From positions 1 to 40,578 of IMG/VR virus record IMGVR_UViG_3300021343_000065: a stretch of 40,578 bases of DNA; one strand, given 5' to 3'. Position numbers and translations under genes: made by a program. The notes beneath the pieces were generated by a model. It saw only the letters and a program-made list of their open reading frames with translations. It did not search any database and was not told the DNA's origin. Of the stretch, positions 1 through 40,578 are shown piece after piece. This DNA is from a virus. The first letter of the stretch is position 1, and every line of letters begins with the position of its first letter.

Positions 1-9
1 GAGTTTTCC

Positions 10-987
10 TTATGCTGCGATTGTGGTGATTGCTTCGATGTGCGGTACGCGACCTGAGACTAGAGCCTCAGCAATAGCGTCCGCGTGTGACTGCTGGATC
101 ATCACGTTGTCAAACAGCCAGCGGGCAATATCGATCTCCACCTGGCTGGGCTGGCGTGCCTCAACGGCTGGCATAGTATCGTTGCTGGCCATTTCAGGGG
201 CGGCGGTCTTGGGGGCTGCGCTTGCTGCGGGGGGCGGCGCAATGGACTGAGGGGCTGGCGCCACACCTGCGGCGGGCATTGGGATTGGGCGTTCAGTTCC
301 GGGGGCTGGCATCGGCGCCGGTGCGGGCATGGAGGAGGCGGGCATGGCCTCCTGCTGTCGCGCCAGTGCCTCTTGTTGTTCGCGCAGCTCAGTCTGTTGA
401 CGTTCCATTTCGGCTCGCTGCTCGGCCAGTCGTTTGGCTTCTTCTTCCTGGGCAATGGTGGTCTGGTACATGGATTCCAGCGTCTCCAGCGAGGACCACT
501 TGGCTTTCGCGGCTTCCTTAGACAGGTCGTAGAAGTCCTCAATCTCCAGGGCCTTTAGCTCCACGATCAGTTTCTCGATCACTTCTGAAGGCTGGCCGAA
601 AGCGGTTTGTGGGTAAGCGCTAATCGCATCCACTTTCTTTTGCAGGCGAGCAATACGCTCTTCTTTTTCACTCCTCTTGCGGTCATCCACCTCTTTTTTT
701 GCATCCTTCAATGGCGATTCCAGTTCCAGGAGGGCGGCGGTGATGCGCTTGGCTTCATCATCCACCTTTTTGCCCCAGGCCAAGGCGTCAGCTTTCAACT
801 CTTTGCGCTTTTTCTCGACCCCGGTTCGCAGTGGCGTTAACACCTTGAGGTTCGCCTTGATGGTGTCGTAACCCTCTTGGCTGCTGGCATCGGGCACAGT
901 GCCGTACAGCTTCTTCAGTTCGGCCAGGGCGGCGTCTGTTACGCTGTCGCCGTACTCGATGATGGGGTGATTGGTTTCGGTGCTCAC
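10..987 (-). CDS. Coiled-coil protein of the phage recombination operon, unknown function
   Basis: This is a 325-residue protein with no function I can name. Residues about 50-205 are charged and helical (many K, E, A and Q), which suggests a long coiled coil. A Pro/Ala/Met-rich linker covers about 215-270 and a small helical domain ends the protein. The GTG start at 985-987 is chosen because an AGGAG lies just upstream, between the ERF stop and this GTG; a 25-residue upstream extension would overlap ERF and lacks an SD. It follows ERF in the leftward operon, so a role with the annealing protein is plausible but is inference. An AAGGAAAA beyond its stop suggests the operon continues outside the window. 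Confidence 0.8.
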   Translation of the reverse strand: MSTETNHPIIEYGDSVTDAALAELKKLYGTVPDASSQEGYDTIKANLKVLTPLRTGVEKKRKELKADALAWGKKVDDEAKRITAALLELESPLKDAKKEVDDRKRSEKEERIARLQKKVDAISAYPQTAFGQPSEVIEKLIVELKALEIEDFYDLSKEAAKAKWSSLETLESMYQTTIAQEEEAKRLAEQRAEMERQQTELREQQEALARQQEAMPASSMPAPAPMPAPGTERPIPMPAAGVAPAPQSIAPPPAASAAPKTAAPEMASNDTMPAVEARQPSQVEIDIARWLFDNVMIQQSHADAIAEALVSGRVPHIEAITTIAA

Positions 988-998
988 TTTGCTTGCTC

Positions 999-1631
999 CT
1001 ATGCTGCTGGTGATAAAACGGCGTTGATTTTGGTTTGTTGTTGCGGTGTCAGTTGTGACCAAACGATATTACAAGTGTCCTGATCCAGGCTGTTCCAGCA
1101 GTCAGCAATGCGCTTAGCGTCATTGATCGCCACGAACTGCTCCAGGCGCAAGGTCTCGGTGTGTTTGGTGGTGGCTTCGGGGCTGTAGTTTTCAGCATCG
1201 TTGTCGCCTTCCGTAGGAATACAGAAGGTCTGGAAACAGGCATACTTGTACGCGGCACTCATGGCTTTGTTGGTCGCCTTGTCGGCGCGGTCCATGGCCT
1301 CGCCAACCGACTTAATAGTGTGTTTGCTGCCATCTTCGGCGGCCACGAGGTCAAATTCCATATCCACTGTGACGAAGTACATGGCTCCACCATTCTTGCT
1401 GGTACGCTCAACACACTGGCGTTCCAGAACTCGAGGCAAAATACACAGGCCGTGCTCTGCCAGGATGGGCGCCAGGGCGTTGTACACATCATCAATGCCG
1501 CGAAAATTGTACTTGTCGAATTTGTTTTGACGGTCTTTGGATACGCCGATTTGGGCGATATCGCGCTGTACCTTACTGATCGCGTCGTAAACTTTCGGCG
1601 TTTGAATATTGTTGTTTTCCACTGCGCTCAC
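999..1631 (-). CDS. ERF-family single-strand annealing protein
   Basis: This 210-residue protein matches the phage ERF superfamily, which anneals complementary single strands in RecA-independent recombination and genome circularisation. Visible family signatures are YNFRGIDDVYNALAP near residues 42-56, a conserved hydrophobic stretch leading to LCILPRV, and GEAMDRADKATNKAMSAAYK near 127-146 with a following FCIPTEGD. The start is GTG, with GGAG about 8 bases upstream, and overlaps the stop of the preceding small gene as GTGA, so translation is probably coupled. In lambda the equivalent position on the leftward operon holds bet/exo. I see no partner exonuclease in the window; it may lie to the left. 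Confidence 0.93.
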   Translation of the reverse strand: MSAVENNNIQTPKVYDAISKVQRDIAQIGVSKDRQNKFDKYNFRGIDDVYNALAPILAEHGLCILPRVLERQCVERTSKNGGAMYFVTVDMEFDLVAAEDGSKHTIKSVGEAMDRADKATNKAMSAAYKYACFQTFCIPTEGDNDAENYSPEATTKHTETLRLEQFVAINDAKRIADCWNSLDQDTCNIVWSQLTPQQQTKINAVLSPAA

Positions 1632-1768
1632 TTTGCCACTCCAGCTTCTAACGTCTTTGCTTTACGCTTTGCTGTCTCATAGGTACAGGCAAAGCCAATT
1701 ATTTTGCCCGACTCCTTGACCACCAGGTGCCAGAAAGCCCGGCCCGCTGTTTTAATTTGAATCTTCAT
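1628..1768 (-). CDS. Small basic phage protein (46 aa), unknown
   Basis: A 46-residue product beginning MKIQIKTAGRAFWHL and ending with a Lys-rich helix. The ATG at 1766-1768 overlaps the stop of the upstream gene as ATGA, and its own stop overlaps the ERF start as GTGA, so it sits tightly inside the operon. A longer in-frame reading exists upstream but overlaps the 91-residue gene and is not favoured. Function unknown; the short beta-rich basic sequence might bind nucleic acid, which is a guess. Confidence 0.65.
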   Translation of the reverse strand: MKIQIKTAGRAFWHLVVKESGKIIGFACTYETAKRKAKTLEAGVAK

Positions 1769-2040
1769 GCTGCTAAATCCTGTTGCGTGTTGAGGTCCGT
1801 TAATGCCTGGATGGCAAACTGCAACCGGGTGTTGGCCATCGGCGTGTCGAGAAAAAACAGCTCGGCAAAGATCGGCTCGGGATCGTCGTCCTTGCCGAAA
1901 GTGGCGCCGGCGGGGTAGACGTGAAGCGATAGGGAATCCATTTGACCCCACAGGTTTGCCTGTACTTGCGCTTTGCCCGAGGAGTGGATCTCCAGTGCCA
2001 GGGCCATCAGTTGCAAGAGCAGTGTGTTTTGTACTGGCAT
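1765..2040 (-). CDS. Phage early protein (91 aa), unknown
   Basis: A 91-residue protein starting MPVQNTLLLQLMALAL. The ATG at 2038-2040 is preferred to the adjacent GTG because the GAGGAG lies 6 bases before ATG but only 3 before GTG. The sequence is mixed alpha/beta with an acidic KDDDPEP segment near the middle and no cysteine pairs or membrane segment. It lies between the first gene of the leftward operon and the 46-residue gene, overlapping the latter by 4 bases. Function not recognised; small accessory proteins are usual beside ERF. Confidence 0.7.
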   Translation of the reverse strand: MPVQNTLLLQLMALALEIHSSGKAQVQANLWGQMDSLSLHVYPAGATFGKDDDPEPIFAELFFLDTPMANTRLQFAIQALTDLNTQQDLAA

Positions 2041-2050
2041 CACTATCTCC

Positions 2051-2458
2051 TCAAACCATCAGCTCATCTAAGTCAAGACCCATTGCTTCAGCGGCCACCT
2101 GTGTGGCACAGCGCAGTATCAGGTCTTTTACTGCAAGGTCAGCATCGGGTTTGTTTAAAGCCAGGCCCAGCATGGCTTTCTTGTAGCAATTGTGGTTGCA
2201 AAGCCGGTCCAAAATATCGTCATCAGAGTAGGGTAGGGGCTGACCGCTCGCGGCGATTGGCGCGTATACGACACCCCTTAAAAGTTGATGGGCCAGGTCC
2301 AAGACCTCTACCAGTAATTCCGTTTTCCTTGAAGTCTGGATGCTGATGTCATCGTCGCACATGTCAGTGTTGTGGTCGTGGCTCAGTTCAGCACTGGCCA
2401 CCGAGCAAGGGAATGACTGGGGAAGATAAATAACATTGACTAAGGATTGAGCTGTCAT
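2051..2458 (-). CDS. First gene of the leftward operon, unknown (135 aa)
   Basis: A 135-residue acidic protein starting MTAQSLVNVIYLPQ. The ATG at 2456-2458 has an AGGAGG four bases upstream, much better than an upstream Met 21 codons earlier that would start inside the promoter region. The C-terminal half is helical and ends LGLDLDELMV. It is the first gene after the putative PL promoter, the place occupied by antiterminator N in lambda, but it is acidic and has no Arg-rich N-like motif. It is therefore not called an antiterminator. Function unknown. Confidence 0.72.
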   Translation of the reverse strand: MTAQSLVNVIYLPQSFPCSVASAELSHDHNTDMCDDDISIQTSRKTELLVEVLDLAHQLLRGVVYAPIAASGQPLPYSDDDILDRLCNHNCYKKAMLGLALNKPDADLAVKDLILRCATQVAAEAMGLDLDELMV

Positions 2459-2511
2459 ATTGCCTCCTGGCGTTATCCATTGACTGCTAATGTGTTTATT
2501 GTGATGGCAAA

Positions 2512-2554
2512 AATGTAGCAAATGCTAATTTATATTGTCAATAGCAATTGCTAA
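2512..2554 (-). promoter_or_regulatory. OL-like operators with leftward early promoter PL
   Basis: Two near-palindromes, at 2515-2528 (GTAGCAAATGCTAA) and 2541-2554 (ATAGCAATTGCTAA), share the half-site TAGCA/TGCTA with a 2-base centre and lie 26 bp apart centre to centre. On the minus strand a perfect -35 TTGACA (2536-2541) sits between them, and TACATT (2512-2517) is a possible -10 with an 18-bp spacer. Repressor bound at either site would block the promoter of the ERF operon. The same 14-bp type recurs upstream of the repressor gene. Confidence 0.78.
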
Positions 2555-2620
2555 TTTAATTTAGGCTTTATGTTGTTCTTTGTGTAGGGGGATGGAAGGG
2601 AGGAGTTGCTATATGATCTT

Positions 2621-2640
2621 ACATACCCGATCTGGTATGT
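2621..2640. repeat. 20-bp palindrome (7-bp arms) in the intergenic region
   Basis: ACATACC and GGTATGT form perfect 7-base arms around a 6-base centre, CGATCT. It is unrelated to the TAGCA/TGCTA operator, has no T-run and lies in the gap between PL and the lipoprotein gene. It may be an operator for another regulator or a small RNA hairpin. Apart from this, the operators and a promoter-like -10, I see nothing gene-like in 2555-2851. Confidence 0.5.
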
Positions 2641-2792
2641 GTCTGTTCATATAATGAGCACCTTATAACCATGTAGGCATTGATTAAGTTGTCTTTATTT
2701 GGATGGGTGACTGCTTTAACCCGAAGCGCTCGCTGGCGCGAATGTGTCTGCCGGTCAAAATGTAGGCAGCTATCCACGTTTTCAGAAGTATG

Positions 2793-2798
2793 TATAAT
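2793..2798 (+). promoter_or_regulatory. Possible -10 box for the lipoprotein gene
   Basis: A perfect TATAAT lies 54 bases before the lipoprotein ATG in an otherwise non-coding stretch. No good -35 is visible 16-18 bases upstream, so this is only a candidate. It would give the accessory gene its own promoter, independent of the repressed early operons. Confidence 0.35.
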
Positions 2799-2851
2799 GC
2801 TCACGCGCGATATTCAAGTATTAACCTGCCAAACCTAAGGATAGTGCCAAT

Positions 2852-3268
2852 ATGAAAAAAATATTAATCATCGGTCTAGCATTTTTGGCTACCGCTTGTG
2901 CTGTAAATCCAGACGTGGCTATGAAACTAGAAAAGTCTCCCGAAGATTATAAAATTTTAATGGGGGAGTTTGACGGTTCGTTGGCTTTGATTCATGGAAG
3001 TCCCAAAAATGCCACAATTCATGCTACTGATGGCGAGTTTAGTTGTGTGGGAAAATCAAATAGCGGCAAATTTAAAACAGACATGCGTAAAAATGTAGTC
3101 ACCCATCTATTTAAGATAGTTTGTGACAATGAAGCAGAGGGCCAAATGATATTAAAGATTACAATGAGGGGTGATGGAAATGCATATGGTGCAGGAGCAG
3201 GGACTTTGAGTGACGGCTCCAAAATAAAGATAGTGGTAGGCGATATGTCTGGAACTCTGAACTGGTAA
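2852..3268 (+). CDS. Small predicted lipoprotein, accessory (moron) gene
   Basis: A 138-residue protein with a lipoprotein signal: MKK, a hydrophobic core to residue 15, then LATAC with the likely lipidated Cys16. The mature part is beta-rich with Gly-rich stretches (GDGNAYGAGAGTLSDGS) and pairs of cysteines, and ends SGTLNW; I do not recognise the family. Lipidation implies anchoring in the inner or outer membrane on the periplasmic side. The gene is AT-richer than the phage operons, faces opposite to the flanking early genes, and has its own promoter-like -10. Envelope lipoproteins in this place of lambdoid prophages are often expressed in the lysogen, and some block superinfection; that role is inference here. 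Confidence 0.8.
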   Translation: MKKILIIGLAFLATACAVNPDVAMKLEKSPEDYKILMGEFDGSLALIHGSPKNATIHATDGEFSCVGKSNSGKFKTDMRKNVVTHLFKIVCDNEAEGQMILKITMRGDGNAYGAGAGTLSDGSKIKIVVGDMSGTLNW

Positions 3269-3325
3269 CACCTCTAGCTAACATCTAAGCGTTTGGCGTT
3301 TATGCACATTTAAATGGAGTGTACA

Positions 3326-3598
3326 ATGAGTGAGAGATATAGACTTCTAAAATCAAGGGTCAGGAGAGCGGGAGTTACTGCTAAGTATTGGGCTGAAGAG
3401 AATACGGAAGTCGATTTCACTGTTGATCCTGAAGAAAAAGTACTAAATTTCTTTTTTGCAATCCCTTCCAAAGGTGGCGGTGAAACTGAAGTTAACTTAC
3501 AAATAGGTAGTTTTGATTTTGAGTTCATATTGGATAGGCTTTCAAAGGGAATGCCCGATAGAATAGAAGAGATAAAAAGCTATAAATTAATAAAATAG
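3326..3598 (+). CDS. Small accessory protein, unknown (90 aa)
   Basis: A 90-residue soluble protein starting MSERYRLLKSRVRRAG and ending KSYKLIK. The second ATG (3326) is preferred because GGAG lies 8 bases before it, whereas the ATG at 3314 has no SD. A basic N-terminus is followed by an acidic beta-rich middle (TEVDFTVDPEEKVLNF) and a C-terminal helix. It follows the lipoprotein after 57 bases and has similar AT-rich codon use. Function unknown. Confidence 0.6.
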   Translation: MSERYRLLKSRVRRAGVTAKYWAEENTEVDFTVDPEEKVLNFFFAIPSKGGGETEVNLQIGSFDFEFILDRLSKGMPDRIEEIKSYKLIK

Positions 3599-4226
3599 AA
3601 ATCAAGCATAACAAGCAAATTCTGCCACCCACGAAAAGCATGGGCAGGGACCCTACTTCGTCGCTTCGTTCCTGTACTGCGGCTCCATATTTTGGGTGTT
3701 GGAACTGTCCGCTGTTGGCACTACTGAGACGGACGGCTCCCTCATCTCTGATGATCTGACAATTATTGCTGCGGCAACCACATTAGGCTTTCAATCAGGC
3801 GGCTTTAAACCCATTGCGGACTCTTGCAAGTCTGGAGCCTTTTGGGGGGGGCGAGAGCTTTTACACGACCCTCGGCCGCAGCAACGGTCAGGCATAACAC
3901 AGAAGTCGGCCGACATATCACCAATTTTGACTCAGTATAGCGGACTCACGTTCCGTCTGGAGCCTATTTGAACGTCAGGAACTTTTACATGGCCCTCGGG
4001 CGACGAACTGCTGTTAGGTTCATAAGCTCTTGATAGTTAACGGATTTGAGAAATCGGTATGAGAATTGCCTTAGCCTAGTGTTTCATTTCCCTGATGGTA
4101 TCAGACCCGGTTGAACGGAACTGGTAGCAAGATCCTAGCCCCGATAATGGAAGGATCACCTAGTCAGGGCTTTGAGCGGATTGCCGCACGTTTTGAGTTG
4201 CTACCGAATAATGAGGAGTCAGAGAA
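3599..4226. other. 628-base gap with repeats, no convincing gene
   Basis: I see no reliable gene. The 91-codon open frame at 3696-3971 lacks an SD and has unusual composition. Two similar 27-28 base segments occur at 3858-3885 and 3982-4008, 124 bases apart (CTTTTACAYGRCCCTCGG core). GCATAAC at 3604-3610 and 3892-3898, and GTTAGGT at 4013-4019, resemble the outer half-sites of integron attC sites. The remainder, 4020-4226, shows no clear structure except the SD of the next gene. Confidence 0.5.
3858..4008 (+). repeat. Pair of imperfect direct repeats (about 28 bp)
   Basis: The segments at 3858-3885 and 3982-4008 align with three mismatches in the first 21 positions and then diverge slightly. 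Each shares CTTTTACA, CCCTCGG and a closing AAC. They flank one GCATAAC and lead into GTTAGGT, so the pair may be part of a degraded cassette recombination site. Confidence 0.45.
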
Positions 4227-4790
4227 ATGTTGAAATATATAACTGGAATTAATCACGCAGCGTTCATTACAGCAGCTTTGTTTTCCATCGCTTTGATGGC
4301 ACCTATACAGGTGTCGGCTGATTGGGAAGGAACCATCCTATCTGAGCGACCATCGAGACAAGCTTTGGATGGGGGGTGGGCCGATGCCGACGGAATGATA
4401 CACGTGGGGCCCGGCCAGTTAGTGCAGCAACGCTTGCAAATTCAAGGTGTCGGAACATTAGAGTACGTTGTCACGAGCGGTACCACTGTTATCTCGGAGG
4501 GCACACTTAACGGGAAATACGCTGTCGCAATGCAACCGGCATTTGGAGGTGATCCTATAAACGAGCCATATTTCCGAATCCAAGATCCATTAGTGTTTGT
4601 AGCTCCCGGTTCAACCCAATGGGTGGACGTATTCCGCTGTGGGGACCCTAGGGAAGACGATCCTTCATGCCTAGGCATGAGAATGTCGCTGCAAATTCGA
4701 GGAAGCGCCGATGTCATATATGGCAATAGCACTGTAGTACCTTTGATCGGCACCTTTTCGGTTGTATTCACAGCTATACCTAATGACTAG
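4227..4790 (+). CDS. Secreted beta-rich protein, unknown
   Basis: A 187-residue protein with a likely Sec signal peptide: hydrophobic residues about 12-30 (AAFITAALFSIALMAPI) and a probable cut after VSA near residue 32. The mature part is rich in Gly, Val and Thr and reads as beta-sandwich-like, with one Cys pair in FRCGDPREDDPSCLG (about residues 138-151) that could form a disulfide. GAGGAG lies about 10 bases before the ATG. It is expected in the periplasm or outside. Family not recognised. It lies alone between repeat-containing gaps, in the block between OL and the repressor, so lysogenic conversion is a reasonable but unproven role. Confidence 0.72.
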   Translation: MLKYITGINHAAFITAALFSIALMAPIQVSADWEGTILSERPSRQALDGGWADADGMIHVGPGQLVQQRLQIQGVGTLEYVVTSGTTVISEGTLNGKYAVAMQPAFGGDPINEPYFRIQDPLVFVAPGSTQWVDVFRCGDPREDDPSCLGMRMSLQIRGSADVIYGNSTVVPLIGTFSVVFTAIPND

Positions 4791-4808
4791 CAGGCTGTTG
4801 ATAAACCT

Positions 4809-4834
4809 GGGGATTACGAATTTTCGTAGGCCCC
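4809..4834 (+). other. Hairpin after the secreted-protein gene
   Basis: GGGG (4809-4812) with CCCC (4831-4834) and TACGAA (4815-4820) with TTCGTA (4823-4828) form a strong hairpin 20 bases after the preceding stop. There is no T-run, so it is a possible mRNA 3' structure rather than a clear intrinsic terminator. Confidence 0.45.
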
Positions 4835-4977
4835 GTGGATACCTGAATTAGTTAACTATGCTGAATAGATACCGCTACTCATTGTGCGCTTTGAATTTTG
4901 TAGGTAGCCCATCCGTCAGCTATTGGCACTACACGGTCCCTTAAGCGAGTGCTCGGGGGTTGGCATCATAGAAGATT

Positions 4978-5452
4978 ATGTACAACGACATCTATATTAA
5001 AGTTATCGAGTACGCGATCAAACGAGATACGATATTTAAGCTGGGTGAGCTATTTGATGATCTCTCCTTGAATGAAAAACAAAGAAAAATTATTTCGAAT
5101 GAAGTTCGGTATAAGAATATCTTGGCCACAGATTCCTCTGGTAATGTATTCGATAGAACGCCTAGAGATGTAAAGGTATGGTGCTCCACTGAGGATAGAT
5201 TTAGAGTTCTTGAATATTATGAGTTGAAAGAAGCTCGACAATCTGCAAAAGAGGCAAGGTGTGTCGCTACGATAGCTATATTAATATCAGCGCTTTCTCT
5301 ACTCGTCGCTATTATTGTATCAATCAGTCCAACTGAACACTCCTGTTGAGTTAAAGAAAAAGATAGAGGAGTCTTTGCTAAATCAAGAGTCTTTATTGCA
5401 GAGTTTAGTGACTAGAAACGAGAAAGCTGCTGAGGGGAAAAAGGAAAAATAG
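4978..5452 (+). pseudogene. Membrane protein apparently broken by a frameshift
   Basis: The open frame from 4978 gives 123 residues and stops at 5349. Its first 90 residues look like a soluble, winged-helix-like domain, followed by a membrane segment at about 96-116. In the next frame, immediately after the membrane segment, the codons from 5321 to 5452 read as a natural charged coiled-coil tail (NTPVELKKKIEES and onward, ending AAEGKKEK). The natural product was therefore probably about 155 residues, and one base was lost or two gained near 5305-5320. The truncated form may still insert in the membrane. No slippery heptamer is visible. A small membrane protein here, between OL and cI, resembles RexB only in position, not in sequence. 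Confidence 0.55.
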
Positions 5453-5617
5453 TCGGATAGAATCCCCTTAGACCTGCGTATATACGACGAGTATTATACT
5501 GTCAGCCCGATTACGGATGCTTATGGCACCAGAGCGCCTGTAAGTGACTACCACTGGTTTGATAAAAAGAGTCGGCTAGCCGCCCAGTACCGTGTTCAGG
5601 AGGTAGGGGTGGCTTGA
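5453..5617 (+). pseudogene. Start-less coding remnant ending next to cI
   Basis: A 54-codon open frame with protein-like content (DLRIYDEYYTVSPITDAYG, then RAPVSDYHWFDKKSRLAAQ) ends in TGA at 5615-5617, five bases from the repressor stop on the other strand. It contains no ATG, GTG or TTG suited to start it and lies directly after the in-frame TAG at 5450-5452. It looks like the 3' end of a gene whose 5' part was replaced by the accessory segment. Family not recognised. Confidence 0.4.
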
Positions 5618-5622
5618 TTCCG

Positions 5623-6267
5623 CTAAAGGTCGGCAATGATCTGTCTAACAACTCCCACAATTCGGCAATTGCCATTGATCTCAATTGGCTTGTAGTCGGG
5701 ATTCAGCGGCTTCAAGTACTTGTTGGGCCCGTCAATCACTAAGCGCTTTAGTGTGGCTTCCTGGGAGTCCACCAGCTTGGCCACAACTATCTTCCCGTTA
5801 TCCGCCGGTCTATCGGGATCGACTATCACCACCGAGCCCTCGGGGATTGAAGGGAAGCCGTAGGGATTAACCATCGAGTCGCCCGTAACCCTCAGTGCAA
5901 AGGCATGGGGACCACAATTGGCAGTGGTCGGGCGCCATTCTTCGGCATCCCCTGTGTGAAAATTATCAACAATCTCTTCCCAGCAGCCTGCCTGGACCCA
6001 GGAAATGAGGGGGACCAAGCCACGTATGTCGGGACCCGGTGAAACATTAGAGGGTTCGCCGGTATGGTCTACATCCATCCAGCCGGTCGGTTTTTCTGCG
6101 CCAGCTTCGATCTTACGAGCCAGTTTCTCCCCTAACGAACGTCTGCCGGTCTTTAGTTGACTGATGACGCTGGGGGTTAGATCTGCCCTCTCGGCCAGTT
6201 GTCGTTGGCCTCCAAACTCCTCAATGAGTGCTTCCAGGTTTTTCAGTCTAATTTCGATTGTTGCCAT
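5623..6267 (-). CDS. CI/LexA-type phage repressor with S24 self-cleaving domain
   Basis: A 214-residue repressor. Residues 1-60 carry an HTH domain (FGGQRQLAERADLTPSVISQ, residues 18-37). The C-terminal half is a peptidase S24 domain: cleavage site Ala93-Gly94 in WVQAGCW, nucleophile Ser131 in TGDSMVNP, and Lys174 in ATLKRL as general base. The 43-residue Ser-Lys distance matches lambda CI (Ser149, Lys192). RecA-ssDNA would be expected to stimulate self-cleavage and induce the prophage. ATG at 6265-6267 has GGAGAGAAGG upstream. It is divergent from the Cro-like gene and controls three operators between them, with autoregulation likely. Confidence 0.95.
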   Translation of the reverse strand: MATIEIRLKNLEALIEEFGGQRQLAERADLTPSVISQLKTGRRSLGEKLARKIEAGAEKPTGWMDVDHTGEPSNVSPGPDIRGLVPLISWVQAGCWEEIVDNFHTGDAEEWRPTTANCGPHAFALRVTGDSMVNPYGFPSIPEGSVVIVDPDRPADNGKIVVAKLVDSQEATLKRLVIDGPNKYLKPLNPDYKPIEINGNCRIVGVVRQIIADL

Positions 6268-6283
6268 GCCTTCTCTCCTTGGC

Positions 6284-6311
6284 TGTATAGGGTATTAGCA
6301 TCTGCTAACAA
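6284..6311 (-). promoter_or_regulatory. Repressor (PRM-like) promoter
   Basis: On the minus strand TTGTTA (6306-6311) and TATACA (6284-6289) are separated by 16 bp and lie 17-45 bases before the repressor ATG. The operator at 6295-6308 overlaps the spacer and -35, so this promoter should be shut when that site is filled, as OR3 does in lambda. Confidence 0.6.
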
Positions 6312-6359
6312 AATCGATAAGCATTTGCTATTGATTTTAGCATTAGCTTTTGCTAATTT
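6295..6359 (+). promoter_or_regulatory. OR-like region: three operators and the rightward early promoter
   Basis: Three operators lie at 6295-6308 (TTAGCATCTGCTAA, a perfect palindrome in the arms), 6318-6331 (TAAGCATTTGCTAT) and 6343-6356 (TTAGCTTTTGCTAA). Their centres are 23 and 25 bp apart. A rightward promoter fits TTGATT (6331-6336) with a 17-bp spacer to TAATTT (6354-6359), preceded by TGC as an extended -10. Two operators overlap this promoter. The half-sites equal those at 2515-2554. Confidence 0.78.
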
Positions 6360-6366
6360 CAGCGTC

Positions 6367-6576
6367 ATGAAAACATTTAAAGGCTACTGGGAAGGCCTAA
6401 GCCCAGCTGATAAAACAAAATTGGCTGAAAATGCCGAAACATCAATCTGCTATCTGTCACAGGTTGCCCATGGGCATCGCAGAGCGGGTATTAGTCTAAT
6501 CATGCGACTTCGACAAGCTGACGAGGAGATAAGCCTGGAAATGATGCGGCAGGATTTGAGCCGCACAGCAGCATAA
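6367..6576 (+). CDS. Cro-like HTH regulator (69 aa)
   Basis: A 69-residue protein starting MKTFKGYWEGLSPADKTKL. The central stretch LAENAETSICYLSQVAHGHRRAG reads as a helix-turn-helix of the type seen in Cro/YdaS-like phage regulators. It is divergent from the repressor and directly follows the three operators. No SD precedes the ATG at 6367, and the predicted start of transcription falls at about 6366, so the mRNA may be leaderless. An ORF extension to 6199 would run through the repressor gene and operators and is rejected. The expected role is to shut off the repressor promoter after induction. Confidence 0.8.
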   Translation: MKTFKGYWEGLSPADKTKLAENAETSICYLSQVAHGHRRAGISLIMRLRQADEEISLEMMRQDLSRTAA

Positions 6577-6636
6577 GTGCAACCATTTACTTTTTAGTTA
6601 CCAGCTTCCCCTTAAAGTAGATTGACCGAGGAGGTC

Positions 6637-6684
6637 ATGAATTGGGGAAAAGATAACAATGGGCGGGGTCGCCCAGTGGAGTGA
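6637..6684 (+). CDS. Possible 15-residue leader peptide before the replication gene
   Basis: GAGGAGGTC directly precedes an ATG, the best SD in the area, but this frame encodes only MNWGKDNNGRGRPVE and stops at 6684. The replication protein can restart at 6692. The peptide contains RGRP, the core of AT-hook DNA-binding motifs, which may be coincidence. It may simply load ribosomes for translational coupling. Confidence 0.3.
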   Translation: MNWGKDNNGRGRPVE

Positions 6685-6691
6685 ACTTCAG

Positions 6692-7558
6692 ATGGCGGCA
6701 CTACCGTACATCCAGCTTTATGTAGCTGACTACCTGGCAGATACCATGCACCTGACCACCGAGGAACATGGCGCCTACCTCTTATTAATCTTCAACTATT
6801 GGCAAACCGGAAAGCCGATCCCGAAAAAGCGGTTAGCGTCTGTTGCGCGGATGTTGAACGAACGTTGGACGGATGTTGAAGAAACGTTGAGCGAATTCTT
6901 CAACGACACAGGTACACATTGGCAACATGATCGTATCGATGCAGACCTGTTGGCGGTCAATGAGAAGCAGATCAAAGCCAGTCGGGCTGGTAAAGCATCC
7001 GCAGCCGCGAGGGCAGCGAAGAAAAAACAGACCGCTATTCCCCCTGAAAAACCAGGGGGGGCGAACGGGCGTTTAACGGACGTTGAGCAAACGTTGCAAC
7101 AAAAAGGCAACCATAAAGATACAGATAAAGATAAAGAAACAGATACAGATACAGATACAGAGAATAAAAAAAATAAACAAAAAAAATCTGGGCTTGATTA
7201 TTCGGGCTGGCCTGAGCAACCCAGTGCGCAGGTGTTGGCCGACTGGCTGGCAATGCGCAAGCGCCTCAAAGCGGATGTCAGCCAGACCGTGATTAACCGC
7301 TTTCGCAAGGAGCTGGAATTGGCTCACCAGGCGGGGGTATCTGTTGACGACTGTCTAGCGGAGTGTGTCACGCGCAACTGGCGTGGGTTTGAGTTTCAGT
7401 GGCTGTTGAATGCCGGCTACCAGGGACAAACACAAACACCTAAAAACCAAGCACGCGCCAAGCGCGATGCGGAGGTGGATGACTGGGTGAACGGCACCAC
7501 CACCAGTATGTTTGGTCAGCCTGAGAGAGTGATCGAGGGGGAGCTAATCGATGTTTGA
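6692..7558 (+). CDS. DUF1376 replication initiator-like protein
   Basis: A 288-residue protein. The N-terminal 85 residues are a clear DUF1376 domain (PYIQLYVADYLADTMHLTTEEHG near the start), found in phage replication proteins that take the lambda O position. A low-complexity linker of alternating D, T and K at about residues 142-165 leads to a C-terminal helical domain that includes GLDYSGWPEQPSAQ and RNWRGFEFQWLL. ATG 6692 gives the usual family start; the frame is open back to 6659. It overlaps the next gene by 8 bases. Three 22-bp DNA repeats and an A-rich tract lie inside the gene and may form the phage origin. Confidence 0.85.
   Translation: MAALPYIQLYVADYLADTMHLTTEEHGAYLLLIFNYWQTGKPIPKKRLASVARMLNERWTDVEETLSEFFNDTGTHWQHDRIDADLLAVNEKQIKASRAGKASAAARAAKKKQTAIPPEKPGGANGRLTDVEQTLQQKGNHKDTDKDKETDTDTDTENKKNKQKKSGLDYSGWPEQPSAQVLADWLAMRKRLKADVSQTVINRFRKELELAHQAGVSVDDCLAECVTRNWRGFEFQWLLNAGYQGQTQTPKNQARAKRDAEVDDWVNGTTTSMFGQPERVIEGELIDV
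6848..7098 (+). repeat. Three 22-bp iteron-like repeats inside the initiator gene
   Basis: Copies lie at 6848-6869, 6870-6891 (directly adjacent) and 7077-7098. All share CGGA-Y-GTTGA, then AACGTTG in the second half. Copies 1 and 2 are read in different codon frames because 22 is not a multiple of 3, so their similarity cannot be explained by protein conservation. This fits DNA binding sites for the initiator, as with the lambda O iterons. Confidence 0.65.
7114..7186 (+). repeat. GATACA/GATAAA microsatellite and A-rich tract
   Basis: Hexamer units of the GATACA/GATAAA type run from 7114 to about 7161 and encode the Asp/Thr/Lys linker. Two runs of eight A follow at 7166-7173 and 7179-7186. 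The tract lies just 3' of the iteron-like repeats, the layout of the lambda origin, and could be the unwinding element. It is also prone to slippage. Confidence 0.6.
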
Positions 7559-8195
7559 CCAGGACAAAAAAGCGTTCAAGGAGCTGATGGATGCGACCAG
7601 CGAGTACTACCAGCGCGAGCCCCTGTCGAAAATGGCATTGCAGATGTACTTTGCGGCGCTGTCTCACCTCAGTTTTGAGCAGGTGCGAGAAGCGATCAAC
7701 ATACACGTTCAGCGCAAGGGCGGGCAGTTCTACCCCAAGGCCTCAGACATCATCGCGATCCTGGAAGGCGGCGAGGTTACCCACGACCAGATCATTGCCG
7801 AGGCCCGTTTGAAGCGGACACCGTTCGGTGTGCTGTGCGCTATCGAGATTGGCTCCTGGGATCTGCACAACCAGACCGACATGTTCTACCTCAAGCAGCG
7901 GGCGGAAGAGTGCTTGCAGCTGCTGCCGGAGTGGAAAGCCCGCGCACTGGCCGGCGAGTACACCGATCACGAGATCAGTATCATGCTCAAGCATGGCGTC
8001 GATCCTGTTTCACCGTTTCAAATGGGATTACCTGCCCCGGTCTGCGCGCCGGCATTGGCTGCCCGAGCGCAACAGGTGGCCGAGACCCCCAGACACCGGT
8101 TTTTGCTGGAGGCGCCGCACCAGGAGCAGGAAGGGGACAAGGCGTTGGTTCCCCATGAAAGCGTGAAGCAATTTATCGCCGAGGCGATGGGGTAG
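7551..8195 (+). CDS. Phage replication protein, probable P-like partner
   Basis: A 214-residue mainly helical protein starting MFDQDKKAFKELMDATSEYY, overlapping the initiator stop. Residues 1-75 (with SKMALQMYFAALSHLSFEQVREAIN) resemble the N-terminal domain seen in phage DUF6475/P-like replication proteins, and a variable C-terminal tail follows. No Walker motif is present, so it is not an ATPase helicase. From its place directly after a DUF1376 initiator I infer a helicase-loader role, recruiting host DnaB to the origin. The family assignment is moderate; the position is the main evidence. Confidence 0.6.
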   Translation: MFDQDKKAFKELMDATSEYYQREPLSKMALQMYFAALSHLSFEQVREAINIHVQRKGGQFYPKASDIIAILEGGEVTHDQIIAEARLKRTPFGVLCAIEIGSWDLHNQTDMFYLKQRAEECLQLLPEWKARALAGEYTDHEISIMLKHGVDPVSPFQMGLPAPVCAPALAARAQQVAETPRHRFLLEAPHQEQEGDKALVPHESVKQFIAEAMG

Positions 8196-8197
8196 TC

Positions 8198-8407
8198 GTG
8201 AGCCAGAGACTTGTTGAGCCCATCAAGGGCCCAGGCAACTACGCCGATGAAATTGCCCAGCTGCCTACGGCCAAATGGCTGGAAGCGGTAGAGCGGGCGC
8301 CAGCCTCCATGCATTCCACCATCAAAGTGTTGCTACGACGTATTCACCGAGACCGCAAAAACCCCAAGCCACAGTACCGCCCAACACCGGGGAGATACCG
8401 GCGATGA
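8198..8407 (+). CDS. Small basic phage protein (69 aa)
   Basis: A 69-residue protein starting at GTG 8198 (MSQRLVEPIKGPGNYADEI) with a basic Arg/Lys/Pro-rich tail. It starts two bases after the P-like stop and its own stop overlaps the NinB ATG as ATGA, so it belongs to the replication-nin operon. Function not recognised; the tail could bind DNA or RNA. Confidence 0.65.
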   Translation: MSQRLVEPIKGPGNYADEIAQLPTAKWLEAVERAPASMHSTIKVLLRRIHRDRKNPKPQYRPTPGRYRR

Positions 8408-8877
8408 CCGAGCTTGTGAAAAAAACCTTTGTGATTACCGAAAAGGGCGGGCTGCGACCTGCCTTTGTCGCGGCCTGGAATCTGGCCAAGCAGGCCTTGT
8501 TGGGACGTTCGTTGGTACTGACGTTGAGCAATCGTCAGTCCAAACGCAGCCTGGAGCAGAACAAAAAAATGTGGGCCATGTTGAGCGACATCTCAGCCCA
8601 GGTGCTGTGGCCGGTTAACGGCGCCATGACGATGATGTCGCCCGAGGAATGGAAAGATGTATTAACCGCGGCGCTGCGCCAGGTCAACGGCGCGGAAGTG
8701 CGTATTGCCCAGGGCATTGAGGGCGGCTTTGTGTTCCTGGGCCAGCGCACCAGCAAGATGCCGGTTAAGCTGATGGCGGAGTTGATCGAGTACATGTACG
8801 CCTTTGGTGCCGAGAAGGAGGTACGCTGGAGTGAGCCCGCACCCGAGGAATGGTACGAGTTGAGGGCGGCAGCTTGA
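8404..8877 (+). CDS. ninB: NinB recombination protein
   Basis: A 157-residue protein with the NinB (lambda Orf) signature: SNRQSKRSLEQNKKMWAMLS near residues 42-61, then VNGAMTMMSPEEWKDVLTAAL and FLGQRTSKMPVKLMAELIEY. NinB/Orf is a recombination mediator that binds ssDNA and SSB and substitutes for RecFOR. It starts at ATG 8404, overlapping the preceding gene, and ends one base after the likely TTG start of ninG begins. The pairing with ninG is the standard lambdoid nin-region order. Confidence 0.92.
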   Translation: MTELVKKTFVITEKGGLRPAFVAAWNLAKQALLGRSLVLTLSNRQSKRSLEQNKKMWAMLSDISAQVLWPVNGAMTMMSPEEWKDVLTAALRQVNGAEVRIAQGIEGGFVFLGQRTSKMPVKLMAELIEYMYAFGAEKEVRWSEPAPEEWYELRAAA

Positions 8878-9533
8878 CGTTGAAGAGTTCCCGCCGCCGC
8901 AAATGCAAAACCTGCCGCGAGTGGTTCCATCCGGTGAGGCCAATACAGCCCACCTGCCTGGCGACTGAGTGTATGACAGCCTACGCGATTAAGTTCAACG
9001 ACAAGGCGCGGGAGAAAAAGCTGGCCAAGTTACGGCGAGAAAAAGTCGCGGCCAAAAGACGCAACCGCCAACGCAAGCGCGACTTTGACCGCCAGGATCT
9101 TAAGTGGCAGCACGAGCAAACCCAAAAGGTGTTCAACAAAATGCGCCGCCTGGAGGAGCTGTTGTGGTTCCAGGCGCGGGGACTGGAACCCGAGTGTATC
9201 TCTTGCGGCAAAGCCCAGATGGACTGGTGCTGCGGTCACTTCAAAACGCGAGGCTCGCAACCGGGACTCCGGTATGACCGTAACAACACTTTCCTTCAGT
9301 GCAACAACTACTGCAATAAAAATCTGAGCGGCAACATCGAGGGCAACAAAACCACCCGCGGCTACAAGCAAGGGCTGCGGGAGCGCTTTGGCCAAACCGA
9401 GGGTGAGTGGATTATTGACTACTGCGAGACCAACACCGCACCGGTGAAATGGGAGTGGCAACAGCTGGAAGCAATGCGCAAGGAATTTGCGGCAAAGACC
9501 AAGGCGCTGGAAGCCCAACTACATATTTGTTGA
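8874..9533 (+). CDS. ninG: NinG (Rap) recombination protein
   Basis: About 219 residues. An N-terminal zinc motif (C11, C14, C28, C33 from the TTG start) is followed by a long Lys/Arg-rich helix (about 40-95). A second Cys/His cluster then follows (C108, C111, H122, C143, C147, with GHFKTRGS and LQCNNYCNKNLSGN), typical of NinG/Rap. Rap promotes branch cleavage in phage recombination. The TTG at 8874 overlaps the ninB stop; the frame is open to an ATG at 8850, which is possible but lies inside ninB without a good SD. The nuclease-like core is intact. Confidence 0.9.
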   Translation: MTLKSSRRRKCKTCREWFHPVRPIQPTCLATECMTAYAIKFNDKAREKKLAKLRREKVAAKRRNRQRKRDFDRQDLKWQHEQTQKVFNKMRRLEELLWFQARGLEPECISCGKAQMDWCCGHFKTRGSQPGLRYDRNNTFLQCNNYCNKNLSGNIEGNKTTRGYKQGLRERFGQTEGEWIIDYCETNTAPVKWEWQQLEAMRKEFAAKTKALEAQLHIC

Positions 9534-9564
9534 TTAAGTATTAACCAGCTTTTGGGGGGCTATT

Positions 9565-9963
9565 GTGTCGGTTAAAAAATGGGCAGCAGCTGAAGATGAC
9601 ATCATCCGCCGGTACTACCAGGCCGAGGGGCCAATCAAGATCCTGGAGCGGTTGCCATGTCGCACAGCCAGTGGTGTCAAGAATCGCGCCTCGCGCCTGG
9701 GCATTCGCTATCAGCACTGGACCGAGGACGAGGACCGGGTGTTGCGCATGTTGTACCCCACCTACGGGACAGCCTACTGTCGCCGGCACCTGCCACACCG
9801 GAGCCTACAAGCCATTCAATCGCGAGCATTGAGACTCGACATCACCTGCAACCGGGAAACCTTGCTCAAGCACCAGCACGCTAATGGGGATTACCTGAAG
9901 GCGTTAAAGATCATTCAGGGGCCCTGGACGCGACCGAGGGTGTACCGCGGCAATTGGACTTGA
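9565..9963 (+). CDS. Tandem Myb/SANT-like DNA-binding protein, candidate late regulator
   Basis: A 132-residue protein with GTG start after a GGGGGG tract. Residues 6-47 and 52-93 are two copies of one unit: W, acidic ED or EDED, an (I/L)R helix, Y, G, LP-R, then RA-RLxI. This is the three-helix Myb/SANT-like pattern. A basic C-terminal tail follows. It is the last gene before the terminase, the location where lambdoid phages carry the late antiterminator Q. I infer a DNA-binding late regulator or packaging-site protein; no Q homology is seen. Confidence 0.7.
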   Translation: MSVKKWAAAEDDIIRRYYQAEGPIKILERLPCRTASGVKNRASRLGIRYQHWTEDEDRVLRMLYPTYGTAYCRRHLPHRSLQAIQSRALRLDITCNRETLLKHQHANGDYLKALKIIQGPWTRPRVYRGNWT

Positions 9964-9998
9964 AAAAGAATCAAGATTAATCAAGAGGTATTTGGCGC

Positions 9999-10361
9999 AT
10001 GGCCAAGCATGGCGGGGCCCGCAAGGGAGCTGGTAGACCAACGGGATCGAAGAGTAAAAGCACTCTGGAAGTGGAGGCGATTCTGGAGGAGGTGGGCATA
10101 GATCCGATTCGCACCATGGCGGAGATGCTGAAGAACCAGCACAACTGCATGCAACGCAAGACCAAAGGCTTTAACCCCAAATTGACCTATGACCTGGCCA
10201 AGGAGCTGGCCCAGTACGTGGCGCCCAAGCGCAAGGCGGTGGAGCTGACCGGTGCTGTGGGTGTGGTGGAGGACGAAGGCAAGATGACCAAACAGGATGC
10301 CGCTAACCGCCTGCGTACGCTGATTGCTGCGGCCAGGGAGGCAAGCCAGGAGAATGTTTAG
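9999..10361 (+). CDS. terS: Terminase small subunit
   Basis: A 120-residue protein beginning MAKHGGARKGAGRPTGSKSK, the Gly/Arg-rich start common to phage small terminases, followed by helices and a C-terminal oligomerisation-like segment. It recognises the packaging site and recruits the large subunit. AAGAGG is about 10 bases upstream of the ATG. Its stop overlaps the large-subunit start by 8 bases. Assigned from the N-terminal motif and the neighbouring terL. Confidence 0.85.
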   Translation: MAKHGGARKGAGRPTGSKSKSTLEVEAILEEVGIDPIRTMAEMLKNQHNCMQRKTKGFNPKLTYDLAKELAQYVAPKRKAVELTGAVGVVEDEGKMTKQDAANRLRTLIAAAREASQENV

Positions 10362-12012
10362 TGAGTTGTTGGAGGGCGAGCTGGCCCCGGAGCTGGTGCA
10401 AGCGCTGGCGGAGCTGGAGCCCGCAGAGGCCGAAGCGCTGATCGACAGCGACCCTGAGTTTGTGGCGGATATCCTCAAGGAATACCTGCCCGCCAAGAAG
10501 TGGACACCCCTGGTGGGTGTCAACCTGGATGGCCCACAAATGATGGCCTACAACAGCGAGGCATTCATCATTGGCTACGGTGGCGCCGCCGGTGGTGGCA
10601 AAACCGATCTCGCCTGCGGCATGGCGATCAACGCGCACCAACGCACCTTTATGGTCCGACGCGAAGCCACGCAGCTGACCGGTATCATTGACCGGTTGAG
10701 TGAATTGTTGGATGGCAGGGAGGGTTATAACGGCTCTGACAAGATCTGGCGCCGACCGGATATTGGCAAGGGCATACAGATCAACTTTGGCTCTGTCCCG
10801 CACGCCGGCGACGAGGCCAAGTACCAGGGTATCCCCAAAGACCTGCTGGTGATTGACGAGGCGGCCAACTTCCTGGAGAGCCAGGTGCGCTTCCTCACTG
10901 GCTGGGTGCGCGGCGTGGACCCCGAACAACCGTGCCGGGTGTTGATGACCTTTAACCCGCCCACCACGGCGGAAGGGCAGTGGATTCTTGACTACTTTGC
11001 GCCCTGGTTACAACCGGAATACCCCAACCCGGCGCTGCCCGGTGAGATCCGCTATATGGCGATGATCGACGGCCAGGACACCGAGGTGCCGGATGGGCGT
11101 CCGTTTGTGCTTAACGGTGAAGGCGAGCGGGTTTATGACTTCAATCCGGATGACCATATCCCCACCGACATTATCAAACCGCAGTCACGCACCTTCATTC
11201 CCTCGCGCATCACTGACAACCCTTACCTGATGGAGACCGGCTACATGGGTACGCTGCAATCCCTGCCCGAGCCGCTGCGCTCACAGATGCTCAACGGCGA
11301 CTTTGGCGCCGGCCTCAAGGACGATGCCTGGCAAGTGATTCCCAGTGCCTGGGTAAAAGCCGCCCAGGACCGCTGGGTGCCACCGGAGCCCGGTGATAGG
11401 GAGATGACCGGCCTCGGGGTGGACTGCTCCCGCGGCGGTGATGACCTCAGTGTGCTGGCGCCCAAGTACAAAACCCGCAAGACCGATTACCACTTTGACG
11501 AGCTGACCTGTATCCCCGGTAACGAGGTACCGGATGGCCCGACCCTGGCGGGGCGGGTGGTGGCCGCACGGCGTGACAACTGCCCGGTGCAGATTGATAT
11601 CGTCAACGTGGGCACCAGTGTCTATGACTTCCTCAAGTCCTCCGGCATTCACACGGTGGGCTTTAACGGCGCCACCCGTACCCTGGACACCGACCAATCG
11701 GGCCGCTTGCGCTTTGCCAATCTGCGCTCACAGCTGTACTGGCAGATGCGCGAGTGCCTGGACCCTGAGAACAACACCGGCATTATGCTGCCGCCTGATC
11801 CCGGTCTGCGGGCTGACCTGTGTGCGCCGACCTTTTCGGTGACCTCAATGGGCATTACGGTGGAGCCCAAGGTCAAGGTGGTGGACCGCATTGGCCGCTC
11901 GCCGGACAAGGGCGATGCGGTGGTGACAGCTCGCTACCACATCCACAAGCAGCTGCGCGGCAAGGCGCGCAACGACAGGCGCCGAAACGACTACGACCCG
12001 TTTAACCGTTAA
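10354..12012 (+). CDS. terL: Terminase large subunit
   Basis: A 552-residue packaging motor. The ATPase domain carries Walker A GGAAGGGKTD (residues 76-85, Lys83) and Walker B LLVIDEA (164-170), with MTFNPP as the coupling motif. The C-terminal RNase-H-like nuclease begins with GVDCSRGGDDLSV, Asp357 being a likely metal ligand, and LRSQLYWQMRE follows. ATG 10354 is chosen for the AGGAGA just upstream. It packages DNA into the prohead and cuts concatemers. Codon use matches the downstream structural genes. Confidence 0.95.
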   Translation: MFSELLEGELAPELVQALAELEPAEAEALIDSDPEFVADILKEYLPAKKWTPLVGVNLDGPQMMAYNSEAFIIGYGGAAGGGKTDLACGMAINAHQRTFMVRREATQLTGIIDRLSELLDGREGYNGSDKIWRRPDIGKGIQINFGSVPHAGDEAKYQGIPKDLLVIDEAANFLESQVRFLTGWVRGVDPEQPCRVLMTFNPPTTAEGQWILDYFAPWLQPEYPNPALPGEIRYMAMIDGQDTEVPDGRPFVLNGEGERVYDFNPDDHIPTDIIKPQSRTFIPSRITDNPYLMETGYMGTLQSLPEPLRSQMLNGDFGAGLKDDAWQVIPSAWVKAAQDRWVPPEPGDREMTGLGVDCSRGGDDLSVLAPKYKTRKTDYHFDELTCIPGNEVPDGPTLAGRVVAARRDNCPVQIDIVNVGTSVYDFLKSSGIHTVGFNGATRTLDTDQSGRLRFANLRSQLYWQMRECLDPENNTGIMLPPDPGLRADLCAPTFSVTSMGITVEPKVKVVDRIGRSPDKGDAVVTARYHIHKQLRGKARNDRRRNDYDPFNR

Positions 12013-12107
12013 AACCTGCAACCGTTAGCGACCGGCGCAGACCACTTGACCCGCCCTGATAGGCTCCCGCGTGTGTATTGAACCCATGACCCACAAAGGA
12101 GCCGCCT

Positions 12108-12320
12108 ATGTGTATCAGCAGCCCAGACGCCCCCGATATGCCGCCACCGCCACCGGAACCCGAGAAAGCGGTGGACGCGGGCATCAAAAAGAGTCGCGCC
12201 AAAGACAAAGCCAGGGCGCTGTTAGCCTCCGGCCGCAGTAGCACCCTCTTAACCGGTGGCGGTACCTTCCGCAATACCGCGCAAGCCAACCTGGGCACCA
12301 AAACCCTGTTAGGACAGTAA
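12108..12320 (+). CDS. Small phage protein before the portal (70 aa)
   Basis: A 70-residue protein: MCISSPDAPDMPPPPPEPEKA, then a Lys/Arg helix and a Gly/Thr-rich end. The Met-Cys start and Pro run are typical of a small protein found before the portal in BPP-1-like podoviruses. AAAGGAG lies 7 bases before ATG. The 95-base gap upstream holds a TTGACC and a TGATAGGCT that recurs before the tail-spike gene. Function unknown; it may be a minor virion component. Confidence 0.75.
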   Translation: MCISSPDAPDMPPPPPEPEKAVDAGIKKSRAKDKARALLASGRSSTLLTGGGTFRNTAQANLGTKTLLGQ

Positions 12321-12323
12321 TCG

Positions 12324-13994
12324 ATGAGTATCGAACTCAAAGACCACCTGGAGGCCAGGCGCCGTGAGTTGGAGACTGACCGCTCCCACTTCCTTCAACA
12401 TTGGCGCGACCTGCAAGAAAACATCCTGGTGATGCGCGGGCAGTTCATGGTGAAAGAGCGCAACAAGGAGCCGCGCTTTACCAACATCGTCGACAACACC
12501 GGCACGATCTCGGCGCGTGTGCTGCAAAACGGGATGCAAGCGGGCATTACCTCGCCGGCGCGTCGCTGGTTTCGGATGCTGCCGCCGGACCCCGAGATGC
12601 GTGACTGGGGCCCGGTGAAGGTCTGGTTCCACGACGTGGAGAAACTGCTGTTTGAGATTTTCGGCCAGAGCAATTTCTATAACTCGCTCCACAAGTTGTA
12701 CGGCGAGGAATCCACCTTCGGCACCGGCGCGGTGGCGATGTTGCCCGACTTCGACAACGTGATACGGATGCAACACTTCACCGTTGGCAGTTATTGCATT
12801 GACACCAACGAGAAGGACCAGGTGGACACGCTCTACCGCAAGGTGCCGATGACGGTGCGTCAACTGGTGCGCCAGTTTGGCCTCAAGCATGTGAGCAATG
12901 CGGTGCGGCAGCTGTGGGACAAAAGCCAGTACTCGGAACTGGTCACTGTCTATCACGCCATTGAGCCCAACGAGGAGCGGGCGCCGGGCAAGCGCGACAA
13001 CCAGAATATGCCGTTTCGCTCGGTGTACTGGGAGGAGGGCGCCAACAAGGAAGAGTTCTTGAGCGTGTCGGGCTTCAAGCGTTTTCGCTGTATGGTGCCG
13101 CGCTGGGAGGTGATGGGCGCGAACACCTACGGCACCGGGCCGGGTTCTGTAGCGCTCGGTGATATCCGCCAGCTTCAGCTCGAGCAAAAGCGCAAAGCCC
13201 AGGCCATCGACAAGATGGTGGACCCGCCACTGACGGGACCGTCCTCACTGCGGGAAGAAGTGATCGATACTTTGCCCGGTGGCACCACCTGGCACGACGG
13301 TATCGATGGTCCTGGTGCGGGACTGCGCCCGGTGTACGAGGTCAACCCGCGCATCAATGAGTTGGCGCTGGATATCCGTGATGTCCAGGAGCGCATCAAG
13401 CGGGCCTACTACGAGGATCTGTTTATGATGCTCGCCAGCAGTGACCGCCGGGAGATTACCGCCAGGGAGATTGACGAGCGTCACGAGGAAAAGCTGCTCG
13501 GGCTCGGGCCCATGCTGGAGCGCTTGCACAACGAACTGCTCGACCCCTGTATCGACACTGCCTTTGAGTATGCGAGCGAGGCCGGCATTTTGCCGCCACC
13601 GCCGCCAGAGCTGCAGGGCCAGGAGATCTCGGTGGAGTACATCTCGGTAATGGCGCAGGCGCAGAAGATGGCCGGTACCGCCTCGATGGAGCGCTTTGTC
13701 TCTTTTGCCGGCAACCTGGCGGGCACCAATCCGGACGTGCTGGACAAGGTGGACTTCGACCAAACCGTGGACGAGTACGGCGACATGATGGGCGTGCCAC
13801 CGCGCATGATTCGCTCGGACGATCAGGTCGCGGCACTGCGCCAACAGCGCGCTCAGCGCGAGCAACAGGCCCAGGCCGCCATGGAGGCCAACCAGATGGC
13901 CGCCACCGCCAGCCAGGGCGCGCAGGCCGCCAAGCTGCTCAGCGAGGCCGACACCGGTAACGGCAACCTCTTAACCCAATTAACAGGAATGTAA
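12324..13994 (+). CDS. Portal (head-to-tail connector) protein
   Basis: A 556-residue protein of the podovirus head-tail connector family. Evidence: an N-terminal ELETDRSHFLQHWRDLQENI, an early conserved RVLQNGMQAGITSPARRWF segment (about residues 60-80), a central RCMVPRWEV-NTYGTGPG segment, and a helical C-terminal barrel region with AQAQKMAGT, ending in a Gln/Ala-rich coil. Twelve copies form the DNA channel at one capsid vertex. It starts four bases after the previous stop and sits in the normal order after terL. Confidence 0.93.
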   Translation: MSIELKDHLEARRRELETDRSHFLQHWRDLQENILVMRGQFMVKERNKEPRFTNIVDNTGTISARVLQNGMQAGITSPARRWFRMLPPDPEMRDWGPVKVWFHDVEKLLFEIFGQSNFYNSLHKLYGEESTFGTGAVAMLPDFDNVIRMQHFTVGSYCIDTNEKDQVDTLYRKVPMTVRQLVRQFGLKHVSNAVRQLWDKSQYSELVTVYHAIEPNEERAPGKRDNQNMPFRSVYWEEGANKEEFLSVSGFKRFRCMVPRWEVMGANTYGTGPGSVALGDIRQLQLEQKRKAQAIDKMVDPPLTGPSSLREEVIDTLPGGTTWHDGIDGPGAGLRPVYEVNPRINELALDIRDVQERIKRAYYEDLFMMLASSDRREITAREIDERHEEKLLGLGPMLERLHNELLDPCIDTAFEYASEAGILPPPPPELQGQEISVEYISVMAQAQKMAGTASMERFVSFAGNLAGTNPDVLDKVDFDQTVDEYGDMMGVPPRMIRSDDQVAALRQQRAQREQQAQAAMEANQMAATASQGAQAAKLLSEADTGNGNLLTQLTGM

Positions 13995-13996
13995 CC

Positions 13997-14236
13997 ATGG
14001 CAGTCAACGACAACTCGCCCGCGCTAGGGGCGTTTGACATTACACCCAACGATGGCCAGGACTTGGCGCGGCAAGCCATCTTGACCTGCACCGGCGCCGG
14101 CACGGTCAAGGTAACCACCTTCAAGAACGACGAGGTGACCATCTACCTCAATGCCGGTGATCGCTTCCCCTTGTTTGTGAAGCGCGTACATGCCACCGGC
14201 ACCACCGCCACCGGCATTGTGGGGTTGCACTACTGA
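13997..14236 (+). CDS. Small virion-type protein (79 aa)
   Basis: A 79-residue beta-rich protein starting MAVNDNSPALGAFDITPNDG and ending with FVKRVHATGTTATGIVGLHY. This C-terminal pattern (V-R/K-V-ATGTTATGIV) is common in small phage proteins near the portal that form beta-barrel decorations or trimeric head proteins. AGGA precedes ATG by about 8 bases and it starts two bases after the portal stop. A structural role is likely; the exact location in the virion is not known from the sequence. Confidence 0.75.
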   Translation: MAVNDNSPALGAFDITPNDGQDLARQAILTCTGAGTVKVTTFKNDEVTIYLNAGDRFPLFVKRVHATGTTATGIVGLHY

Positions 14237-14276
14237 TGGCGGGCAACGTTTTTATCGTCTTTGCGGAGACCTAACC

Positions 14277-14594
14277 GTGAGCCAGTCAGAAACGTTTGAT
14301 GTTTACCAGGAAGACCGCGAAGCCATTGCGCAGCAAAAGGTCGCGCTGAAAACTGCGACGGATGCAGACGCCCAGGACCTGCGTGCAATTATGTCGCTGC
14401 CAGCGGGGCGGCGGTTTATCTGGCGGCTGTTAGAAACTACCCACCTGTACCAAACCAGTTTCGGCTTCGGCAATGACCGGGCCAATTACCTGGAAGGTGA
14501 GCGCAGCATAGGTGTCCAGCTCCTCGCGAAATTACACAAACATTGCTTCGAGCTGTATCAGCAGATGGAGCGCGAAAACAGGACAGCGACATGA
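14277..14594 (+). CDS. Bbp19-like phage protein
   Basis: A 105-residue helical protein with a GTG start (GGAG 9 bases upstream). The segment GRRFIWRLLETTHLYQTSFG, followed by ANYLEGERSIGVQLLAKL, matches the Bbp19-like domain known from Bordetella phage BPP-1. Its function is not established; its place between portal and scaffold suggests a role in head assembly. The stop overlaps the scaffold ATG as ATGA. A reading from 14190 in the same frame lacks an SD and overlaps the previous gene. Confidence 0.82.
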   Translation: MSQSETFDVYQEDREAIAQQKVALKTATDADAQDLRAIMSLPAGRRFIWRLLETTHLYQTSFGFGNDRANYLEGERSIGVQLLAKLHKHCFELYQQMERENRTAT

Positions 14595-15331
14595 GCCGAT
14601 TGCTTCAAAAACTTTTACACAACGCAGACCTTCTGCAAGACGAGATGCCCGGTGACGGCGGCGCCGGCGGTGGTGCCGAGGGTGGCCAGGGGGACGGCGA
14701 GCCCAGCGGCGGTGATGGCAGCAATGGTGGCGACGGCGGCCAGGAAGGCGGCGACGGCGCACATGGTGCTGAAGGCGGCCAGGAGGGCAGCGACGGTGGC
14801 GAAGGCGGAGAGGGTGGCGACGGTGGCGAGCTAGGCGCACCTGAAGCCTATGCGGACTTTACCCTGCCGGAAGGGGTAACCCTGCCCGAGACTCGCCTCG
14901 GTCAGCTCCACGAGTTTGCCAAGGCCAACAATTGGACCCAGGACCAGGCGCAAGCGGCGGTGGATCTCTACACCGAGTTGCAAACCGAGGACCTGCAAGC
15001 GCGTGAGCAATCCTGGGTAGACCAGGAGGCCATCTGGCACGACGAACTGAAAACTGATGCTGTGTTGGCCCGCGGCGGCAAGTTCGAAGAGAACCTGGGC
15101 GAGGCGGCAGGCATGTTGGACAAGCTTCAAGGCATGCTGGCCGAGGACTTTGGTGCCGAGGCCGGAGACATCAAGGACATGATGAACAAAACCCGCATGG
15201 GGAATAACCCCCTGATGGTGCGGGTGATGTACTCCCTCTCCAAGCGGTTCGGAGAGGACGGCATTGTGACTGCCAAAGGCGGCGGTAAACACACTGCTTC
15301 TCGTGAAGAAATTATGTACCCCAACTCATAA
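14591..15331 (+). CDS. Capsid scaffolding protein
   Basis: A 246-residue acidic protein. The N-terminus (MSRLLQKLLHNADLLQDEMP) is followed by a striking Gly/Asp/Glu-rich repeat tract at about residues 20-82. A helical region (LHEFAKANNWTQDQAQAAVDLY) follows and then a short conserved end. Acidic, helical, low-complexity proteins directly before the major capsid gene are normally scaffolds that guide prohead assembly. The repeat tract is built from GGC/GAC/GGT triplets and could vary in length by slippage. Confidence 0.85.
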   Translation: MSRLLQKLLHNADLLQDEMPGDGGAGGGAEGGQGDGEPSGGDGSNGGDGGQEGGDGAHGAEGGQEGSDGGEGGEGGDGGELGAPEAYADFTLPEGVTLPETRLGQLHEFAKANNWTQDQAQAAVDLYTELQTEDLQAREQSWVDQEAIWHDELKTDAVLARGGKFEENLGEAAGMLDKLQGMLAEDFGAEAGDIKDMMNKTRMGNNPLMVRVMYSLSKRFGEDGIVTAKGGGKHTASREEIMYPNS

Positions 15332-15357
15332 CAGACTCATTTAAGGAGTGATCCCAA

Positions 15358-16356
15358 ATGAAAATTGGTAATTCTTATCTGCAACTCGCAGATTTGTACC
15401 GCCGTCAGGATGGCAATGGCCAGATTGCGGAGGTCATCGACATGCTGGCCGAGATCAACCCGATCTTGGAAGACTCAATGGCTATCGAGTGTAACAACGG
15501 CAACAGTCACCTGACGACTGTCCGCACCGGTATCCCCCAGGGTACCTGGCGCAAACTGTACCAGGGTGTACAGCCCAGCAAGTCCACCACCAAGCAGGTC
15601 GACGACACCACCGGTTGGCTGGAAGCCTACTCCGAGGTGGACGCCAAGCTGGTGCGCATGGCGGGCGCCGGCGGCAACGCGTTGCGCCTGGATGAGGCCG
15701 AGAGCTTTGTCGAGGGGATGTCCAACCAGATGGCCACCGCGATGTTCTACTCCGACGATGCCGCTAACCCCGAGCAGTTTATGGGCCTGGCGCCGCGCTT
15801 TAGCGCGTTGTCTGCGGAGAACGGCGGTCAGATTGTCGATGCCGGCGGTACCGGCGCGGACAATACCTCCATCTGGTTTGTGGTGTGGTCGCCCAAGACC
15901 TGCCACCTGTTGTACCCGGCGGGTTCGAAAGCGGGTATCCAGCGCGAAGACCTGGGTAAAACCACCAAGGAAATGTCGGACGGTTCGCTGTACGAAATTT
16001 ATCGCGAGCACTTCGAGTGGGATGTGGGCCTGTCTCTGCGCGACTGGCGTTATGTCTCCCGCATTGCCAACGTCGATGTCAGTGACATTGCGGCCAACGG
16101 TCAGTCCGGCGGCAAAGCGCTGGATGACTACATGATTGATGGTTACTACAAGCTGCGCCAGCGCCGCGTACGCAACGGCAAGGCGGCCATCTACGCCAAC
16201 ACCGAGGTGAAAACCGCCTTGCACAAACTGGCGAAGGACAAGGGCAATGTGAACTTGACCATCACCGAGTTTGAAGGCCAGGAGATTGTGAACTTCCTGG
16301 GTATTCCCATCCGTGAGTGTGACGCGCTGCTGAACACTGAGGCCCGCGTGGTCTAA
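15358..16356 (+). CDS. Major capsid protein
   Basis: A 332-residue protein with strong SD (AAGGAG, about 9 bases before ATG). It begins MKIGNSYLQLADLYRRQDG and contains IPQGTWRKLYQGVQPSKST, DEAESFVEGMSNQMA and EHFEWDVGLSLRDWRYVSRI, a set seen in major capsid proteins of BPP-1-like podoviruses; an HK97 fold is expected. It follows the scaffold and precedes the cement protein. A hairpin at 16375-16401 lies just after its stop and may stabilise the abundant mRNA. Confidence 0.92.
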   Translation: MKIGNSYLQLADLYRRQDGNGQIAEVIDMLAEINPILEDSMAIECNNGNSHLTTVRTGIPQGTWRKLYQGVQPSKSTTKQVDDTTGWLEAYSEVDAKLVRMAGAGGNALRLDEAESFVEGMSNQMATAMFYSDDAANPEQFMGLAPRFSALSAENGGQIVDAGGTGADNTSIWFVVWSPKTCHLLYPAGSKAGIQREDLGKTTKEMSDGSLYEIYREHFEWDVGLSLRDWRYVSRIANVDVSDIAANGQSGGKALDDYMIDGYYKLRQRRVRNGKAAIYANTEVKTALHKLAKDKGNVNLTITEFEGQEIVNFLGIPIRECDALLNTEARVV

Positions 16357-16374
16357 TCCACCTTAACCCGTTGA

Positions 16375-16401
16375 GGTGCCAGTGGTTGAGCTGCTGGCGC
16401 C
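16375..16401 (+). other. Hairpin between capsid and cement genes
   Basis: GGTGCCAG (16375-16382) pairs with CTGGCGCC (16394-16401), with one G-U wobble and an 11-base loop. No T-run follows, so it is more likely an mRNA stabiliser or partial attenuator than a full terminator. Confidence 0.5.
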
Positions 16402-16423
16402 TTGAGTCGAGGAGATAGAGAAA

Positions 16424-16819
16424 ATGATTTTAGATGCACAAGCGTTATTCAGTGATCAGCAGGCCATCACCGCCAACGCTGCCTCCACCAACTACATGGA
16501 TTTTTCCGTGGCGGCGGATCAGGGCAAGGGTGTGCCGATGCCGCTGTTGATTCAGGTCACTGAGGACTTTGACAACCTCACCGACCTGACGGTGGACCTG
16601 GAGGTGGATAACGACGAGGCCTTTGGTTCCGTCAAAAAAGTCAGCTCGGTGACGGTGGCGCTGGCCGACTTGAAAGCGGGCAAGCAGATTCCGCCCATGT
16701 ATATGCCCCAGGGCGTGGACGAGCGTTACTGCCGCCTGTACTACACGGTCAACGGTGCCGCACCCACCGCCGGCAAGATCACCGCCGGGGTTACCTGCGC
16801 TGTTCAAACCAACCGCTAA
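16424..16819 (+). CDS. Bbp16-like capsid cement protein
   Basis: A 131-residue beta-rich acidic protein starting MILDAQALFSDQQAIT, with MDFSVAADQGKGVP and RYCRLYYTVNGAAPTAGKIT. This matches the Bbp16-type cement/decoration protein of BPP-1-like phages, which binds the outer capsid lattice. It lies directly after the major capsid gene with GAGGAGA upstream. Confidence in family is good from motif and order; the cement role is established for the family and transferred here. Confidence 0.85.
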   Translation: MILDAQALFSDQQAITANAASTNYMDFSVAADQGKGVPMPLLIQVTEDFDNLTDLTVDLEVDNDEAFGSVKKVSSVTVALADLKAGKQIPPMYMPQGVDERYCRLYYTVNGAAPTAGKITAGVTCAVQTNR

Positions 16820-16854
16820 CGCGGTTATTCCATTCATTCGGTAACAGGTGACGC

Positions 16855-17034
16855 ATGAAAGTTATTGCCACAAAACGAGGTTACTACAAGGTCATTCGCG
16901 AGGAGGGCGAGGTCTTTGACTACGCGCCGGGGGATGACCTGAAAAAAGACGACAAGCTGCCCAGCTGGATGGTTCCGGTCCCGACCGAGGGCAAAGCCAA
17001 GCTCAAAGGGAAAGCGGATAAGGCGGACGCGTAA
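16855..17034 (+). CDS. Small phage protein (59 aa) after the cement gene
   Basis: A short gene encoding 59 residues: MKVIATKRGYYKVIREEGEV, then FDYAPGDDLKKDD, a WMVPV and a Lys-rich tail ending in TAA at 17032-17034. The pattern (K-G-YY-x-I-R-E-G, F-x-P) is the usual short protein near capsid genes that may bind a virion surface. CAGGTG is 5 bases before ATG. It is the last gene before an intrinsic terminator, so it closes the head operon. Confidence 0.8.
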   Translation: MKVIATKRGYYKVIREEGEVFDYAPGDDLKKDDKLPSWMVPVPTEGKAKLKGKADKADA

Positions 17035-17063
17035 CGGTCACGGCGAGCAAAGTGACAGCAGGG

Positions 17064-17092
17064 AAAAGGGGGCTTTACTGGCCTCCTTTTTT
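17064..17092 (+). terminator. Intrinsic terminator after the head genes
   Basis: AGGGGGC (17067-17073) pairs with GCCTCCT (17081-17087) around TTTACTG, with one G-U pair, followed by a T6 run (17087-17092); flanking A residues (17064-17066) can extend the stem. It separates head from tail genes and probably lowers tail gene expression relative to capsid. Confidence 0.85.
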
Positions 17093-17137
17093 CATGCCGA
17101 TAACGTTTCATTCAAATAACGGAGAAGACGCATCGCT

Positions 17138-17725
17138 ATGGGCGGCAAAGTGGATATCTGCAACCTGGCGCTGTCGGCGCTGGGTGAGCACAATTTTATT
17201 CAGAGTTTGATGGAAGGGTCGGCGCAGGCCAATCACTGCAAGCAACACTACGCCTCGGCGCTGGGGGCAACCCTCGAGGATTTTGATTGGCCGTTTGCGC
17301 GCAAGACGGCGGGCCTGGCCAAAACCGGCGAGCCGCCGATGGACTGGCAGTATCAATACGCCTATCCCGCCGATGGTTTGAAGTGTCGCAGTTTGGTCAC
17401 CGCAGATCGGCGCGAACGGAAACTGCCGTGGCAAATCGGACTCAATGAGGCCGGTACCGCCAAGGTGATTCACACCGACGTGGACAACGCGATCATGCGT
17501 TACACGCGGCGCCTGGAGGATGAGGCGCTGTTCCCGCCGTCGTTTGTCACCTCCTTCTCGATGCGCCTGGCCTGGGTGCTGGCGATGCCGATAACCCGCG
17601 AGCGCAAGATCATGGAGGCGATGTGGAAGTCCTACCTGCAGTCGCTGAGCCAGGCCAAAGCGATTGCCCGCAATGAAGGGGTGCGCGACCAGCCACAGGA
17701 TGCGGCATGGATCAGGGGGCGCTAA
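17138..17725 (+). CDS. Tail adaptor (tail tubular protein A-like)
   Basis: A 195-residue helical protein starting MGGKVDICNLALSALGEHNF. The xDICNxALxxLG start and the following WPFARK/QYAYPAD segments are typical of podovirus adaptor proteins (T7 gp11 / P22 gp4-type), which bind under the portal and join it to the nozzle. It begins after the terminator and its stop overlaps the nozzle start as TAATG. Confidence 0.88.
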   Translation: MGGKVDICNLALSALGEHNFIQSLMEGSAQANHCKQHYASALGATLEDFDWPFARKTAGLAKTGEPPMDWQYQYAYPADGLKCRSLVTADRRERKLPWQIGLNEAGTAKVIHTDVDNAIMRYTRRLEDEALFPPSFVTSFSMRLAWVLAMPITRERKIMEAMWKSYLQSLSQAKAIARNEGVRDQPQDAAWIRGR

Positions 17726-19899
17726 TGGGTATCGACTTAACACAGGCTACCTTTACCGCGGGAGAGCTGGCGCCCTCGTTGCACAAGCGGGCCGACCTGG
17801 CGCGCTACCGCGCCGGCCTCAAACTGTGCCAGAACTTTTTCATTCATCCCCACGGCGGCGTGTCGAACCGCACCGGCTATGAGTTCATTGTCGGGTGTCA
17901 GCACCCGAGCAAGCAAGCGCGCTTGATCCCGTTTAGCTTCAGCACCCAGGACACCTATATGCTGGAGTTTGGCCATTTGTACATGCGCGTGGTGCGCCAG
18001 GGCGGGCAGGTTTTGTTGCCCAGTGTGCCGGCGGATTATGACGGCGCCACCACCTACGCCATGGCGGACCATGTGGCGGTGGGCGGCAGTTATTACTATT
18101 CCCGCCAGGACAACAACACCGGCAATGCCCCTGGCGGCGCCTCCAGCCACTGGCACCGCTTGTCCGCTGATGTGGTGGAAATCCCCACCCCCTACACCGA
18201 AACCCAGCTGGCGCGCCTGGCGTTTGTGCAGTCGGCGGATATCATCACCCTGGTTCACCCCGAGCACCCGGTCAAGGAGTTGTCGCGTCTGGATCACCAC
18301 CAGTGGAAACTGGAGGATGTGAGTTTTAGCCCGCAAATCGCCACCCCCACCGGTCTCGATGTCACCAAGACCGGTACCGGCTCGGGGCGCGATTACAAGT
18401 ACAAGGTGACCGCAGTGGCAGCGGAAACCCTGGAGGAGTCGCTGCCCTCGGCGGAGACGTCCAAAAACCACACCAAGAGCCTGGACCAGGACAACTACAA
18501 CACGGTGACCTGGAACGCGGTGGCCGGCGCGGAAAAGTACTATGTGTACAAGGAGGAGAACGGGCTGTTTGGCTTTATCGGTATCACCGAGAGCACCAGC
18601 TTCCAGGATGACGGTTACAAGCCCGACCTCAGCGACACGCCCCCGCAGGACCGCAACCCCTTTGTCGGTGCCGGCAACTACCCCTCGACCGTGACTTATT
18701 ACGAGCAGCGCCTGGTCCTGGCGGCCACCCGCAATGACCCTGAGGCGATCTGGTTCAGCAAAACCGGCAATTTTCACAACATGAGTGTGTCGTCGCCGGC
18801 GAAAGACGATGACGCCATTACCGTGCGCCTGAACGCGGCCCAGGTTAACGAGGTGCGCCACCTGGTGCCCTTGTCTGACTTGGTGGCGTTGACCTCCGGT
18901 GCGGAATGGAAGATTACCTCGGGTGACCAGGCTTTTGCCTTTCCCAACATGAAGCGCAAACCCCAGGGGTTTCGCGGCAGCGCCAACCTGGAACCGCTGT
19001 TGATCGGCAACACGGTGCTCCACGTTACCCCTAAACAGTCCACGGTGCGCGACCTGTCCTACGCCCTGGAAAGCGACGGTTACGCGGGCCGCGATCTGTC
19101 GGTGATGTCGCGCCACCTGTTTGAGGGGTACTCGCTGGTGTCCTGGGCGTTTGCCGAGGAGCCCGACTCCATTGTCTGGGCGGTGCGCAGTGACGGTGTG
19201 TTGCTCGGTTTTACCTACATGCGCGAGCACGAGGTCTGGGGTTGGCACCAGCACCACACCGACGGCAAGGTGGAGGACGTGTGCGTGGTCAGTGAAGGCG
19301 ATGTCGATGCGGTCTACCTGGTGGTGAATCGCACCATTAACGGCAGCGAGCGGCGTTACATTGAGCGCCTGCGCAAGCGCGACTTTGCCGCGGTGGAGGA
19401 CTGCTTCTTTGTCGATAGCGGCTTGACCTATGACGGCGCCGCCACCGATTCGCTGAGCGGCCTGGAGCACCTGGAAGGCAAAACCCTGGTGGCACTGTGT
19501 GATGGGCATGTGGTGCGCAACCTGACGGTATCCGCTGGCGCGGTGAGCCTGCCCAGGGCCTACGCCAAGATCCATATCGGTTTGCCGTACCAAGCCAACC
19601 TGGAAACCCTGGAGCCACCGCTGGAGCAGGGCACGGTGAAGAAAAAGTCGGTCCCCAGGGTGACTGTCGCTGTCAGTCAATCCCGCGCCATCAAAGCCGG
19701 TCCCGACCAGGCCAACCTGGTGGAAGCCAAGCAGCGTTCGAACGAGCTATGGGGCGCGCCGATTGCCTTGCGCGACGGTGACTTCGAGGTGCCGATACCG
19801 GCGAGCTGGCAAAACAAGGGCTCGGTGTATTTGCGCCAGGATGACCCGCTGCCGTTGAGTATTTTGGCGGTCACACCGGAGGTGGTGGTCGGTGGATAA
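17725..19899 (+). CDS. Tail nozzle (tail tubular protein B-like)
   Basis: A 724-residue beta-rich protein starting MGIDLTQATFTAGELAPSL, with HKRADLARYRAGLKLCQNFF and HPHGGVSNRTGYEFIVG, the hallmark beginning of large podovirus nozzle proteins. A fibronectin-like insertion (about residues 205-310, with TYKVTAV-type strands) is visible. The remainder resembles beta-propeller repeats. ATG 17725 is chosen over an in-frame Met six codons upstream because of the TAATG overlap. It forms the tail tip channel below the adaptor. Confidence 0.9.
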   Translation: MGIDLTQATFTAGELAPSLHKRADLARYRAGLKLCQNFFIHPHGGVSNRTGYEFIVGCQHPSKQARLIPFSFSTQDTYMLEFGHLYMRVVRQGGQVLLPSVPADYDGATTYAMADHVAVGGSYYYSRQDNNTGNAPGGASSHWHRLSADVVEIPTPYTETQLARLAFVQSADIITLVHPEHPVKELSRLDHHQWKLEDVSFSPQIATPTGLDVTKTGTGSGRDYKYKVTAVAAETLEESLPSAETSKNHTKSLDQDNYNTVTWNAVAGAEKYYVYKEENGLFGFIGITESTSFQDDGYKPDLSDTPPQDRNPFVGAGNYPSTVTYYEQRLVLAATRNDPEAIWFSKTGNFHNMSVSSPAKDDDAITVRLNAAQVNEVRHLVPLSDLVALTSGAEWKITSGDQAFAFPNMKRKPQGFRGSANLEPLLIGNTVLHVTPKQSTVRDLSYALESDGYAGRDLSVMSRHLFEGYSLVSWAFAEEPDSIVWAVRSDGVLLGFTYMREHEVWGWHQHHTDGKVEDVCVVSEGDVDAVYLVVNRTINGSERRYIERLRKRDFAAVEDCFFVDSGLTYDGAATDSLSGLEHLEGKTLVALCDGHVVRNLTVSAGAVSLPRAYAKIHIGLPYQANLETLEPPLEQGTVKKKSVPRVTVAVSQSRAIKAGPDQANLVEAKQRSNELWGAPIALRDGDFEVPIPASWQNKGSVYLRQDDPLPLSILAVTPEVVVGG

Positions 19900-20359
19900 G
19901 GTCACCATAGCACCGGTGACCCCGGCGGATGTGGCGGAGTTGTTCGCCCATATTCGCCCGGTGGATCTGCAGGAGATTGCGGCCACCAGCTCACTGCCGC
20001 CGTTAGCGGCGCTGGTTAATAGCGTGCGCTTGTCCACCTATGCCTGGTCGGCGCGCATCAATGACCAGTTGCTGTGTGTGTTTGGCGTGGCGCCGGTGTC
20101 GGTGATCGCCGGTGTCGGAGCGCCCTGGTTGATCGGTACCGAGGCCATGGACGTGCGGCGCCATCGCTTGATTTTTGCCCGGCGCTGTGCGGCCCAGTTG
20201 CGACGGATGCAGGCGACCTTTCCCACCTTGAGAAACTACGCGGATGCGCGCAACCAGGTAACCCTGCGGTGGTTGTCCTGGTTGGGTTTTGAGATCCAGC
20301 CCGCCATCGTTTTTGGCGCCCAGGGCCGACTGTTTCATCCCTTTGAATTGAGGAGGTAG
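19892..20359 (+). CDS. T7 gp13-like virion assembly protein (GNAT-like)
   Basis: A 155-residue protein with GTG start and GGAGG about 9 bases upstream, overlapping the nozzle gene by 8 bases. It reads like the T7 gp13-type family: an N-terminal MDKVTIAPVTPADVAELFAH, a central GAPWLIGTEAMDVRRHRLIF, and RNYADARNQVTLRWLSWLGF, which is the acetyltransferase-like end motif. In T7, gp13 is needed for assembly of the internal core. No catalytic claim is made. Its position before gp14- and gp15-like genes supports the call. Confidence 0.83.
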   Translation: MDKVTIAPVTPADVAELFAHIRPVDLQEIAATSSLPPLAALVNSVRLSTYAWSARINDQLLCVFGVAPVSVIAGVGAPWLIGTEAMDVRRHRLIFARRCAAQLRRMQATFPTLRNYADARNQVTLRWLSWLGFEIQPAIVFGAQGRLFHPFELRR

Positions 20360-20361
20360 TA

Positions 20362-20838
20362 ATGTGTGTAGCCGCTCCGGTCGTCGCCATGGCAGCGACG
20401 GTGTTATCCGTCGGCATGGATGCCTATAGCAAGAACCAGCAGGGCAAGTACCAGCAGGGCGTGGCCAAGTACAACCAGCGCCTGTCGGAGATCCAGGCCG
20501 CCGACACACTGTTGCGCGGGCGCGAAGCCGCGGACAACCACCGCAAAGAGGTGAATCGCCTGGCCGGTACCCAGCGCGCCGCTATCGCCGCCTCCGGCTT
20601 TGATGTCGGTTACGGCTCGGCGTTTGAAACGGTCCAGGACACCTACACCCTGGGCGAAGAGGATGCCATCAAGATTGAAGATAACGCGGAGAAAACCGCG
20701 CAAAGCCATCGCCAGCAGGCGTCCCTCGATGGCCTCCAGGGCGATAACGCCTACGCCGCCGGTGTCAGTGGCGCGGGCACGTCCTTGCTCGCGGGCGCCG
20801 GTTCTGTCGCCAGTAAGTGGTACCAGTACAGGAGATAA
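20362..20838 (+). CDS. T7 gp14-like internal virion protein
   Basis: A 158-residue protein: MCVAAPVVAMAATVLSVGMDA is hydrophobic and may insert in membrane; a Gln/Lys-rich helix (KNQQGKYQQGVAKYNQR) and an AASGFDVGYGSAFE turn follow; the end is Gly/Ala-rich (AGVSGAGTSLLAGAGS). This is the T7 gp14-like pattern: core protein ejected into the outer membrane to begin the DNA channel. GAGGAGGTAGTA precedes the ATG. Confidence 0.83.
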   Translation: MCVAAPVVAMAATVLSVGMDAYSKNQQGKYQQGVAKYNQRLSEIQAADTLLRGREAADNHRKEVNRLAGTQRAAIAASGFDVGYGSAFETVQDTYTLGEEDAIKIEDNAEKTAQSHRQQASLDGLQGDNAYAAGVSGAGTSLLAGAGSVASKWYQYRR

Positions 20839-20840
20839 CC

Positions 20841-22556
20841 ATGCCCACGGTTCCGATTTACCAGGACGGTGGTGTCGTCACCACTGCGGTCCAGTCACCC
20901 AGGGCGAGCGGCGCGCTGCCACAAGGGGCTTACGGGGCTGACCTGGCCCGCGGTCTCAATGCCTTGGGCAACGTCGGTCACGAGATCGCGCTCGATCAAA
21001 AAAAGCTGGATGATGAGACCAAGGTCAAGGAGCGTGAAGTCGCCTATACCCGAGAGGTCCGAGACTTGCTCTACAACCCAGAGACCGGCTTTTACAACCT
21101 CAACGGGAAGCATGCCGTAGAGAGTCGCGCCGAGGTGAAGGAGAAACTGGAGAGCTTGCGCAGCAGTTATGCCGGCATGGCCGAGAATAACGCGCAAAAG
21201 CGCCTGTTCAATCACGCGCTTAACCTGCGCCATGAAAAAATGCTCGGCAGTATTGACTCTTTTGTCAGTCGCGAGCGCGAGTCCTGGCAGTTGGAGACGG
21301 CCAAGGCCCGAGCGGCGGAGCAGATGAGCCTGGCCCTGGACAATATCAACGACCCCAAAGCGCTGAAGCAATCCCTGGCCACCGGCCTGGCAGAGATCCA
21401 GGCCCAGGCGCGTCTCGCTGGTCTCTCTCCGGAAAGCGCGCAGCTGGCGGCGGCGCAATACCAGGACCGCTTTCACGCGGCCATTATCAGCTCCCTGATC
21501 ACCAATGACCGCGGCGCGGAGGCCGAGACTTACCTGGTCGCCAATGCCGACAACATCACCTCTGCAGCCAGGGACAAACTCAAAAAGGCCACCGAGCAGG
21601 CCGGTCGGCTCGGGCGCGTGCAAGCCCAGACCGACACCATTGTCGCCGGCGGTGGCTCGCTGTCGGAGATGCTGAGCCAGGCGCGAGCGATAGACGACCC
21701 CAAGGTGCGCAAGGATGTGGTCAGTGCGGTAAAGCTGCGCTTTAACGAGCAGCAAACCATTCGCAAATTCAACGAGCAGGAAACCCGCTTGAATGCGGTG
21801 CGCCATGTGTTGCAAGGGGGGGACCCCGACGCCATCAGCTTTGATGACCAGGCGACCTTGGGGCTGTCCACCATGAGTGGCCTGCGCAGCTACGCGGCCA
21901 AACTCGCCTCTGGGGAATTTGAGCCCGCCGATAACAAGCGCTACCTGGCATGGAAAAACCAGGCACTGCGGCCCGAGACCCGGCAGAACTTCCTCGACAT
22001 GAACTTCCTGGAGGATGGCGAATACCAGCGCCTGGGGACGCGCAACGTCGAGAAGTTAATTGCGTTACAGCAGAGCATGTTAAATGCCGAGGCGGCCAAG
22101 GACGCGGCGCTGCAAGCGAAAATCAACAAGTCCCAGAAAGCACAGCAGGACGCCTTCAGCAAGATGCTCGCCGGCAGTGTGTCACAAGCGCAGAAGCTCG
22201 GTGGCAAGATCCTTAGCGATATGAAACTGGACAAGGACTCCGAGGAGGCAATTGCCTTTCAGGTGGCGCTGGAGGAGGCGATCCACGAGCAGCGCCTGGC
22301 CACCGGTGAGGACCTGACACAAACCGAAATGAACGATCTCGCCCAAAGCCTACTGCAAGAGGTGGTGATCCAGGAGGGGCTGTTCAGTGACACCACCGCC
22401 CTGGTTCAAGACCTGCCGCGACCGGCGGGGGCCACCGCCTATGACATGGCGCGCATGGCGCAGATCCTGGAGCGCAGCAACAAACCACTGACAGAGGAGT
22501 CATTTGGCAAATTGTGGTCCGTGATTGAACAAGCAAAGAAACATCGGGGTGAGTAA
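20841..22556 (+). CDS. Internal virion core protein (gp15-like)
   Basis: A 571-residue, mostly helical protein starting MPTVPIYQDGGVVTTAV. Long heptad-rich segments run through the protein (for example QKKLDDETKVKEREVAYTR and AQTDTIVAGGGSLSEML). No enzyme motif is visible. Place and length between gp14-like and the giant ejection protein fit an internal core protein like T7 gp15, which crosses the periplasm. ATG 20841 has AGGAGATAACC upstream; an earlier in-frame start overlaps the previous gene and is weaker. Its stop overlaps the next ATG as TAATG. Confidence 0.82.
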   Translation: MPTVPIYQDGGVVTTAVQSPRASGALPQGAYGADLARGLNALGNVGHEIALDQKKLDDETKVKEREVAYTREVRDLLYNPETGFYNLNGKHAVESRAEVKEKLESLRSSYAGMAENNAQKRLFNHALNLRHEKMLGSIDSFVSRERESWQLETAKARAAEQMSLALDNINDPKALKQSLATGLAEIQAQARLAGLSPESAQLAAAQYQDRFHAAIISSLITNDRGAEAETYLVANADNITSAARDKLKKATEQAGRLGRVQAQTDTIVAGGGSLSEMLSQARAIDDPKVRKDVVSAVKLRFNEQQTIRKFNEQETRLNAVRHVLQGGDPDAISFDDQATLGLSTMSGLRSYAAKLASGEFEPADNKRYLAWKNQALRPETRQNFLDMNFLEDGEYQRLGTRNVEKLIALQQSMLNAEAAKDAALQAKINKSQKAQQDAFSKMLAGSVSQAQKLGGKILSDMKLDKDSEEAIAFQVALEEAIHEQRLATGEDLTQTEMNDLAQSLLQEVVIQEGLFSDTTALVQDLPRPAGATAYDMARMAQILERSNKPLTEESFGKLWSVIEQAKKHRGE

Positions 22557-25500
22557 TGCCGACTGAGTTAGACCCGTTTGAAACCATGGCCGATGAATTT
22601 CTGCAATCCACTGAAGCGCAAGTCATCACCGACACGACACCCGAGGAGGTTGATCCCTTCGAGCAGATGGCCACGCAATTCGTACGTGAGGAGGAAAACC
22701 AGCTCAAGGCCAATGTGTATACCGGCATGGAGGCGCAGCCCGACAACCACGCCAAGGCGCTGAAGCTGTCTACTCGCGTGGGTTTACCTTCGGCGTATGT
22801 GCTGGAGAATATGCCGGCGGTGGAGCGCCAGGACATCTACGCGCAGATCGACTTTGCCAAGCTGTTGAGCGAGAACAAAGCAGTGGCGCAATACCTGGGT
22901 GTACCGGACAACGCCAAGATTTCCCACGACGATATCGAAGGCCTGTCTGCCATTGAGAATATGTTGCGCGGTGGCGGCGAGCGCATGAGAACCTTGGGTT
23001 CCAACCTGATCCAGTTTATAGCCAATACCGCCGATGCGGGTGAGGATGTGCTCGCGGATTTGACCGGGATTAACCCTGGAGTCTACTGGGATGATGACGG
23101 TCTCCACTGGAGTTGGAATCTGCCCACGGGTTCTGACACTAGCCTGGCGGCAGCGCTGCGTGATGGGGCCGAGGTGAACGCGGGCGACCTGGGCTACCAG
23201 CAGAACTTTACCTGGGAACGGCTGAAGGGCGATCTGACGGTCAAGAATTTGGCTGGCTATATCGTAGAGCAGGGCGTTCAGTCTGTGCCGGATATGGTGG
23301 CCGCATTGATGACCTTACCGGCCTATATCGCCTCGCGCACCGAGGAAATTGCTGAGACCCGCGTAGAGAATGACAATCGTGAGCGTGTTAGCGGCAGCGA
23401 CCTGTCGGTGTCTCTGATTCCCGCAGTATTCATCTCCGCACTCGAGCGTATCGGTGTTCAGGGGATTATCAATCCGGTCATTACCAAAGGTCTGACCTCT
23501 ACCGCGGGGCGCCGTATCCTCACTGCCGGGGCCAAAGAGGCGGCCACTGAATTTGTCCAGGAGAACATCGAATATGCCGCGGGCACGGTGGGCACAGCTA
23601 AGGGCTACGACCTTGCCGCGGGCCTTGACCAAGGCTTCGCCGGCGCGGTCGCTGGCGGCGGCATGGGGGCTGGCGGCAGAACCCTAATTGAAGGGGCCAA
23701 CGCAGTGGCCGCACTTCGGCATCGCGAGCAGTTGCGCGAGCTGGGCGAGGCCGTGCGCCAGTCGAAAACCTTCGAGCGCCACAAGGATAAGCTGGTGGAG
23801 TTTATGCAATCGGTGGACGATGGCAATGTGTTCCTGGATGCCGGTACCGCTCGCACCTTCTTCCAGGCCAACGGTGAAGACCCGGATGCGGTATTCGAAG
23901 CCCTGGGTGTCACTGAGCAGGTAAGCCAGGCGGAGGAGCGCGGCGCGGATATCGCCATTCCTTCGGCCAAATTGATGGGCATGGCGGACCAGCCCTGGTT
24001 TGACGATATCTTGATGGATGTGCGCCAGGACCCCGGTCAGATGACCGCACGCGAGGCGGAGCTGGCCAGGACCCAGTTGGCCGAGCAGTGGGAAGCGGAA
24101 GCTGATCGGGTGCTGGAGCAGCAGGCGGAGAATAACGCCTTCCAGGAATCGGCTTACCAGGTGCGCCAGTCGGTGTATGACAACCTGGTGGAAACCCAGC
24201 GCTTTGACGACACCACGGCGGATGCCTACGCCAGCCTGTGGGAATCGTTCTTTGTCGCCATGGCCGACCGCTCCGGCACGTTGCCCCATGAGCTGTTTGC
24301 CCAGTACTACGCCACCACGACCACCCCAGACCAACAGTTCCAGGATCTGGTGGGCGGTGTTCGCAGTGTGCAACGCGGGGAGTACCCCAAACAGCGCGAG
24401 ATCTTCGGGGCGTCACTGGCCGAGTGGCTGGCGGATCGCGGCGGTGTGCGCGATGACGGCGGCGAGCTGGCGGCCATGGACCTGGAGCTGTGGCACCACG
24501 GCAAACCGGGACAGCGGCGGCTGGTGAGCGAGGAGGGCGATACCCTGGACGGTGCGGCCCAGGCGGCACAAGAGGCCGGTTACCTGACGGTACCCTATGA
24601 AGAGGTGACCCCGCGCCACCTGCTGGATGCGCTCAACGCGGAGATGGCAGGCGACCCGACCTACAGCGAAGCCAACCTCAATCTGGATCTTCTAAACCGC
24701 CAGGATTGGCTAGAAAGCATCGCTCGTGAAATGGAGTCGATGGAGGAGTTGGCCGAGAATGCCGACCCAACGGATATTGCCTTAGCTCTGAGTGAGAGCG
24801 ATGGCTCCGCCTTGTTTCAATCGGGTGTGCCCAAGGCCAACGATCATGTGAAGGCGCGGGTGGAGACGGACTTTGAGGCCCTGGCGTCAGAAGATTTGAT
24901 TGCCCGGGTGAGCGAGCACGAGGGCACGGCCTGGGCGCGGGAAGTGAAAAAAGGCGTGATCTACCGCGATGAGATCGTGCGGGTGGCCGAGGGCGAGCTC
25001 GCCGCAGTGGATGCGGTGGCGCTGCAAAACTCCGGCAAGCTGGCCCGCCTCCTCGAGGAGAAAGGCTGGGAGGGCGCCTGGGAATACCTAGCCCAGGGCG
25101 ATGTTATTGGCAGTGCGGCCAAACCGGTTCATGCGGTGAACTCCTCGCTGCAGAACTGTCGCCCCTCCAAGGACTGCGCCAAGTACTGTTACGCCTGTAA
25201 GGGCCGCCACGCTTACCCGGCCTCGAAAACCAAGGCCGAGCTGGTGGACTTGATGGCCGAGCGCGACCCAGATCGCCTGGGCGATATGATCGCTAAAAGC
25301 TTTAGATCTCCAGACCGGGCTGGCCTGCACTGGCGCGATACGGCGCTGCGCCTGTTTGATATCGGTGATGGCACACCGGCCTGGAACCGGGTGATTGATC
25401 GACTTAATGCCAAGGGTATCCGTACCCACGTCTTCTCGAAAAACCCCGAGTTTTTGGCGAACATGGACGAGCGCAATGTGCGTCTGTTGTCACTGGACAA

Positions 25501-28500
25501 AACCAACGAGCAACTGGCCGAGGATAATGACCTGCCGGTGGCCATGGTCTATGATGGTACCAGGGATGTGGAGGTCCTGGAGCAGCTGGGCGATCGTGTC
25601 CAGGTGATCCTGCCGGTAGTGGAGAATGGCAAGCTGCTCTCCGGTGACGAGATCGACGCCATCCCGAAAAAGTTCGACAAAGCGCTGTGTCCGATTGATG
25701 CGGGCAAGGCGAAACTGGACAACTGGAACTGCCTGAACTGCGACAAAACCAAAAGCGGGCAGGGTTGCCTGAATGGCCAAAAAACAGGCGTCAACCACTT
25801 TGGTGGCGTTAAGGCCGCTAGGCGGCAACAGAAAGATTCTTTTGAGCGAGTAGCGCAAGAGGTTAAAACCCTAGATGACATCCAAGAAATCAAACAAGAC
25901 CTCCTCCGCCAGCTTGCCGAACTCGAAGCCCAAGAGAACCAGTTTCAGCAAGATAACGGACCAGCTGTTGATAATGACCGAGGAAATGCCCAGGGACGAA
26001 GCGCTGGAAGTACTGGCGGAGTCCAAACAGTTGATCCTCAAAGCGCTGGAGCAGCTGGAAGCCAAGGAGAAAACCCTGAAGGGTTAATCGCCACTGACCG
26101 CGAGTACTCCCAGAATCGTCGCGGCAGTAAAGGTCACCGCGGTAAAATCACACTTCCTGCCGGCGGCGTTCGCGATGGCCGCTCGGTCATTACCCTGTTT
26201 GACAATGCCGACCTCTCCACCTTTCTTCACGAATCGGGTCACTTCTTCCTGGAAGTCTACCGCGATATGTCCACGCGGGAGGATGCGCCGGAGACCATCA
26301 AGCAGGACATGGCGCAGCTGTTGGCGTGGTTTGGGGTGGAGTCGGTGGCGCAGATTGACGTGGAGCAGCACGAGCAATTTGCCCGCGGCTTTGAAGCCTA
26401 TCTGCGCGAGGGCAAGGCCCCGAGTGTGGGCCTGCGCGCGGCCTTTGAGCGTTTCAGTGCCTGGTTAAAGCACCTGTACAAGTCGATTCGCAATCTCAAT
26501 GTGGACCTCACTGATGAGGTGCGCGGGGTGATGGATCGCATGTTGGCCACCGACGCGGCGATTGAGAATGCTCGTCAGTCCACCGACCTGTTCCCCATGT
26601 TTGACGACGCCGAGTCTGCGGGCATGACGGAAGCGGAGTTCAACGCCTATCGGGCATCCTACGAAAAGGCGCGGGTGGAGGCCGAGAGCGATCTGCGCTC
26701 CAAGATGATGTCGGAGATGTGGCGCGAGACCCAACGCGCTTGGCGCATGGAGAAAAACCAGCTGCGGGACCAGTTCCTGGAAGGGTTGATGGAGCAGCCG
26801 GTGTACCAGGTGCGGCGCTACCTGACCGAGGCCGAGCCCCATGGCAAGCTCTCGTTGCCGGCGCTCAAGGCACTCTACGGCACCGGGCCGGAGGCGCCCT
26901 GGCGCAAGCTGCCGTTCGGCAGTCACGCCCTGGCTGGCAACGACGGCGGCACCGATCCCCAGCAACTGGCGGAGCTGTTTGGCTTCCGCTCGGGCGATGA
27001 AATGGTGCGGGCGATGGTGGAGGCGGGCAACCCCAAAGCCAAGGCCCTGGCGATGGCGGAAGCAGAAATGCGCCGTTTGCACGGTGATATTTCCGGTGAA
27101 GTGAATCAGGCAGCGCAGGCGGCCATGGACGCACTCCACGCCAACGATACCGCCAGTTTCCTCACCACCGAGCTGAGGGTGATGGAGCGCAAGGCCGGTC
27201 TGGAACCTACCCTGAAAGACTCTGCCAAGAACGCGGCACGGCGCATACTGGCCGGTTTGCAGGTGGGCAATCTCCAGGAATACCAGTACCTGATGGACGA
27301 GCAGCGCCACGGCAAGGCGGCGATTCAGGCGACGGCGGCGGGTGACTTCGCCGCAGCGGCGGATGCCCAACGCAAGCGCTTGCTGGCGCACTACCTGTAT
27401 CTGGAAGCGCGCAAAGCCAAGGAGGAAATCGAGAAGGGGCGCAAGTACTTCACCAAGTTTGAGCGTGCCAATACGCGCAAGAGTTTGGAGCGCTATCACC
27501 TCGACCAGATCGACGCCATCCTCGAGGCATACTCGTTCAAGAAGTCGGTCACCTTCAAAGAGGCCAACGAGCGTCAACGCCTGGCCGAGTGGATCGCCGA
27601 GCAGGAGGACCAGGGCATGGAGGTGGTGGTGGACCCCGCCATCCTGGAGAAAGCCCGTTCGCGTCACTACAAAACCCTGACCCTGGAAGCGTTCCGCGGA
27701 CTGCGCGACGCGGTAAAAAACATCGAGCACCTGGCGCGTTTGCAGCAACGGCAAATTGACGAACGCAACAAGCAGGCCTTTAAGGATCTGGTGGCGGACC
27801 TGAAAGAGGAGGCCAAGGCCAACAACACCTTGAAACCCGAGCCAATCGAATTCGACAACACCGGCAAGTGGCATCAGCTGAAAAAATGGGGCCAGTGGTT
27901 GCTGGCCTCGCACATGAAAATGGAATTCCTGGCCACTCGGCTCGACGGCGAGAAGACCAACGGCAAGTGGTGGAACGCGATTATCCGCCCGCTGGCGGAC
28001 GCGGCGGACAAAGAGCAGCAGATGCAAGAGATGGCCACCGCCAAGCTCAACGAGGTGTTTGGTCGCTTCAGCAAAGCGGATCGTCGTTCCTGGCACACCA
28101 ACAAGTTTGCCATCGATGTGCTGGGCATACCTGACGCCAATAAGTCGATGGTGTTTTCCATTGCGCTTAACTGGGGCAACGAGGGCAACCGCCAGGCATT
28201 AATGCAAGGTTATGGCTGGGAGCGCGAGAATGTGGAGGCGGCACTCAACCGCTATATGACCGCCGAGGATTGGCGCCTGGTGCAGGATATCTGGGGCCAT
28301 ATCGACAGCTACTGGCCGCAGATCGCCGAGCTGCAAAAAGACCTGACCGGTGTGGTGCCGGAGCAGGTGGAGCGCTCGCCGTTTGTGACCGACCACGGCG
28401 AGATGGCCGGCGGTTACTTCCCCCTGGTGTATGACCCCGAGAAAAACTGGCTCGCCGGCATTCGCGAAGAGAAAAACGACGTCAAGGAGATGTTCGGCGG

Positions 28501-29827
28501 CAACCATCTGCGGCCCTCGACCCGAAAAGGTCACACCAAGGAGCGGGTGGGTTCCGGCGGGCAAAAGGTGCGCCTCGATGTGGCGGTGGTGTCGGAGCAT
28601 ATCACGGCGGTGATTCACGACCTCACTCACCGCAAGGCCATCCTGGAGATTGACCGCCTCACGCAAAACGAGGAGATCCGCAACACCATCTCGCGCATTG
28701 CCGGTACCGAAGTGGTGAAACAGATTCGCCCCTGGTTGGCGAACATTGCCAAGGACAGCCGACCGAAAGACATTATCAACCCGTTGGCGCCGGCGGTGGG
28801 CAAGCTGCGCCGCGGCGCAACGGTGGTCAATATGGGCTGGAAGTTCACCACCGCCATTGTGCAACCCCTGGGCTATTTCCAGTCGGTGGAGCTGCTGGGG
28901 GCCAAGTGGGCGCTGAAAGGTCTGGCGCGTTTTTACGGCAATCCCCTCAATGCCGTGAAGATGAAGGACATGGTGTTCGAAAAATCCACCATGATGCGCA
29001 ACCGCAACAAGACCTTCGACCGGGATGTGCGCGACTCCATTAACGCCATCAAGGGCAACAGCGCACTGGATAACCTGGAGCGCACCTATTTTGCCCATAT
29101 CGGCTTTATGGATCTGTCGGTGTCGATTCCCACCTGGATTGGCGCCTATGAAAAATTCCTGGCCGAGGGCATGGAGGAGGCGGACGCGGTGGCCAACGCC
29201 GACCGCATTGTGCGCATGTCGCAGTCTGCCGGTGGTGCCAAGGACCTGGCCGGCATTCAGCAGGGCGACGAGATCAAGCGCGCCTTTGTGATGTTCTACT
29301 CCTATTTTTCGGTATTGCACAACCTGCTGCGTCGTCGTGGCAGCATGGCCAGGCGCGAGGGGGTGAGTGCGGAAAGTGTCGCCAAGACCACCATGTCAGC
29401 GCTCTACCTGCTGGTGCTGCCGGCGGTGCTGACGGAATTGGTCTTGGGCCGGGGACCGGAGGAAGACGAGGACGAGGAGTTTTTGCCCTGGGCGCTGAAG
29501 CTGTCTGCCTCTTACCCGGCCTCGACCGTGGTCGGGCTGCGGGATGCGGTCAACTACTGGAGCACCGGCTATTCCTACTCCGCCTCACCGGTGGGCAACG
29601 CCATCGAGGAGACCGCCAAGGCGGGCTCGGCGGTGTACGACCAACTCTTTGATGAGGACAAGGAGTGGGACCGCGGCGATAACAAACACCTGTTCCTGAG
29701 TGCGGGTTACTGGCTGGGCCTGCCAACGCGGCAGTTGTGGATCTCCGGCGAGCACCTGTACTCGGTATTGAACGACGAGGAGGAATTCAGCTTTTACGAG
29801 TTCCTGTACCGCAACCGGCGCGACTGA
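22556..29827 (+). CDS. Giant polyvalent/internal virion protein with HESGH motif and inserted Cys-rich domain
   Basis: A 2423-residue protein in the T7 gp16 position, expected to be ejected with DNA. N-terminal acidic motif DPFExMAxxF occurs twice. Hydrophobic Gly/Ala-rich segments at about 230-400 could form a channel. Residues about 860-1080 carry two Cys clusters (C868, C874, C878, C881; C1045, C1059, C1062, C1071) with NCRPSKDCAKYCYACKG, resembling phage gp88-like proteins. H1225-E-S-G-H1229 follows (ADLSTFLHESGHFFLEVY), an HExxH metallopeptidase-like motif common in large polyvalent proteins. Long coiled coils and a C-terminal helical domain (about 2080-2423, SQSAGGAKDLAGIQQGDEI) resemble LPD38-type ends. 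No lysozyme motif is seen. The Cys-rich part appears to be an insertion at residues about 756-1194. Confidence 0.85.
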   Translation: MPTELDPFETMADEFLQSTEAQVITDTTPEEVDPFEQMATQFVREEENQLKANVYTGMEAQPDNHAKALKLSTRVGLPSAYVLENMPAVERQDIYAQIDFAKLLSENKAVAQYLGVPDNAKISHDDIEGLSAIENMLRGGGERMRTLGSNLIQFIANTADAGEDVLADLTGINPGVYWDDDGLHWSWNLPTGSDTSLAAALRDGAEVNAGDLGYQQNFTWERLKGDLTVKNLAGYIVEQGVQSVPDMVAALMTLPAYIASRTEEIAETRVENDNRERVSGSDLSVSLIPAVFISALERIGVQGIINPVITKGLTSTAGRRILTAGAKEAATEFVQENIEYAAGTVGTAKGYDLAAGLDQGFAGAVAGGGMGAGGRTLIEGANAVAALRHREQLRELGEAVRQSKTFERHKDKLVEFMQSVDDGNVFLDAGTARTFFQANGEDPDAVFEALGVTEQVSQAEERGADIAIPSAKLMGMADQPWFDDILMDVRQDPGQMTAREAELARTQLAEQWEAEADRVLEQQAENNAFQESAYQVRQSVYDNLVETQRFDDTTADAYASLWESFFVAMADRSGTLPHELFAQYYATTTTPDQQFQDLVGGVRSVQRGEYPKQREIFGASLAEWLADRGGVRDDGGELAAMDLELWHHGKPGQRRLVSEEGDTLDGAAQAAQEAGYLTVPYEEVTPRHLLDALNAEMAGDPTYSEANLNLDLLNRQDWLESIAREMESMEELAENADPTDIALALSESDGSALFQSGVPKANDHVKARVETDFEALASEDLIARVSEHEGTAWAREVKKGVIYRDEIVRVAEGELAAVDAVALQNSGKLARLLEEKGWEGAWEYLAQGDVIGSAAKPVHAVNSSLQNCRPSKDCAKYCYACKGRHAYPASKTKAELVDLMAERDPDRLGDMIAKSFRSPDRAGLHWRDTALRLFDIGDGTPAWNRVIDRLNAKGIRTHVFSKNPEFLANMDERNVRLLSLDKTNEQLAEDNDLPVAMVYDGTRDVEVLEQLGDRVQVILPVVENGKLLSGDEIDAIPKKFDKALCPIDAGKAKLDNWNCLNCDKTKSGQGCLNGQKTGVNHFGGVKAARRQQKDSFERVAQEVKTLDDIQEIKQDLLRQLAELEAQENQFQQDNGPAVDNDRGNAQGRSAGSTGGVQTVDPQSAGAAGSQGENPEGLIATDREYSQNRRGSKGHRGKITLPAGGVRDGRSVITLFDNADLSTFLHESGHFFLEVYRDMSTREDAPETIKQDMAQLLAWFGVESVAQIDVEQHEQFARGFEAYLREGKAPSVGLRAAFERFSAWLKHLYKSIRNLNVDLTDEVRGVMDRMLATDAAIENARQSTDLFPMFDDAESAGMTEAEFNAYRASYEKARVEAESDLRSKMMSEMWRETQRAWRMEKNQLRDQFLEGLMEQPVYQVRRYLTEAEPHGKLSLPALKALYGTGPEAPWRKLPFGSHALAGNDGGTDPQQLAELFGFRSGDEMVRAMVEAGNPKAKALAMAEAEMRRLHGDISGEVNQAAQAAMDALHANDTASFLTTELRVMERKAGLEPTLKDSAKNAARRILAGLQVGNLQEYQYLMDEQRHGKAAIQATAAGDFAAAADAQRKRLLAHYLYLEARKAKEEIEKGRKYFTKFERANTRKSLERYHLDQIDAILEAYSFKKSVTFKEANERQRLAEWIAEQEDQGMEVVVDPAILEKARSRHYKTLTLEAFRGLRDAVKNIEHLARLQQRQIDERNKQAFKDLVADLKEEAKANNTLKPEPIEFDNTGKWHQLKKWGQWLLASHMKMEFLATRLDGEKTNGKWWNAIIRPLADAADKEQQMQEMATAKLNEVFGRFSKADRRSWHTNKFAIDVLGIPDANKSMVFSIALNWGNEGNRQALMQGYGWERENVEAALNRYMTAEDWRLVQDIWGHIDSYWPQIAELQKDLTGVVPEQVERSPFVTDHGEMAGGYFPLVYDPEKNWLAGIREEKNDVKEMFGGNHLRPSTRKGHTKERVGSGGQKVRLDVAVVSEHITAVIHDLTHRKAILEIDRLTQNEEIRNTISRIAGTEVVKQIRPWLANIAKDSRPKDIINPLAPAVGKLRRGATVVNMGWKFTTAIVQPLGYFQSVELLGAKWALKGLARFYGNPLNAVKMKDMVFEKSTMMRNRNKTFDRDVRDSINAIKGNSALDNLERTYFAHIGFMDLSVSIPTWIGAYEKFLAEGMEEADAVANADRIVRMSQSAGGAKDLAGIQQGDEIKRAFVMFYSYFSVLHNLLRRRGSMARREGVSAESVAKTTMSALYLLVLPAVLTELVLGRGPEEDEDEEFLPWALKLSASYPASTVVGLRDAVNYWSTGYSYSASPVGNAIEETAKAGSAVYDQLFDEDKEWDRGDNKHLFLSAGYWLGLPTRQLWISGEHLYSVLNDEEEFSFYEFLYRNRRD
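25974..26087 (+). other. Alternative-frame coding-like stretch inside the polyvalent gene
   Basis: In the +1 frame relative to the main gene, 37 codons from ATG 25974 read MTEEMPRDEALEVLAESKQL and on to a coiled-coil end, whereas the main frame here is a poor Gly/Gln/Ser/Asn-rich linker. The frame is open from 25875 (70 codons). It may be an overprinted gene or the old C-terminus of the inserted Cys-rich protein before a frameshift fused it. Confidence 0.4.
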
Positions 29828-29841
29828 TACAGACTAGGGGT

Positions 29842-29879
29842 GCCCTCTTGATAGGCTTTTGCCGCAATTGATAGAGGGC
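29842..29879 (+). promoter_or_regulatory. Hairpin covering the tail-spike ribosome-binding site
   Basis: GCCCTCT (29842-29848) pairs perfectly with AGAGGGC (29873-29879); inside lies GGC-TTTT-GCC. The SD of the spike gene (GAGGG, 29874-29878, seven bases before ATG 29886) is in the 3' arm, so folding would hide it and limit spike translation. No T-run follows. Confidence 0.5.
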
Positions 29880-29885
29880 GTCTTT

Positions 29886-32003
29886 ATGACTGTTTCAAGC
29901 ACCAATAGCAAAATGGACCCTGTAGAGGGTACCGGGGTCGCGAAGGAATTTCCGTTCAGCTTCAAGCTGGAAGACCCCGCCCACCTGGTGGTGGTCCACA
30001 CCGACAAGTACGGTATCGAGACCACACTGACCCTGGGTACCCACTACACGGTCAATCCCAACGCCGACCAGAACCACAACCCCGGAGGCTCGGTGGTGTA
30101 CCCGGTGGCTGGTGCCAGGCTTACCAACAACGAGTTTTTAACCATCAGCCGTGCCACGCCGGTGACACAGCACATTGACCTGGAGGCCCAGGGCGATTGG
30201 AACCCCGAGATTATCGAAGGCGGGCTGGACAAGCTCACCATGTTGATCCAGGAGCTGCTGACGGCGGTGGCTGCGGCGGGCGCTGCCGCTCCCGACTACT
30301 CCGCTATCGACTTTGATCAGCTGCTGTCGGACATTGCCGACATGATCGCGGCGGCAGAAGCAGCCGCCGCCGGCGCCGGTGATGGCACCTACTACCCCGA
30401 CCCGGTGGCGGCGGACCAGGCCGATACGGCGGCGGGCGCTTCGCTAGCGTCACTGATCAATGTCATTGGCGATAACCTGGCGACCATTGTGTTCAAACCG
30501 CACGCCGACAAACCCGGTACCCACGATGCCAACGGGCGCACCACCTTCAGCTTTTACCACCCGGTGATCGTGCCCGACAACATCAACATCAAAATTCTGT
30601 CGGGCGCCAAGCTCAAGTTCGACGTGTCGGAAAACGGGCCCGGCGCCACTGCCGGCACCAACGGCATGATGGTGCTGGGTTACGGCGGTATCGAGTTGCC
30701 GTCCGATACCATTTTTGAAGACCTGACGCCCTTCAGCAATGCGGTCTGGTGGCCCAACAGTGTGTTGAACAAAGTCTACCTGCTGTGGTGGGGCGGCAAT
30801 GGCCTGTCGACGGAAGAGGCCGCCGGTTATTTCAAAAGTGCGTTTGCGACTATCCCCAAAGGCGGCACGGTGATACTGCCCGATGGCACCCACTTGATCT
30901 CCAGCGAGGTGAGTGTGCCTGGCAATATGACCCTCAAAGGGGCCGGTATCGATCGCACCACCATTTTAGTTGACGTGCCCCAGGACGCAGCCGCGTTTTA
31001 CCCGAAGCGCTCTGACGATGTGACCTTTGACGGTATGCAATTCCTGCCGGGGCCGACGGGTAACACCGGTATCAGGGCAATCAAGTGCAACCGCCAGGAG
31101 CGTAGCACCATCAAAAATGTGCGCATTACCGATATACCCGATGGCATCAAAATCAGTGACTGTCGCGAGTGGGTGATTGAAAACCTGGAGGCGGTGGACA
31201 CCCAGACCGGCGGCCTCATGAAGGCGCTGAAAATCTACAACAACGCCAGCGATGGCATGGTCATTAACTTCAAAGCCGAGGGCGAGTTCAACAACAACGT
31301 CATTGAAATCGAAGAGGGCAGCGATGCCCAGACCTGGGCGGCCAGCACCGCGAAAAGTGTCGGCAACTTTGTCACTCCCACCACGCCGGTGGAACCCGAC
31401 TCCGTGTTTGTGTGCGTGCAAGCGGGTACCACCGGCAGCACGGAGCCCGATTGGGACAACCCCGACATCAATGACGAGATTATCGACGGTACTGCCAAGT
31501 GGAAATACGATTCTGCCTACGGCAAGCCCCACAACATCACCTTTGACGGTTACACCATTAAAGACATTCTCGAAGGGATTCGGGTACGCGAGTGTCACGA
31601 TGTCCGCTTTAATCGCGGCAACCTGGAGAACATCGGGCAGACGCTCGACGGCGGTGTGTTGTTTGATATCCGTTGGGCCACCGATATCTCGATCAGCGAT
31701 ATCACCGCGAAAAACCCGCAGCTGGTGGCCAACCAGGAAGCGGACTTTGTGAAGTGTTACGACGTGCAAGGCCTGACCATTTCCAACGGTCAGCTCGGCA
31801 CCTTCAAGCGCGGCGTGCGCTTAATGGACGCGCTGTGCGACAAAATCCACCTGGCCGCCGATGTGATGATGGAGGTCGATGGCGCCGGCAAAAGCCTGGT
31901 GGACAGCGCTTCAACCCCTATCGGCAAAAAGCTGGATGGTGCCACCACAACGGGTTACGCCAACAGCACCAATATTTTCAATGACGCGAAGGAGATCACC
32001 TAA
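29886..32003 (+). CDS. Tail spike/fibre with beta-helix domain
   Basis: A 705-residue protein. Residues 1-120 (STNSKMDPVEGTGVAKEFPF; DKYGIETTLTLGTHYTVN) match the T7-fibre-like virion attachment domain. Residues about 135-165 are Ala-rich linker. From about 326 (GGTVILPDGTHLIS; MTLKGAGIDRTTIL) a right-handed beta-helix of pectate-lyase type begins, the usual fold of capsule-degrading spikes. Residues about 482-545 form a small insertion (TWAASTAKSVGNFV; CVQAGTTGSTEPDWDN; DGTAKWKY) resembling carbohydrate-binding modules. Start ATG 29886 follows GAGGG; an in-frame start nine codons upstream is inside the hairpin. Substrate unknown. Confidence 0.87.
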   Translation: MTVSSTNSKMDPVEGTGVAKEFPFSFKLEDPAHLVVVHTDKYGIETTLTLGTHYTVNPNADQNHNPGGSVVYPVAGARLTNNEFLTISRATPVTQHIDLEAQGDWNPEIIEGGLDKLTMLIQELLTAVAAAGAAAPDYSAIDFDQLLSDIADMIAAAEAAAAGAGDGTYYPDPVAADQADTAAGASLASLINVIGDNLATIVFKPHADKPGTHDANGRTTFSFYHPVIVPDNINIKILSGAKLKFDVSENGPGATAGTNGMMVLGYGGIELPSDTIFEDLTPFSNAVWWPNSVLNKVYLLWWGGNGLSTEEAAGYFKSAFATIPKGGTVILPDGTHLISSEVSVPGNMTLKGAGIDRTTILVDVPQDAAAFYPKRSDDVTFDGMQFLPGPTGNTGIRAIKCNRQERSTIKNVRITDIPDGIKISDCREWVIENLEAVDTQTGGLMKALKIYNNASDGMVINFKAEGEFNNNVIEIEEGSDAQTWAASTAKSVGNFVTPTTPVEPDSVFVCVQAGTTGSTEPDWDNPDINDEIIDGTAKWKYDSAYGKPHNITFDGYTIKDILEGIRVRECHDVRFNRGNLENIGQTLDGGVLFDIRWATDISISDITAKNPQLVANQEADFVKCYDVQGLTISNGQLGTFKRGVRLMDALCDKIHLAADVMMEVDGAGKSLVDSASTPIGKKLDGATTTGYANSTNIFNDAKEIT

Positions 32004-33232
32004 TGCCGTCTATCCCTGACAAAATTTGGATTGACCAGGCCGACCTGGATGCACTGCCTACGAGCGGTCAAGCCTGGGATGAAATGAAATCCTGGGCCGA
32101 TGCCAACTGGGGGTCGGATAACCTGGTGGAGGGCTCGACCGGGCCACTCGCCACCGCGGCGGAGGATACCCCGACCTGCGGCACTGAGACCAGTTACGGC
32201 GATAACCATGTCCTGGCGTTTGCCATCGCACACATGAAAGACCCCAACGGTCGCGCCACCAGCACCTATCTCGATGAGCTGAAGTACGGCATTGAAAATG
32301 TGATTCTGTCGGAGATCACCGCGCCGACCGCTAAGATGGAAACCTACAACATTGGCCGCAACCTGGGTGGTTATATCGTGGCCGCGGATATGGTGGATTT
32401 AAAAACCATCGACACGCCGTTGCACAATAAATTCAAAGGTTGGCTGCGCTATGTGCGCGAGGAGTTGATCTACGAGCGCCACGCCGGGGGCGAAGTGTAT
32501 CGCGTGCGCTCGGTCACCGACATGGTGAGAAACCGTCCCAACAACCACGGCTCCTCGGGCGAGCATACGTTGACCGCGCTCAATATGTACCTGGGGGATA
32601 TGAATGAAATCGAAGCCAGTGCCGAGCGCTACCGGGCGTTTGTGGGCGAGCCCGGCGCGAGCAATCCGGTGTACAAGTACAAGAAATTGGGCACCGGCAC
32701 CTTCCAGGCTGATCCCGCCAATCCGGTCGGGCTTAATCGCCAGGGCGCGACCATCGTCTGGAACAGTGTGGCCAGGGACGTTGACGGCATGCCGCCGGAA
32801 GAGGCGCGGCGGACAGCCAACAATGGCGGTAACTTTGCTTGGCCGCCAGGGGTGACCAACTATTTTTGGTCCTTTGCCGCACCGTTTCTCGGCTGGGTCC
32901 ATCTGCTGAATCGCTGTGGTTACCCGGTCTTGAGTTACGGCGATAACGCGGTCCAGCGTTTCTTCACCTGGTGTGACACACACTTGTGGATCACCAGCGA
33001 CGGTAATGGCGATCCGAACCTGGAGGACTTGACGCCGGTGGCGGCGGGGCAGGGGGATAAGTACTTTCCCGGGGCGTCGAATATTTACCACTTGCAGGAT
33101 GATATAGACACCATCTTCCTGGCGAACAACATTCTGGGCACCAGTTATCCCACCAACTACATCGACCCTAAGTACTTCGGCAAGCCCGGCAAGTCGATGG
33201 GGCACAACTACTACTTATTCCCAGGAGCATAA
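32003..33232 (+). CDS. Putative virion polysaccharide lyase (alginate-lyase-like)
   Basis: A 409-residue soluble protein rich in Trp, Tyr, His and Asn. N180-N181-H182-G183 followed by a helix (EHTLTALNMYLGD) resembles the NNH-G motif of alginate-lyase-like alpha/alpha-toroid enzymes (PL5/PL17 type), in which Asn and His neutralise and deprotonate the uronic acid. WLRYVREELIYERHAGGEVY and NYFWSFAAPFLGWVHLLNR support an all-helical toroid. TAATG overlap with the spike and AAGGAG upstream give tight coupling. I infer a tail-associated depolymerase acting on exopolysaccharide; the family call is by motif only. Confidence 0.6.
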   Translation: MPSIPDKIWIDQADLDALPTSGQAWDEMKSWADANWGSDNLVEGSTGPLATAAEDTPTCGTETSYGDNHVLAFAIAHMKDPNGRATSTYLDELKYGIENVILSEITAPTAKMETYNIGRNLGGYIVAADMVDLKTIDTPLHNKFKGWLRYVREELIYERHAGGEVYRVRSVTDMVRNRPNNHGSSGEHTLTALNMYLGDMNEIEASAERYRAFVGEPGASNPVYKYKKLGTGTFQADPANPVGLNRQGATIVWNSVARDVDGMPPEEARRTANNGGNFAWPPGVTNYFWSFAAPFLGWVHLLNRCGYPVLSYGDNAVQRFFTWCDTHLWITSDGNGDPNLEDLTPVAAGQGDKYFPGASNIYHLQDDIDTIFLANNILGTSYPTNYIDPKYFGKPGKSMGHNYYLFPGA

Positions 33233-33235
33233 ACC

Positions 33236-33280
33236 ATGGCTGAGCGTACCGTTTTAATACTTTGTGGGGATTGCTTATGA
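33236..33280 (+). CDS. Possible 14-residue upstream peptide
   Basis: AGGAG lies 9-10 bases before ATG 33236, which opens a 14-codon frame (MAERTVLILCGDCL) ending in TGA at 33278-33280, overlapping the next ATG (33277). It may be a coupling leader or the remnant of a lost small gene. Confidence 0.3.
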   Translation: MAERTVLILCGDCL

Positions 33281-34128
33281 ATCTGATCGGTCTGGGTATC
33301 GGGATCGCGACACAGGTTGTGGGTATGGCAGCCAGCGCCAGTCCGGATCTGGAAATTACCCTGCGCACCACCACTGCCAGTGAAAGCGTCACCATCCCCA
33401 CGGCTGGCACTGTCGCCTACAACTGCTCGGTGGACTGGGGGGATGGCTCTGCCGTGGGCAACTACTCGGGTACGACGCCGGTCATCTCGCACACCTATGC
33501 CAGCGCGGGGGATTACGAGGTAACCATTACCGGCGATTTTCCGCGGTTCGACTACTACCTGTCCGGTTTCGAGTCCACGCTGGTGGCCATACGCAATTGG
33601 GGCAACACCCTGTTTGACGATATGAAGTCGGCTTTCAGGGGCTGCGTTAACCTGGTGGTTTCCGCCACTGACGCGCCCAACCTGGATGCGGGCTGTTCCC
33701 TCTATCGGGCATTTCGCGGTTGTACATCGTTGACTACGGTGGACTTCAGCCAATGGGACGTAAGCATGATTGCCGACTTTGGGCAGATGTTCCGAGATTG
33801 CAGCGGCATTACCAGTATCGACCTGAGCGGCTGGGATATGCTCGCCGCCACCTCACTGGCGTCAATGTTCCAAGACTCCACCGCCGACCCAGACCTTAGC
33901 GCCTGGGATATCCGTAATGTGACGGATATGTCCCAGTTCTTTGGCAACACCATCAGCCTGAGCACGGCCAATTACGATGCGATGCTGATCGCCTGGGCAG
34001 CACTGCCGGTGCAAAGTGGCATAGCAGTGAACTTCCACAACACGCAATACACCTCGGCAGCAGCCTCTGCCAGGAGCACGTTAACCGGGACGCACTCTTG
34101 GTTGATCACAGATGGCGGCCAGGTTTAA
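33277..34128 (+). CDS. DUF285/BspA-like repeat protein of the tail module
   Basis: A 283-residue protein. It starts MNLIGLGIGIATQVVGMA (hydrophobic) and has a beta-sandwich/PKD-like part (VDWGDGSAVGNY; HTYASAGDYEVTITGDF) at about 55-85. Several leucine-rich-like repeats follow with the DUF285 pattern: MFRDCSGITSIDLSGWDM, then SMFQDSTADPDLSAWDI. Such repeats are surface-binding modules. It follows the lyase gene and precedes lysis, so a receptor-binding or fibre-cap role is plausible. ATG 33277 overlaps the stop of a 14-codon frame; the open frame continues 15 bases upstream without SD. Confidence 0.72.
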   Translation: MNLIGLGIGIATQVVGMAASASPDLEITLRTTTASESVTIPTAGTVAYNCSVDWGDGSAVGNYSGTTPVISHTYASAGDYEVTITGDFPRFDYYLSGFESTLVAIRNWGNTLFDDMKSAFRGCVNLVVSATDAPNLDAGCSLYRAFRGCTSLTTVDFSQWDVSMIADFGQMFRDCSGITSIDLSGWDMLAATSLASMFQDSTADPDLSAWDIRNVTDMSQFFGNTISLSTANYDAMLIAWAALPVQSGIAVNFHNTQYTSAAASARSTLTGTHSWLITDGGQV

Positions 34129-34147
34129 TCATTAGCGAGATTTTTAC

Positions 34148-34684
34148 ATGACTATCAAGCAACGAATTATTGACAGTATTCTGGCCGTGGAGGGTGGCTT
34201 TGTTGACGACCCCAGCGACTCCGGCGGGGAGACTAACTGGGGAATCACCAAAACGGTGGCCAGGGCTGAAGGGTACGAGGGACCGATGGCCACCATGCCC
34301 AGGGCGGTGGCGGTCAGCATCTACGAGCGGCAGTACTGGGACGCCATACACGGCGATACCTTGGTGAAAATGTCCGAGCGGGTAGCGGAGGAGGTGGCGG
34401 AGGCGGGCGTCCATATGGGGGTCCACCGGGCGGTCACGATTTTGCAGCGCTGCCTGAATGTGCTGAACAGCGGTGGTCGGCTCTATTGCGAGATGCCCGT
34501 GGACGGCATCCTGGGTGGGCAGACCTTGCGCTGCCTCGGTGAATACCTGGCGTGTCGCGACGAGTCTGTCCTGGTCACCATGCTCAACGTATTGCAGGGC
34601 TCGCACTACATTGAGCTCGCTGAACGGCGCGAGAAGGACGAGCGCTTTATCTATGGCTGGGTGAGGAACCGGGTGGCATTATGA
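34148..34684 (+). CDS. GH108-type endolysin
   Basis: A 178-residue lysozyme-like protein. Glu15 lies in VEGGFVDDPSDSGGETNWGI (residues 14-33), the conserved catalytic pattern of the GH108 N-acetylmuramidase family. The C-terminal half (MPVDGILGGQTLRCLGEY and on to YIELAERREKDERFIYGW) matches the predicted peptidoglycan-binding domain (PG_binding_3). No signal peptide; export depends on the holin encoded next, whose ATG overlaps this stop. It degrades host peptidoglycan at the end of the lytic cycle. Confidence 0.93.
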   Translation: MTIKQRIIDSILAVEGGFVDDPSDSGGETNWGITKTVARAEGYEGPMATMPRAVAVSIYERQYWDAIHGDTLVKMSERVAEEVAEAGVHMGVHRAVTILQRCLNVLNSGGRLYCEMPVDGILGGQTLRCLGEYLACRDESVLVTMLNVLQGSHYIELAERREKDERFIYGWVRNRVAL

Positions 34685-35262
34685 AACTGCTTGATATTAT
34701 TTCTACAGTTGGGGCGGGCATTGTCCGAGAAGCGGTGCCTGGCGGCGGATTGATCATTGACGTCATTAACGAGTTACTGCCAGCGGACAAGCGGTTGCCG
34801 AGTACAGCTACCGGGCATGATGTCAGGAATGCCGTTACCAGCCTGCCACCCGACGCGCAGGCGGCCATCCTGGAAAAGGAGTTCGATATCGACATCACCC
34901 AGATCAAGGAGTCGAACCAGACGGTGAGGGCAATGCTGGAGGCGGACGCCAAGAACCCGCACACCACCAGGCCCTACATTGCCAAGCAGGCTTTTCATAT
35001 TGTCGCCTTCGCGGTGGTGGTGATTGTCACAATCTGGGCCTACGGCGTGACCACCAACGATAGCGCGCTGGTGTCGGCAGTGGTGGAGGGCTGGCAATTT
35101 GTGTTGGCCGCAATCGGCCCCCTGGTGACCCTGCTGTGGGCGTATTTTGGGATTTTAAAAACTGAGCACAAGCACCGGCTGGATACCGCCCAGGGGATCT
35201 CCACACCTACTGGCCTAAGTGGTTTGGTGTCAGCGCTGTTTAAGAAGGGGAGTGCGCAATGA
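34681..35262 (+). CDS. Holin (3-TM holin family type)
   Basis: A 193-residue protein starting MKLLDIISTVGAGIVREAVPGG. Membrane segments are visible at about 104-122 and 137-159, plus a weaker N-terminal hydrophobic one. The segment HTTRPYIAKQAFHIVAFAV and the charged tail fit the Holin_3TMs family. It should form the lesion that releases the endolysin at a set time. ATGA overlap with endolysin and again with the following membrane protein shows a lysis operon. Confidence 0.85.
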   Translation: MKLLDIISTVGAGIVREAVPGGGLIIDVINELLPADKRLPSTATGHDVRNAVTSLPPDAQAAILEKEFDIDITQIKESNQTVRAMLEADAKNPHTTRPYIAKQAFHIVAFAVVVIVTIWAYGVTTNDSALVSAVVEGWQFVLAAIGPLVTLLWAYFGILKTEHKHRLDTAQGISTPTGLSGLVSALFKKGSAQ

Positions 35263-35501
35263 GTACCCTGGAGGAAAAGATCGATGAAATTCTGGAGCTT
35301 CAACGATCCAGCGCCATGAACCAGGAACTGCACCAGCAGCACCACGATTTTATCAAAACGCTGATTGAGCGGGAGCAGGAACGCAATGACCTGATTAAGA
35401 GTGTGAAGGAGAAAGTATTGACCTTGGGGGTATGGGGGGTGATTGCTGGTATTGGCAGCGTGGTTTGGTATGGGGTAAAGCAATTTTTAAAGAACAGTTA
35501 G
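35259..35501 (+). CDS. Small membrane protein of the lysis cassette
   Basis: An 80-residue protein with an N-terminal coiled coil (MSTLEEKIDEILELQRSSAM; HHDFIKTLIEREQERNDLI) and a C-terminal membrane segment at about residues 55-75 (LGVWGVIAGIGSVVWYGV). The coil-then-TM order is unlike an N-terminal-TM spanin and may be an antiholin or accessory holin. It ends the rightward phage operon at 35501. No Rz/Rz1 pair is visible in the window. Confidence 0.7.
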   Translation: MSTLEEKIDEILELQRSSAMNQELHQQHHDFIKTLIEREQERNDLIKSVKEKVLTLGVWGVIAGIGSVVWYGVKQFLKNS

Positions 35502-35538
35502 AGCTGGTCGCCCTACAGAGTGATGTCTTAATTGGTTG

Positions 35539-36114
35539 TTACAGTTTCTTTGCATGCGCCCTGGCGATAGATTGGTTAATTTCTGATGCGAGCACTTGGG
35601 CTTTGCGCATAGAGGATTGTACATGCTCCCAATTAGCCCAATGCTGGTCCCACTTTTCTTTGCCTACTACTGCTTCAAAATCTACTATCGTAGGTTCTTG
35701 CCACTTTTCGTAGGCCGACAATCGCATGATTCGTTGTTCTAAATCAGTGACACCTCTTGATTTTGGAGAAAGCTTAGCCGAACTAACAATCCAGGATTTC
35801 CATGGTTTATTCCCTTTGGATTGGTTGCATTTTCCGCACGATGGCACCAAGTTGTGTATTTCGGATATATATCCGGTAGGCTTCTTGTTTTGGACTAGTG
35901 GACGCAAATGGTCCCATTCAGATGCGGTGGATCCACAATAAGAGCAATAAAAGTTATCGCGATCCATTCCCAGAATTTCCAGGGCGTCTTTTACTTGCTC
36001 ATTTGTGGGTGAAATCACTGGAATAATCGAGTTGATAAAGGAATTAGTAATGCTCGATGACCGTCCGGTTATTTTCATTGGTGTAGGCATTTTGAATAGT
36101 GATAAGTAATCCAT
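35539..36114 (-). CDS. HNH endonuclease, partner of the DUF3644 gene
   Basis: A protein of about 191 residues (start uncertain: TTG at 36162, ATG at 36114 or ATG at 36090; none has a good SD). Residues 57-105 form a Cys4 HNH nuclease: CSYCG, EWDHLRPL (D68, H69), IHNLVPSCGKCNQSK (H87, N88, Cys93, Cys96, N97). A conserved MKITGRSSSITNSFINSI precedes it. It lies 62 bases after the DUF3644 gene on the same strand, AT-richer than the phage genes. HNH proteins paired with DUF3644 look like two-gene defence modules; DNA cleavage is inferred from the intact motif. Confidence 0.83.
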   Translation of the reverse strand: MDYLSLFKMPTPMKITGRSSSITNSFINSIIPVISPTNEQVKDALEILGMDRDNFYCSYCGSTASEWDHLRPLVQNKKPTGYISEIHNLVPSCGKCNQSKGNKPWKSWIVSSAKLSPKSRGVTDLEQRIMRLSAYEKWQEPTIVDFEAVVGKEKWDQHWANWEHVQSSMRKAQVLASEINQSIARAHAKKL

Positions 36115-36176
36115 AATTTTTATGAGTAATCCAGAGAGCTCTTGAAAAATATTGCTTAGCAATCAATATCAAATTA

Positions 36177-37169
36177 CTAACTCAGCTTCGTGTAGTGTTT
36201 GTCGAACTCTTTCTGAATGTTTGGGTTATAAAACTTCTTCTTTCCACCATTTGGATTCTTTGGGTTGAGTAATCTATGGTATGCAAATTGGTCGTTTTTT
36301 TCCAACTCTTTGCGAATTTCATGATACTTGGAATTAATCTTAAAATCAGAGTACCTTTTGGCTAGACGTGTACTTAAAACATCATAATCCCACGGATATT
36401 TTTCAGTTATATCTTCTTCAGAAATTCTAATTGCTGGTGCTGATGGGTCACTTGTTATTTGGACAGGAAGTCCTGAGGTGCTTTTTACCTTTTGGAATCT
36501 TACATCAATTCTCAGTGTGAGATTATAATCCTCAACTCCTTCTTTGCTATCGTATTTTTCTTCCGTTTTCTTAATATAATCCAAAACTTTTTTTTCGCTT
36601 GAGTTTAACGAAACGCCGGGCGCCTCAGAAAAATCCCGAAAAAACGATAATGGCATCAAATAAAAGTTATAGCCAGATAGCACATCTCCAAACCAACTAG
36701 AAACCAAGTGAAGATAATTTTGAAGTGATGCGCTACCTATTTCCTGAATTTTCAATGAAAGAAGCAAATCATCATTTACAAAGTGGATGGCATTATCTCT
36801 AACTTCAGTAAGTGCAGTAAGGTTATCAATAACCGCCTTATTGATTTTTACGCCATAATCTTCAGTTATTATTCGGTAGGCCTCGAATATCCCGATAGAC
36901 ATTGCGTTTCCTGATCGATTTTTTCTGGGGCGTAGAACTTTTGATTTGTTACCGCTTTTAAGTATCTTACGTTCCAATTGATAAAGGGATGCAAGCTTAT
37001 TACTTGCTAAGTTCAGCACTTTGGCTTTCAGCAACAACTCCCAAGAATTAATACAGAGAACGGAAAATGTTTCCTCTCTGTACTTAAAGTCTGGCTTATT
37101 GTAAATCTCTATTGCGGACAGCATTGCCGCAATGGATTTTTCTAGCATCAGCCGTGAGCGTGATTTCAT
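36177..37169 (-). CDS. DUF3644 protein with HEPN-like R-x4-H motif
   Basis: A 330-residue protein of the DUF3644 type. The N-terminal helices (LEKSIAAMLSAIEIYNKPDF; LCINSWELLLKAKVL) and R124-DNAI-H129 in LTALTEVRDNAIHFVND fit the HEPN fold with its R-x4-6-H RNase motif. The C-terminal half is basic and may bind nucleic acid (RISEEDITEKYPWDYDVLS; final KFYNPNIQKEFDKHYTK). GAGGATAGGA precedes ATG 37167-37169. It is first in an apparent two-gene unit with the HNH nuclease. An anti-phage or growth-arrest role is inference from HEPN and context. Confidence 0.8.
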   Translation of the reverse strand: MKSRSRLMLEKSIAAMLSAIEIYNKPDFKYREETFSVLCINSWELLLKAKVLNLASNKLASLYQLERKILKSGNKSKVLRPRKNRSGNAMSIGIFEAYRIITEDYGVKINKAVIDNLTALTEVRDNAIHFVNDDLLLSLKIQEIGSASLQNYLHLVSSWFGDVLSGYNFYLMPLSFFRDFSEAPGVSLNSSEKKVLDYIKKTEEKYDSKEGVEDYNLTLRIDVRFQKVKSTSGLPVQITSDPSAPAIRISEEDITEKYPWDYDVLSTRLAKRYSDFKINSKYHEIRKELEKNDQFAYHRLLNPKNPNGGKKKFYNPNIQKEFDKHYTKLS

Positions 37170-37216
37170 TCCTATCCTCTATATAGCATTGAATTTCAGC
37201 GATTTACTCGCTGAAA

Positions 37217-37552
37217 TTATTTTGCAGCACCTTTATCAGCTGGCTCAGCTTGACCATACTCAGAAGGTAGTAACTTTTTAACAACAGAAATTAAATGTTG
37301 AAGAGAGAGCCCAATGCCAACAACGCCCGCAGCCCCTAAATACTCTCGCCACGAAGAGGGTAAGTTATTTGGATTGCCCTCCATTGCTACAGCGATTAGA
37401 TTTCCACCTGCCACAATTGCGAAAATAGTAAGGAATACCACGGCGCTATTGATAACTTCTAGACCCTTGTTTCGTATCAATTCAGTTATGGCGTAAATTG
37501 CCGCAAATAGAATTCCAGCTGCGATTCCCATGCCAGTAATATCAAAGGTCAT
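37217..37552 (-). CDS. Small membrane protein (about 3 TM)
   Basis: A 111-residue protein with hydrophobic segments at about 7-24 (GMGIAAGILFAAIYAI), 35-55 (VINSAVVFLTIFAIVAGGNL) and 70-90 (YLGAAGVVGIGLSLQHLISV), and a polar tail ending KGAAK. The ATG overlaps the stop of the zinc-ribbon gene as TAATG, so the two are co-translated. Function not recognised. Its low-GC codon use matches the surrounding cargo block. Confidence 0.7.
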   Translation of the reverse strand: MTFDITGMGIAAGILFAAIYAITELIRNKGLEVINSAVVFLTIFAIVAGGNLIAVAMEGNPNNLPSSWREYLGAAGVVGIGLSLQHLISVVKKLLPSEYGQAEPADKGAAK

Positions 37553-37800
37553 TAGCCAACCCCCTTTGATTCTTTACCGAGCACAGCACCTAGAATACCG
37601 CCCACAATTGCCCCTGCTGGCCCAGCTATGGATGCGCCTAGTGCTGCGCCTCCAATTAATCCAACGGCTGCGGAAGTTGATCCGTTGTTTGTGCGGGGTT
37701 CTGCAAGTCTGGTGTGACACTTGTAACATTTATAATCTGATCCCTTACCTCCATCTGGTACTTGATTGATTGTGTCGCAGTTACTACACTTTATTTTCAT
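37552..37800 (-). CDS. Zinc-ribbon plus glycine-zipper membrane protein
   Basis: An 82-residue protein from ATG 37800. It opens MKIKCSNCDTINQVPDG and has two CxxC knuckles (CSNC, CYKC), a rubredoxin-like zinc ribbon. A Gly/Ala-rich hydrophobic half follows (LIGGAALGASIAGPAGAIVG), typical of a glycine zipper that packs in membranes. An eight-codon longer start lacks an SD. It is coupled to the next membrane gene. Function unknown; the pair could form a small membrane complex. Confidence 0.72.
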   Translation of the reverse strand: MKIKCSNCDTINQVPDGGKGSDYKCYKCHTRLAEPRTNNGSTSAAVGLIGGAALGASIAGPAGAIVGGILGAVLGKESKGVG

Positions 37801-37886
37801 ATATAGCTCTACTTTTAGATGCAACCAATTGATGGTTTCTTTGATTTTTTGACAAGATACCCATGCTGCGGAATGCTAGCGGAAAT

Positions 37887-38741
37887 TTATTTGCTATTAA
37901 TGCCAAATCCATATTTATTTATCAGATGAATAGCCTGATTCCTTTTCCTGCCAGAAGCATTACTACTGTCCTTGTGCAACCATGCTGAAAGATGTCCATT
38001 ACCCTTAGATGGATGAGTAATATGGAGCCACAAAACGCCGCCTGCTTCATAGGAAATATCGTCGATTTCCATATATGTGATTGGATGTAGCCGATGAACT
38101 AAAGACTTCATTTTTTTTATATAGGCGTCATTTGTTCCTAGCACTAGCACTGCCTTTAAGGGTTTTGGGAGTTCTGAAAGATATTTATCTGCACATCGTT
38201 TGATTATACTCGGAACTTCAACAAACGATTTAACAATTAATTGTCCAGATGTTTCATACGATTCTATTCCAGTTTCGCGCAGCTTTTTTTCATTAAGTCT
38301 TGCTAAGCTACAGCGGACTAGCGAACCAAAATGAAAGCGTGTTCTATTTTTAGTTATATGTTCATCTACGCTGGCGCCTTTTTCGAGAAGATTTACCGCT
38401 CTAAGGATGTTTGTAAGATTTCTTCTTGTTAGTTCACCGCCAAAAGCTACATCGTCAAACGCACCACTAGCATAAATATCCGATTGGGTCGCTCCTTTTG
38501 AGAACCCCAGTACCAAATATTCTGGTTCGGAAGCACCCCAAGCTCCTGGGTCATTTTTCATCTTCCATTTTTTGTTTTCTAGATTTGCTGCTCCGTTTCC
38601 ATAACAATCAGAACACTCAATTTTTCCATGACAGGGAAGTTTCACAGGGTCTCCTCGTGTGGCAGAGAAAGGATGCATACACTTGGGGTGGCGATGTAAT
38701 GATGCAGCCCTGGCAGTCGCGCGTCTTGCTGTGCGTGACAT
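37887..38741 (-). CDS. Possible uracil-DNA-glycosylase-like protein, N-terminus doubtful
   Basis: A 284-residue reading. From about residue 22 (MHPFSATRGDPVKLPCHGKI) it looks natural, with Cys motifs (ECSDCYG). A Rossmann-like part follows (EPEYLVLGFSKGATQSDIY; LKAVLVLGTNDAYI) and then THPSKGNGHLSAWL near the end. The latter resembles the HPS motif II of uracil-DNA glycosylase-like folds; this is motif-level inference only. The first 20 residues are Arg/Ala-rich and unlike the rest, and a different frame upstream reads as a better N-terminus, so a frameshift is suspected. Confidence 0.55.
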   Translation of the reverse strand: MSRTARRATARAASLHRHPKCMHPFSATRGDPVKLPCHGKIECSDCYGNGAANLENKKWKMKNDPGAWGASEPEYLVLGFSKGATQSDIYASGAFDDVAFGGELTRRNLTNILRAVNLLEKGASVDEHITKNRTRFHFGSLVRCSLARLNEKKLRETGIESYETSGQLIVKSFVEVPSIIKRCADKYLSELPKPLKAVLVLGTNDAYIKKMKSLVHRLHPITYMEIDDISYEAGGVLWLHITHPSKGNGHLSAWLHKDSSNASGRKRNQAIHLINKYGFGINSK

Positions 38742-38848
38742 ACCTTTGTTATGCTTTGGCCAACAATATATCTAGGAGCAGTAAGGAAAATTGAGTGTAG
38801 TCTGGAAAGCCTTTCATCAATTAATGATTTTACTTTAAAAGTATCCAT
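38642..38848 (-). pseudogene. Probable original N-terminus of the preceding gene, out of frame
   Basis: Sixty-eight codons starting MDTFKVKSLIDERLSRLHSI have GAAGAG upstream and read as real protein to about residue 45, overlapping the doubtful start of the 37887-38741 gene in another frame. The two together look like one coding region with a frameshift near 38690-38715. Confidence 0.4.
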
Positions 38849-39341
38849 ACATACTCTTCAAACATTCTTGTCGCGCAGGCGCATTATCTTGAATTAGAAC
38901 AATTGGCGAGCGTTGTAACCATCTGATGGGAAAGGACAAGGTGAGGTATCAGCAAAATCCGTTCCGCAGATGACGAGTAGTAGCCCAAGCATCCAATAAA
39001 GTGTGCGCTATTCCCTCGCCATAATTCGTATTGCGCTAATTCTGCAATATTTTCCAACGTTTCGCTAGGCCAAGCCAAGGATTGAAGCGGAAGAATACAG
39101 GCAGATAAAAGAGGAAGTATTAATTCTGTACAATTAGACCAAATATTGGTCAGTCCGGAGAAAAGGGGGTAGTTGCTGCCCCCTTGAGTCACTGCCTCTG
39201 GGGTTAAAAGTAAATACCTAGTCAGAGCCTGATTATTGAGAGGCGTCTACTAGAACTGCATAATGGTTATTATGTGGGCGCGCTGCTCATAAATTGACCT
39301 GAGGGGTGCAAGGTAAAGGAGTGCAGCAGAATTCTTCAAAG

Positions 39342-39347
39342 TATAAT
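39342..39347 (+). promoter_or_regulatory. Possible -10 of the methyltransferase promoter
   Basis: A perfect TATAAT lies 137 bases before the ATG. No strong -35 is visible 17 bases upstream, so this is tentative. The palindrome at 39363-39376 begins 16 bases downstream, in a position where a bound protein could block transcription. Confidence 0.35.
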
Positions 39348-39362
39348 CGAATCCGAAAGTGG

Positions 39363-39376
39363 CGTCACACGTGACG
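39363..39376. repeat. Perfect inverted repeat CGTCAC-AC-GTGACG
   Basis: Six-base perfect arms around a two-base centre, about 108 bases before the methyltransferase. Its size and position fit an operator (for example for self-repression or a controller protein), but no controller gene is in the window. Confidence 0.5.
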
Positions 39377-39483
39377 GTATACATGTGAATTGAAGCCATT
39401 CTGGACTACTGTAATCATAAACAGTACTATGCCGCTTTACTTTCCATTGGAAATAATGAAAAAGCGCTAAAAAAGGCGGATCG

Positions 39484-40578
39484 ATGACTGAAAAGTACAA
39501 GCTGATTGATTTGTTCTGCGGTGCAGGCGGAATGACATTGGGGTTTGTTGATGACCGCTACTGCGGTCTCTTTGAAAGTATATTTGCAATCGATAATGAT
39601 GAGGCAGCAGTTAAAACCTACAATGCAAATTTTAGCGAAAACGATCACTGTGTGCATGGAAATATCGAAGATTGGTTGCGTCTCGGTAGTGTCCCGAAGG
39701 CTGACATAGTCATCGGAGGTCCCCCATGTCAAGGCTTCAGTCTCCTAAACAAAAATCGAGACGGAGATTCTCGCAGGGCTTTGTGGGAACCATATATGGA
39801 TATTGTCAAGAGGTCTGGAGCATCTATATTCGTTATGGAAAATGTTCCTGGCCTACTTAAGAGCCCTGAATTCCTAGATATAATTGAGCGTGCACATAAA
39901 ATGGGTTTTAACATGCTACAACCTGCTGTTTTGAATACAGCAGATTATGGTGTTCCTCAAACACGGAAGCGCGCGATAGCCATAGGTATTAAGAAATCAG
40001 CTTTTACGCGGAGCTCTTTACCGGAGTTCCCACCCGCCCCTAGTCATCGGTCTCCTGATGTGACCTCGGATCTCCCATTGTGGAGAACTGTAAAAGAGTT
40101 CATTGATGACTTGCCCCGGCGTCCCAAAGGGGTCGAAGTTAGGGGAGATGAGCCTGCACCTTTAAATCTACACTTCGGTCGAAAACCAACTGACGTTAGC
40201 AAAGAACGCTATAAGGCAGTGCCTCCCGGAGGAAACCGCTTTGATCTGCAAAGAAATAGGCCAGACATAACACCTCAATGCTGGATTAATAAAAAGTCAG
40301 GAGGGACAGACCTATTCGGAAGGTTGTGGTGGGATCGTCCATCAGTAACTATTCGAACAGAATTCTTTAAACCGGAAAAAGGCCGATATCTGCATCCATC
40401 CGCAAACAGGCCAATTACTCACCGAGAGGCTGCTCGATTAATGTCCTTCCCGGACGATTTTGAATTTACAGGCAGCAAGATTGAAATCGCTAGGCAGATT
40501 GGTAATGCTGTACCTCCGATATTTGCCGGTCGAATGGCACACTTTATTGTGAGGTTTCGGCAAGCATCAGTGACGTAG
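39484..40578 (+). CDS. DNA (cytosine-5) methyltransferase
   Basis: A complete 364-residue m5C methyltransferase that methylates cytosine at C5 using SAM. Visible motifs: I DLFCGAGGMTLGF (9-21), IV GGPPCQGFS with catalytic Cys82, VI MENVPG (118-123), VIII QTRKRAIAIG (159-168), and IX/X THREAARLMSFPDDF with RQIGNAVPP near the end. The short target-recognition region lies about 170-300. The stop TAG is the last codon of the window. No restriction enzyme is seen in the window; it could be solitary (phage or host) or have a partner beyond the edge. Its AT-richer codons resemble the cargo genes rather than the virion genes. Confidence 0.94.
   Translation: MTEKYKLIDLFCGAGGMTLGFVDDRYCGLFESIFAIDNDEAAVKTYNANFSENDHCVHGNIEDWLRLGSVPKADIVIGGPPCQGFSLLNKNRDGDSRRALWEPYMDIVKRSGASIFVMENVPGLLKSPEFLDIIERAHKMGFNMLQPAVLNTADYGVPQTRKRAIAIGIKKSAFTRSSLPEFPPAPSHRSPDVTSDLPLWRTVKEFIDDLPRRPKGVEVRGDEPAPLNLHFGRKPTDVSKERYKAVPPGGNRFDLQRNRPDITPQCWINKKSGGTDLFGRLWWDRPSVTIRTEFFKPEKGRYLHPSANRPITHREAARLMSFPDDFEFTGSKIEIARQIGNAVPPIFAGRMAHFIVRFRQASVT

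Follow-up and report, generated by a model that had tools for sequence, protein, structure and literature searches.

What is a cysteine-rich domain doing in the middle of a giant protein from a phage? We considered this for a viral contig of 40,578 nucleotides (IMG/VR record IMGVR_UViG_3300021343_000065), which we call the window. The giant protein has 2423 amino acids and is encoded on the + strand, as are all of the features described here, by a reading frame (22556-29827) that is open and in frame throughout. It is similar to bbp10 of Bordetella phage BPP-1: it matches phrog_9880 with E = 0, and the best stretch is residues 1187-2416. It includes an LPD22 domain (residues 53-146, 22712-22993; Pfam E = 3.6e-20), a cysteine-rich segment that belongs to the GP88 family (see below), and a zincin-like metallopeptidase motif (HESGH, or HExxH more generally; 26228-26242) that is conserved in the backbones that we compared. 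A single chain that combines LPD22, GP88, and HExxH domains, with unrelated activities, and whose relatives have other payloads, is a polyvalent protein.

The giant protein is preceded by two internal virion proteins (19892-20359, phrog_308, E = 4.1e-37; and 20362-20838, phrog_418, E = 2.5e-33) and a bbp11-like virion lysozyme or endolysin (20817-22556, phrog_10475, E = 4.9e-26). In BPP-1, bbp10 has the same backbone and the same place after the internal virion proteins and the lysozyme. More broadly, the order of tail proteins, internal virion proteins, lysozyme, giant protein, and tail fibre is conserved. Given this gene order and the protein's family, it is probably packaged in the virion and ejected with the DNA.

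The first-pass annotation, which was made from the sequence alone, proposed that 24821-26137 (residues 756-1194) is an insertion, and that LFQ (residues 753-755) and RGKITL (beginning at residue 1195) are family motifs that would otherwise adjoin. In relatives that lack the insert, the flanks do adjoin directly: AVRFDQ|TEDGARGFIQF in DIW6, VQLDQ|TGAPREPRGYITF in HU1, DILFQ|GGAAPRGQIQI in L240, and PLFQ|GQRGKIVLP in Mel-JY33. Aligning these relatives also placed the exact junctions, which are at seams that end in glutamine. The left seam is LFQ (24812-24820), which is homologous to the FDQ or LDQ of the empty relatives DIW6 and HU1, so the proposed left edge stands. The right edge is better set at the second seam, YSQ (residues 1184-1186, 26105-26113), which falls where a hydrophobic-x-Gln is conserved ahead of the peptidase. 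This makes the insert 8 residues shorter than proposed, or residues 756-1186 (24821-26113). Given its absence from relatives, the GP88 match, the module edges from BLASTP, and an AF2 model, the insert comprises N-terminal helices, a GP88-like core, and a coiled, Q/G-rich linker.

Parts of the remainder of the giant protein were matched in 58 phage records, while residues 756-1186 were not matched in any phage record (by tblastn). Nor was the segment encoded in any of the plasmid records that we searched. Of 77 backbone proteins that we retrieved from IMG/VR using the peptidase region, just one has the GP88 segment. The module has a marginally lower GC content (58% vs. 60.5%), a difference too small to argue for recent arrival. 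Overall, we estimate a probability of roughly 80% that residues 756-1186 are a mobile payload cassette of the GP88 family, which runs from just after LFQ755 to YSQ1186 and occupies a slot in bbp10-like proteins upstream of the metallopeptidase.

The same slot, just upstream of HExxH, takes different cassettes, or none, in relatives. It holds PBECR5 in Carin1, LPD23 in AF, ART in JessA and L034, and ART, GP88, and a weak ASCH match in L036. The slot of CP2 has a weak GNAT match, and no domain was recognised in the slot of HU1. In BPP-1, the variable region of bbp10 has PBECR1, a nuclease-like domain, instead of GP88.

The joins share a hydrophobic-x-Gln motif (for example, LFQ, YNQ, or FDQ). 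The pattern [LFYMIV][FYND]Q is present at −65 to −25 from HExxH in 49 of 63 distinct backbones, versus 2-21 of 63 for other ranges of positions. Three comparisons of empty and filled slots (DIW6/L239 vs. L184, the L240 group vs. L241/L244, and L034 vs. L037) show that cassettes enter exactly at the seam glutamine. Backbones without HExxH were tried as a control for the link between the peptidase and the seam; the apparent cases, which lack the pattern HExGH, do have HExxH, with Ala or Ser replacing Gly, so the sample included none.

Why is the seam shared? The peptidase may begin with a conserved strand that, together with a flexible linker, makes up the seam; insertions would be tolerated there, short stretches of shared DNA would ease recombination, and nothing would be cleaved. 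We give this close to an even chance. It fits with the terminal seam being at a fixed, homologous place and with the junctions of L034 and L037, which share 7-8 bp (ACCAAGG, ACCAAAGC). Against it, the motif is repeated where one cassette joins the next in slots that hold several (VLFQSE, FFQSGK, LFQSAS), and its frequency within the slot is 2.5-fold over shuffled sequences; downstream of the peptidase, the motif is below expectation. (There is enrichment in the N-terminal third too, some of it from one conserved site.) Also, the glutamine is retained while its neighbours and its codon (CAA or CAG) vary, which favours selection at the protein level. The seams might instead be protease sites, at which either the neighbouring zincin or the prohead protease would free the payload, inside the head or once in the host. 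We lean modestly against this. Three residues are a slender basis for calling a protease site. Autoproteolysis of polyvalent proteins by their metallopeptidases was proposed by Iyer et al. 2017 (PMC5512222), in passages that give no motif for the cut. According to the same paper, the virion RNA polymerase of phage N4, a polyvalent protein that also has a metallopeptidase, enters the virion without being processed. The window also encodes a protease just before the major head protein (14543-15331; phrog_458 "protease", E = 1.5e-33), which is a rival candidate for cutting the seams.

We then asked what the cassette might be. The giant protein has exactly eight cysteines (868, 874, 878, 881, 1045, 1059, 1062, and 1071), and, as the first-pass annotation had noticed, they form two clusters within the segment. 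By chance, all eight would land within 431 of the 2423 residues with a probability of about 1e-6. The first cluster, C868-x5-C874-x3-C878-x2-C881 (CRPSKDCAKYCYAC; 25157-25198), has a fourth cysteine that varies, which leaves seven conserved cysteines. The second cluster (C1045, C1059, C1062, and C1071; 25688-25768) is invariant in 9 relatives of the module. Among 36 GP88 proteins, the equivalents of the second cluster in gp88 of mycobacteriophage D29 are invariant (C202, C223, and C226) or at least 90% conserved (C220).

The resemblance to gp88 that had been suggested is borne out by Pfam's GP88 family (PF17338), whose founder is gp88 of D29 and L5. The segment on its own matches with E = 1.7e-5 and 25.2 bits, and the trimmed module scores 25.9 bits; these are above the curated cut-off of 24.4 bits, while the whole protein, at 21.5 bits, is below it. 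The GP88 model also matches all 9 relatives of the module, and the alignment of 36 members shows the two cysteine clusters, with CYA following the first. Besides these, the window's domain and D29 gp88 share FRxxxxGD, TK/SK, and, towards the C terminus, CP, CxxC, and C. A foreign gp88-like protein with independent homologues has indeed been fused in, but the insert goes beyond a plain gp88: D29 gp88 is a solo protein of 240 amino acids and lacks the roughly 90 additional N-terminal residues and the strand block DRVQVILPV, and the insert has a linker as well.

The seven conserved cysteines and a predicted partial barrel led us to suggest an iron-sulfur or radical-SAM enzyme. Structure prediction, as the first-pass annotation had recommended, gave partial barrels for the window's module (pLDDT 74) and for D29 gp88 (pLDDT 93), and the nearest folds are TIM-barrel-like, but neither model matched a solved structure at E = 0.001. 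We somewhat favour the view that the seven cysteines hold metal, most likely in iron-sulfur clusters (one or two) carried by an enzyme core that forms a half-barrel. Radical-SAM chemistry in particular seems doubtful. In its favour, a cysteine loop precedes beta-alpha repeats, and several of the fold neighbours among phage proteins are radical-SAM or iron-sulfur oxidoreductases. The models are partial barrels, and radical-SAM entries are among their fold matches only at E above 0.03. On the other side, in the window's CAKYCYAC, the last cysteine (881) is not conserved, and the family's conserved spacing is CX5CX3C instead of the CX3CX2C of radical SAM proteins. (Noncanonical spacings do exist.) None of the 36 GP88 members matches a radical-SAM Pfam. 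The radical-SAM assignment is unproven by either fold or sequence. When PDB sequences were searched with profiles, the matches were no better than chance. Alternatively, the cysteines could bind structural zinc in a module that binds nucleic acids or proteins. The second cluster does resemble a zinc ribbon, with weak matches to L37ae and zf-CXXC. Polar residues that never vary and that are not part of either cluster (RxxDxGD, SK, and SxDxxN) suggest a catalytic pocket instead, and there are weak Fer4 matches among GP88 members as well as the oxidoreductase neighbours. We consider structural zinc unlikely.

Is GP88 exchanged between proteins, or was it ancestral to the backbone family and lost from most relatives? 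Some of the carriers share the backbone but are only distantly related, and GP88 never occupies a different site in them, as expected if it were ancestral. In a FastTree tree of the backbones, which has long branches (including the window's), four separate lineages hold GP88 carriers; one further change that was counted is L216, whose record ends short of the slot. Ancestry would require many losses across 63 distinct backbones, and other cassettes also give empty and filled pairs at the same seam. Furthermore, the module is found in three unrelated proteins: L029, with 806 amino acids, and the giant proteins of L027 and L028. (An independent six-frame search confirmed GP88 in all three records.) The likeness between L029 and L036 is confined to the module, at 66.5% identity over 400 amino acids. 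L034 and L037 have a common ART+GP88 block that is 97.4% identical between flanks that are only 40% identical. We consider ancestry very unlikely. The record is a single metagenomic contig, but the intact frame and the presence of the same module in the same slot of independent contigs (L032, L033, L034, L036, and L037) make the chance of an assembly chimera or sequencing artefact negligible.

With the window's segment as a single query, we found no match in IMG/VR or GTDB genomes, and scanning GTDB genomes with a two-sequence alignment also found nothing; the first relative came from a motif scan (CxxxCYACKG). Independent homologues also include solo phage genes, namely D29 gp88 and over 580 matches in viral contigs. 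The insertion would be in question if every relative carried the segment and if it lacked homologues elsewhere, and neither is the case.

Polyvalent proteins are already known as a class. Like the window's protein, those described in the main text of PMC5512222 are giant and multidomain, with LPD22, an HExxH metallopeptidase, and interchangeable ART or PBECR payloads; unlike the window's payload, GP88, iron-sulfur, and radical-SAM domains are not named in that text. What is new here is the GP88 payload and an explicit seam rule. We found no work in the openly licensed literature on PF17338, DUF5131, or the hydrophobic-x-Gln seam, and a search for defence systems with PADLOC found nothing. As the likeliest way of working, the phage would preload the cassette's enzyme, which would act in the first minutes of infection, ahead of phage gene expression, and cassettes would be swapped as hosts or defences change. 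A broader proposal, which we put forward tentatively and think is probably too strong as a whole, is that bbp10-like ejected proteins are plug-in carriers with a slot reserved for cassettes (in the window, a GP88 iron-sulfur enzyme that is possibly radical-SAM-like), and that the cassettes are exchanged precisely at the glutamine seams, where the built-in metallopeptidase would also free each payload. The seam turns the general notion of polyvalent-protein processing into a testable rule, with three residues ending in Gln, and may allow giant proteins to be divided into payloads by sequence alone. A probable metal-cluster enzyme would be a new kind of payload that phages may bring in before transcription starts.

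The slot also provides a context clue for GP88, which is a widespread and unexplained family. DUF5131 (phage Gp37/Gp68) and DUF7227 are separate families in Pfam, and both are fold matches to GP88 (probability 1.0). By sequence, 6 of the 36 GP88 proteins are matched by DUF5131 (best E = 0.0024) and 8 by DUF7227 (best E = 4.6e-7), and all of the members that we scanned match GP88 too.

The giant protein of the window (positions 22556-29827; 2423 amino acids, uninterrupted) has exactly eight cysteines (residues 868, 874, 878, 881, 1045, 1059, 1062, and 1071), and all eight lie within the segment in which the first-pass annotation had noted eight cysteines, with none elsewhere. The segment was also described there as gp88-like. 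Scored alone, it matches Pfam's GP88 family (PF17338) above the curated cut-off (E = 1.7e-5), while the same match against the whole protein scores 21.5 bits, which is under the cut-off. So the significance of the match rests on the segment and its relatives: all nine of the modules that we aligned match GP88, and three of their records gave the same result when searched independently in six frames. Outside the segment, the giant protein is accounted for by PHROG 9880, and Pfam places LPD22 at residues 53-146.

With the whole giant protein as the query, tblastn found 58 phage records, none of which covers the segment; the segment alone had no tblastn match in phage or plasmid records. In an alignment of the giant protein with those of eight phages, a variable slot separates the left flank (in the window, ADPTDIALALSESDGSALFQ) from the point where an HExxH metallopeptidase begins (in the window, RGKITL followed by NADLSTFLHESGHFF). 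The flanks adjoin in Pseudomonas phages DIW6 (AVRFDQ·TEDGARGFIQF, with a dot at the join) and HU1 (VQLDQ·TGAPREPRGYITF). These direct joins, and the segment's absence from phage records, bear out the suggestion that the flanks were once continuous and that the segment is an insert. In other phages, the slot, or the variable region next to it, is occupied by other domains: PBECR5 in Carin1, LPD23 in AF, a weak GNAT in CP2, ART-PolyVal in JessA, and PBECR1 in BPP-1. When the peptidase region was used to retrieve backbones, only one of the 77 obtained carried GP88. Limnohabitans phage DC33 (L045, PQ492659.1) encodes a bbp10-like protein of 3125 amino acids in a 39-kb genome but is filed under Inoviridae, so its taxonomy line looks wrong.

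In nearly all backbones, the metallopeptidase is directly preceded by a three-residue seam: a hydrophobic residue, then one more residue, then glutamine (LFQ, LYQ, FYQ, LNQ, FDQ, or LEQ). The pattern [LFYMIV][FYND]Q occurs at -65 to -25 from HExxH, a 40-residue interval, in 49 of 63 distinct backbones, and in 2-21 of the 63 in thirteen other intervals. In three natural comparisons of empty and filled backbones, the cassette enters exactly at this seam. First, DIW6 and locus L239 are empty (AVRFDQ·T/A-EDGARG) and L184 is filled (ASRYAQ·(insert)KLEQ·ATGDDSGPRG). Second, the L240 group is empty (GDILFQ·GGAAPRG) and L241 is filled (GDILFQ·PTRTDE(insert)PFFQ·SSEAAPRG), as is L244. Third, L034 is empty (EYNQG·ATVNRG) and L037 is filled (EYNQG·NIVPLS(insert)TFDQG·AAVNRG). 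The L037 cassette (residues 1508-1996 of ORF 6809-13588; 480 residues, with HEIQHA) is missing from its near twin L034; it is bounded by EYNQG and TFDQG, with ACCAAGG common at the DNA level. The seam glutamine is kept although codons and adjacent residues vary.

The seam motif is 2.5-fold enriched in slots, or 4.4-fold with glycine, serine, or alanine next, and is under expectation downstream of the peptidase (0.68-fold). It is also enriched in the N-terminal third, where one site (FFQ/LFQ/YFQ) is conserved, so counts over the whole protein would be misleading by themselves. The seam pattern puts the edges of the window's insert at Q755 and Q1186 (24821-26113). Of the edges first proposed (residues 756 to 1194, approximately), the left one stands and the right one moves to Q1186. 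Seam peptides may differ from lineage to lineage: the giant polyvalent protein L027:5081-15520 has a different repeated linker (DLFASGG before GP88, DLFAPSG after), and the linkers around the modules of L028 are DIRFSQS/DIRFT.

The first relative of the module came from a motif scan of IMG/VR, and alignment-based scans then yielded 11 loci. The module occurs in bbp10-like proteins (L032, L033, L034, L035/L036, and L037), in two other giant proteins (L027, with RadC and ART, and L028, with an ART-like stretch), and in an 806-residue protein (L029-L031). Solo GP88 genes are common: D29 gp88 matches at least 582 viral-contig entries and 376 phage records. The segment thus has independent homologues, in keeping with the idea of a fused foreign protein. 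In Streptomyces phage Cross (L012:2700-3729), a ParB-like nuclease gene overlaps the solo GP88 gene, a possible hint of a role connected with nucleic acids.

The GP88 cassette moves between backbones and proteins. L029 and L036 are 66.5% identical across the 400-residue module and have no other similarity. An ART+GP88 block of 684 amino acids is 97.4% identical between L034 and L037, whose upstream parts are 40% identical. When 94 backbones are placed on a tree, those with GP88 belong to four lineages that are separate from one another. (The program's count was five changes, of which the fifth is L216; its backbone is identical to that of L032 and its record does not extend to the slot.)

Public databases already contain large proteins under the name "Gene product 88 domain-containing", so the GP88 fusion has been annotated; we know of no description of it. 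That polyvalent proteins exist and are mosaics is already known. Judging from the open-licence literature and the main text of PMC5512222, GP88 as a payload and an explicit seam with empty and filled pairs are new.

What might the module do? Our model of it (pLDDT 74, from nine sequences) has an N-terminal helical region and then beta-alpha repeats, and the model of D29 gp88 (pLDDT 92.8, pTM 0.89, from 36 sequences) has four parallel beta-alpha units. For both models, the PDB fold neighbours are TIM-barrel-like, with no significant match. The radical-SAM enzymes DesII, QueE, and SpeY are scattered among these non-significant neighbours, as is 7bi7, which is presumably NifB. Among predicted viral structures, the first neighbours are GP88, Gp37/Gp68-like, and DUF7227 proteins; of the next, several are annotated as radical SAM or Fe-S oxidoreductases (probability 0.2-0.77). 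Of the cysteines, the first, the third, and the four C-terminal ones show little or no variation among 36 GP88 proteins; the conserved spacing differs from the canonical CX3CX2C of radical SAM. From these folds and cysteines, we propose that the module may be a metal-cluster enzyme, with radical-SAM chemistry as an option.

The window is an IMG/VR virus record of 40,578 bases. Its gene order (portal, protease, major head protein, two tail proteins, two internal virion proteins, lysozyme-like protein, giant protein, tail fibre) is the same as in Bordetella phage BPP-1, whose bbp10 is a homologue of the giant protein. From this order and the polyvalent-protein literature (PMC5512222), we infer that the giant protein is packaged among the phage's internal proteins and ejected with the DNA. 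The cassette, free or still tethered, would then act ahead of phage gene expression. According to a proposal by Iyer et al. (PMC5512222), metallopeptidases in polyvalent proteins process the chain, and the glutamine seam would be a concrete candidate site. Alternatively, the neighbouring prohead protease might cut the seam instead of the metallopeptidase. That paper also describes the N4 virion RNA polymerase as packaged uncut, which counts against processing at the seam.

Elsewhere in the window, a DNA methyltransferase-like ORF (39484-40578; phrog_116) may be incomplete in the contig, because its match begins at position 205 of the 779 in the profile and the ORF reaches the window's end. A 288-residue protein (33262-34128) matches stretches of very large, functionally uncharacterized phage proteins (phrog_22899 and phrog_17273).
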